NCBI GenBank assembly: GCA_018993265.1
Contig: JAGKSW010000074.1
Span: forward strand, 1-40,363
Direction: 5' to 3'
Source: Nostoc sp. TH1S01
Lineage (GTDB): Bacteria > Cyanobacteriota > Cyanobacteriia > Cyanobacteriales > Nostocaceae
Length of the DNA: 40,363 nucleotides
The translations under genes and the position numbers were made by a program. Shown here in pieces: positions 1-40,363 of this stretch. Positions within the stretch are counted from its first letter, which is position 1. Every line of letters begins with the position of its first letter. The notes below the pieces were generated by a model. That model saw nothing but the letters and a program-made list of their open reading frames with translations. It was not told the origin of the DNA and ran no database searches.

Positions 1-252
1 CAGGTCGAGTGTTGTTAAATTAATAAGCTTTTGGTTGGCTTGAGCGCAGTCTTGAGTACCAGTTGTTTGTAACAAGACTTCAACAGTATGCCTTGTCTCT
101 TGTTCTAAAGTTAATCGCTGCTTGCACCAATCTGTAAAACTTTTAAAATCTGGGGGATTTTTCTCTAGATTAGAGGGGACTGCAATAACTTGTGTGCTGT
201 GAATTCCGAGAATTAAAACAAATATGGTTTCCCAGAAAAATTTAGATTTCAT
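1..252 (-). CDS. Secreted leucine-rich-repeat protein, 5' part (cut by window edge)
   Basis: Reading from the ATG at 252 towards base 1 gives 84 codons with no stop. The first ~24 residues are a signal peptide (charged start, hydrophobic core, likely cut after QVIA). A short Cys-containing cap follows (FTDWCKQR, then GTQDCAQAN), and the last visible residues, INLTTLDL, begin a leucine-rich repeat. This layout is typical of cyanobacterial exported LRR proteins. The 3' end of a gene with matching LRR sequence lies on the same strand at the other edge (40219-40363), so both are probably parts of one gene on a circular molecule. Joining the edges directly puts them out of frame, so some repeat sequence appears to be missing. 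Confidence 0.7.
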   Translation of the reverse strand, partial: MKSKFFWETIFVLILGIHSTQVIAVPSNLEKNPPDFKSFTDWCKQRLTLEQETRHTVEVLLQTTGTQDCAQANQKLINLTTLDL

Positions 253-716
253 TTGGCTTTATTTCTGTTGTTAAAAATCAGGTAATTGTTGGTATGTATG
301 TAAGGATTCAGGTATTTGAAACCCAGTTACAGAGCGAATTTCAAAATTAAATTTTGTTTATTTACATACCTTTAGTCACAATAAGGAACGAAAACATAGG
401 CGGTTCTTCATTACTTGTTATGCTAAAAACGTCTATAAATTAGCTCATATTCCTTGCTGTGCAAGAAAGACAGCATTTACTTTTCGCCCGTTTTTCCCAA
501 AGCCTTAGTCACAATCACAGTCCAATAGCGATCGCTCCAGCAGCCAATGGCTCCATCTACTACCTTTTAAGCGCGACATCATATTTTACTATTAACACAT
601 GGTTGTTGTGCTAAATTACGCAATTAATGGAGAAAATCTCTAGTTAGCTTATGATTTAGGCTCCTAATTCATACAGCATTCCACGTTAGGGCTAGAACGT
701 GGAATGCGGTCGCTCC
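253..716. other. Intergenic stretch upstream of the LRR gene
   Basis: No convincing gene is seen. The stretch holds one HIP1 octamer near 528 and, next to the neighbouring gene's 3' end, the inverted repeat at 676-707. The promoter of the LRR gene must lie in its left part, but I cannot place it. Confidence 0.5.
676..707. terminator. Perfect 12-bp inverted repeat downstream of the 222-aa gene
   Basis: Arms GCATTCCACGTT (676-687) and AACGTGGAATGC (696-707) are separated by 8 bases. It sits 9 bp past the stop of the minus-strand gene at 717. There is no T-tract, so it may be a factor-assisted terminator, an mRNA 3' stabiliser or a small palindromic repeat. Confidence 0.45.
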
Positions 717-1385
717 CTACTTATCAAACCTGATAGTCCAGCAGTCCGATTGCAAATCAGATGGGAGGGAAGCGGGGAACTCATCACTAGCATCTATCAT
801 GACGCTAAAGTTAAGAGATGCTTGATTTTCTAACCTCTTGATTTCACGCAACCACTTTGCCAAGTTATTACCCATAACATCAGGATTAGAAGTATCAAGA
901 ATTAACAGACGTATTCCGCTATTGGCCATACGTCGCAGCCGTTTTTCAATTTGCTTCGATGTAATTGATGAGGGTTTAATACGGTAGGGGTCAGCAACAT
1001 TGAAACTCATGACAGCCACACTGTATCGACCAACTTTTACATGAACACCATTATCAATACTGCCCATGAAAATGAAAACTTCGTGGTGAGCGGGGCAGGA
1101 TTCAAAATTAACTACATTCAAAACATTAGTGGCAATTTCATGATTGAAATGTTGACGAGTTGTTTCCTCATCCAACCACAATATTTCGCCGCCATCAGTT
1201 AGTGGGTAAATGAACTCACCTAAAGCTGGGCTAAACTCCCCCACATTAACCAAAGCAAATCCTTTGCCAAACTCTCGTTTCATCTGATTTATCTGCTTAA
1301 ACGCCTTCTTCATCAAAGTTGCATCTTCAAGGGTTTGTAAGCAGAAGTCATTTAAAGCTCGCTGCAAAATTAAATTGGCATCCAC
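717..1385 (-). CDS. Conserved-looking hypothetical protein, 222 aa
   Basis: I do not recognise this protein. It reads as a soluble mixed alpha/beta protein with no signal peptide or membrane segment. The start is GTG at 1385, and the nearest purine-rich stretch (GGGAG) lies too far upstream to settle it. An ACAACT/AGTTGT inverted repeat overlaps the start. It lies 57 bp downstream of the relaxase gene on the same strand, so the two may be co-transcribed and it may belong to mobilisation. That role is inferred only from position. Confidence 0.6.
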   Translation of the reverse strand: MDANLILQRALNDFCLQTLEDATLMKKAFKQINQMKREFGKGFALVNVGEFSPALGEFIYPLTDGGEILWLDEETTRQHFNHEIATNVLNVVNFESCPAHHEVFIFMGSIDNGVHVKVGRYSVAVMSFNVADPYRIKPSSITSKQIEKRLRRMANSGIRLLILDTSNPDVMGNNLAKWLREIKRLENQASLNFSVMIDASDEFPASLPSDLQSDCWTIRFDK

Positions 1386-1442
1386 AACTATGAGTTGTAC
1401 TCCCAGAGTATTCTTTAAGGTTATTTTAGTATGTTCAATTTT

Positions 1443-3239
1443 TTAAAGACTCAAATCATCATCCTGTTCCCGCCGTTGCTGCTGCCGTAACTGCCGCCCA
1501 TAATCGATAAGCTGCTGATTCCAATCAGCCGCCTTGCACAACAGCCGAGTAGCCTGTGGCAGTAGTTCTTTTACTGCCCGTGCAGCTGCATCGCCCGAAG
1601 AGTCCGGGTCAAAAGCCACCTGCACATTAGGGATATGCCGTAATTGCTCTACAGGCAAGCTGTTGGGGCTATCAACTGCTATATACAGCGTTCTTGTTGG
1701 TGGCACATCGCTCCTAACTTGATACTCCAGCATAGCGAAGGATATGGCATCGATGGGTGATTTACACAGCACCACTTTCTCAGGTTGGTCAGTTGGCTGT
1801 CCGCCCAAATGAAAGTAAAACCAGCCCTCGCGCCTAGTGGTTCCTTTCTCATAACCCTTAAAGGTGTTGTTATTGCCCCTAGTCCCACGCAAAAATGCAC
1901 CATTAGCCAGGGGTTGACGGTCGAAATTCCGCATGACAAAGACAGCATTTTGCTGGTCATCAGCATAAACCAGCCCCCGTTCGTGGAGAGCCTGAACCAG
2001 ATTCTCTCCTATTAAGCGTTTTTGGGTGAGGTAGTCAGAGACTAACTGCCATTTGGCTTTGTCCTCAACTGGTAGCTGGAATTGGGGACGCGGTTCAGTC
2101 TGGATAATCTCACTAGTCATCTTTCGAGCGTGGGCTAAAGCTGCTTTTTCTGCGCCGGCTTCACCAAATCGGTCATGCAGCCAAGCGATCGCTTGCCGGA
2201 AATTACAAGAGTTAATGTGCATCACCAAGTCAATCGCACCACTGCCGCCCTTCTGGTGAGAGGGTGAAAAATCGTAGAACTTCGACCCATCTATATTAAT
2301 GATGTGATTGTGACCCCTCCACCTTTGACGAGCGTAATTTAGCCCCAACTCCCAGGCGACATCTTCCAAGGGCAGGTCACGCAGTTGACTGGTTGATTCC
2401 AACAGTTGCACCCGTTTTTCAAGTCGCTGCCGTTCCTTCTCGCTATACCTAGCCCGTTGCTCCGCTCGTTCTAATCGCTCAAGCATGAACTTACGGTCAG
2501 CCAGTTGGTGGTTAATGGTTTGGAAGTCCTCATGCTGCTGAATTCGGGCAATGTAAGTCCTGGCTGATTCAAATGGCGTTGGTGCTAGTTGCTGATTCGA
2601 CCAGACTGCGGTGAATGGTTCGCTGTTGACCGCTTGGTAATACTCTTTAACTTTGGTATGGGTTGCTTTACTGCCCTTCACCCCCCGTTCAATGCCCAAA
2701 GGCGCGAGTGCTTCTGCATAACTGTCTTGGAGTTTGGACAATTTAATGCTGGCAGCCCGACCATCACCGCCAAACATTTCTTTGTGACTTAGCTGTTTGG
2801 TCTTGTCGTTGATGGGAACAACGTAAGCATGAATGTGGGGAGTAGCTTCATCCAAGTGCAATTCTGCCCTGACGCACTTATCACCGTAGTTGTTGAGCAG
2901 CCATTGTCTAGAAGCTCCAGCAAACAAAACCATGCGTTCATGATTCCACTCACCAGCCTTTGATGGGTCATGAGGACGGAAATATTCAGGCGATGCCGAT
3001 AAAAATATGTCACTACACAGTACAGCATCCTTGCGGGGTTTGTGCTTAGTGGTGCTGGCTATCTTAGTTTTGACCAAATCTTCCAGTGCCGTGCCATCCT
3101 CCTCCCCAATCAGCCGGATATTTTTTTTAGTGCTGTCGGCGTTTGGGGTATCTTGTAAACGGGCGGTATGCTTTTCACTACCCCCAACATTGCCAAAAGA
3201 TTTGAGTTTTTCAACGCGCAGAATCGCTAAAGCCGCCAT
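1443..3239 (-). CDS. mobV: MobV-family relaxase with toprim-like C-terminus
   Basis: A 598-aa protein. The N-terminal ~200 residues are a Mob/Pre relaxase domain: residues 128-137 read HLDEATPHIH, the family's metal-binding HxDE..PHxH motif. Relaxases of this family nick one strand at oriT and lead plasmid transfer. A charged helical linker (~250-290) follows. Then comes a DUF3991-like segment (~300-400, with GGSGAIDLV), and a toprim_2-like domain (~480-570, with KSPIDAIS and AFDPDSSG). That fusion is common in cyanobacterial mobilisation proteins. I chose the ATG at 3239 (MAALAILRVEKLKS) because the upstream extension to 3380 reads through a GC-rich repeat and does not resemble relaxase sequence. 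No coupling gene is adjacent; the only candidate is the ATPase at 30016-31839. Confidence 0.85.
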   Translation of the reverse strand: MAALAILRVEKLKSFGNVGGSEKHTARLQDTPNADSTKKNIRLIGEEDGTALEDLVKTKIASTTKHKPRKDAVLCSDIFLSASPEYFRPHDPSKAGEWNHERMVLFAGASRQWLLNNYGDKCVRAELHLDEATPHIHAYVVPINDKTKQLSHKEMFGGDGRAASIKLSKLQDSYAEALAPLGIERGVKGSKATHTKVKEYYQAVNSEPFTAVWSNQQLAPTPFESARTYIARIQQHEDFQTINHQLADRKFMLERLERAEQRARYSEKERQRLEKRVQLLESTSQLRDLPLEDVAWELGLNYARQRWRGHNHIINIDGSKFYDFSPSHQKGGSGAIDLVMHINSCNFRQAIAWLHDRFGEAGAEKAALAHARKMTSEIIQTEPRPQFQLPVEDKAKWQLVSDYLTQKRLIGENLVQALHERGLVYADDQQNAVFVMRNFDRQPLANGAFLRGTRGNNNTFKGYEKGTTRREGWFYFHLGGQPTDQPEKVVLCKSPIDAISFAMLEYQVRSDVPPTRTLYIAVDSPNSLPVEQLRHIPNVQVAFDPDSSGDAAARAVKELLPQATRLLCKAADWNQQLIDYGRQLRQQQRREQDDDLSL

Positions 3240-3283
3240 TGATTTTCTCTCGAATTTTTCAAGTGTGCCAAAGGTGTGCAAAA

Positions 3284-3361
3284 CCCCGCAGGGGCGAACG
3301 GAACTTCTGCGTCCTGAGCGAAGCGAAGGATGGGCGCAGCCCACCCGCAGGGCGTAGAAGT
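3284..3361. repeat. GC-rich palindromic interspersed repeat
   Basis: A GC-rich patch just upstream of the relaxase start, unlike its AT-rich surroundings. It contains CCCCGCAGGGG (3284-3294) and arms ACTTCTGCG (3303-3311) and CGTAGAAGT (3353-3361, one mismatch) around GGGCGCAGCCC. It resembles the small palindromic repeats scattered through Nostocaceae genomes. It may fold in the relaxase leader RNA. Confidence 0.45.
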
Positions 3362-3546
3362 GTAGTGAGTACACCTCCATACTAGTACCCCCATCCCAAA
3401 TTTTTCTGCTACCGCCCCCAGTCTCCGCCTTCTCGTCACCGTGCCTTCTCTGTAATTCTCTTGACTGCCGCAGTTGGATTGCTTGCTAAAACTGCCTTTT
3501 GACTATTTTACGCCCACCAATTCCGCACTAGCATAACTTGTGATGT

Positions 3547-3661
3547 TGCACAGGTTATGCACAGTTTTACTGTTGTTTTTTCTGGTGTAGTTCTCTCTAT
3601 TTATCTGAAGTTGCACAGTCTATGCACAGATATATGGCTACATTTGTGCATAAGCTGTGCA
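3547..3661. promoter_or_regulatory. TGCACA repeat pairs with 11-bp phasing (candidate centromere, operator or DnaA-box site)
   Basis: Three pairs of TGCACA, each pair spaced exactly 11 bp: 3547/3558, 3612/3623, and inverted at 3645/3656. They lie in the divergent region between relaxase and parM-like gene. In type II partition loci such as R1, parC is made of 11-bp direct repeats upstream of parM. The same repeats contain TTATGCACA (3555-3563, and inverted at 3645-3653), matching the DnaA-box consensus TTATNCACA, so an origin role is an alternative. Confidence 0.6.
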
Positions 3662-3737
3662 ATTAAAACACGGCGGATTCAGCAGAATTTCGGCTTTTGC
3701 GCTACATTGCTAAAAGCCCTCAACAATCAGTATATTT

Positions 3738-5069
3738 ATGGCATCACAACTTGACCTTGCTGTGTCTATAGATGTCGGTGGTTCTGGCACAAAAATCATT
3801 TACAAGTTTTCAAGCTGGGAGAAACCAAGGTTTTTTCTGATGTCTCCAGAAGTGGAGCAGATATCTAAAACTGATTTTCAGCGTTACCAAGACAATCAGG
3901 TGTGGAACGGTATTCCTCGCCCAGAACACCAAGCTTACTTGGAGTGGAACGATAGCATCTTTATCATTGGTGAATTTGCCCGTGAATTTGCTGCTGTTGA
4001 CCGAATTCATGAGCGCAAATATGAAAATGCTCTGTATAAAGTTCTGGCGGCGGTCGGCGTAATTTTAGAAAGATATAAAGTTGCCAGTAAAAAGCCGAAA
4101 ACCAAAAATGTGAAAATCTTTTTAGATTTGGCTTTCTTACTGCCTTGGAATGAATATAACGATCACAAACGTTTCTTTTCCCAACTGCAAGAAATGTTTA
4201 AAACCTTTCAATTTCGTGGGCAGACTTGGGATGTCATATTAACCGAAAATTTTGTCTGCCGTCCTGAAGGGGCGGGATTATTAGCGGTCTATACCAAAAT
4301 CAAAGGTGTGGAATGGTTTCAGAACAATCAAATCGCGCTGCTGATGCTGGGTCATCGCAACACAACATTGCTTTATTTTGACAGGGGGATTCGCAAAAGT
4401 GCCGATAGCCCATTGCTAGGGTTTAGTACTCTATTAGATGATGTCTGCTCACGGGTGTCAGGAATTGGACGCGACCAATTGGCACAGGCAATTTCTGACA
4501 GTTTCTATGAGGGCAGAAAGCAAGTCTATGTTTATGATTCGTCAACTCCATACACCCGAAGACCCACTTGGAAAGAGTTAAATTCATTTCAACGATTAGC
4601 GGCGGCGCGAGATGAGTCTTTACGTCAGCGTGAAATTGAGGATCTTGTCCAAGCCTTGATCGCGGCAAGGATGAATTATTGGCTGCGCCTTTCTAAGTGG
4701 CTAGATAAAAATCTGCCTTCCATGCCAGCACAAGTAATTATCGGTGGTGGTGCGGCATTTTTTATCCAACCGGAACTGGAAGATTATTTCAACTGTGTAC
4801 CAACTAGTACGAGCGACAAAAAGCTAGTTAAAGGCGAATACGCACCTGCTTTTGAACCTAAAAGAACTTACGCTAATGAAGTTCCAAAGCCTTGTGCTGT
4901 GATGAATTGGTTGCCGGAAATTAGTGAAAAAATTGGACAAACTTTTGGGATTGGTGATGGACAAGATCGGGAGTTAGTTTTTCGATTAATTGATTGCTTT
5001 GGCATGATGGATCAGCTATTGGACAAAATCAAAGAGGTTAAAGGTGGCAAGAACGAAAAAACTGCGTAA
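3738..5069 (+). CDS. parM: ParM/StbA-like actin-type plasmid segregation ATPase
   Basis: A 443-aa actin-fold ATPase. The first phosphate loop is residues 12-19 (DVGGSGTK). The adenosine-binding motif is near residues 332-341 (IIGGGAAFF). These are ParM/StbA-type hallmarks; such proteins polymerise to push plasmid copies apart. It is longer than R1 ParM (~320 aa), with extra helical sequence at the C-terminus. The start is ATG (MASQLDLAVSIDVGG), with no clear Shine-Dalgarno. The next gene overlaps its end by 26 bp, giving the usual motor-adaptor operon. Phased repeats lie both upstream (3547-3661) and downstream (5970-6186). It is one of two divergent actin-like genes here; the other is at 34704-35642. 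Confidence 0.8.
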   Translation: MASQLDLAVSIDVGGSGTKIIYKFSSWEKPRFFLMSPEVEQISKTDFQRYQDNQVWNGIPRPEHQAYLEWNDSIFIIGEFAREFAAVDRIHERKYENALYKVLAAVGVILERYKVASKKPKTKNVKIFLDLAFLLPWNEYNDHKRFFSQLQEMFKTFQFRGQTWDVILTENFVCRPEGAGLLAVYTKIKGVEWFQNNQIALLMLGHRNTTLLYFDRGIRKSADSPLLGFSTLLDDVCSRVSGIGRDQLAQAISDSFYEGRKQVYVYDSSTPYTRRPTWKELNSFQRLAAARDESLRQREIEDLVQALIAARMNYWLRLSKWLDKNLPSMPAQVIIGGGAAFFIQPELEDYFNCVPTSTSDKKLVKGEYAPAFEPKRTYANEVPKPCAVMNWLPEISEKIGQTFGIGDGQDRELVFRLIDCFGMMDQLLDKIKEVKGGKNEKTA

Positions 5070-5505
5070 GAGTTTGTCACTGCCTCGCTTTCAGCCAATG
5101 GAGAATACGCCTTTAGCAGTGGTGGCTGATTACTTCAATTCTTTAGAGTCTTCTTGTGCTAAGAAGATGCTGGAAGAAGTGTTAGTGATGTATTTTCTGC
5201 CTCGCGCTCAATCTAAGTTGGGTGGCTGTTCACAGCAGCAACTCACAAATTCATACTTGATTTCGCGGCGGATGGCTGAAAGTCATTTTGGCATTATGGC
5301 TTTGGAGTTGGGACTAGATGCTAGTGTTTACAGCTGTGTTTCTGTACCATTGTCTGCGGTGCCAGCTTCAGTTAATGGCACTCATGAGGATAGTCAAAAC
5401 ACATCAACGCCTGCACTGTCTCCTGTTGAGCAACCAGAAGACCATCATTCAAGTTTGATTGCTGGTGAAGCATCAGTTGATTTCATGGATCAGCTGTTTG
5501 GTTGA
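5044..5505 (+). CDS. Putative ParR-like adaptor of the parM operon, 153 aa
   Basis: GTG start at 5044, inside the end of the parM-like gene, with AGAGG 6-8 bp upstream, indicating translational coupling. The N-terminus is strongly basic (MARTKKLRKS). A helical middle follows, then a Pro/Ser-rich acidic linker, and the protein ends in a short hydrophobic tail (VDFMDQLFG). In partition operons the second gene is usually the centromere-binding adaptor (ParR/StbB), which binds DNA through its N-terminus and the filament through its C-terminal tail. The layout fits, but I see no clear ribbon-helix-helix, so the role rests on position and general shape. Confidence 0.5.
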   Translation: MARTKKLRKSLSLPRFQPMENTPLAVVADYFNSLESSCAKKMLEEVLVMYFLPRAQSKLGGCSQQQLTNSYLISRRMAESHFGIMALELGLDASVYSCVSVPLSAVPASVNGTHEDSQNTSTPALSPVEQPEDHHSSLIAGEASVDFMDQLFG

Positions 5506-5589
5506 TTTTGCTCGAATCTTTGGTATTGCGTAGTTAATGATAAGCTGCTGTGAAGCGAATTTGAAAAGTCAGTAATTACTCAAGACAAC

Positions 5590-5654
5590 GAGATTGGTTG
5601 ATTGTAGTATGGGCATATATACGGAACTACCTATACTAAACAACAATCAATCTC
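5590..5654. repeat. Imperfect inverted repeat after the parM operon
   Basis: Arms around TTGATTGT (5598-5605) / ACAATCAA (5643-5650) and AGTAT (5606-5610) / ATACT (5633-5637) form a long imperfect hairpin 85 bp past the operon. It may be an operator or RNA structure; no T-tract follows directly. Confidence 0.4.
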
Positions 5655-5695
5655 TTAGATTCTTTGTAGAACGTAAAAGTCAAGGACATGATTCG

Positions 5696-5720
5696 CCCCC
5701 ACATTCCGGGGGTATTTTTA
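5696..5720 (+). terminator. Rho-independent terminator after the parM operon
   Basis: CCCCC (5696-5700) and GGGGG (5708-5712) around a 7-base loop, followed by a T-rich run (5713-5720). Confidence 0.6.
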
Positions 5721-5969
5721 TGGCGGTAGGAGTTTTGATAATGCTCGCTCAAGCGTCAGGATTTGAAATGGTGAACGGAAGAATCACTATTGTAGTTCAA
5801 TTGTAGTGCTGTGGTAGTAAATCGAGTGGCTGTGAACGTGATTTTGTTCTGATGATGCTGTTGAGTCAAAAAAAACGGGCCAAACTTTATTGCGTACTGT
5901 GCGAGAGTTTTAGTCAGAAATTTTTGGAGTAGAAATCAGGGTCATAAATTAGGTTTTTGGGGTCTAAAT

Positions 5970-6186
5970 CCTTATATTTACCTTTGGGATACCTTATAAA
6001 TGCCATTGAAATGCCATTGATAAACCTTATTTTTGGCAGAATAACCAAATTTTTCACTAATCCAATTTGAGGCAGCAGTAAATCCTTATATCTGCCATTG
6101 GTATGCCATTGAAATACCATTCATATTCCTTATTTTTGCCTTTTTGAGAAAATCCTTGTAAATACCTTACAAATTCCATTGGGGTT
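5970..6186. repeat. Array of fifteen 11-bp repeats (candidate centromere or replication iterons)
   Basis: Every 11 bp a unit begins CCTT or CCATT: six units at 5970-6035 (e.g. CCATTGAAATG), six at 6084-6149 (e.g. CCATTGGTATG) and three at 6154-6186. The first two blocks both start CCTTATAT and share a CCTTATTTTTG unit, so one looks like a copy of the other. Each gap between blocks shifts the phase by the same 4 bp. The DNA is AT-rich and non-coding. The array lies between the parM operon terminator and the FinO-like gene. An 11-bp period keeps sites nearly on one helix face, as in parC loci; origin iterons are the alternative. Confidence 0.75.
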
Positions 6187-6273
6187 AAATAATGTTTAGG
6201 ATGCGAAGTTTTTTTGAGGCTCTGATAAAATCAAGAACGGAAAATTTGAGTCTTTGATCTGAAGGGGCAATCT

Positions 6274-6600
6274 ATGCAAGTAAAGAGCGAAGTCACAATC
6301 AAATTTAGCGGTGAATTACCAACAGCTACACCGGCAGCTAACAAAAAAGTGGAAGTCTCACTGACGGATCAGAACGGTGTAGTCTTCACTGCTTTGATTA
6401 ACGCAAAAAGCTGGCGCAAGGCTGAAACCAATACGGCTGAATTTGCGGACTGGGCAGGGGCTATATCTGGTAAGCTTGGACAGCGAACTGAAAACGGTTT
6501 TGAAGTGGTTGATGCCGGAATCCAAATCTTTGAAAAGAAAGCGAAGGAGCCTAAACCAGAAGAAGGTGCTGCTGTTGCTGAAGCAGGTGCTTCTTCATAG
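6274..6600 (+). CDS. Small FinO-like annotated family protein, 108 aa
   Basis: ATG at 6274 with AAGGGG about 8 bp upstream. The protein has a beta-rich N-terminus, a central conserved-looking block (KSWRK, then WAGAISGKLGQ and GFEVVDAGIQIFEKK) and a Glu/Pro/Ala-rich tail. From memory it resembles short cyanobacterial plasmid proteins annotated as fertility-inhibition FinO-like. I cannot see a real FinO/ProQ RNA-binding fold, so the name should be taken as a family label. It is a single gene ended by the hairpin at 6628-6663. Confidence 0.6.
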   Translation: MQVKSEVTIKFSGELPTATPAANKKVEVSLTDQNGVVFTALINAKSWRKAETNTAEFADWAGAISGKLGQRTENGFEVVDAGIQIFEKKAKEPKPEEGAAVAEAGASS

Positions 6601-6627
6601 GCGTGACTCAAGCATTCATGAGCAAAT

Positions 6628-6663
6628 TTCTACCTCTGCAATGAGACATTTGCAGAGGTAGAA
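6628..6663 (+). terminator. Perfect 14-bp hairpin downstream of the FinO-like gene
   Basis: TTCTACCTCTGCAA (6628-6641) and TTGCAGAGGTAGAA (6650-6663) form a perfect stem with an 8-base loop, 27 bp after the stop codon. The T-rich tail is weak (GCATTCTTAATT). AAGCATTC flanks it on both sides. Confidence 0.6.
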
Positions 6664-6695
6664 GCATTCTTAATTGCAGATTCCACAAAATCCTA

Positions 6696-6851
6696 AATAG
6701 GCGAATTGCCCTCACGCAGATGTCCAGCGCGGGGATACCTTTGAGAACTATTCAGGAAATCTCTGGCCACAGCGACCTGGGGACGTTGCAGCGTTATCTG
6801 GAGGTCACGCCAGAACAGAAGCGCAAGGCAGTTTCGGTAATTGGGTTTTAG
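6696..6851 (+). pseudogene. Tyrosine recombinase C-terminal remnant
   Basis: An open frame without a proper start reads NRRIALTQMSSAGIPLRTIQ and goes on through SGHSDLGTLQRYLEVTPEQ to VIGF and stop. This is the last ~50 residues of a phage-type integrase, including the conserved GH and the Tyr of RYLEVT. Nothing upstream encodes the catalytic arginine and lysine part. It is not the same family as the intact integrase at 16863, so it records a separate insertion. Confidence 0.75.
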
Positions 6852-6918
6852 ATTATCCGCCCTTACAAAAATTTCTTTGGCGGTCGGGGGCTGATAGCTT
6901 TTGATTTGGTTTTGGTGG

Positions 6919-7917
6919 TTAACAGATTTGAATTTCTGCATTATCTAAACTTTTCAGCATGGCTAACTTTGTATCTAGCCAATCATCATCGAACCAACCA
7001 TAAGGTAAAACATCACCTACAACACTTGTACTAATTCCCATAACCCAGATATGAGCAGTTTGAACAAATACGGGAATTGATGCTAGTTCATCTTCACTCA
7101 ACTGGCGAATTATCTGATAACCTTCAATAAAGCTGTTTCTAACTTCAATGCCTATCTTCATTCTTAGTGCTGCGTGTAAAAACTTTGCAATGTCAAAAGC
7201 ACGCCAGCTATAACCACACTGATCAAAGTCAAACAATGTTGGTTTATTCTGTTGTGTAAAATGAGCATTACCTGAATGTACATCACCTATACAAATTCCA
7301 TACTCAGGGGCTTTAAAAGGTAGCCTAAATTCTGCTATTTGGCTGGTAATTTTTTTAATTAATTGTTCGAGGTAGTCTATATCATGTTGACGATGTTTGT
7401 AGAGGGATGTAATTGTTAGTAATGACCTATGAAGTAAATATTCACTATTTAATTTATTCCGAGTAAAACTACTCCTGAAGCAGTTTAATTCCTGATGAAT
7501 TTCTGCCAGCACTTTTCCCAAAATATAACTTTGGTCAGCATGAAGCTTTTCATTAACTGCACATCCTGGTGCATACGTAAACACAGCCGCATAACGTACA
7601 CCCTCCGGTGCTAAAACCTCTGTAGTAAAACCACCATCTTTTCTAAGAAGAGGGTATGCTACTGGCTGATTTTTATTATTTAAAAATGCTAGAAGTTCTA
7701 ACTCAAAACCAATCTCTTCTTTATTTCTCCAACTACATCTATAAATCCGTAAAATATATCTATTTTGTTCAGTTTCTATTAAATAAGTATCGTTAAGCCC
7801 ACGTTTATATAACTTACAACTGAGAGGCTTGTTAATTGGGTAGTTATCAAGTACAGTGTCAATTAAAGCTGACCCTTCAGGGATTGAATGAACTACAGGA
7901 ATAAAAGGTGTGTCCAT
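6919..7917 (-). CDS. APH-superfamily small-molecule kinase, 332 aa
   Basis: An aminoglycoside phosphotransferase/choline kinase-like fold. An N-lobe nucleotide-binding segment (NRYILRIYR, 52-60) precedes the catalytic loop GDVHSGNAHF (211-220, catalytic Asp212 and Asn217) and the metal-binding LFDFD (228-232). The family phosphorylates small hydroxylated substrates or Ser/Thr (homoserine kinase II, SrkA, APH). The substrate cannot be read from sequence, and I do not claim antibiotic resistance. It is a single gene between the integrase remnant and the rbp-rpsU unit. No clear Shine-Dalgarno is seen at the ATG. Confidence 0.75.
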   Translation of the reverse strand: MDTPFIPVVHSIPEGSALIDTVLDNYPINKPLSCKLYKRGLNDTYLIETEQNRYILRIYRCSWRNKEEIGFELELLAFLNNKNQPVAYPLLRKDGGFTTEVLAPEGVRYAAVFTYAPGCAVNEKLHADQSYILGKVLAEIHQELNCFRSSFTRNKLNSEYLLHRSLLTITSLYKHRQHDIDYLEQLIKKITSQIAEFRLPFKAPEYGICIGDVHSGNAHFTQQNKPTLFDFDQCGYSWRAFDIAKFLHAALRMKIGIEVRNSFIEGYQIIRQLSEDELASIPVFVQTAHIWVMGISTSVVGDVLPYGWFDDDWLDTKLAMLKSLDNAEIQIC

Positions 7918-8179
7918 AAAATTAGGTGAAGATTTAATTAATTTAACTAACCCAATTGAATTAATTCTGTCCAGAAAATGATATCTAAAAGAGTAATAGC
8001 AAATTTAAACAACTAAATTTGACAAACAGTAGAAAATTTCTTTTAAGAAATCTTTCCTAGCCCCGACCTCTCAAGAACGGTACACAGCACTGGCGACTGT
8101 AATCGTTGACATATATAGCTTTGAAGCCAGTAAGAATTACCATTGCTTAATTTTTGCTTACTGCTGCTAAATCCCATAG
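7918..8179. other. AT-rich intergenic region
   Basis: No gene or strong structure is seen. It must hold the promoter of the APH-type gene, and it is bounded on the right by the rpsU terminator. Confidence 0.4.
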
Positions 8180-8206
8180 AAAAAACCCTCATAAACACTA
8201 TGAGGG
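8180..8206 (-). terminator. Rho-independent terminator of the rbp-rpsU unit
   Basis: On the minus strand CCCTCATA (8206-8199) pairs with TATGAGGG (8193-8186) over a 5-base loop, then six T's (8185-8180). Confidence 0.8.
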
Positions 8207-8231
8207 CATTCGTTAAAATCTATGTCAGTTC

Positions 8232-8420
8232 TCAAGTGCGGAAACGTCTTTTACCCTGCTTTTGCAAGGCTTGTTTTTTGCGCTTGGATTTTTCAATAGG
8301 TGTTTCAAAGTGACGATGCTTCCTCATGTCTTGAAAAATCCCTGCCTTGGAAACTTCTCGCTTAAATCGGCGTAAGGCTGACTCAAGATGTTCATTTTCA
8401 CCCACTATGATTTGGGTCAT
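8232..8420 (-). CDS. rpsU: 30S ribosomal protein S21
   Basis: 62 aa, full length for cyanobacterial S21: an N-terminal TQIIVGENE strand, ALRRFKREV helix, and basic tail ([16 protein letters not shown]). S21 joins the 30S subunit and helps initiation. It lies 70 bp downstream of the RRM gene on the same strand with AGGAGAG before its ATG, and the unit ends at the terminator at 8180-8206. In Anabaena an rbp-rpsU arrangement with cold-regulated expression is known. Finding the pair on a plasmid-like replicon is unusual; it is presumably a paralogue of a chromosomal copy. Confidence 0.92.
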
Positions 8421-8490
8421 TCTCTCTCCTACTAAATTGAATTTCTCAATGGCCTAAAAATTCGCTCTCTCAAATTTCCGGTTTCAAATT

Positions 8491-8826
8491 TTAGTAGCGT
8501 CCGCGTCCGCCACCACCACTATATCCACCTCGTCCACCGCCGCCACCATAGGAGCCACGTCCGCCACCAGAAGAATCTCTGTCTTCTTTGGGCTTGGCTT
8601 TGTTAACTTTCAGGTCACGACCCATCCATTCAGCACCATCAAGACCTTCAATGGCAGCTGCTTCTTCTGCATCTGAATTCATATCCACAAAGGCAAAGCC
8701 GCGCAGACGACCTGTTTCACGGTCAGTTGGTAGCACAACCCGCTTTACTGTACCATATTCACCAAAAACTTCCCTGATGTCATCTTCCGTAACTTGGTAA
8801 GAGAGGTTGCCCACATAAATTGACAT
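8491..8826 (-). CDS. rbp: Glycine-rich RNA-binding protein (RRM), cyanobacterial Rbp type
   Basis: 111 aa. One RRM spans residues 2-80, with RNP2 IYVGNL (3-8) and RNP1 RGFAFVDM (42-49), then a Gly/Arg/Tyr-rich tail (RGGYSGGGGRGRY). Cyanobacterial Rbp proteins of this kind bind U-rich RNA and several are cold-induced. The gene leads rpsU. Its Shine-Dalgarno GGAG sits inside one arm of the perfect inverted repeat at 8830-8876, so translation is probably controlled by RNA structure. Confidence 0.92.
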   Translation of the reverse strand: MSIYVGNLSYQVTEDDIREVFGEYGTVKRVVLPTDRETGRLRGFAFVDMNSDAEEAAAIEGLDGAEWMGRDLKVNKAKPKEDRDSSGGGRGSYGGGGGRGGYSGGGGRGRY

Positions 8827-8829
8827 CGA

Positions 8830-8876
8830 TTTTCTCCAAAATTATTAGTTTGTAGAGATTTAAATTTTGGAGAAAA
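8830..8876 (-). promoter_or_regulatory. Hairpin sequestering the ribosome-binding site of rbp
   Basis: In the mRNA sense, TTTTCTCCAAAATT (8876-8863), a 19-base loop and AATTTTGGAGAAAA (8843-8830) form a perfect 14-bp stem. The second arm contains the GGAG ribosome-binding site and ends 3 bases before the ATG. Confidence 0.75.
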
Positions 8877-9040
8877 GTCTGTAAATACCAAAAGGATAAA
8901 GCCTGTCAATACTAAAAACAAAAATACTCACCAAATTAATTCTCTTTTTCTAGGATGACATAAAAGCCAATTAGGTGCATCCAGTAAAAGGTTAATAGAT
9001 GATTAACCAGTGATGTAATGAGGCAGCGATCGCTCTCGCA
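8877..9040. other. Upstream region of rbp
   Basis: AT-rich non-coding DNA with one HIP1 octamer near 9027. The rbp promoter must be here, but no clear -10/-35 pair can be assigned. Confidence 0.35.
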
Positions 9041-9067
9041 GTCAAAAACCCAGTCGGAATGATTGGG
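9041..9067 (-). terminator. Probable terminator for the 125-aa gene
   Basis: CCCAGTC (9049-9055) and GATTGGG (9061-9067) make a 7-bp stem with one imperfect pair around GGAAT. Read on the minus strand it is followed by TTTTT (9048-9044). It could also work on the plus strand (CTTTTG follows). Confidence 0.45.
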
Positions 9068-9192
9068 CTTTTGATGGGGTTATATTCCCAAGAGCAAGTT
9101 ATAGAAGTTCTGTATAAGTGGCTTATATTACCATGACTACAAAAGCTAGATCGCAAATTCCAGAAAACAGTGGACACGAAACTTTCAACTAG

Positions 9193-9570
9193 TTAATCCC
9201 ACCAAGCATATAACTGTTGAGAATTAATTTCTAATTCATCACAACCCCAGACAAATTTTACAAATTCACCAGCAAAGTCTAAATCTTTCACCCCTTTAAC
9301 GGTAATGGCATCAATCACTAAGTTCGAGTTTTCTGTACGATTAAAGGCTACACCATCAAAAGTCGCTGTCACTTCTATGCTTTGGCAACGTTGCCCAAAT
9401 TCAATAAATGAACCAACTGATGGAGCAGCATTAAAACTCGCATTTAGTGTAGTGTAGCCGGATTGAAGAACTTGCTCCAATGATTCTAAAGATAATAAGT
9501 GAAATTTGATTGCGTTGGGAGTATATTCTGTAATTGAGTTACCTAAAATTTCTTCAATACGTTGAACCAT
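9193..9570 (-). CDS. Hypothetical protein, 125 aa
   Basis: I do not recognise it. It is a soluble, acidic-leaning protein rich in beta-type sequence, with two Cys and an aromatic end (YAWWD). It has no signal peptide or membrane segment. It lies 88 bp downstream of the parB-like gene on the same strand and could be read through from the partition operon. No Shine-Dalgarno is seen before the ATG. Confidence 0.5.
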   Translation of the reverse strand: MVQRIEEILGNSITEYTPNAIKFHLLSLESLEQVLQSGYTTLNASFNAAPSVGSFIEFGQRCQSIEVTATFDGVAFNRTENSNLVIDAITVKGVKDLDFAGEFVKFVWGCDELEINSQQLYAWWD

Positions 9571-9658
9571 ATATTTATATCCAGATTCAATGGATGCTTA
9601 ATTCAACTTATAATTTTTTGGTTGTGGAAGCGATCGGTTGTCCACGTTCCATCTGTAG

Positions 9659-10498
9659 CTACTCATCCATCTGGGTACCCAGATTTTTGATTTGTTCTAG
9701 TGCTTCTACTACACCAACTTCATCAGCTAGTCGGATAAAAGCATTGGCTAATTCCTCCAGTAAGTCACTGCGATCTACTTCTACCCCCTCATCAGCTAAA
9801 TCCATCAACACACGGTTAATCTGCCTACTCAGCTTTTTAGGAATACGAAAGGTAGTTTGTGTGTAGTCGGGATTCTCACGCTTGGCTAATTTATCTTTAT
9901 CATTTAACTTACTAGCTGTCTGGGTAGTTGATTTTTCGGGTTGTTGAATGTCTGGGTATCCAGGTGGCTGAGTATCTGGTTTTTTGGATGGCTGGGTTTT
10001 TGACTGTTTAGATTTCTGGGTTTTAGTAGAAACGGATTTTTGGGGTGATAAATCTTTAGATGGTTGAGTATCTGGCTGTTCGGGTTGCTGAATGTCTGGG
10101 TATCCAGATGGCTGAGTATCTAATTTTTTAGATGGCTGGGTTTTTAGCTGTTCAGAATCTTTGGTATTTATCGATGCGAATTGTTGGCTTGATGAATCAT
10201 CAACTGGTTGATTATCTGGCTGTTCGGGTTGTTGAATGTCTGGGTATCCAGGTGGCTGAGTATCTGGTTTTTTGGATGGCTGGGTTTTTAACTGTTCAGA
10301 ATCCTGGGTATTTACCGATGCAGATTGTTGGCTTGATGAATCATCAACTGGTTGAGTATCTGGCTGTTCGGATGGCTGAATTTCCGGGTATCCAAATGTT
10401 TGGGTACTTTCTTGTGCTGCACCTAAAACTTCGCTAAATCGGCTCACCCTTTTACTGCCTGAACTATTTCGTTTTTTATTGCTGTCCAATCCCGCCAT
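9659..10498 (-). CDS. parB: ParB-like partition protein with ribbon-helix-helix C-terminus and repeat linker
   Basis: 279 aa. A basic N-terminus (KKRNSSGSKRVSRF) is followed by a disordered linker built from 48-residue repeats (GYPDIQQPEQPDTQP type, residues ~36-190). The C-terminal domain TTFRIPKKLSRQINRVLMDL (~213-232) and following helices look like a ribbon-helix-helix DNA-binding fold. It overlaps the ParA gene by 55 bp, as expected for the partner of a small ParA. The repeats carry a palindromic DNA motif also found upstream of parA and of the vap pair, so the gene may be its own centromere. The final residues (NLGTQMD) are coded by a perfect version of that palindrome. Confidence 0.7.
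   Translation of the reverse strand: MAGLDSNKKRNSSGSKRVSRFSEVLGAAQESTQTFGYPEIQPSEQPDTQPVDDSSSQQSASVNTQDSEQLKTQPSKKPDTQPPGYPDIQQPEQPDNQPVDDSSSQQFASINTKDSEQLKTQPSKKLDTQPSGYPDIQQPEQPDTQPSKDLSPQKSVSTKTQKSKQSKTQPSKKPDTQPPGYPDIQQPEKSTTQTASKLNDKDKLAKRENPDYTQTTFRIPKKLSRQINRVLMDLADEGVEVDRSDLLEELANAFIRLADEVGVVEALEQIKNLGTQMDE
9669..9684. repeat. Perfect 16-bp palindrome in the parB 3' end
   Basis: ATCTGGGTACCCAGAT is fully self-complementary and is the most symmetric member of the TCTGG-N4-CCAGA family in this region. It lies within the last codons of the parB-like gene. Confidence 0.7.
9951..10396. repeat. Four coding repeats of exactly 144 bp, each with a partition-type palindrome
   Basis: Copies of TCTGGGTATCCAGR start at 9951, 10095, 10239 and (degenerate, TCCGGGTATCCAAA) 10383, a constant 144-bp step. 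TATCTGG half-sites at 9973, 10069, 10213, 10261 and 10357 fall on the same 48-bp grid. Each unit codes 48 residues beginning GYPDIQ or GYPEIQ. Confidence 0.85.
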
Positions 10499-11046
10499 GC
10501 TAACTTTCCCCCACGAACTTTATAAATAGGAACTCCACTAGCCACTGCATCCTTATAAGCTTTGTAAAACCGAATTCCGCGACTGAAAACTGGATAATTC
10601 TGTAGTTTTAATGCTTCCATTGCCTCTTGTCCATCCTTTTGCGGCGGTGGAGGAACCATTGTCAGCAGAACTTTCCAGTTTGTATCCTGTGGCAAAGATT
10701 TTGCCATTAGTGCCATAGCATCCATACTCAATATGTCAGGTGGAGTTGGGACAATGAGCAAATCACAACCCTTGGCTAAATCTTCTACTTCCGCGTCATT
10801 AGGACGGGCTGGCGTGTCAAAAATGATGTACTCAAATTTCTGAGAACGCATTAGCTTGGCTGCTTCCTTTTCTCCACAAACCTGAAACGGTAGCCCTCCA
10901 GGTCTTGCCCAAGTGGTTGCTGAACGGTTTGGATCGGCATCAATAACTAAGGTTGCCCCATCATCACAAAACAGTGAGGCTAAACAGATCGCTGAAGTTG
11001 TTTTTGACACTCCGCCCTTAAAAGAGCTAAGAGAGATGATCGGCAT
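10444..11046 (-). CDS. parA: ParA-family partition ATPase, 200 aa
   Basis: Small ParA without an N-terminal DNA-binding domain. The deviant Walker A is residues 10-17 (KGGVSKTT) with both lysines present, but the usual glycine before the second lysine is serine. VIDADPN (34-40) and YIIFDTPARP (~73-82) are the A' and Walker B regions. Such ATPases form a nucleoid-bound gradient that positions plasmids through a ParB-type partner. ATG at 11046 follows GGGGAG. A palindrome stands 67 bp upstream (11113-11130), and the next gene overlaps it by 55 bp. Confidence 0.88.
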   Translation of the reverse strand: MPIISLSSFKGGVSKTTSAICLASLFCDDGATLVIDADPNRSATTWARPGGLPFQVCGEKEAAKLMRSQKFEYIIFDTPARPNDAEVEDLAKGCDLLIVPTPPDILSMDAMALMAKSLPQDTNWKVLLTMVPPPPQKDGQEAMEALKLQNYPVFSRGIRFYKAYKDAVASGVPIYKVRGGKLAWRDWTAIKNEIVQAVKG

Positions 11047-11112
11047 AATCTCCCCGTGAAAAAGATGGAAAAATCATATCGCACTTACATACATTAAATG
11101 TGGATGTATGAA

Positions 11113-11130
11113 TATCTGGGTATCCAGATA
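11113..11130. promoter_or_regulatory. Palindromic operator or parS-like site upstream of parA
   Basis: TATCTGG-GTAT-CCAGATA: 7-bp perfect arms around GTAT. It matches the site upstream of the vap pair and the coding copies in parB. The flanking TGGATGTATGAA is also shared with the 12.07-kb site. Confidence 0.75.
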
Positions 11131-11228
11131 CTCAAGTAGCCGACAACAGAATCTATTTCTCAAGTTCAGTGTTCATACACTGTCTAGCTTATGTTTCGTA
11201 GATACTTTCTGACTTGTGGAGCCTACCT

Positions 11229-11660
11229 TTAAGAGGACGTTTCCTCATCAACAACGACCAAATCTACTCCGCACCTTGTAGCTGCTTGGGCTAATCTAGT
11301 ATCAATCGTTGCTAAGGGCAATCTCAACCGCAATGCCAATTCTAAGTAAGCTGCGTCATAAGCTGCTAAACCTTCCTGTCGCCCTAGCACCAGCGTTGCA
11401 CCCAATGCGTTTGCATCAGTAGCCGTATCAACCTGGATTAATAGTGACTGTAACAAAGCAATAGCTTCGGAGGATTGTTCAGTAGTCATGCGGTTACGCC
11501 GAAGAGCCACTAGTAGAACATTAGCAATCTCCAGTGACCAAATTCCTGGTACAAATGCTTCTGCATCCGGCATCATTGCTAGTATGCCATTAGCGTAATC
11601 GTTATTTTCATCCACCAAGCACCAGCTAATTGCTACAGAACAATCCAAAACAAACTGCAT
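11229..11660 (-). CDS. vapC: VapC-like PIN-domain toxin ribonuclease
   Basis: 143 aa, usual PIN-toxin length. Acidic metal-binding residues are in the expected order: Asp6 (FVLDCSVA), Glu44 (WSLEIANVL), Asp102 (AYDAAYLELA) and Asp120 (ATIDTRLA). VapC toxins cleave specific RNAs and are neutralised by the cognate antitoxin. The start codon overlaps the stop of the upstream antitoxin gene (TAATG), which gives coupling. Lying beside parA, with a shared upstream palindrome, it probably acts as a plasmid-addiction module. Confidence 0.88.
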   Translation of the reverse strand: MQFVLDCSVAISWCLVDENNDYANGILAMMPDAEAFVPGIWSLEIANVLLVALRRNRMTTEQSSEAIALLQSLLIQVDTATDANALGATLVLGRQEGLAAYDAAYLELALRLRLPLATIDTRLAQAATRCGVDLVVVDEETSS

Positions 11661-11950
11661 TAAAATCTTCGCCCCTCTTCAATCATGGAACGGATCGAAG
11701 TTTTATCTAACGCCACTTGTCGCCGCAGTTCTTGCATTCTGGCAATTGCATTACTTATCGATTTTTTCGTTGTGGGCTTTCCCCAAGCGTTATAACGTGG
11801 TTCCGGTTCGGATGATTTTGCAACTTCTGCGTTAGGTAACGGCTGTATAATCACCACTACCTCAACAGGAGTATCTTTTAGATCAGTGGGGGTCTGGATT
11901 TGCAAGATACCATCTGCCCCAATATGAGAGCGCAACTTCATTGTTTCCAT
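11660..11950 (-). CDS. Antitoxin partner of the PIN toxin, 96 aa
   Basis: N-terminal beta-rich segment (LRSHIGADGILQIQTP) followed by a long linker and helical C-terminus (SISNAIARMQELRR, then MIEEGRRF). This layout fits antitoxins with an AbrB-like or short beta DNA-binding part and a toxin-wrapping tail. The start may be ATG 11950 or the internal ATG three codons on (MKLRSH). It overlaps vapC by a single base. The assignment rests mainly on pairing with the toxin. Confidence 0.75.
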   Translation of the reverse strand: METMKLRSHIGADGILQIQTPTDLKDTPVEVVVIIQPLPNAEVAKSSEPEPRYNAWGKPTTKKSISNAIARMQELRRQVALDKTSIRSMIEEGRRF

Positions 11951-12072
11951 ATTCGCATCCAGTAACTCATACTCAACGATTTTAAGAAGTACCTTAATTA
12001 TGCTGTTTCTTCCCTCACTAAAATCAAAGCATAATATTGCTAAGAGGATACACAGCTAACTGGATGTACAAA

Positions 12073-12090
12073 TATCTGGGTATCCAGACA
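12073..12090. promoter_or_regulatory. Palindromic site upstream of the vap pair
   Basis: TATCTGG-GTAT-CCAGACA, with TGGATGTACAAA before it. It is nearly identical over ~28 bp to the site upstream of parA, 960 bp away. This suggests that one DNA-binding protein acts on both operons. Confidence 0.7.
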
Positions 12091-12137
12091 TCTAGATACC
12101 TGAGTATTCAAATATTTTCATTTGGTATTAGAAGAAT

Positions 12138-12233
12138 ATGGATGAAGTCGTCAAAAAAGTAGCGGCATTGGGATTGCCTGGGGTGATTTTGGTAATCACA
12201 ATGGCAACGACATTGGCTGGGATAAATTTTTAA
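12138..12233 (+). CDS. Short hydrophobic ORF, possibly truncated membrane peptide (31 aa)
   Basis: MDEVVKKVAALGLPGVILVI followed by TMATTLAGINF and stop. The first ~24 residues resemble, from memory, the start of small Gly/Ala-rich cyanobacterial membrane proteins that continue for another ~30 residues. Here the frame ends early, so it may be a decayed copy. There is only a weak AGAAG upstream. It is on the opposite strand from both neighbours. Confidence 0.35.
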   Translation: MDEVVKKVAALGLPGVILVITMATTLAGINF

Positions 12234-12313
12234 GGCAGTGAAATGCGAGTTGTAGCGTGTCAAACTAAAAGATGAAAATTTGACAGAGGTTGTTCAGGAT
12301 TTTTCTTGTACTC

Positions 12314-14257
12314 CTACTGAGTAGATATACTTTTTTGCAAATAAGTTTCCCAGTCTTCTTTTGCCTCCGAGTGTCTTTCTAAAGCAGTAAAAGCAATTGC
12401 TCGATTTTGATATAGGTCAGCAGTTTCTGGTGATATTGCAATCGCTTGATTTAAATCATTCAGAGCATCTTGATAACGTCCAGCCTCGTAATGGAGAACC
12501 GCGCGATTTGCCAGAACTAATGGCTGATTGCTATCTATTTTTAGTGCTGCATTATAATCTGCTAACGATTTATTTACTTCATCTAGCATTTCTAATACCT
12601 GGGCGCGTGCTACCAATACTGAGAATTGATTAGGTTGTAAATCTAGAGCATTGGAATAAGCATCAACTGCTTTCTGAAATTCACCTAAATGTCGATAGCA
12701 TTGTCCAACGTTCGCCCAAACTTCTGGATAAGGTGGGCTTAATTCAATGGCTTTAAAATAGTCAGATATGGCATTTTCTTTTTGACCCATTTTGAAATAT
12801 AAATTTCCCCGGTAATTGTAGTACTCCGAGTAATTTGAATCAATTTTTATGGCAGCATTAAAGTAATTAATAGCTTCTGTATAATTGCCAGTAAAATCAT
12901 AAACTTGAGCAATGTTAAAAAGTAAAACTGAACGATAAAGGAGATGTTGTTCTGGTTTGATAAAAGTATTAACTTGCTCATAGCACCACTGACAAAGTTC
13001 GATAGCTTCTTGGTGTCTGCCTTGACGATAGCGAATAAGTGCCAAGCCATTGCGGTTAAAAGTTGTCTGAAACAGTTTTAATTCTGATGATAGATGGCAA
13101 CGAGTTAATTCTTGTAAACCTTGCTCTAAATATGATTCGGCTTTGGTGATATCCTTTTCTTCTAATTCACGAATATACAACATCGCCATCATGAAACAGC
13201 CTTTAAATAAATGTTCGGGATTATTTGTTCTATTCATGGCTTGTTCCATTACCTCAAAAGCTTCCAGAGGTTTATCTAAAGCAACGTAGCTAGTGTATAG
13301 CATTGAATCAATTAACCAGTGTTTATCGATGTCTAAAGGGCAATAACGCTTTAACTGTTCCAATGCATCTAATGCAAAACTTAGCCCATCTTCATAAAAA
13401 CCTTTTCTATTATAAATAGTAGCGGCTTTAATTTGGTAATCTAACGCTTTTAAATGTTGGTTGCTCTTGAGTAAAAACTGAATTAGTCGCGGCAAATAAA
13501 TTTCTTGCTCAATCGGGTCATCCTTTAAGTTTTCTTCGATTTCAGCAGCAATGTTTGCTATGTCTTGTACAGATTGCACAGAAATATCTAAATTATTTTT
13601 ACTAGGTAAATTGAGATGTATATGCTTCAAATCATCTTGATTAAATTTGCCAATAATATCTGGTAAATTTATTTTATTGCCCATTATATTTGGAACTGTA
13701 ACTATCAATCTCAAATTCAGTTTTTGTGCGCTGCGTCGCATTAATTCAGCAAAAAATATTCGGACTAAACCACCAGATAATTCATAGTTATCGCCAGCAA
13801 TAATTAAGCTTGGAGTTTGGCAACGCTCAAACCAAGCAGTAAGAAAATCGATAACCCCGTGGATAATCCGAAATGCGCGGTCTGCTGGGTAATTACGGAT
13901 TTGCTCTTTTTCGACAGCCATATCTGTTAAGCTTGGATAGCGCACGGATATCAGGTGTCTTAATGCTGGTAAAACTCTGGTTAGTTCATAATCATGCTTA
14001 ACAATTAAATCTGGTGCTTGTACTTGAACTTGAGGAAGTATATCGGTTAATAAATCTTTTAACCCAGCCCAAGGCCCTTCCATAGTCTTATCGCAATTCA
14101 ACAACCAAGCCTTCGTTCCACTATCATGAGCCTTTTCAATAATTTGTTGTAAGTAATTATAACGACATTGACCTTTTGTTGCTTCTAATACTATTACCTG
14201 TCCAATTTCTGGAAGCAAATTTTGAAGGATACTGGTTGAATCAATACTTGAAACCAT
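12314..14257 (-). CDS. TPR-repeat protein with degenerate STAND/AAA-like N-terminus, 647 aa
   Basis: Residues ~1-230 resemble an AAA_16/STAND NTPase core (IGQVIVLEATKGQCRYNYL at the P-loop position, SLIIAGDNYELSGG at the Walker B position). The Walker A lacks the GKT signature, so ATP binding is doubtful. Residues ~270-640 are tetratricopeptide repeats; the last five are clear (e.g. SEYYNYRGNLYFKMGQKENA, PEVWANVGQCYRHLGEFQKA). It begins 6 bp after the M50 protease gene and is last in the operon. It is likely a scaffold or sensor that binds the peptide or the protease. No signal peptide or membrane segment is seen. Confidence 0.75.
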   Translation of the reverse strand: MVSSIDSTSILQNLLPEIGQVIVLEATKGQCRYNYLQQIIEKAHDSGTKAWLLNCDKTMEGPWAGLKDLLTDILPQVQVQAPDLIVKHDYELTRVLPALRHLISVRYPSLTDMAVEKEQIRNYPADRAFRIIHGVIDFLTAWFERCQTPSLIIAGDNYELSGGLVRIFFAELMRRSAQKLNLRLIVTVPNIMGNKINLPDIIGKFNQDDLKHIHLNLPSKNNLDISVQSVQDIANIAAEIEENLKDDPIEQEIYLPRLIQFLLKSNQHLKALDYQIKAATIYNRKGFYEDGLSFALDALEQLKRYCPLDIDKHWLIDSMLYTSYVALDKPLEAFEVMEQAMNRTNNPEHLFKGCFMMAMLYIRELEEKDITKAESYLEQGLQELTRCHLSSELKLFQTTFNRNGLALIRYRQGRHQEAIELCQWCYEQVNTFIKPEQHLLYRSVLLFNIAQVYDFTGNYTEAINYFNAAIKIDSNYSEYYNYRGNLYFKMGQKENAISDYFKAIELSPPYPEVWANVGQCYRHLGEFQKAVDAYSNALDLQPNQFSVLVARAQVLEMLDEVNKSLADYNAALKIDSNQPLVLANRAVLHYEAGRYQDALNDLNQAIAISPETADLYQNRAIAFTALERHSEAKEDWETYLQKSISTQ

Positions 14258-14263
14258 AAGATT

Positions 14264-15508
14264 TTACCTATTTTTTTTAGAAAAACTACGAATCCAAAGT
14301 GTAAAACCAATTAACTGAGGTATGCAGGCAAGTGATATTAGTAAGAGTGCATCAACAAATGCATAAGGATTAGTAAAAAAACCAGCACTCAGAACGGTAA
14401 AAAGTTTTATGCAATAGTGCCATATTAAAGGAAGTGTAATGAAAATTAAGGAGGCAATTGCAATAGTTCGCCCTACTAACCATAAAACTGCGTATGAACG
14501 AATTATTAACATTTCTTTTGCCGGAATATGGGATTGGTCTACTCGATGTACTCTACGAGTCAATCGGCTAATTTGATTACGAACAAATACCTCTGTATCT
14601 TTCATCAAGTTTTTGCAGTGAAAGAAATTAGCAATCACGTAATAAAAATCTGTACGTACAAAGAAATAACACTGCCATAACAAACCCAATAAGTAATTTA
14701 ATAACAACGCACGACTTAGTTGATAAACAACTAGAGACATAGTAATCCACTTATGATTTTCAGCAAAAAATATGAGGATGAGAATAGCAGCAGATACTAA
14801 ATCTAGAAGTGGCCCAGCTAAAAATGGAAGATAACGCTGCTTTCTATTTACGTTCCAAATACCAGTCATGTCAGTTTCTGCAACTAACATCCACATACGA
14901 TTGCTAATACCTATACGGCAAGAAACACCAAGCGCACGTGCTGCAACTAAGTGAGCCATTTCATGTAAAAATAGTGTTACGCAGTCCAGAACAACTAATG
15001 CTACAATCATCAATGTTGTATTGTTAGGAAAATAATAAGCTTCCCAACTAGGAATAAGCGTAGGGTCTGAAAAGACAGCAAGAAAAGCTAAAGCGAATAG
15101 AATATAGCAACCAATTAAAACAGGACGACTGAATAATTTTTGAGCAAGCGATTGTGGGAAATTTTGAAAATGGTAATGTACTTTTGCAGTATGTTGTACT
15201 GAGGATTTTAATGTAGACGTTAAAACATTATAATTAGCTTCAGATTGAAGTAAAACTTTGACAAATCCTTTATTTTCAAGAATATGTAGTAAGTCTTCAA
15301 TATCAGGAAGCTCACCATACTTTTGTTGATAGATTAATTGAGTCTCGCCAATCGTCTTTCCTAATGCTAAATAATCTAGGATTTCTACAGCATCAAATGG
15401 TAATACCAAAAAAGTATCTGTTTCTGTATGCCCGATAATGACTTCTTCACCATCTACCTGTCTGGTAAACGGGTAAACCGCTACTAGAGAATCACTTGTA
15501 TATCCCAT
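14264..15508 (-). CDS. PqqD-like domain fused to M50 site-2-type membrane protease, 414 aa
   Basis: Residues ~5-90 have a PqqD/RiPP-recognition-element look (DTFLVLPFDAVEILDYLALG, then a helical hairpin ending in NKGFVKVL). Several membrane helices follow. The metalloprotease motif HEMAH is at 182-186 inside a membrane segment, with AGPLLDL (231-237) as the likely second metal-binding region. This combination occurs in peptide-maturation clusters, where the N-domain holds the leader peptide and the protease cuts at or in the membrane. It follows the Cys-rich peptide gene across a 173-bp gap containing a hairpin and precedes the TPR gene by 6 bp. AAGG lies upstream of the ATG. Confidence 0.75.
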   Translation of the reverse strand: MGYTSDSLVAVYPFTRQVDGEEVIIGHTETDTFLVLPFDAVEILDYLALGKTIGETQLIYQQKYGELPDIEDLLHILENKGFVKVLLQSEANYNVLTSTLKSSVQHTAKVHYHFQNFPQSLAQKLFSRPVLIGCYILFALAFLAVFSDPTLIPSWEAYYFPNNTTLMIVALVVLDCVTLFLHEMAHLVAARALGVSCRIGISNRMWMLVAETDMTGIWNVNRKQRYLPFLAGPLLDLVSAAILILIFFAENHKWITMSLVVYQLSRALLLNYLLGLLWQCYFFVRTDFYYVIANFFHCKNLMKDTEVFVRNQISRLTRRVHRVDQSHIPAKEMLIIRSYAVLWLVGRTIAIASLIFITLPLIWHYCIKLFTVLSAGFFTNPYAFVDALLLISLACIPQLIGFTLWIRSFSKKNR

Positions 15509-15537
15509 TATGATTACCTTAAAAAATTAATGAAAAC

Positions 15538-15557
15538 CGCCACTTATTCAAGTGGCG
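15538..15557 (-). terminator. Hairpin between precursor and protease genes (attenuator)
   Basis: CGCCACTT and AAGTGGCG form a perfect 8-bp stem with a 4-base loop (15538-15557). On the minus strand it is followed by GTTTTC and, further on, a longer T-run before the protease gene. It fits a leaky terminator that lets the peptide be made in excess over the enzymes. Confidence 0.6.
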
Positions 15558-15681
15558 ATTTCATATATTAAATGGGAGAAACTATCAATTAAAAATTCCA
15601 AATTGAAAATAGACTGTTAAGCCAGAGAAATATATAGCTTTGCCGATTCTATTTTCAATTTTGAGCTATTAGTTGCCCAAA

Positions 15682-15798
15682 TTAACAACCACAACAACAA
15701 GCACCATAATATGATGGTCTTGTTGTTTTTAGAGTTTCAGCCTCACGAACAACAAACTTTTTCATCCGCTTGAGTTCTGGTTTATCCGTAGTCATCAT
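15682..15798 (-). CDS. Putative RiPP precursor peptide with C-terminal CCCGC, 38 aa
   Basis: ATG at 15798 with AGGAG 9-10 bp upstream. The first ~26 residues are charged (MMTTDKPELKRMKKFVVREA) and look like a leader. The end reads TRPSYYGACCCGC, a small Gly/Ala/Cys core with four cysteines in the last five residues. Gene order (tiny peptide, PqqD-like/M50 protease, TPR protein on one strand) is that of a peptide-maturation operon. No YcaO, radical SAM or LanM enzyme is present in the window, so the modification is unknown. Alternatives are a metal-binding peptide or a membrane-processed signal. I do not recognise a named family. Confidence 0.65.
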   Translation of the reverse strand: MMTTDKPELKRMKKFVVREAETLKTTRPSYYGACCCGC

Positions 15799-16109
15799 AA
15801 ATTTAATCTCCTAAAATGTAACTTGATAGAAGACTTGAATTAGTCTTTATCCGAGAATTAATACAGACCCAAATATAATAATTTCGCAAAAGGCTGCTCT
15901 TAACTTTTGTTAAGTCTTTCCTAAATCAATTCTGCTCTCGAATCACTCATCTGCTGAGGGCAAACGCTGGCGGTTATCCTCATATCTTGTACCTCTCCGT
16001 ACAAACCCAGACAACGTAAAAAGATACTCAATAAAGCTACCTAATTTTTATTGGCTGTTCTCGTTAAATCAACATAGGCCAGCACCGTAAAAAGCGGCTC
16101 TATGCCTTC
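15799..16109. other. Upstream region of the precursor gene with an integrase-tail repeat
   Basis: Holds copy A (15920-15985) of a 66-bp repeat that also lies upstream of the neighbouring 62-aa gene. The precursor promoter must be between this and the ATG, but cannot be fixed by eye. Confidence 0.5.
15920..15985. repeat. Direct repeat copy A (66 bp, integrase 3'-end derived)
   Basis: Matches 16389-16454 at 61 of 66 positions. Read on the minus strand it ends a frame with YEDNRQRLPSADE and stop, like the tail of a tyrosine integrase after its catalytic Tyr. With copy B it brackets the 62-aa gene. Confidence 0.75.
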
Positions 16110-16298
16110 TTATCCTTCCTCATCAATCGGTTGATCTTCAGATAGTAATTCAGAAACTAGAACCCATTGGCAGTCTCCATCTGTAGCTATCTTTGCCTTT
16201 TCCTGCGCTTCCTTAAGTTGCTCGTCGGTCATCCAAGCGTACTCGGCAGCAGATCCCCCGGCCATAAGTGCATAATACTTTTTATGTGATTTAGACAT
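16110..16298 (-). CDS. Small hypothetical protein, 62 aa
   Basis: ATG at 16298 with AGGAG 11 bp upstream, a good ribosome site. MSKSHKKYYALMAGGSAAEY is followed by a helical charged stretch (DEQLKEAQEKAKIA), DCQWVLVSELL and an acidic end. I do not recognise it. It lies upstream of the precursor gene on the same strand and between two 66-bp direct repeats. It could be an accessory of the peptide operon or separate cargo. Confidence 0.6.
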   Translation of the reverse strand: MSKSHKKYYALMAGGSAAEYAWMTDEQLKEAQEKAKIATDGDCQWVLVSELLSEDQPIDEEG

Positions 16299-16388
16299 TA
16301 TTGTGTTGCTCCTAATTCTTTAACAATAATCGTCAAAATTGACAATCATTTTATTCTCAAAAATCCTCAAAATTTCTAAATTGACATT

Positions 16389-16454
16389 CCTAAATCAATT
16401 CTGATATCGAGTCACTCATCTGCTGAGGGTAAACGCTGGCGGTTATCATCATAT
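16389..16454. repeat. Direct repeat copy B (66 bp, integrase 3'-end derived)
   Basis: Partner of 15920-15985, same orientation, 469 bp away. It starts upstream of the 62-aa gene's Shine-Dalgarno and carries the end of the integrase remnant frame. Confidence 0.75.
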
Positions 16455-16504
16455 TTCAACACCGTTTGCACCTGGACGTGTCTGCTGAATCGCACAGTTG
16501 CGCG
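16412..16504 (-). pseudogene. Tyrosine integrase C-terminal remnant
   Basis: The minus-strand frame reads GNYRATVRFSRHVQVQTVLK then YDDNRQRLPSADE and stop. The SRH and the Tyr of YDDNR match the C-terminal active-site block of the intact integrase at 16863 (SRHADPRTLMIYDDNR). No upstream catalytic domain is left. Confidence 0.7.
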
Positions 16505-16862
16505 GTAGTTGCCATTAAAAAACGTTTTATCGTATTTTATCAGGACTAGTATAGAAACTGGTACAGACGGGCGTATATATACAAACTCACTCAAAGCAGG
16601 TAAAGACTACGGCGCGAGATTGCTCTTGCTCTTGCAGAAGGAGTGGATTATCAACTGGCTTGTCCCATATACCACACACCCGCTATCAATTTTGATATCA
16701 AAAGCCGGAAATTACAGACCTAGCATGATCAATTGACACCCTATCACTTCCGCAAAACGGATTTAGGTGTTCATGGATTGTAAAGATTAATGCTCCTCCC
16801 TACCGAGGTATGATAGACGTTATTGGAAAGTTGTATTATCAATAACGAGCCTGTGAGCAATT

Positions 16863-17882
16863 ATGCTTAATCAGCCAAGTTGGGGGGAAATAGTCAAGGT
16901 CGAGTTAGAAGCGTGTTTAGATGCGCCAATCACTAGGTATTTTGACGCAGAACTTGACAAAGACCCAGACGTGTTAGCGCAGTTGTTAGCAGACAAGCGC
17001 AACCCCAATACTCGACGTGCTTACGAGAAAGATTTACGGGATTTTTTTCTGAAGATGACTTTGATGCCGCCGACAGGGGATAGTGTGTTGGAGTTTTTGC
17101 ACTTGCAGCGAGAGCAAGCGGTGATGGTGGTACTGAAGTACAAGGCGAAATTGATCGCGTCGGGACTGCGGGAGGCCACAATTAATCGGCGGTTGGCGGC
17201 GATTAAGTCTTTGGCGAAGATGGGGCGGAAGCTGGGAGTGTGCAACTATTCCCTAGAAGACGTGGAAGGGGAGAAGGTCAAGGCTTATCGAGATACGCGG
17301 GGTGTTGATAGCAAGACGATAGCACTGGTGCTACAGCAGTTTGATAGGGAGACTTTGATTGGTAAACGCAATTATGCGGTTTTTTTGGTGCTGTGGGGTT
17401 TGGCTTTACGTCGTCAGGAGATATGTCAGTTAAATGTGGGTGATTTTGATTTTTATGGGCGCAAGTTGCGGGTTTTGGGTAAGGGTAAGGGAACGAATGA
17501 AGAATATTTAGATATGTCTAGTGATGTGGCTCAGGCTCTGGCTGATTGGTTAATTGCCAGGGGAAATTTGAATGCAGATTTACCAATTTTTACGGCGTTA
17601 GATTTCCACAATGAAGGGCATAGATTGACTACGGATGCTATCTATAAAATAGTGTCGGCGGCTTTTAAGAAAGCGGGTGTAAAGAAACCGATGTCACCCC
17701 ATAGGGTTAGGCATTCGGCGATTACGGCGGCACTTGATGCGACAGATGGGAATATTAGAAAGGTACAGAAGTTGAGCCGTCATGCTGACCCCAGAACGTT
17801 GATGATTTATGACGATAACCGGAATAAAGATTTGTGGGAGATGTCGGAATTGTTAACGGGTATGTTGAAGGATTCCAAGTGA
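16863..17882 (+). CDS. Tyrosine-type site-specific integrase, 339 aa
   Basis: N-terminal SAM-like domain (~25-130), then the catalytic domain with Arg in LALRRQEICQL (~184), Lys in GKGKG (~206), HRVRH (~280-284), SRHAD (~306) and nucleophile Tyr in IYDDNR (~316). All active-site residues appear present, so it may be active. Such enzymes integrate or excise DNA at short att sites. A perfect AT-rich inverted repeat follows the stop (17891-17920). Its last ~60 codons are repeated with high identity at 19038-19223 beyond the sugar-kinase gene, suggesting that cargo was inserted or captured at its 3' end. Confidence 0.88.
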   Translation: MLNQPSWGEIVKVELEACLDAPITRYFDAELDKDPDVLAQLLADKRNPNTRRAYEKDLRDFFLKMTLMPPTGDSVLEFLHLQREQAVMVVLKYKAKLIASGLREATINRRLAAIKSLAKMGRKLGVCNYSLEDVEGEKVKAYRDTRGVDSKTIALVLQQFDRETLIGKRNYAVFLVLWGLALRRQEICQLNVGDFDFYGRKLRVLGKGKGTNEEYLDMSSDVAQALADWLIARGNLNADLPIFTALDFHNEGHRLTTDAIYKIVSAAFKKAGVKKPMSPHRVRHSAITAALDATDGNIRKVQKLSRHADPRTLMIYDDNRNKDLWEMSELLTGMLKDSK

Positions 17883-17890
17883 GAAAAACT

Positions 17891-17920
17891 AATAAATTGA
17901 CTAACTATAGTCAATTTATT
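17891..17920 (+). terminator. Perfect 12-bp AT-rich hairpin after the integrase
   Basis: AATAAATTGACT (17891-17902) and AGTCAATTTATT (17909-17920) around a 6-base loop, followed by TTATTAATT. A terminator is most likely; an att core is possible because it sits at the edge of the duplicated integrase tail. Confidence 0.55.
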
Positions 17921-17977
17921 TTATTAATTATCTAGGTGAATTTTTTGTATGCCTCGATTAACAATAGGAAACTTAAA

Positions 17978-19033
17978 ATGAAAATTTTTGTGACGGGTCG
18001 TCTTTGTTTGTTCGGAGAACACAGCGATTGGGCAGGAGAATATCGCCGGATTAATCCTAATATCGAAAAGGGTTACACCTTAATTGTTGGTACTAATCAA
18101 GGAATTTATGCAGATATCAAACCTAATCCTACTGAGTTAATTATTCGTGCTTCTTTGGGTGATGGCAGAAGTTATGAACCGTTCAGATTACCTATGGAAA
18201 GTAATACTCTAAAGTGCGTAGCGCAAGAGGGCGGTTTTTTTAGTTATGCTGCTGGTACAGCTTATCAATTTCTAACCCACTATGGTGTTGGCGGACTTGA
18301 GGTTGACAATTATCTAACTGACTTACCTATCCAAAAGGGATTATCTTCAAGTGCTGCCTTTTGCGTTCTTATGGCGAGGGGATTTAATCGTTTGTATGAC
18401 TTGAAGATGACAATTCGTTCAGAAATGGAGTTAGCATACCAGGGAGAAAGAACCACTCCTAGTCTTTGTGGTCGAATGGATCAGGCTTGTGCTTATGGAA
18501 ATCGCCCAATCTTGATGATATTTGATGGTGAACAAATCGACATTATTGAGTTGAAAGTGGGCCAAGATTTATTTTTTGTGATTGTCGATCTCGGTGGCAG
18601 CAAAAACACACAAGAAATTCTCAGACGATTGAATGAGTGTTATCCAATAGCTACTAATCCAATAGAGCAAAATGTCCAAAAATATTTGGGTTCCATTAGC
18701 TCAGAAATTACCCTGGCTGCCGTAGAAGCAATACAACTTGGAGATGCTCAACTTCTTGGAGCTTTAATGACAAAAGCCCAAGCTGAATTTGATCAGCACG
18801 TAGTTCCGGCTTGTCCAGAAGAATTAACTGCAAAGAAACTACATCTTCTTCTCAATCACGAGCCTCTTCAACCTTATATCTACGGAGGAAAAGGTGTAGG
18901 TTCTCAGGGTGATGGCACTGCACAACTAATCGTTAAAAATCAAGAGAGTCAAACAAAAGCTATCGAAATTATTCAGCGCGATTTTCAAAAAATGCAAGCG
19001 TTACAGTTAACTATTTCAAAACTCCCCGTATGA
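17978..19033 (+). CDS. GHMP-family sugar kinase, 351 aa
   Basis: The start ATG at 17978 is preferred (AGGA 8 bp upstream, MKIFVTGRLCLFGEHSDW begins the fold); an in-frame GTG at 17936 would add 14 unlikely residues. GRLCLFGEHSDW (7-18) is the sugar-binding start. LPIQKGLSSSAA (116-127) is the GHMP phosphate-binding loop. GGKGVGSQGDG near residue 305 is the third motif. Galactokinase, arabinokinase and fucokinase-type enzymes look like this. The substrate is unknown, but the neighbouring fucosyltransferase-like gene makes a deoxyhexose or pentose plausible. It lies between two copies of the integrase 3' end. Confidence 0.8.
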   Translation: MKIFVTGRLCLFGEHSDWAGEYRRINPNIEKGYTLIVGTNQGIYADIKPNPTELIIRASLGDGRSYEPFRLPMESNTLKCVAQEGGFFSYAAGTAYQFLTHYGVGGLEVDNYLTDLPIQKGLSSSAAFCVLMARGFNRLYDLKMTIRSEMELAYQGERTTPSLCGRMDQACAYGNRPILMIFDGEQIDIIELKVGQDLFFVIVDLGGSKNTQEILRRLNECYPIATNPIEQNVQKYLGSISSEITLAAVEAIQLGDAQLLGALMTKAQAEFDQHVVPACPEELTAKKLHLLLNHEPLQPYIYGGKGVGSQGDGTAQLIVKNQESQTKAIEIIQRDFQKMQALQLTISKLPV

Positions 19034-19037
19034 TTGA

Positions 19038-19223
19038 CCACACAGGGTCAGGCACTCAGCGATTACGGCGGCGCTTGATGCCACTGACGGGAATATTAGA
19101 AAGATGCAGAAGTTGAGCCGTCATGCTGACCCTAGAACATTGATGATTTATGATGATAACCGGAATAAAGATTTGTGGCAGATGTCAGAATTGTTAACGG
19201 AAATTTTATCGTCAATGATATAG
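19038..19223 (+). pseudogene. Duplicate of the integrase 3' end
   Basis: Starting 4 bp after the kinase stop, the frame reads PHRVRHSAITAALDATDGN and goes on through KLSRHADPRTLMIYDDNR to LLTEIL, SSMI and stop. It is nearly the same protein as residues ~279-333 of the intact integrase, and most DNA differences are silent. The first half of the gene is absent and an in-frame TGA precedes it. Confidence 0.88.
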
Positions 19224-19229
19224 TCGTGG

Positions 19230-20462
19230 TTATTTCCACATAGAACGCCAGCCTAATGTGTACAAAAAGGTTTTAAAAACACCAATTATCCCTTGAATTT
19301 TGTACGCTAAGTATACTCTTATTCCCCATCCTTTTACTTTGCTTTTAGGAAGATAGATGAATATACATTTGAACATTGCTCTTATACCTTGGGTTACATA
19401 AGTAACATATAAAATCTCAAAAAAACTTTTGAAAAATTTAGTCTTCTTATCCCCTAGCCATAAAAGTGGTTCACTGTTCCAAGGGTCAAAAACTGTAAAC
19501 TTAGTAGAGAAATCCCAATGGGGTCTAACAAATATTCTTCCCCGCTCATTCAACATACAGGCTATAAAGCTGAAGTTGCTATTACTAATACAAACTACTT
19601 CGCACTTGCTTAAAATAAAGAAATCAATGTAAAACTCTATGTTTAAATCTTGCATACTTTCTGGAAGCTTTACTTCCAAATCTCTCCAAATCACCGGAGA
19701 AAATTTTTTAAATTCGGGAAGAATACTGTCAAGCTCATCACTACATAGAAAAAGAACTGGGTTGTCTAATTCGTTCCATATCCCGTCAAGCCATTCGCAA
19801 TACCATTTTGCTGGAAACGCCAATGTAAAGCCCACTTGCGGTTCCGTAATATAGTCACCTCGTCGAATGTGAATTCCAACTATCGTTTTCCCCTTAGAAC
19901 GAAGAATATTTAGACCATCCTCTAAAGGAGATTTTAGCTCCCTAACGGGTTGGAAAAGTGATCTAAAGTATTCCTTGTATGGTGCGAGTAATCGGGGATG
20001 AAATTGAAAGAAACCCCATAGATCAAAGTTAGTAATACCATGTTCAAGAGCTTCTGAACCTACGCGATAACTTTTAGCATCCGCTATGTTTTCAAGATAA
20101 GGAATGAATTCAGGAATAATATCAAACAAACTTTCTCCTACATCCAAACATTCAACTGCTGGAGGTAATCGTTGAGAAATAGGCGCATCTTGGTGTCCAA
20201 ACAAAGTCTGACCAATCCAAGATGGACACTCTACTCGTGAGCCACTTTTTTCTGCACAGATTCTCAAGAAAGCATACTGAAACAGTTGGTTTCCGAATCG
20301 ACCTAATTGCCCAAGACAGGACATTGTTAGAACTGGCTCAATGGAAGTAGCAGTACCGTCTGTTGAAGTAGCAAGAGAGTTAACTGCATCTTTTTGGAAA
20401 GTATCAAAGACACTGAAAACCCTTTCTGTTTCGCTTTTGGTCGAGTATTTAGATTTTTCCAT
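19230..20462 (-). CDS. GT11-type glycosyltransferase (alpha-1,2-fucosyltransferase-like), 410 aa
   Basis: Two family motifs are clear: GRFGNQLFQYAF (54-65) and the GDP-fucose-binding VGIHIRRGDY (195-204), with CISNSNFSF further on. GT11 enzymes move fucose from GDP-fucose to a galactose-type acceptor. The N-terminal ~45 residues (Ser/Thr-rich) precede the normal family start, and the C-terminal ~70 are hydrophobic and basic, perhaps membrane-associated. It runs in the same direction as the GT1 gene 33 bp upstream and probably shares its mRNA. The acceptor is unknown. Confidence 0.82.
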   Translation of the reverse strand: MEKSKYSTKSETERVFSVFDTFQKDAVNSLATSTDGTATSIEPVLTMSCLGQLGRFGNQLFQYAFLRICAEKSGSRVECPSWIGQTLFGHQDAPISQRLPPAVECLDVGESLFDIIPEFIPYLENIADAKSYRVGSEALEHGITNFDLWGFFQFHPRLLAPYKEYFRSLFQPVRELKSPLEDGLNILRSKGKTIVGIHIRRGDYITEPQVGFTLAFPAKWYCEWLDGIWNELDNPVLFLCSDELDSILPEFKKFSPVIWRDLEVKLPESMQDLNIEFYIDFFILSKCEVVCISNSNFSFIACMLNERGRIFVRPHWDFSTKFTVFDPWNSEPLLWLGDKKTKFFKSFFEILYVTYVTQGIRAMFKCIFIYLPKSKVKGWGIRVYLAYKIQGIIGVFKTFLYTLGWRSMWK

Positions 20463-20495
20463 TGTATGGAGTGATTTTCAAATTTTAGGTTGCCC

Positions 20496-21794
20496 TTAAA
20501 AAGTCAAAGAGCTTTGCTGTGTTTGCGCTCTTACAGGTTTACCTGTGGATACAACTTGCTCGACAATATCAGCAGCACGACTGACTCCCCCGGCTTTTTT
20601 AATTGCCTGTTGTAATCTAAGCGCGTTCTTTTGATAGTTTTCTTCTGTTAACACCTTTTGAATAGCAGTTCTGAGCCTAGACACATTCAACTTCTTGAGA
20701 GTTACGGCTTCACCACATCCTGACCAAACTATACGTGCCGCTACCCCTGGTTGGTCATTGGCAATAGGAATAGCCACCATTGGCACACCCTTTGTTAAAG
20801 ATTCCAATGTGGTATTCATCCCTGCATGGGTAATGGTGAGGGTTGTTTTTTCTAGCAATTCCAGTTGGGGTGCATAACCAACCACCAAGGGATGTCCGGG
20901 TAATCCTTGTAGAACTTCAGGGCTGGCAGAACCACCCAAAGAAATTACTAATTGCACATCTAACTCACTACAAGCTTCTGCAATACAGTGAAAAATTTCT
21001 AATAAACGATTTTGGATAGTTCCCATCGAGGCGTAAATTAGCGGTTGCCCAGTCAACTTGTCAAATGGGAAAGGTGTTGGTTCTCGACTGGCTGGGTTAT
21101 TGTAAGCTCCTGTGAAATGGAAGCAATCAGGTAAATTCTCTCTAGGAAATTCCAACTCAGCAGGTTGTTGACTTAGTTGTGCTATTTGGGAGTAGGAGTC
21201 ATTAGGGCTAAGATGAAGCGGTAAATTCCATTGACTACGGTACTCATTAATCACTTCACGGATTGGTTTGCCTACTTGGTTTAATAATTCATAACCAGCC
21301 CAATTGCGTACCTTTGCCCATGTTGCTGGACTATAACTCCAAGAAGTATTAAAAGGAGGAACACTGACATCCCGATTAATCATCAAGGCACAAGCACAGC
21401 TAATAAAGGGAATATCAAGTAACTCCGCAACGCTTCCTCCCTCTGGTGAAACTTGATCTACTATGAGCGCATCTATGCCTGCTTCTTTTACCAGTGGAGG
21501 CAATTCGCGCAGATTCACTTGTGTCCCTTGCTGTATCCAATTGATTGTGTATTTTAGTGCTGACAATCCGCTTAATTTTCCCAGTTGGGTAAACATCTCT
21601 TTCATGAACCCTGGAGGAAAATCAGACTCACCAACTGCCCGAAATTCTAATCCTGCTGCTAGTGCTTTTGGTTGAGCATCAAGTAATCCGAATAAGGTAA
21701 CGCGATGACCTCGTTTTTTTAGCTCGTAGCCCAAGGTTGTCATTGGGTTGAGGTGGCCAGATGCCGTCGGACAGATTAGCCCATAGTGAGTCAT
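20496..21794 (-). CDS. GT1/MGT-type glycosyltransferase, 432 aa
   Basis: GT-B fold: an N-terminal acceptor domain opening with ICPTASGHLNPMTTLGYEL, and a C-terminal nucleotide-sugar domain with THAGMNTTLESLTKGVPMV (~316-334) and PIANDQPGVAARI. The family includes macrolide, carotenoid (CrtX) and sterol glucosyltransferases, so the acceptor is probably a small lipophilic molecule. With the fucosyltransferase-like gene downstream and the sugar kinase nearby, a fucosylated glycolipid or carotenoid glycoside is a reasonable guess, but only a guess. Confidence 0.82.
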   Translation of the reverse strand: MTHYGLICPTASGHLNPMTTLGYELKKRGHRVTLFGLLDAQPKALAAGLEFRAVGESDFPPGFMKEMFTQLGKLSGLSALKYTINWIQQGTQVNLRELPPLVKEAGIDALIVDQVSPEGGSVAELLDIPFISCACALMINRDVSVPPFNTSWSYSPATWAKVRNWAGYELLNQVGKPIREVINEYRSQWNLPLHLSPNDSYSQIAQLSQQPAELEFPRENLPDCFHFTGAYNNPASREPTPFPFDKLTGQPLIYASMGTIQNRLLEIFHCIAEACSELDVQLVISLGGSASPEVLQGLPGHPLVVGYAPQLELLEKTTLTITHAGMNTTLESLTKGVPMVAIPIANDQPGVAARIVWSGCGEAVTLKKLNVSRLRTAIQKVLTEENYQKNALRLQQAIKKAGGVSRAADIVEQVVSTGKPVRAQTQQSSLTF

Positions 21795-22181
21795 CTTACT
21801 GTTTCTGGTTAATTACAACGCTGTTGAGGTTTATACCACAGAATGGGTATCTATTTATATAAAAATGTAAAAGCGCGTTTTAACCACTGTACCTACTGCA
21901 ACTTATTAAGTAGACTTGTTCCCAGGATTAAATCTCTACGCATTTTTAGAATGATGTTACTTGAATTAAATTAGTCTGAATTTTTAGCTATCTTCTTAAG
22001 TAAGCGCGTTACTACCCTTCACTGCCGACCGCCAGACTATGAAGCAGTATGCGTTCAGTCTTGCATATAGTGCGAAAATTCATGTCATTGTCGCACTATG
22101 TCTTGACACGGGGGGGGGAGGGGTTTGGGAAGTATTTGTCAGATGATTGACAGTCAAAGAGGGCGATAGGGAAAGATTTTG

Positions 22182-22290
22182 TTCTATGACTGTGTAAGGG
22201 CTGACAAGGAAGTGCGTGATTTGACGGTCAACGAACGCCATTATCCATCTTTCGGGTTTATGGTGTTCCAGAGCATGTTGAACAGAGGTA
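22182..22290 (+). pseudogene. Transposase fragment, IS3-like
   Basis: The frame reads DKEVRDLTVNERHYPSFGFM then VFQSMLNRG. The pattern of a helix, xRHPxxGF and a following Leu/Arg helix resembles the start of the second ORF of IS3-family transposases. It is interrupted by the miniature element at 22291 and has no intact ends. Confidence 0.35.
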
Positions 22291-22620
22291 GGGGTATTGC
22301 AACGATTCGTGAAAAATTACGCCATTTGGGCTGAAATGCCTAATACAAGCCCTTTTCAACAGTTAAGTAAGCTGTGTCAGGCTCTGAGCGAGAGAAACAT
22401 TCTTTGCCTAAAACGGAAGCTGGCATTAGTTCTCGGAGGTGCTTAAAATCCTTGATTTGCTTGAATAATAGTTATTAAACATTGCCTAAATTGGGTCAAA
22501 CTAGGCAATGTTGATTCATAGCTAATAAGTACCGTATAGCTAAAGACTGAAAACGTTTCCAGAAAAGGATTTCAAGTGATATGGCGGAATTTTTCGTGAA
22601 TCGTTGCACTACCCCAGGTA
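22286..22620. mobile_element. 325-bp MITE-like element with terminal inverted repeats and 5-bp target duplication
   Basis: The left end begins GGGGTATTGCAACGATTCGT (22291) and the right end, reverse-complemented, begins GGGGTAGTGCAACGATTCAC (from 22615). Similarity extends ~39 bp inward (about 34 matches). AGGTA flanks both sides (22286-22290 and 22616-22620). There is no coding capacity, so it is non-autonomous. The parent IS is not identified. Confidence 0.75.
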
Positions 22621-22819
22621 GGCATGAAAATTGTTGATAGCAATATTGCTATCGTTATTGTCTATACTTGCTTCTATACCCCTGGTTAATAAATCAGGGG
22701 TTATCGTGCCATTTTGGGAAAAATGTAGGCTAACAGATTTAGATAACCTGACAAAGCTTTGTTTAGACTGAGTTACAGCTTGTTTGATTTGAAAATTATT
22801 GATAACTCAAAAACATTCA

Positions 22820-25800
22820 TTACCACAGACCATTACGACTGTCGGGATAACGGCGAAATATATATATATATATTAGTAATATCCTTATAAGATTGGTTTG
22901 TCTAAGTTCTTCGTCTAAAACTTCAGCACGAGTGAAAATATATAATAGAAAAAATAAATTTGTTTGTGTTATCGGTAGAGTTCTTTTGACACGAATCCAA
23001 AAATTTGATTGATGCCAAGCAAGGTAAAAATCAGGATAAGGTGTATCTTGAGCGCATTCCCAGATGAATTTGTATAGTTGACTATCTAATAACCAACTGC
23101 TAAGAAATTTAATTGCCTCCAAACGATGATTGTTATTTGTAGCGATTAGTGGCAAAGTACGTTCTGCCAACGAACGATTGTAATAATCATATACGTTTTG
23201 AGATTTCAGAAGTTGTAATAAAGTCTTGATTGCTATTTCATTACCTATGGCAATTTTACCTAAGCTCCATGCTGCCTGCCTGCGGATATAGAAATTTATA
23301 TCCTCAGATTTCATGATTTTTAATAAAGCATTGATTGCTGTTTGATTATTTCTACCGATTTTCTCTAAGCTCTCTATTGATATTTCTGTCCACTCATCCG
23401 ATAATTGCAGAATTTCAGCCAAAGAATTAATTGCTGTTTGATTATTTTTGCCGATTAGCCCTAAGCTTTGTATTACTAGTCCGCGAGTGTTGTAAGTAGT
23501 ATTTGGAGATCGTAGAATTTGCACTAAAGCATTTATTTCTTTGTTATCACCTTTTCCTATTTTTCCTAAGCTATCAACCGCAAGTTCATGGGTGTACTGA
23601 TCTACATCGTGGGATTCCAATAATTTTACCAAAGCGTCAATCGCTATTTGATTTCTCTTGCCGATTATGCTTAAGCAAAAAGCTGCTAGATAACGGGTAT
23701 CATCATCAAATTTTTGAGATAGTAACTGTTGTATTAAAGCAATGATAGCTGTTTGATTATTCTTGCCGATTATACCTAATTTTCCTGCTGCTAACTTACG
23801 GGTTTCGTAATCTAGTTCTTCTGATTGTAACAGTTTTATTAAAGCATTAATTGCTATTTGATTATTGATGCCTATATTGCCTAAACTTCTTATTATCGAT
23901 GAAAAATTATCCGCATATATGAATGAAGTCCAGTAACTAGTTGTCCAACCCATCCTATGTTGAGATTCTAGCCTTTGCTTATCAAGCGGATATGGGAGTT
24001 GCAAAATTTTTACTAAACCTCTTATTGCTATTTCACTACCTGTACCAATTTCTTCTAATCTTCTTAGGGTGTTATCCAGGCTTCCATAGTCTAGCCAAGT
24101 GACATTCATATATTGGAAGTGCAGTTGCTGTACTAAAGCATGAATTTCTGGATCATCATTATGATAAATTTGCTTTGGATTTCCTACTGTAGCTCTATAA
24201 ATGTCTTGATTATATTTCACTGATGCTGATAGCGATAAATCTTGAATTATGTCATCATCATTGTGAATTGTTTCTGAGCTTTCTATAAGGTATTTACTGA
24301 CAAACCGGACTTGCTGTGATTGTTTCAAAACAATCTTTTCTTTAATCCCTGTTTCTTTACTTTTACCAATTGATACTAATATCTTTGCTGTCCGGCTGAT
24401 AAGTTCATCATTTATAAGTTTAGAATCTTCCAATTCAGGAACTAAATGAATCCAAACAGGTAATTGCATCAAAGTTGCACTATCTACAACTTGGTATTTT
24501 AAGAGTTGGCCCAAAGCGGCAATAAATTTTTTATTTTTTCTACTAATTTCTTTGACATTTAGTGCTTCCGATATACGGGTTTCCTTATCTGTATTTTGGG
24601 ATTGTAGAGGTTGCAGTAAGCTAACGATTAGGTTGATCAAGTCTATATTTTCTGGAAATAATAAATTTTCTTGATAATTTAGAATCCAATCTCCGTCTGA
24701 AACAACCATTCGATTAGGAATAAATATTTTTTTAATATACCAAATAATTATTTTCTCTAAAATTTCATCAGATCTGGAATAATCTCTAAACTCAGCAATA
24801 CCTTCGGCTGCTAAAAAGTAAGCTCGGTATTCATAAAAGCTTTTGCCTATAAATAACGGACATTTACCACATCCATCTTTAAAGTTGACCAAAGCATTCA
24901 TAAACTGTTGCTTTTGCTTTCTTAGCTTGTTGTCTGCTCGTCCTAACCAAAATAAGATTGTCTGTTTCCACTGTGGTTCAAAGATACGGTATTTCTTATT
25001 TTTAACAGGTTTATTTTTATGTTTACGTGGTAAAAAAAAGTCCCAATCCTCAATTACTTGGGCTGCAAAGAATTCTTGAAATGACGTATGGAAGAAAGCA
25101 TAAACAGGTTCGCTATCGTTGTTATATATTCCTACTTGATTCAACCAGCCCAGTTTTTTTGCTAATTTTAGCAAAGAGTCATCATTGCCAATCATCAAGG
25201 AACGATTAACCAAGTATTGACTTAAAACAAAAGGGTTATTTTCTTTTTCTAAAGCTTCTTTAGCTAATTTACCCAGCTTTTTATTAAGTATTTTACGTTT
25301 ATCTATTTGTTCTGTAAATTGGTCTTGTGTCCATGTATATAAATCATTCACAAATAGTTGATAAAGTCCTGCTTGTGTATTAGGTAAATTACCTTCTTTT
25401 GATAACCAAGTCCGACAGAGCAAAGTCAGACATAGAGGATTTCTCACTAAGTCCTTAATCCCAGCTTTATCTTGCTGCATCAATGATTGACATAGCCTTT
25501 TACCACTGGCTTCATTTGGTTCTGGAATACTAAGAAACCACTTATGAATAAATGTCTCTACCTGATCTGGATAAGAAAATTTGAGAGTGCGAAAAATATC
25601 AAAGTTGTCTAGTCTATTGAAGGAGCTTCCATCCCACAAATTAACCCGGCAAGTTAGAAAAATTCTCGCTTTTTTTATTATTTCTCTTTTATTGATTTGC
25701 CATGCTATTTCTGTAATGGGATTGCCCCTAGAAACTGACATTTCATCTAGTCCATCTAGTAGCAACAAAACTTTACCATCGTTGAATAGAGATTTAAAAC

Positions 25801-26686
25801 TTCTTGTTAATTCCTTGCTGTCTTCAGCCTGATTGTATCTGTCAGCAACGTTCTTAAGCCAAGTATTAAATAGGTATGATTCTAGTTCTTCTCCCCGTAA
25901 ATCAACTAAAGATACCCAGATGACAATGGAATCTTGGATATTTTCATATCCCCAATCGGCTATTCGCTGTAAAAGTGTTGTTTTACCTGCTCCTGGTTCA
26001 CCAATAATAGCAATACGTTCACCCTTACTATTGGGGGTGTTCTTTTGCTTTAAAACTTCTACGAGAAACTCATCCTGTTCAAATGTTCTTTTAATTTCTG
26101 TATCTCTATAAAGTTCTGAAGCGTGTTCTAAAACATCACTCCAAGGCTTTGGCCGTTGTTTACGTTCTCTATCACTGGTAAATTCTGAACCTTGTTCTAT
26201 AAAATCATCATCTTGACGCTTAGACTGTTTTTTACGTTCTTCTAAACCCAAAGGTACATAAACATCATCAACCTGTAGGTTTACACCCTCACTTACAGTC
26301 AAGGGATTAGTTGTCAGCCTTTGACGTTCTGCCAACATTTCACGACAGATTTCACGCCAGTCATCGGGAAACTTTGTCATATCCTCCCCTGGAGACAACT
26401 CCGAGGAATTTACCTGGTTGACAATAACTTGATTATTATTTCCTTTGATTTGTACGAGATTGCCATTTACTTGCCCAAGCTGTAACTGACTTTCTAGAAT
26501 TAAGGAGTTTTCAATATTACCTTGAACTACTGTATTATTGTCACCTAAAACAGATTGATTCTCATCACCTTGAACAACTCGATTTTGATTCCCCTGAACT
26601 ACATTCTGAGGTGCAGAAATATCAGCCTGTTGTAAGGGATTTACATCAGGCTGTTGTGATTCTAAATTCTCAGGGTGCTGACTCAT
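22820..26686 (-). CDS. NACHT-domain NTPase with HEAT-like repeats (NLR-like), 1288 aa
   Basis: Residues 29-60 hold four eight-residue repeats (VVQGNQNR, VVQGDENQ, SVLGDNNT, VVQGNIEN) and a further beta-like stretch to ~92. The NACHT module has Walker A GEPGAGKTT (229-237) and Walker B LLLLDGLDE (307-315), with FLTCRVNLWDG as sensor. Residues ~860-1230 are HEAT-like repeats of the LGNIGINNQIAINALIKLL kind. Bacterial NACHT proteins of this architecture often act as STAND immune sensors, with repeats sensing and the N-terminus signalling. It starts 9 bp after the pentapeptide gene, which carries the same eight-residue repeat. Confidence 0.85.
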   Translation of the reverse strand: MSQHPENLESQQPDVNPLQQADISAPQNVVQGNQNRVVQGDENQSVLGDNNTVVQGNIENSLILESQLQLGQVNGNLVQIKGNNNQVIVNQVNSSELSPGEDMTKFPDDWREICREMLAERQRLTTNPLTVSEGVNLQVDDVYVPLGLEERKKQSKRQDDDFIEQGSEFTSDRERKQRPKPWSDVLEHASELYRDTEIKRTFEQDEFLVEVLKQKNTPNSKGERIAIIGEPGAGKTTLLQRIADWGYENIQDSIVIWVSLVDLRGEELESYLFNTWLKNVADRYNQAEDSKELTRSFKSLFNDGKVLLLLDGLDEMSVSRGNPITEIAWQINKREIIKKARIFLTCRVNLWDGSSFNRLDNFDIFRTLKFSYPDQVETFIHKWFLSIPEPNEASGKRLCQSLMQQDKAGIKDLVRNPLCLTLLCRTWLSKEGNLPNTQAGLYQLFVNDLYTWTQDQFTEQIDKRKILNKKLGKLAKEALEKENNPFVLSQYLVNRSLMIGNDDSLLKLAKKLGWLNQVGIYNNDSEPVYAFFHTSFQEFFAAQVIEDWDFFLPRKHKNKPVKNKKYRIFEPQWKQTILFWLGRADNKLRKQKQQFMNALVNFKDGCGKCPLFIGKSFYEYRAYFLAAEGIAEFRDYSRSDEILEKIIIWYIKKIFIPNRMVVSDGDWILNYQENLLFPENIDLINLIVSLLQPLQSQNTDKETRISEALNVKEISRKNKKFIAALGQLLKYQVVDSATLMQLPVWIHLVPELEDSKLINDELISRTAKILVSIGKSKETGIKEKIVLKQSQQVRFVSKYLIESSETIHNDDDIIQDLSLSASVKYNQDIYRATVGNPKQIYHNDDPEIHALVQQLHFQYMNVTWLDYGSLDNTLRRLEEIGTGSEIAIRGLVKILQLPYPLDKQRLESQHRMGWTTSYWTSFIYADNFSSIIRSLGNIGINNQIAINALIKLLQSEELDYETRKLAAGKLGIIGKNNQTAIIALIQQLLSQKFDDDTRYLAAFCLSIIGKRNQIAIDALVKLLESHDVDQYTHELAVDSLGKIGKGDNKEINALVQILRSPNTTYNTRGLVIQSLGLIGKNNQTAINSLAEILQLSDEWTEISIESLEKIGRNNQTAINALLKIMKSEDINFYIRRQAAWSLGKIAIGNEIAIKTLLQLLKSQNVYDYYNRSLAERTLPLIATNNNHRLEAIKFLSSWLLDSQLYKFIWECAQDTPYPDFYLAWHQSNFWIRVKRTLPITQTNLFFLLYIFTRAEVLDEELRQTNLIRILLIYIYIFRRYPDSRNGLW

Positions 26687-26695
26687 AAATCAGTT

Positions 26696-28999
26696 CTACA
26701 ATCCCAACAGAGATGAACCAGCCGCCGCACCTAACCAAGTTGCAACTTTCACAATAATCGGCTTGGCTGTTGTCCAAAGTTTCTTACCAGAATCCACAGT
26801 CTTAGTTGTTTTCTCAAGTGTTTCTGCCACACTTGTTAAACGGTCTAATGCACGTTGTTTATTTGGTTCTTCTTTCTCTGTGGCTTTCTTAGCAGCACTC
26901 AAATCTTCAACTACTTCTTCTTTGGTATCTGCTGGTAATTCTGCCCCTTTAATTAAAATTTCAAGCTCTGCCAATAACTTGACAACATCTTCTTTAGTGA
27001 GTGATTCTGTGGCATCAGCACCCACTTGGTTTTGTTGCGTAACTTGATTGTTGTCACCCAGGACAGCCTGATTATTATCTCCTTGAACTGCGCGGTTGTT
27101 ATCACCTTGAATATTGTTGACGTTGCCGCCAACTGAACCACCAATTGAGAAACCACCGGGGTTGCTAGTCATAGTACCTACCTCTCGTATTTGTGTACTT
27201 GAATAAAAACTAGGACGTTGTAGTGCTGTCGTTATCATTTTTTGTAAATCAGAAATTCTGCTATCCTTTTCTGCTATTAGTGCTTTAACTTCTTGTTCAG
27301 CCAAAGCTTTGAGTTGATTATAAGTATCAAAATATTCTTGACTCAATTCAGATTTATCAGCCGTTGCTGCGGTTTTGGCACGAAGTAAAAACTTATCCTG
27401 TCCCCGTTTCTCCATTGCTACAATTTCTAGTTCAGCTTCCGGGTGATTCTCTGCCAACTGTTTTAATGAAATTGCGATCGCTCTTGGGTCAACGCCCTGG
27501 TTGTGGTAAAGGTCGAGAGTGTCAAAAATTGGTTGAATAAAATCCCCAAACTCCCCATCTGCAAACACCTCCTTGTGGTTATCTGGTTTGCGAAGCGGGT
27601 CAGGGTTCTCTTTGGTGGGGAGTCGCATATAAACATATTCACACCGCACCCCATCAAATTTAGTGTCGGTGGTAATTCCCCAGTCCTCAATATATGCTCC
27701 GGTGAGAGTAGCGCCTGTAAAATTAGTTCTGTCCAGTTGTGTTTGTACTAATTTCGCCCTTGATAAGTCTGCATCTTGTAAATTGGCATAGCTCAGGTCT
27801 GCGCCAATAAAACTTGCATCAACCAGATTGGCTCCAGTAAAATTGACTCCCCGCAAATCATCACGGTCAAAATTCAAGTCTTGTCCCTGACCAGTAACTA
27901 ACACACTTACCACTTTTGCTTTTTGCAGGTAAGTTGTTCCTGGGCGAACACGGTCAAGTTTTTTAGTTTCATGAAAACAGGTGCGAATCAGATTAGCTTT
28001 TCTAAAAGTTGTACTTTTTAGTGTCGCAGATGTGAAATTACTATCAGTTAAGTTGGCATTGCGAAAGCTTGTACCACCAAAGGCGGCAAAGGTGATGGCA
28101 ATGTTTCGGACAAGTGTATATTTTTCGTCTCCTCTTATTGCTTGGCGAGCAATATAATTACTAATTAGAGCTAAAGCAAAGGCTCCAATAAAAAAGGCTC
28201 CAGTAAAGCCAATGCCAATGGCAACGTCGGCAATCAACGAGGTAGTTGTGTCAGTGCTAATTAAACCATTGATGTCAGTTCTAATTAAACCATTGATTCC
28301 TAGAAAAAAAGTAAAAAGAAGAGCGAGGCTAGAGGCACAGGCAAAAGCAAAGATAATGAAGGTAGTAAAAGCAATAGTCCCAGCACCAGCAACAATTACA
28401 GTTATGACCCCAGCAATACTTCCAGTTATAACTCCGCCAACGGTAATAAATCCAGCTATTGCAACAGCTACGGCAGTAACAAAAATAACTGAAAAAGTAA
28501 CTAACAAGGAGAATACTACTCCGTGGCTGAAGCCTTTAACGTAGGAGGAAATAATGAAAGCAAAGCTACTAATAAAAGCGACGAAAACAGCAATAGTAAA
28601 AAAACTAACTCCAGTAATGGTGACAGGGATGTTTAATCCTCGACGGAGGATAAATGTAAGAATAATAACTAACGCAATTAATACAATTAAAGTAATCCAC
28701 CCTGTTAGATGATTTTGTAAGCTATTAACAAGTGAATATATGAGCGCACCAACAATAGAAAAGAGAAAGCCAGCCACTCCAGACAACAACCACGAAATAC
28801 AGACTAAAAAAATAGCCCAATGCTTTTGCAGTCCTGCTTGAGCATGACTAAAGTTTGCACCTGTTAAGTTAGCCCCTGTAAAATCTGTACTGCGAATATC
28901 TGCGCCACTAAAATTTGCTCCCTCAAGGTTTTGACCTTTGAAGGAGCGTCCTCGGAGATTTTGACCTGAGAAATCCTGTGGCATGGTTGGGTGCAGCAT
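26696..28999 (-). CDS. Pentapeptide-repeat membrane protein with G-D-N-N repeats, 767 aa
   Basis: Order: pentapeptide repeats (~9-55, e.g. ANFSGADIRSTDFTGANLTG); about eight membrane helices (~58-290); more pentapeptides (~310-460); a coiled-coil region (~560-600); three eight-residue repeats (NIQGDNNR, AVQGDNNQ, AVLGDNNQ, 629-652); then an acidic helical segment and a short hydrophobic C-terminal helix (WLGAAAGSSLLGL). An in-frame ATG at 27172 (residue 610) has GAGAGG 8 bp upstream and could give a separate 158-aa product. Because it is the membrane partner in an operon with an NLR-like protein, an effector or anchor role is inferred. Confidence 0.8.
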   Translation of the reverse strand: MLHPTMPQDFSGQNLRGRSFKGQNLEGANFSGADIRSTDFTGANLTGANFSHAQAGLQKHWAIFLVCISWLLSGVAGFLFSIVGALIYSLVNSLQNHLTGWITLIVLIALVIILTFILRRGLNIPVTITGVSFFTIAVFVAFISSFAFIISSYVKGFSHGVVFSLLVTFSVIFVTAVAVAIAGFITVGGVITGSIAGVITVIVAGAGTIAFTTFIIFAFACASSLALLFTFFLGINGLIRTDINGLISTDTTTSLIADVAIGIGFTGAFFIGAFALALISNYIARQAIRGDEKYTLVRNIAITFAAFGGTSFRNANLTDSNFTSATLKSTTFRKANLIRTCFHETKKLDRVRPGTTYLQKAKVVSVLVTGQGQDLNFDRDDLRGVNFTGANLVDASFIGADLSYANLQDADLSRAKLVQTQLDRTNFTGATLTGAYIEDWGITTDTKFDGVRCEYVYMRLPTKENPDPLRKPDNHKEVFADGEFGDFIQPIFDTLDLYHNQGVDPRAIAISLKQLAENHPEAELEIVAMEKRGQDKFLLRAKTAATADKSELSQEYFDTYNQLKALAEQEVKALIAEKDSRISDLQKMITTALQRPSFYSSTQIREVGTMTSNPGGFSIGGSVGGNVNNIQGDNNRAVQGDNNQAVLGDNNQVTQQNQVGADATESLTKEDVVKLLAELEILIKGAELPADTKEEVVEDLSAAKKATEKEEPNKQRALDRLTSVAETLEKTTKTVDSGKKLWTTAKPIIVKVATWLGAAAGSSLLGL

Positions 29000-29135
29000 C
29001 CAATTTTGTTTTTTGGATACAGATATACCATGAACAATTCCGTAATTACAACGCTTTAAAGCGATTCTCTTTTGTTACAGCGAGTTTTTATGCTTCAATC
29101 CCCGACTAAATCCTTTCGCTCTCCTGATCAATACA

Positions 29136-29807
29136 TCATTCATTCACAATCAAGTTATAGTCAATATAACCAAGCACCGCCCCTCTTTTTATCGCCTCAT
29201 AACGGTTCTTGACATGCCATTTACTGTACAAATCACTCGCATAATGTTTGACTGTACTAACAGAGAGAAACATTTCTCTGGCAATCTGTTCAAAAACTAA
29301 ACCCTGAGCCAGTAAACGCAGGACTTGTATTTGTCGCTCAGTGGGAGATTCAAGCAAGTTTTTCTCAGCAAAATTAGAGTCAATATATCTATTTTGATAA
29401 GGGCTTTTTAAGAGTTTTTTAGTTAGCTTAGGGTCGAGCAAGGATTCATCAAAAGAAGCTCTCTTGATGGCTAGTTCAATCAATTCTACATCAGCACTCT
29501 TGAGCATATAAGAATCAGCCCCATGACGGAAAGCCGAGTTAATAAAATCTGAATGAGTCTCATTAGTGAAAATGACAACTTTACTATTAGTCTTTCTTTT
29601 AATTGAACGAGTAAGTTCTAAACCACTCATGTCGGGTAATAGTAAATCGACTAACACAACATCAGGATTTACTTGTTCAATTAACTGAAAACCTAGCTTT
29701 CCACAACTAGCTGACCCTGTAACTTCTATATCAGGAGACTGTGAAATAGCTCCTTTGATGCCTAAGAGCGTGAATGTTTCTGGTTCAACAATTACTATTC
29801 TCAGCAT
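29136..29807 (-). CDS. NarL/LuxR-family response regulator (orphan), 223 aa
   Basis: Receiver domain ~1-120 with acidic Glu8, phosphoacceptor Asp54 (VLVDLLLPDMSG), Thr in IFTN and Lys in MLKSADVEL. LuxR-type helix-turn-helix ~150-210 (LLAQGLVFEQIAREMFLSVSTVKHY). It is a DNA-binding transcription regulator controlled by phosphorylation. No histidine kinase is present in the window. It lies 136 bp upstream of the pentapeptide-NACHT operon on the same strand and may control it, or may be its first gene. A cluster of TGCCGT repeats fills its upstream region. Confidence 0.88.
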   Translation of the reverse strand: MLRIVIVEPETFTLLGIKGAISQSPDIEVTGSASCGKLGFQLIEQVNPDVVLVDLLLPDMSGLELTRSIKRKTNSKVVIFTNETHSDFINSAFRHGADSYMLKSADVELIELAIKRASFDESLLDPKLTKKLLKSPYQNRYIDSNFAEKNLLESPTERQIQVLRLLAQGLVFEQIAREMFLSVSTVKHYASDLYSKWHVKNRYEAIKRGAVLGYIDYNLIVNE

Positions 29808-29868
29808 GATTTTATTAAATCTCTAATAATAAATGGCTGTTTATTGGCGGATTTATTATTGGTGTCCC

Positions 29869-30009
29869 TGCCGTGACTGTCCGTCTTGCCGTGAAGCTGC
29901 CGTAGGCTACGACCTATACAGTGTATGGATTGCCGTGATTGTGCCGTATGCCGTAGGAACCCATTAAAGCCCTTTAAACATCCCTCCTACTCAGTACGGC
30001 AGTACGGCA
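29869..30009. repeat. Cluster of TGCCGT repeats upstream of the response regulator
   Basis: TGCCGT occurs at 29869, 29887, 29898, 29931, 29942 and 29949, and inverted (ACGGCA) at 29996 and 30004: eight copies in 141 bp. Two steps are 11 bp. It lies between the translocase stop and the regulator start, so it could be an operator array, origin iterons or a transfer-related site. Confidence 0.7.
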
Positions 30010-30015
30010 ACACGC

Positions 30016-31839
30016 TCACCAATTGGGTAGAGAGTAGTTATCATTGCCATCACAATTTATCTTCTCTCTCTCTACTAATTCAGCTAAACCGTCAATTAAT
30101 TCTGGCTCTGAATACCCAGATAATCTATCAGCCTTCTTCAAATCACGTAATGTTTTTGGCGTTTTAGACTTGACATTCTGGAAATATTCGTAAATCTTTA
30201 ATGCCACATTAGATAATGGTTTAGTGTGGGGAGGATGAGCAGCAGTTAAATCAAATTCAAGCTCATATACTCTATCAAGATATTCCTGGTTATCTGCAAT
30301 TGGATTGGTTTGATTAGATAGATTAGGCATTAATGCAACTACAAAACCACCCACAGATGCAATCATGACTGGACGGAGATTTTGATAAGAAACTGCTTTA
30401 ACTTCCTGGTACTTAGATTTAATTTGTTCTCTTTCTTGTTTACCTGGAATAATGTCACCTCTATTTAAAATTAGTTCTAGTACACCATAAGATTCTTGTT
30501 CTCGACCGTTCTTAATATACTTGTTACCTAACAGCAGCAAATTGAGGCACATTCTTGTTTGAGCATCCATCTTTTCAATGCCCAAAGCCGCCAAATTAAA
30601 AGACTGTAGAGAAGCAATGAATTTAGTATTAAACTCTCGACCAATCAGCAGAACATCAAGTAATTTACTTCCATAATTCCAATCAGAATAAAGCTTACTT
30701 AAAGAGTCAGCAATTACTAGCCAATCATCCAGGATTAGAATTAATGGTGGTAAGGATTCGCGCTTTGACTCTGGTAATTGCTTACGCTGTTTGTAGCTCT
30801 TGTAAAAGTTATCAATTACATCTTTAGCTAGGTCTGGGTTTTCCTGATCAAAAACAATTACCCTTTCTTTCTCTCGTAAACCGCAGAAACTATCATTCTT
30901 AGCACTAATCACCCAGATATCAGCGTTGGGGCAATCTGCAAGGATTTTCTCAATCAAATAATTGAGGGTGACTGATTTACCGCTTCCGGGTGCAGCGACT
31001 AAAGCAGTGGAACTATCGGCTTTGGCTAGGGCTTGCAAAGTATTGAGGGCAAGAGATTCTGATGGGTGAAGACTTCCACCGCTATTGTGTTGTAACGTCG
31101 GCTGTTCACTGCCAGTTACTTTATCGTCGCCCCTGGCAACATCCTGCATTGACTGTCCCGGCAAAGCTCCGGCTGGCTGTCCACTAGCCTGTTGCAGTTG
31201 CGCCCGTGCTTCTGCCTCTGCCTTTAACCTCACCTGCTGCTGAAAGATGGCTAACTCTTCGGGTGTCATCTTTGATAATTGTGCGGATCTTAGCCGTCGA
31301 TTCTCAGACCATTGGTGGAATTCGTAGTCTAACTGCGCGGTGTAGCTTTCTTTGTGGAGTCTCAAGCCTTCTCGCATTTTACTGATCAACCAATTGGCTT
31401 TTAGCTCATTCCTAACGTCTGGTAGCAGTTGCATCAATCGCCATTCCCTAGCTTTGGATAATGCGAAAGCTCCACCTGTGGCCACAACTGCCGCCAGACC
31501 CCAAAGCGGCTTATCTGGGTTGCTTGGGGGAATTATTCTGAGTCTGGTTGCCTTAGTTGGCAGGAAGCTATCACGCTGAAACTCCGGGTTAGCTGGGGCG
31601 TATACTTCAGCATTAAACTCGCTTTCGGGCATTATGTACCGCTTAGAGGGTGTGCAGTACCGCAAACGGTTCACTGGGTTTTTTAGCGTTTCGGGGATAA
31701 AGCAGTATTCAACCAAACTAATCTGTGTGCCTGTAAATGACTTTGCCCCACAAATCAACCCGATGGCCGCCAGCACTCCAACAGTAATATTGTTGGCAGT
31801 GCCAGAACGCAAGTATGACTCGAATTGCTTATGTTTCAT
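30016..31839 (-). CDS. Membrane-anchored FtsK/VirD4-like P-loop ATPase, 607 aa
   Basis: The start ATG at 31839 overlaps the upstream stop (TAATG), so the 23-residue extension to 31908 is rejected. There are N-terminal membrane segments near 14-32 (NNITVGVLAAIGLICGA) and ~112-128 (LWGLAAVVATGGAFALS). A Gln/Ala-rich linker follows. The ATPase has Walker A VAAPGSGKSVTL (~280) and Walker B LILILDDW (~345). The C-terminus is winged-helix-like (LSGYSEPELIDGLAELVERE). It resembles DNA-pumping ATPases (FtsK, TraD/VirD4). It is the last of nine minus-strand genes headed by an actin-like ATPase, and the only candidate coupling protein for the relaxase. Confidence 0.72.
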   Translation of the reverse strand: MKHKQFESYLRSGTANNITVGVLAAIGLICGAKSFTGTQISLVEYCFIPETLKNPVNRLRYCTPSKRYIMPESEFNAEVYAPANPEFQRDSFLPTKATRLRIIPPSNPDKPLWGLAAVVATGGAFALSKAREWRLMQLLPDVRNELKANWLISKMREGLRLHKESYTAQLDYEFHQWSENRRLRSAQLSKMTPEELAIFQQQVRLKAEAEARAQLQQASGQPAGALPGQSMQDVARGDDKVTGSEQPTLQHNSGGSLHPSESLALNTLQALAKADSSTALVAAPGSGKSVTLNYLIEKILADCPNADIWVISAKNDSFCGLREKERVIVFDQENPDLAKDVIDNFYKSYKQRKQLPESKRESLPPLILILDDWLVIADSLSKLYSDWNYGSKLLDVLLIGREFNTKFIASLQSFNLAALGIEKMDAQTRMCLNLLLLGNKYIKNGREQESYGVLELILNRGDIIPGKQEREQIKSKYQEVKAVSYQNLRPVMIASVGGFVVALMPNLSNQTNPIADNQEYLDRVYELEFDLTAAHPPHTKPLSNVALKIYEYFQNVKSKTPKTLRDLKKADRLSGYSEPELIDGLAELVEREKINCDGNDNYSLPNW

Positions 31840-32414
31840 TACTTCCCTCCCTTGGCCAAAAATGCGATCGCCAACAACCCAAAAGCAGCTAACCCAATCG
31901 AGAGCCAAGGTGTTTCATTTTTGGGAGTTGGCTTAACTTCGTAGCTTTTAATCTCTTGATAGAACCGTGTTTTACCTACACTATTGGCCTTAGACACTGC
32001 CCTATATTCATCAAAGGCAATCCACAGAGAAGCTCCTACACTTGTGGTCTGGGCAGTCGCTACCAAAAAATCTTTGTCAATGTGGATTTGTCCGTCGTAT
32101 TGAAGTTTGGTAAGGGTATTGGCGAAGAATAGCCCCAGTACAATGCTGCCCAGTGTGCCAGAAGCCATCGCCCCAATTCCCAAACTCGTTAGTAAACTCA
32201 CTCCAGCATTGGCGGTGAACACTCCCAAGAATGTGGCTAGGGCTTTGTTGAGCAGTTGCTTGTTACTGAAAACATCACGAATGGATTGCTCTAAGCGATC
32301 ATTGTCTTCTTCTTCTGGGGTTTTTTGCTGTGGTGACTGCTCACCCCAAAGGATAGGCTCAGACTGGGTGTTAGCCGTTTCAAACTGTGATAATAGGGAT
32401 TCCATCTCATTCAT
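31839..32414 (-). CDS. Membrane protein of the actin/translocase operon, 191 aa
   Basis: Acidic soluble N-terminus (~1-50), two close hydrophobic helices (~56-102, e.g. GVFTANAGVSLLTSLGIGAM and LGSIVLGLFFA), a soluble loop, and a C-terminal membrane helix (WLSIGLAAFGLLAIAFLAKG). I do not recognise the family. Its stop overlaps the ATPase start, so the two are translationally coupled and probably form one membrane complex. ATG follows GCGAGGT. Confidence 0.65.
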   Translation of the reverse strand: MNEMESLLSQFETANTQSEPILWGEQSPQQKTPEEEDNDRLEQSIRDVFSNKQLLNKALATFLGVFTANAGVSLLTSLGIGAMASGTLGSIVLGLFFANTLTKLQYDGQIHIDKDFLVATAQTTSVGASLWIAFDEYRAVSKANSVGKTRFYQEIKSYEVKPTPKNETPWLSIGLAAFGLLAIAFLAKGGK

Positions 32415-32441
32415 ACTTACCTCGCCTGGGGTGACACAGAA

Positions 32442-32561
32442 AAAGCCAGAGCGTGAAGAGGCTTCGGGGCAGAGGGGCTGGGGAGCAGAGGAGAGAGTAC
32501 CTTCATCCCCCCTTGCACCCCTGCACCCCTGCTCCCCTGCTCTCTTCTGTACCCTGGCTTT
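32442..32561. repeat. GC-skewed tandem repeat within a long inverted repeat
   Basis: Outer arms AAAGCCAG (32442-32449) and CTGGCTTT (32554-32561). Inside, a purine-rich left half faces an 8-bp tandem repeat on the right (TGCACCCC, TGCACCCC, TGCTCCCC, TGCTCTCT). It resembles the short tandem repeats of Nostocaceae and would fold into a long hairpin between two genes of the operon. Confidence 0.6.
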
Positions 32562-32575
32562 GTACTAACTAAGGT

Positions 32576-33247
32576 TTAAATGCCCATGAAATTGCGGAAC
32601 CACTGCCCTACACGGCTAATGCCAGCAGTGCGGCTGTAGTTAGGCTTTGGTATGCGGTCTGTCTTAGCTTCACTACCGTTTGTCCACAGTGCGCCTGTTA
32701 CGGCAGTTTCATAGGCGCGATCTGCTGTGTCTTGGGCTTCTGGTACTTTGTTAGACGCTCTAATTAAATCAGCCTCATATTTTGCTAGAGCCATGAGGTC
32801 GGCGGTGGCCCCCGATATCTGAATCAGTGATGACCGTTGAGCGTGTCGGGTTGCCTCGGCAGTCGTAGCGTTGACGTGTTCTCCCTGCATCTCGGTCATT
32901 TCATTTTTGAAACGCTGTTCCCCTTGTTTAGATGAGTTGATGGCTTTGAGCGTTTGCGTTCCGTGCTTCTGGGTCAGCTGCACCAACTCCGCGTAGGCTT
33001 GATTAACGTCCCCGGTTGTCTCGATAATCTTCCGGTATGCCTCCAATGCCTTGGGTAAATTGGCTTTGGCAGTGTCCGACAATCGCGCCATATCTGCAAT
33101 TTTGGTAATTACTGTTTGGTCGCCCTGTACGGCTTTGTTGAAATCTTCGGCAGAGACATCAAACAGCTTGCCCATTGCGTTGAGCGTACCAGGGGCATTG
33201 TTGGGAATGTGGTTTTTCAGTTTGGCGGTTCCATAATTACGAGCCAT
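32576..33247 (-). CDS. Helical hypothetical protein of the actin/translocase operon, 223 aa
   Basis: ATG with AGGGGTG upstream. Mostly amphipathic helix, likely coiled coil around residues 60-170 (KALEAYRKIIETTGDVNQAY, EMTEMQGEHVNATTAEATRH). There is no membrane segment and no recognised domain. It lies 9 bp from the upstream gene. It could be a structural or adaptor component; not otherwise identifiable. Confidence 0.6.
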   Translation of the reverse strand: MARNYGTAKLKNHIPNNAPGTLNAMGKLFDVSAEDFNKAVQGDQTVITKIADMARLSDTAKANLPKALEAYRKIIETTGDVNQAYAELVQLTQKHGTQTLKAINSSKQGEQRFKNEMTEMQGEHVNATTAEATRHAQRSSLIQISGATADLMALAKYEADLIRASNKVPEAQDTADRAYETAVTGALWTNGSEAKTDRIPKPNYSRTAGISRVGQWFRNFMGI

Positions 33248-33256
33248 GTTTCACCC

Positions 33257-33559
33257 CTAGCGTTGGTATTTGAGTTGATTTATCAATGCTTCCGCCAGTC
33301 CCAGGTGTTCGCCTATTTTGACTCGTTTATGAATACCTTGGACAATTGGAGAGACTGTTGAAAGTGCCTCTACTGCTGCTGAACCACCTTGAACATTTAT
33401 CTCTGCACTCAAAAGATTTTGGACTATAGAGTGTAGGAGCAAGAGTTTTTCTACCTTGCCCAGTTGTTCAAGTGTGCTGCCGTACTGTTGCTGAAGCTCG
33501 TCCAGGTAGGAACCATCTCCCGGCATGGTGCTTGTGAAGTAGCCTATGGGTTTATTCAT
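33257..33559 (-). CDS. Hypothetical protein of the actin/translocase operon, 100 aa
   Basis: AAGGA lies upstream of the ATG. Helical with a leucine-rich centre (LEQLGKVEKLLLLHSIVQNL) and no membrane segment of normal length. Not recognised. A gap of 103 bp, containing two HIP1 octamers (33618, 33648), separates it from the preceding gene. Confidence 0.55.
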   Translation of the reverse strand: MNKPIGYFTSTMPGDGSYLDELQQQYGSTLEQLGKVEKLLLLHSIVQNLLSAEINVQGGSAAVEALSTVSPIVQGIHKRVKIGEHLGLAEALINQLKYQR

Positions 33560-33662
33560 TCTTGGTAAAATCCTTGTGTAGTGTATTCAACATTCGCGGG
33601 GATACATTCATCGGTGGGTGCGATCGCCAAGCTTTGGTCGGCAGATGCGATCGCTCTCCCCA

Positions 33663-33860
33663 TCACTGAAAAAAGCCTTCCCTCGAAACATCAACAATTG
33701 AAGCTGCGGCCTCCCATTGCAGAGTGTTGAAAAACTGAGTGACATCCCCAAGCGTTACATCGCAATCAAAATTTAAGCCTTGATATTGTGGATGCTGCCG
33801 AATTTGGGTTACTAATTGTTGGGCTTGTGCAATTAATTCGGGCAGTGGTTGAGTGTTCAT
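33663..33860 (-). CDS. Small hypothetical protein, 65 aa
   Basis: GAGGTG precedes the ATG. Helical N-terminus (LPELIAQAQQLVTQIRQH), then NFDCDVTLGDVTQFFNTLQW. Not recognised. It follows the 88-aa gene by 8 bp in the same operon. Confidence 0.55.
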   Translation of the reverse strand: MNTQPLPELIAQAQQLVTQIRQHPQYQGLNFDCDVTLGDVTQFFNTLQWEAAASIVDVSREGFFQ

Positions 33861-33868
33861 AATTCACC

Positions 33869-34135
33869 TCAGAAAATCGATAATTGCAATGATTCTTGAC
33901 TGATGACACTTGCACTAGTTGACATTCCTGCGACTTCATAACAGCGAGTAGTTAAACTCTTGTGATTGAGCAATAAATCAGTCTTTTTTCGTTGTCCAGC
34001 TAAAGGGCGAAAGTGATATTTGGGATGCTCTCTTGTTCCGGTTTGATCTAGGTATTGGTAGAGGGTTCTGTCAATTTGGTACACTTTGGAACTGCTAAGT
34101 AATGTTGAGCCATAGACAAGATTTAAGTTATTCAT
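33869..34135 (-). CDS. Small hypothetical protein, 88 aa
   Basis: Its ATG lies within the end of the 52-aa gene (8-bp overlap), so translation is coupled. It is basic in the middle (RPLAGQRKKTDLLLNHKSL) with a Ser-rich end. No domain is recognised. Being so tightly joined to the DNA-binding-like genes, it may belong to the segregation part of the operon. Confidence 0.5.
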   Translation of the reverse strand: MNNLNLVYGSTLLSSSKVYQIDRTLYQYLDQTGTREHPKYHFRPLAGQRKKTDLLLNHKSLTTRCYEVAGMSTSASVISQESLQLSIF

Positions 34136-34286
34136 TGCTGCCTTTTAAAGACTTAACAAGGGTGTCACCGTAGTTAACCAACAGGATGGTAAATAGCTGA
34201 GAGTAGGTGTTAATTCCTGTTTGCTCAATAATTTCTTTAGCTTTAGAAATGTACTTTTCGTCCAGGACTACGCGCGTTTGACTCAT
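34128..34286 (-). CDS. Small ribbon-helix-helix-like protein, 52 aa
   Basis: ATG overlaps the stop of the upstream gene (ATGA) and the next gene overlaps its end. TRVVLDEKYISKAKEIIEQT is a strand followed by a helix, and NTYSQLFTILLVNYGDTL is a second helix, as in CopG/Arc-type dimers of ~50 residues. It probably binds DNA and may autoregulate the operon or bridge DNA to the actin-like filament. Confidence 0.65.
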   Translation of the reverse strand: MSQTRVVLDEKYISKAKEIIEQTGINTYSQLFTILLVNYGDTLVKSLKGSNE

Positions 34287-34699
34287 AATTTAAGACTCCT
34301 CATCAATGCTTGACCTTTCGGTTTTTCTATTGCTTGTGTTTGCTCAATTGGTGTAATTTCTGTCTGAATTTGTGGCTGTTGAATCACAGATTTATAAACA
34401 GGTGTTTGAAAACTGCTTACATTTCCTGCCAAGTATTCAGAAATTAATAAATTTGTGGCAGAGGCTATGTTTATTCCTCTTTGTGAACCATATTGTGACA
34501 ACCAGTCTAAATGGCGTTTATCTAGTCTCACTCTTGTTTCGTTTGTCTCAATCTGTGACAAGTCAGAGAGTTTTAAGTCCCATTTATATTTGATTGCGTC
34601 CAACAGCAGATTTACGGTATCACTCAGCTTTGAATAGTCGAGTGATTGTCTGATTCCCTCAACTTTTGCAGCTACAAGTGCTGCTAAACGTACTTGCAT
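34283..34699 (-). CDS. ParR-like DNA-binding adaptor for the second actin-like ATPase, 138 aa
   Basis: Starts 4 bp after the actin-like gene. The centre TRVRLDKRHLDWLSQYGSQR then GINIASATNLLISEYLAG has the strand-helix-helix pattern of a ribbon-helix-helix domain. The C-terminal ~40 residues are flexible (Gln/Pro/Thr) and end in a basic hydrophobic tail (GQALMRSLKL), suited to filament contact. Position and fold suggest the adaptor of this module. Confidence 0.62.
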   Translation of the reverse strand: MQVRLAALVAAKVEGIRQSLDYSKLSDTVNLLLDAIKYKWDLKLSDLSQIETNETRVRLDKRHLDWLSQYGSQRGINIASATNLLISEYLAGNVSSFQTPVYKSVIQQPQIQTEITPIEQTQAIEKPKGQALMRSLKL

Positions 34700-34703
34700 T
34701 TTT

Positions 34704-35642
34704 TTACATAGCTAACAATGCTTGAATGTTGGACAAATGAGGGTCAACAGGAATATAAAATCCTGGTTTTGCACTCAATTTATGGCGTACTAAATTGGCA
34801 CATCCACCAATCAGCATGATGTTTGTGACATCGGCCAAGTAATCATTTGCTGCTGTGGTAATGCCGTCCATCAACCCGTTAAACCAGTTCTCTAATAAGC
34901 CAGGGAAGACTGAACTGAAATCATACTTCCGCCCGTATGTGAAAGAACCGTCAGCGACTGCATCCATCATCTTAGCCACTTTGAATGCAACGTTATCGCG
35001 CTTGGCATAACTCTGCATTAAGTCTGAGTTGATGATGTCGTTAGCCAGGGAGACACCACCCACCTTGGGAATTGAGCGACGGGTCAGCACTTCACCAGAA
35101 GATGTCATCACAACATAGTTAGTAGTGCCGCCGCCGATGTCGATGCCGAGTGTATCGCCTTCAAGGTTGAGAAAGCCTTTTTTATAACCGTTGGCCACTG
35201 CTACATCAGTTTCTAGGTAAAACTCAACATTCTTGATGCGGTGTTTATAGCTTCTGCCGTTAACTGTGACTTGATGATCTGCAATCAATGTTTGACGAAT
35301 TGTGTCTTCTTCCCAATGATTACGCTCTGGCACTAAAAACCGCACCGTCCCCTCAAAATCTTGCCGCAAGCCTGCCAGGGTGAAAGGTTTAACAAATTCC
35401 GGCAACTGTTTGCCTCGCTCGGCGGCAGTTTGTGGGTTCTTCTGCTTGGTGGCACGTTCGCCTAAGACCAATACTTTATTGTCTAGTTTGACGCTGGGCG
35501 AGTCTTCTGTGTCGTAATCCCTGGCGCTGGTGTAGGTCACGTCTTGAAAGACTGAACGCATCACACGGGGCTTTTCACCTTTGAGAGCAGTAATACTGGT
35601 GAAGTTGCCAATATCTGCAAAGTAAATGTTAATCACTTGCAT
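34704..35642 (-). CDS. Second actin-like ATPase (ParM/Alp-type), 312 aa
   Basis: Actin-fold motifs: ADIGNFTS (9-16) at the first phosphate loop, with Asn where Gly is common; GIDIGGGTTNYVV (166-178) at the second phosphate loop; IMLIGGCAN (275-283) at the adenosine site. It is close to R1 ParM in length and only distantly like the 443-aa protein at 3738. AAGGAG precedes the ATG. It heads nine minus-strand genes ending in a FtsK/VirD4-like ATPase. The CGTNAACTAGT repeats at 35852-35899 are upstream and may be its centromere or operator. Confidence 0.82.
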   Translation of the reverse strand: MQVINIYFADIGNFTSITALKGEKPRVMRSVFQDVTYTSARDYDTEDSPSVKLDNKVLVLGERATKQKNPQTAAERGKQLPEFVKPFTLAGLRQDFEGTVRFLVPERNHWEEDTIRQTLIADHQVTVNGRSYKHRIKNVEFYLETDVAVANGYKKGFLNLEGDTLGIDIGGGTTNYVVMTSSGEVLTRRSIPKVGGVSLANDIINSDLMQSYAKRDNVAFKVAKMMDAVADGSFTYGRKYDFSSVFPGLLENWFNGLMDGITTAANDYLADVTNIMLIGGCANLVRHKLSAKPGFYIPVDPHLSNIQALLAM

Positions 35643-35951
35643 TCTCCTTAAAAGCTAGTAGCAGCCGTTGTTGGCTGTTGCTAACCGTTGAGAGTGGTTA
35701 TGTGGGTTGTAATTCTCAATTCCTAAAACCTGGATAAGCCGAAGCATTACTCACGCTTGAAGAAACAATTTACTCAAAAATAATTATTAATTCCTGGTTG
35801 CTATGCTTCGGGTTAAACATATCCGCTTTTCGGATGTTAATGCTATACTACACGTTAACTAGTCAGCACGTCAACTAGTCTAAAATGTAAACTAGTTTGC
35901 AGTAAAACAACTAAAAACGTAAACACGCTCGTATCATTTAGGAAGTAATGA
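35643..35951. other. Divergent promoter region between actin operon and small DNA-binding gene
   Basis: Non-coding. Contains a short hairpin ATCCG-CTTTT-CGGAT (35821-35835), a TATACT -10-like box (35844-35849) pointing right, and the CGTNAACTAGT repeats. Confidence 0.5.
35852..35899. promoter_or_regulatory. Three CGTNAACTAGT-type repeats over a promoter
   Basis: GTTAACTAGT (35854), GTCAACTAGT (35870) and GTAAACTAGT (35887) occur at 16- and 17-bp steps directly after the TATACT box. A bound ribbon-helix-helix protein would block transcription of the gene at 35952. The array could also be the centromere of the second actin module. Confidence 0.65.
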
Positions 35952-36155
35952 ATGATAGATGATGTTGTGGCACGAAGAAACGACCCAAGCTATGCACAGC
36001 TGAGTGGATACATCAGTAAGGAGGTAGTCAAGGAATTCAAGATGGCTTGTACTGACTTAGAAATTGCCCAAGTTGACGCAATGGAAGAGGCTGTCAAGTT
36101 ATGGTTAGAACAATACAAAGCTAATAAAGCTAAAAAGTCAAAATCATCAGAATAG
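35952..36155 (+). CDS. Small helical DNA-binding-like protein, 67 aa
   Basis: ATG with AGGAAG upstream. YISKEVVKEFKMACTDLEIA then VDAMEEAVKLWLEQYK fits a CopG-like strand-helix-helix or a small helical regulator, with a Lys-rich tail (KANKAKKSKSSE). It probably binds the repeats in its own promoter and may regulate the rep gene 626 bp downstream or the divergent actin operon. Confidence 0.62.
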   Translation: MIDDVVARRNDPSYAQLSGYISKEVVKEFKMACTDLEIAQVDAMEEAVKLWLEQYKANKAKKSKSSE

Positions 36156-36781
36156 AGTAATTACACCCTATGACTAAAACACCAACCAGAACTTAGAAAT
36201 AAACATTAACTCTTAGGTTTTTTCTTCAAAAGCAAAGGTGCCATTAAGTAATGTTACGAAGAAATTTGTCTAAAAGTTGGATGAAAAAATCGTACTTTCG
36301 GCGATGAAAATTTGTATTTTTGGTTGATGTCAAGGGTTCAATTGTTCTGTAAGATCAGGCAAGTACTGAAATGAAGCGTAAAAAGGAGGTAAATATCAAA
36401 CAGTATCAAAAGATAAATGGACAAAAGCGCCACTAATAGGTAGTGACGCTTTATCCAAGAGTAAAACTCATATTCTCTTTATTGGAGCCGGAGAGAGGAT
36501 CTCAAACCAACCAAAACAGTGGCAGAAAAGTTGGCACTAGAAAACCACTGATTGGCGAACTGAGATTAAATCCGTGCTGCCTGCATTTTATTATATCCAT
36601 AGCTGTAACAGTTTCATAATGCTTCTGGTGACAGATTTTGGTGAAAAAAGTCATTAATTTTTTATCTACCTAGCCAAAATTGGGAAAAAGCAAGCTTTAG
36701 AGCGAATTTTGGAGAAATAAAGTGTAACAGTGCGGATTTACCTCTCGAATACGAAAAAACAAGTATTCAGGGGAAGAATCT
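36156..36781. other. Non-coding region upstream of rep
   Basis: No gene seen. Holds the hairpin at 36426-36450 and a second inverted repeat CCAAAATT (36674-36681) / AATTTTGG (36705-36712) close to the rep start. AAGGAGG near 36383 has no start codon at a suitable distance. A replication-control RNA or the origin could lie here, but nothing proves it. Confidence 0.4.
36426..36450 (+). terminator. Hairpin with possible terminator function
   Basis: AGCGCCACTA (36426-36435) and TAGTGACGCT (36441-36450) pair with one mismatch around ATAGG, followed by TTATCC. It is 271 bp past the 67-aa gene. Confidence 0.4.
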
Positions 36782-39325
36782 GTGATTAACAACAACGATG
36801 CACTTCAACCAACAAAACTTAATGGGCAGTATGAGATAGGATCTCGCCCGACGACAGACAAACCAACAGAAGTTACCAAGACTAACCCATGCCCGCACTG
36901 CGGAAAACCAGACTGGTGCTACTCAATTGGTGAATTAACAGTCTGCAACCGAGATGCTGAACCAGCTAGTGGGTGGGAAAGGACAAATAAAAGCGATCGT
37001 AACGGTAAGCCATACTACGCACCAGCCACACTTAAAAAATCGCCACGCCCTCAAGGTAAGCAGGAGTACGTTTACACCGATACGGCAGGCAATCCTCTAA
37101 TCAAGGTAGTCGTCATTCGTCCTGGGAGAATCAAAGATAAAGATGTCTTTCAGGAATATTGGAATGGTACACATTGGGTCAAAGCTAAGGACTTTCCCAC
37201 CGAATTGAAACGCTCCCACCAGCAACAAGTCACCATCTATCGATATACCGAAGTCCAAAAAGCGATCGCGGCGGGTGAAACTGTATTTGTAGTTGAGGGT
37301 GAAGGTCTAGTCGATACGCTTTGGGCGAGAGGCATAGCTGCCACTACCAACATCGGCGGTGCTGGCAAGTATCGCTCCTACGGCAACTACCAAAGTTCTC
37401 TGTTAAGTGCTAACCTAGTTCTCTGTCCCGACCGCGACGAACCAGGTCTAAAGCACATGGAAGATATTAATGAAGACTTCCCAGATGCTAAATGGTTGTA
37501 TGCTCCACCCAGTGATTTTTACTGGACACACTTACCCAAACATGGCGGGTTGGATATTGAAGATTGGATCAATGACGGAGCCACAACCGAAGATATCCTG
37601 CAAGCAATTGAGGATAGACGAGTTGTTGTTGATGCACTCAATAAAAGCCTAGAACTGGAGGCCGAACGGGATAGACCCACCGAAAGTAAACTGGAGCAAA
37701 AATTGAATGCTATCCGTGCCGTCTGGGGCGATCGCCTGCGTTGGAATACCCTCAAAAAACAAGTTGAGTTAGACGGGCGAAAACTACCACTTGACCGCAT
37801 TGATTTAAAAGTGGCGATTCATATTCATATCGATATCAGCAAGGAACAAGCTAAAAGTGTTGTCTTAGAACTAGCTCTAGCTAACCCATACAATCCAGTG
37901 GTTGAGTATTTACAGTCAGTAGAAGGACGTTACCCCAACGTAGATGTAAGTTTGTTAGATAAGTTGGCCGAACGTTACTTCGGTACTACTGACCCACTCC
38001 ACGCTGCACTGATGAAGCGGACTTTAATTGCAGCTGTAGCTAGGGCATTTGAGCCGGGGTGTAAACACGATGAAATTACCATTCTCCAAGGTAAGCAGAA
38101 ATCCCTCAAATCAACATTCTGGGAAATTCTAGCAGGAGAAGATTTTTTCACCGATGACCTCAACGGCACGGAGAAAGACGAAGTTTTAAAGATTAGCCAG
38201 TATTGGATTTTAGAATATGCCGAGTTTGAGAACGCCTATAAGAAAAAGGATGTCTCACAACTGAAGGCGTTTTTGTCGAGAAAGAAAGACTCAATGCGCC
38301 GCCCTTATGGTACTGATATTGAGGATTTCCCTCGCCCATCAATTCTAGTGGGGACTACTAATTTAGACGAATTTCTCTATGACCCCACAGGTGAACGTCG
38401 CTTTTGGGTGATCAAGGTTTTATTCAAGAAAATACCCATCAACCTGCTCAAAGAAGAACGGGATCTGATTTGGGCGGCGGCTGTTGCGGCTTACCGCAAT
38501 GGTGAGCAATGGCGACTCACCGATCTTGAGGATGAATGGTTAGATGCTGCCAATAAACAATACCAAAGCACTGACCCTTGGGAAGCGGCGATCATGGCTT
38601 GGGCTGAGTTGCAAAAAGAAGTATCTGTGGGTGAAATCCTCAGCGATGTTCTCAAAATTGAGTTAGCCAAACAAACTAAAGCTGAACAGAACCGAGTTGC
38701 GGCCATCTTGCGCTCTCATGGCTGGACAAGCTCTGATCGTAAACGAGTCAACGGTCGCTTAATTCGTCCCTGGATTCGACCGACTCAAGAGGTGGAACAG
38801 CAGGTGGAACGGGAGGTGGAACGGGAGGTGGAACAGCCTAAAGCCCTTGCAGAAACTGACTTACAGAAGGAGTGTTCCACCTGTTCCACCAATTCCCCCC
38901 AAACTTTTCCAAATTTTGATAGCAATGATGAAACTACCCAAGAAACACAGCCCCAAACGGCAGTACCAGAAGTAACACTGCCAGAAACAACACCGATAGA
39001 AGCAAATGAAAAAAGTTTAGAGGGAACTGGGGTGGAACAAAGAGTAGATGAGCCTCAAACCCAATCAGCGCAAGCACTACAAGAGTGTTCCACCTCTCGT
39101 TCCACCCCCTGTTCCACCTCTGGTTCTGCTCCCAAATTATCAAGTGAGGAGAACCTGATGGCCAATGTAGTACTGATTAAAGAGTGCGTTGCGGATCAAT
39201 CCTGGGACTTAATCGCCGCGCTGACAGAAGAATGGACGATTAAATTTAAAGCTGCCGTCTGGAAACAGTTAACCGCAGAAGAACGCAAGGCAGTTTGGCA
39301 ACTTAAGCCACAAGAACAAACTTGA
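36782..39325 (+). CDS. Plasmid replication protein: zinc/toprim primase with VapE-type helicase, 847 aa
   Basis: GTG start with GGGGAAG about 6 bp upstream. Zinc-binding Cys37, 40, 46, 55 (CPHCGKPDWC) are followed by a toprim-like region (VFVVEGEGLVDTLWARG, ~169-185; LCPDRDEPG ~217). The C-terminal core is a VapE/VirE-type P-loop ATPase (GKQKSLKST ~437-445; LKAFLSRKKDSMRRPYGT; VGTTNLDEFLYDPTGERRFW). Such primase-helicase proteins start plasmid or satellite replication. Beyond ~670 is a disordered linker (EVEQQVEREVEREVEQ; ECSTCSTN; CSTSRSTPCSTSGS) coded by iterons, then a helical C-terminus. It may belong to the cyanobacterial CyRepA-like replication proteins. Confidence 0.8.
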   Translation: MINNNDALQPTKLNGQYEIGSRPTTDKPTEVTKTNPCPHCGKPDWCYSIGELTVCNRDAEPASGWERTNKSDRNGKPYYAPATLKKSPRPQGKQEYVYTDTAGNPLIKVVVIRPGRIKDKDVFQEYWNGTHWVKAKDFPTELKRSHQQQVTIYRYTEVQKAIAAGETVFVVEGEGLVDTLWARGIAATTNIGGAGKYRSYGNYQSSLLSANLVLCPDRDEPGLKHMEDINEDFPDAKWLYAPPSDFYWTHLPKHGGLDIEDWINDGATTEDILQAIEDRRVVVDALNKSLELEAERDRPTESKLEQKLNAIRAVWGDRLRWNTLKKQVELDGRKLPLDRIDLKVAIHIHIDISKEQAKSVVLELALANPYNPVVEYLQSVEGRYPNVDVSLLDKLAERYFGTTDPLHAALMKRTLIAAVARAFEPGCKHDEITILQGKQKSLKSTFWEILAGEDFFTDDLNGTEKDEVLKISQYWILEYAEFENAYKKKDVSQLKAFLSRKKDSMRRPYGTDIEDFPRPSILVGTTNLDEFLYDPTGERRFWVIKVLFKKIPINLLKEERDLIWAAAVAAYRNGEQWRLTDLEDEWLDAANKQYQSTDPWEAAIMAWAELQKEVSVGEILSDVLKIELAKQTKAEQNRVAAILRSHGWTSSDRKRVNGRLIRPWIRPTQEVEQQVEREVEREVEQPKALAETDLQKECSTCSTNSPQTFPNFDSNDETTQETQPQTAVPEVTLPETTPIEANEKSLEGTGVEQRVDEPQTQSAQALQECSTSRSTPCSTSGSAPKLSSEENLMANVVLIKECVADQSWDLIAALTEEWTIKFKAAVWKQLTAEERKAVWQLKPQEQT
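38791..39118. repeat. Ten GGTGGAAC iterons inside the rep coding sequence
   Basis: GGTGGAAC at 38791, 38803, 38815 and 38827 (12-bp steps) and at 39031. The inverted form GTTCCACC is at 38874, 38883 (9-bp step), 39087, 39099 and 39111 (12-bp steps). Ten exact 8-mers in 328 bp, all in frame in the flexible linker. Confidence 0.85.
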
Positions 39326-39525
39326 TATCAACGTTAGAAATTCTGTGGCTGTGCGATCGCTTGCTGTTGTAATTCTGAGTTGCAGATTTGACACGCAGAA
39401 GTTTGTTAATAGCTGGTAGTTAAGCCCTCTGAGCCAAAGTTGGCAGAGTAGATAAAAACCAGCAAGTACGAACATGGGTGAAATATTTGACGGGAATAAA
39501 GATTTTTGGCTAAAAGGAGGGCTAA

Positions 39526-39612
39526 ATGCAAAAAGCTAACAAAAACCCCACAGATTTTGTGGGGAAAACAGAACCAGGGTTAACAGAACAAATGTACTAT
39601 ATACGGAGATAA
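39526..39612 (+). CDS. Mini-ORF with strong ribosome site, 28 aa
   Basis: AAGGAGG ends 5 bp before the ATG, one of the best ribosome sites in the window. The peptide (MQKANKNPTDFVGKTEPGLT, then EQMYYIRR) is polar and not recognised. A GC-rich hairpin lies within its codons 7-13. It could be a real micropeptide or a chance ORF. Confidence 0.35.
   Translation: MQKANKNPTDFVGKTEPGLTEQMYYIRR
39541..39564 (-). terminator. Hairpin with T-run on the minus strand
   Basis: CCCCACA (39546-39552) and TGTGGGG (39558-39564) around a 5-base loop. On the minus strand the stem is followed by TTTTT (39545-39541). It would stop minus-strand transcription arriving from the LRR gene side. Confidence 0.5.
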
Positions 39613-40218
39613 GAAGCAAGCTTTCGTGCATAGATGTTTTGATAACTTTCGTAGCATTACTGAAAAGCTACTGAAATCAACCGTGTTGCTCGTTGACAGT
39701 TTTAAGAAATGCAGGTGATGCTTTTTCTTAATTGCAATGTCAAATCCAGACAGAGAGAGCCTTTTGAGAGCCAGTGTTGTGTATCGCTGTTGCGAAGTCG
39801 CGGCTAGTAAGTGCGCTCGCGTGGGGGGGGAAAGGAGTTGCACCGTGCCTCGCCTCCTTCCCCTTGATTTGATTATCATTACCATGCAAGTTTTTTACAG
39901 CTTAAATATGAGATTAAAAAGTATTGTCACGACAGAGTAGCTTTGTAAAAAGTGGGCAACATTGTTATGTAAATTCAATGATTAAACGAAGTAATGAAAA
40001 GTTTGGTCTACCATCATACCCAAGCGACAAAAACAAAACTCTAACTATGTACACAAACAGAATACTCCAATTTTCATCGTTCTCAAAATACTTCAGGAAA
40101 ATTCATGTAGTTGATTTTTTACCCGCCCACCTTTAGCAACATTGAACTTACCCACGACTAACTCTTTAAAAATTGTAATTGGCTTTTAAAGCATCTATAA
40201 AATCGTGATTATTTGAAT

Positions 40219-40363
40219 TTAAAAATAACATATAGACTTTGGTTTAACTGGGCAATTTTTGCCCTTAATTAGATTGTCTGACAGGTCAACTAATCTCAAT
40301 TTATTTAAAGGAGATAAAGGTTGAATATTGCTTATTTGATTCCGCGACAGGTAGAGTGTTGTA
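40219..40363 (-). CDS. Leucine-rich-repeat protein, 3' part (cut by window edge)
   Basis: The minus-strand frame reads TTLYLSRNQISNIQPLSPLN then LRLVDLSDNLIKGKNCPVKP and ends KSICYF and stop (40221-40219). These are two leucine-rich repeats and a Cys-containing C-terminal cap of the kind found in cyanobacterial exported LRR proteins. The first residues (TTLYL) mirror the last ones visible at base 1 (TTLDL), consistent with a gene split inside its repeat array by the linearisation point. Confidence 0.7.
   Translation of the reverse strand, partial: TTLYLSRNQISNIQPLSPLNKLRLVDLSDNLIKGKNCPVKPKSICYF

Follow-up and report, generated by a model that had tools for sequence, protein, structure and literature searches.

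What is a 38-aa peptide ending in YYGACCCGC made for, when its gene lies next to those of a membrane metalloprotease and a 647-aa TPR protein? The question is raised by contig JAGKSW010000074.1 of Nostoc sp. TH1S01, of which a stretch of 40,363 nucleotides (the window) has been analysed. An earlier note had read the locus as a RiPP-like trio of a Cys-rich peptide, a PqqD-like/M50 protease and a TPR scaffold. The three ORFs have been found where that note had placed them, on the minus strand, which it had not given (Table 1), and the good ribosome site it ascribed to the peptide corresponds to an AGGAG 9 nt before the ATG.

Table 1. Features of the peptide, protease and TPR genes, in positions of the window
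Feature	Position	Strand	Basis
Precursor peptide ORF, 38 aa, MMTTDKPELKRMKKFVVREAETLKTTRPSYYGACCCGC	15682..15798	minus	sequence; homologues upstream of M50 gene in relatives
Shine-Dalgarno-like AGGAG, 9 nt ahead of precursor ATG	15808..15812	minus	sequence
Conserved leader MKKFVVREAETLKTT	15721..15765	minus	gap-free alignment of 50 unique relatives
Variable core RPSYYGACCCGC: linker RPS, then Tyr..Cys motif	15685..15720	minus	core comparison
Hairpin with U-rich tail, between precursor and protease genes	15533..15562	minus	fold z -4.5
M50 (site-2-protease-type) membrane metalloprotease fused to a predicted RRE, 414 aa	14264..15508	minus	Pfam M50
Predicted N-terminal RRE / PqqD-like domain, about residues 1-87	15248..15508	minus	AlphaFold model and Foldseek
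HEMAH zinc-binding motif, residues 182-186	14951..14965	minus	sequence motif
TDFY motif, residues 286-289, candidate third zinc ligand	14642..14653	minus	sequence motif
TPR protein, 647 aa: N-terminal alpha/beta domain, then TPR superhelix	12314..14257	minus	
TPR-protein N-terminal domain, candidate degenerate AAA_16/STAND-like NTPase fold without P-loop GK[ST]	13523..14257	minus	weak AAA_16 matches

The TPR gene starts 6 nt behind the protease gene. The intergenic hairpin upstream of the latter is possibly an attenuator or partial terminator; a terminator scan has returned two sites against 1.5 expected, both of which are this hairpin. Intergenic folding at five further loci has given z values of -3.2 to -4.0 in four and -1.3 in the fifth (L052), and at L041 no hairpin has been found at the corresponding place. 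The contig is plasmid-like and also encodes a NACHT/HEAT protein, and the plasmids searched have yielded no DNA-level match. A phage or virus origin has been rejected, as phages gave no match and none of the 66 pattern-matching stretches among the viral contigs was confirmed.

Leader and Core of the Precursor

The 50 unique relatives of the peptide share one architecture, consisting of a leader, a small-residue linker, usually a Tyr-x(1-4)-Cys motif, and a variable tail. Of these peptides, 46 fit the leader consensus MKK[FIL]x[IV]R[EK]xExx[KR]TT; K3, R7 and T15 are invariant throughout, and a pN/pS of 0.12-0.17, with 0.12 among eight own-family peptides, indicates, at the level of sequence, that the leader is under purifying selection. 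Tyr-x(1-4)-Cys is present in 47 of the 50 unique cores and kept in 10 of 13 lineages (the 12 trio lineages described below plus Gloeobacterales, as grouped by the analyst), the other three being without it; the lowest pN/pS, 0.05, belongs to AAFYAGGC. None of the curated models has scored above its cut-off for the six peptides scanned.

The number of precursors ranges from 1 to 12 per locus. Each of four related Chloroflexota genomes holds an array of 9-12 copies, in which the leader and AAFYAGGC are near-constant and the tails hypervariable (27 of 43 distinct, with lengths of 4-15); the array of G181 is apparently divided between two contigs. A leader pattern derived from these same peptides has been met in 79 of 8,344 short ORFs (658 kb), of which 75 lie directly upstream of the protease; the remaining four are located at a contig end that seems to carry the rest of an array cut in two, and no further one occurs elsewhere. 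This placement, together with the co-occurrence of peptide and protease given below, rules out a chance ORF. A lipobox reading of YGAC/YAGGC has been set aside because Ile, Leu or Met precedes Cys in several cores and the leader has no hydrophobic stretch.

The small ORF, on whose conservation beside protease homologues the earlier note had made its proposal depend, is indeed conserved there. The CCCGC ending, by which it had suggested searching for such ORFs beside PqqD-M50 fusions, is peculiar to the peptide of the window, the conserved part being the leader. Nor is a Cys-rich product supported as the essence of the system: the 50 unique cores contain 0 to 4 Cys, and that of the Streptomyces trio as well as that of the same-genus relative G144, which consists of IPSHNP only, contain none. 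A Cys-rich metal-binding peptide freed by the protease is very unlikely; CCCGC in the window and CCCAHC in the core of G106 could, from their sequence, bind metal, but four Cys occur in only 2 of the 50 unique cores, and several relatives with one Cys or none (AAAMYGPSCN, YPIWLCIGL, IPSHNP, SAPFSHQPAIVPV) adjoin the same protease and TPR gene. The metal ligand proposed earlier is thus unsupported by conservation, and the Cys-free cores rule it out as a defining trait.

A Membrane Protease with a Predicted Leader-Recognition Domain

The window protease matches Pfam M50 with 2.5e-6 and 27.4 bits (cut-off 27.2). HExxH and TDxY are found together in all 22 trio proteases, and TDxY in 35 of 35 proteases checked; its proposed role as third zinc ligand is one that we take over from M50 families. 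As a membrane protein with HExxH and a distal Asp motif, it possesses the features of M50 or site-2 proteases and is, by its motifs, a predicted protease. Among Pfam families it hits M50 only, with no DUF3267 match at E up to 1, and at that threshold the daptide M50 model NF041824 does not match it either; the latter model has reached 15.9 bits against a cut-off of 300 with one sister-type protease. Some Actinomycetota entries of the protease tree, which is midpoint-rooted and carries a long-branch warning, are over-long ORFs.

The PqqD-like N-domain of the earlier note has been borne out by structure prediction as RRE-like: in an AlphaFold model built on an alignment of only 13 rows, its best Foldseek match is the lasso RRE TbiB1 (5v1v; prob 1.00, TM(target) 0.74, E 0.019), which was crystallised together with its leader, and nothing falls below E 0.001 for the protease model. 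The Pfam PqqD profile, searched at E up to 1, has no match in the window protease, and the four PqqD-domain matches in the own genome all lie elsewhere. The N-domain is therefore described here as a predicted RRE, a leader-recognition element as judged from the model.

The TPR Protein and Its Head

The head of the TPR protein may, by sequence, be a degenerate NTPase domain. AAA_16 has matched four of six N-domains weakly (best 8.4e-4, all below the cut-off) and has not been found in that of the window itself, and a PDB profile search with the TPR N-domain has given a best E of 0.35. A structure search with the TPR model leaves the head unclassified, since TPR superhelices dominate among the 50 rows seen. 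The TPR gene of G106 is split into two ORFs, and alignments A2 and A3 do not include it. FxSxx-COOH systems likewise contain a TPR protein (NF040586) in a small-peptide context; the window protein, however, scores only 23.7 bits with this model, whose cut-off is 300, and within the TPR part only.

The same types of parts, a small peptide, an M50 protease and a TPR protein, make up RRNPP/Eep-like signalling systems, in which the protease matures a pheromone and the TPR protein senses it, and the possible STAND-like head would fit such a sensor. We nevertheless consider this reading improbable, as no HTH or other output domain has been found in the window TPR N-domain or among the best 25 of 33 full-length family matches, the leader is charged, unlike a hydrophobic signal peptide, arrays in which 9-12 precursors carry 9 to 12 different tails per genome misfit one pheromone with one receptor, and an RRE on the protease follows RiPP logic. 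STAND/TPR proteins are common in immune modules, and the plasmid-like contig with its NACHT/HEAT protein as well as the weak matches that PADLOC gives for the TPR protein could suggest an anti-phage or other immune function; but these matches (TPR models; PDC-M71B, E 0.003) are confined to the TPR part, the protease has no PADLOC match at all, and we know of no counterpart of the hypervariable precursor arrays in defence systems, which makes this function very unlikely.

Distribution of the Trio and Its Sister Loci

The trio recurs at 22 loci, in 14 of 217 own-family genomes, 7 of 400 sampled Chloroflexota and one Streptomyces plasmid, and thus in three phyla (Cyanobacteriota, Chloroflexota, Actinomycetota) and 12 lineages; the latter were grouped by the analyst, with two own-genus members counted apart and the Chloroflexota and Streptomyces lineages set by eye. 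Blind searches of 192 family genomes have returned the protease in 12, the peptide in 13 and both in 11; leaving out the own genome, both occur in 10 of the 11 protease and 12 peptide genomes among 191 (Fisher p=5e-14). The sole genome with the protease but not the peptide belongs to the ThiF type described below, and the two peptide-only matches (G105 and G185, E 0.05-0.08), around which 16 kb of sequence show no protease match, have been taken as chance. In a Gloeobacterales genome, precursor and protease are present and a match to the TPR N-domain is absent; therefore, the TPR protein is not always required. Nonomuraea has a TPR relative, but no protease match within the 14 kb read.

In the sister system, a ThiF-family protein takes the place of the TPR protein beside an M50 relative, and several such loci carry a precursor with an IRKLEKxETT-like leader, while no leader-motif precursor has been found at L055, L056, L070, L071, L072 or L103. 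The 16 Chloroflexota matches, after omission of the weak ones in G613, G732 and G799, comprise seven TPR-type loci, three ThiF-type loci and three of unassigned type (G895, G724, G711); eight loci typed from 27 plasmid records comprise one TPR-type and seven ThiF-type.

Beside the peptide, the protease and TPR genes alone recur at all 22 trio loci, where no third conserved gene exists; the next most widespread family reaches 3 of the 12 lineages, and therefore no transporter recurs either. The Chloroflexota array L094 is adjoined by YdjM and FAD-oxidase genes with size counterparts in three related genomes; as conserved partners they have been dismissed, since they recur in no other trio lineage. 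No modifying enzyme is found among the families recurring at the trio loci, in agreement with the earlier note. It appears rather unlikely that the pathway is a full RiPP one, with a tailoring enzyme whose gene lies at another place in the genome and which acts on the Tyr/Cys region ahead of cleavage by the protease. In favour of this reading, the prevalence of Tyr-x(1-4)-Cys and the low pN/pS of AAFYAGGC suggest that chemistry or cleavage places a conserved demand on this region, a ThiF-family protein adjoins the M50 relative at the sister loci, and the four other PqqD-domain matches of the own genome could point the same way. That no third family exceeds 3 of 12 lineages would, however, be odd for an essential dedicated enzyme. 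Such an enzyme is compatible with the explanation that we favour; the trio would then not be the whole machine.

Comparison With Known Systems

Epipeptides (EpeX/YydF) require a radical SAM epimerase and have, to our knowledge, no TPR partner, and pearlins are made by peptide aminoacyl-tRNA ligases, whereas neither enzyme is conserved at the trio loci. Both are absent among the scanned neighbours in the window, those of other loci being mostly without annotation. In both known systems M50 proteases take off leaders or free products (PMC10885120): the intramembrane EpeP handles, and perhaps exports, a short precursor, and TglG/TmoG frees a C-terminal product, usually one modified amino acid, from a scaffold peptide, each resembling what is proposed here. 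The part of that source consulted states no RRE on EpeP, in contrast to the predicted RRE of the trio protease.

In TMcins, the site-2-type protease TmcP strips the leader in the membrane and needs the escort TmcE, which again resembles our proposal (PMC13252029). However, as far as the consulted part of that source describes them, the TMcin precursor has a transmembrane helix whereas the 38-aa precursor of the window is charged, TmcP belongs to DUF3267, TmcE is a membrane protein with two helices instead of a TPR protein, and the loci include a DsbA-like protein and an ABC transporter, with no RRE described. Lasso peptides, whose RRE TbiB1 is the best structural match, team an RRE (B1) with a leader peptidase (B2), and the sections consulted report an invariant Thr at -2 of lasso leaders (PMC10885120), comparable to the invariant T15 near the leader end of the trio. 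The lasso protease is transglutaminase-like and not of the M50 type; neither such a protease nor a lasso cyclase is conserved at the 22 loci or found among the scanned window neighbours. The ThiF-type RiPP loci of microcin C, pantocin, GrcB and IndF may be likened to the sister loci, unlike the window type, which has no ThiF. The protease IndP of the ind cluster is given as M16 in the part of the source consulted (PMC12150305).

A Probable RiPP-Like Maturation Operon

The loci combine a short precursor, a conserved leader, a variable core and genetic linkage to a processing protein, in which a leader-recognition element is present at the level of the predicted fold; because no modifying enzyme has been found, we speak of RiPP-like and not of RiPP in the strict sense. 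We regard it as probable that the trio is an undescribed variety of operon for peptide maturation, and infer that the leader would dock on the RRE at the protease N-terminus, that the site-2-type intramembrane metalloprotease would cut near the small-residue linker, and that this cut would free the core, possibly to the other side of the membrane. The TPR protein would hold or deliver precursors and is probably a cytosolic escort or adaptor; the scaffold role and the membrane-released product of the earlier note are both plausible. More tentatively, one may postulate that the machine consists of nothing but the RRE-fused protease and a pseudo-STAND TPR protein, the latter being either an unrecognised Tyr/Cys-modifying factor or a precursor-loading escort, with some Chloroflexota combinatorially making about ten peptides on one leader.

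If true, the RiPP toolkit would gain a leader-guided intramembrane protease, and nature would provide arrays of up to 12 precursors sharing one leader type. With the leader motif and the gene pair, such loci can be sought in three phyla by simple means, and the exchange of ThiF for TPR beside related proteases and kindred leaders poses the question of which role a partner that does not resemble an enzyme may play in peptide maturation.

Leader and core of the precursor peptide

The precursor ORF lies upstream of the protease gene at all 22 trio loci, also in Gloeobacterales. A regular-expression set of 79 copies (50 distinct peptides, counted from the MKK of the leader onward) has shown K3, R7 and T15 to be invariant, with E10 kept in 48 and T14 in 47 of the distinct peptides, and the pattern MKK[FIL]x[IV]R[EK]xExx[KR]TT fits 46 of the 50. 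The leader pattern is matched by 79 short ORFs out of 8,344 (658 kb of sequence); 75 of these lie on the strand of a protease and no more than 2.8 kb upstream of it, and the other four at a contig end that appears to contain the remainder of a precursor array (genome G181) apparently divided over two contigs; as the pattern has been derived from these same peptides, the counts measure its specificity, not discovery.

The leader is followed by a small-residue linker (RPS, RAS, AAA, PAA or AA) and by Tyr-x(1-4)-Cys, which has been found in 47 of the 50 distinct cores, with the Chloroflexota arrays contributing most of this count, and in 10 of 13 when taken by lineage. The exceptions are genome G144 (IPSHNP), Gloeobacterales and Streptomyces (SAPFSHQPAIVPV). 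Four related Chloroflexota genomes encode 9, 11, 12 and 11 precursors, respectively. The mean pairwise identity of these precursors is 86% for the leader, 96% for AAFYAGGC and 21% for the tails (27 distinct of 43, length 4-15, 39 with Pro at the end). The pN/pS ratios in these arrays are 0.17 for the leader and 0.05 for AAFYAGGC, and 0.12 has been obtained for the leader of eight peptides from the host's own family. The CCCGC end of the peptide, highlighted in the earlier note, thus belongs to the variable part of the precursor.

Protease and TPR protein

All 22 proteases of the trio loci carry HExxH and TDxY. In the AlphaFold model of the window protease (built on 13 sequences, mean pLDDT 78.6), strands and helices form a domain at the N-terminus, and the remainder is helical and membrane-like. 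The top structural match of the N-domain is TbiB1, a lasso-peptide RRE whose structure was solved together with its leader (E 0.019, prob 1.00, target-normalized TM 0.74). The 50 matches listed also include McbBCD, TruD and the PbtF RRE, and none of the matches to the protease model falls under E 0.001. The Pfam PqqD profile does not match the sequence of the window protease, and it matches a sister-type protease (G076) below threshold, at E 0.01. Fusion of an RRE-like domain to the enzyme would imply a protease that recognizes its substrate via the leader. Some M50 enzymes, such as EpeP, TglG and TmoG, are known to act on RiPPs (PMC10885120).

The model of the TPR protein (11 sequences, pLDDT 86.8) consists of an alpha/beta head of ∼245 residues and a subsequent TPR superhelix. 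Sub-threshold AAA_16 matches occur in four of six heads scanned (best 8.4e-4), with none in the window's own head nor, at E up to 0.01, in the protein of locus L094, and the alignment has revealed that GK[ST] is missing from the loop where the P-loop would lie. The head may represent a degenerate STAND-like NTPase. Searched with a profile without the Streptomyces-type head, it gave one match each in genomes G000 and G116 and none in Gloeobacterales G561 or ThiF-type G076. In the 14 kb covered for a Nonomuraea relative of the Streptomyces TPR protein, no match to the protease was found.

Operon layout and genomic setting

Features of the operon, its contig and related loci
Feature	Position	Strand	Remarks
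Precursor ORF, 38 aa	15682-15798	minus	first in transcription order; AGGAG 9 nt upstream
M50 protease, 414 aa	14264-15508	minus	Pfam M50 match barely above cut-off; HEMAH
TPR protein, 647 aa	12314-14257	minus	6 nt downstream of protease gene
Hairpin + U-rich tail	15533-15562	minus	between precursor and protease genes; fold z-score -4.5
Mob_Pre-domain protein	1443-3380
279-aa protein	9659-10498		repeated QPSKKPDTQPPGYPDIQQPE-like units; no Pfam match at E up to 0.001
ParA-like protein	10444-11046
PIN-domain protein	11229-11660
Direct repeat, 68 nt	15918-15985, 16387-16454		93% identical; upstream of operon
Tyrosine recombinase	16863-17882		3' end (17696-17866) recurs at 19037-19207 (171 nt, 89%)
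GHMP kinase	17936-19033
NACHT + HEAT-repeat protein	22820-26686		NCC-H near C-terminus
Pentapeptide-repeat protein	26696-28999		adjoins NACHT/HEAT protein; weak PADLOC PDC-M14B match
VapE-like protein	36782-39325
TPR gene in two ORFs, G106	L039:1254-3279		precursor and protease ORFs intact
IRKLExxETT ORF + ThiF + M50 relative	L049:5372-8119, L066:7171-9896, L069:3691-6221, L100:6930-9530		short cores, e.g., KGRDGGCC, AHRSNDR
BTAD-domain regulator, then ThiF, M50 relative	L056:1754-5941, L072:720-4905		some Streptomyces plasmids; leader-motif precursor not found

The hairpin may be an attenuator and would then maintain an excess of precursor transcripts. Fold z-scores range from -3.2 to -4.5 at five of six loci chosen for a visible hairpin, with only -1.3 at the sixth (L052); no hairpin has been seen between the two genes at L041, and a terminator scan yielded 2 sites vs 1.5 in shuffles, thus no excess.

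The contig (C4; 40,363 bases) belongs to a 7.65-Mb genome, and its Mob_Pre, ParA-like, PIN and VapE-like proteins suggest a plasmid or other mobile element. The genome gave 10 matches to a phycobilisome family that was detected in Synechococcus elongatus alone of 14 control genomes, which identifies the host as a cyanobacterium. The second copy of the recombinase 3' end sits behind the GHMP-kinase gene, as if a cassette had been inserted into the recombinase's own end.

Distribution and neighbors

Among 192 genomes of the host's family, the protease occurs in 12 and the peptide, searched for separately, in 13, with 11 in common. Excluding the host itself, 10 are shared between 11 protease and 12 peptide genomes among 191 (p = 5e-14), and the co-occurrence is not due to chance. 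In 217 genomes of the family, 16 carry the protease, 14 with an adjoining TPR gene and two with a ThiF gene instead. A profile search over 386 genomes of the phylum gave three matches (the host, G116 and G235), and a scan of named genomes found relatives in one Chloroflexota and one Gloeobacterales genome. Among 400 Chloroflexota genomes, 16 matches were obtained, seven of them TPR-type including the starting genome, and the trio is further encoded on a Streptomyces plasmid, amounting to 22 trio loci in 12 lineages by our own grouping.

A neighbor census of these 22 loci (399 ORFs of at least 60 aa, 378 kb) recovered the protease and TPR families at every locus and the next commonest family in three of 12 lineages. 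Consequently, no conserved tailoring enzyme, transporter or regulator is found there, within flanks that are short at some loci and with individual annotation of a minority of the neighbors, so that a distant or lineage-specific partner could escape the census.

A sister system with ThiF

M50 relatives beside a ThiF-family protein have been found in G076, G544 and G235, in three Chloroflexota genomes and at seven of the eight plasmid loci covered from actinomycetes. Several of these loci contain a short ORF whose leader resembles that of the trio precursors, namely IRKLERLETT (G076), IRKLEKLETT (G544), IRKLEKIETT (Nonomuraea, G842), RRLERVETT (Actinacidiphila) and IRRMEKLET (G235); none was found at five actinomycete plasmid loci or at L103. 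In the protease tree, nine ThiF-type proteases separate from the others (support 100/99) and the Streptomyces ThiF group of L056 clusters with the TPR types, and because of long branches the ThiF/TPR split is tentative.

Proposed mechanism and relation to known systems

After translation of the precursors, the leader would be bound by the RRE of the membrane protease, which may cut near the small-residue linker and thereby release the Tyr/Cys tail, possibly outward, in parallel to what is proposed for EpeP. The TPR protein would hold or deliver precursors, a role played in TMcins by their escort (PMC13252029).

None of six peptides scanned has scored above the cut-off of a curated model. No title or abstract opening in the literature searched, which left most subscription journals outside, describes an RRE-M50 protease with a TPR protein, and by term counts M50, TPR and tetratricopeptide are absent from the main text of two RRE surveys. 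We have filed the trio as a RiPP-like system of a new variety, which is not a lasso peptide, daptide, epipeptide, pearlin or TMcin system.
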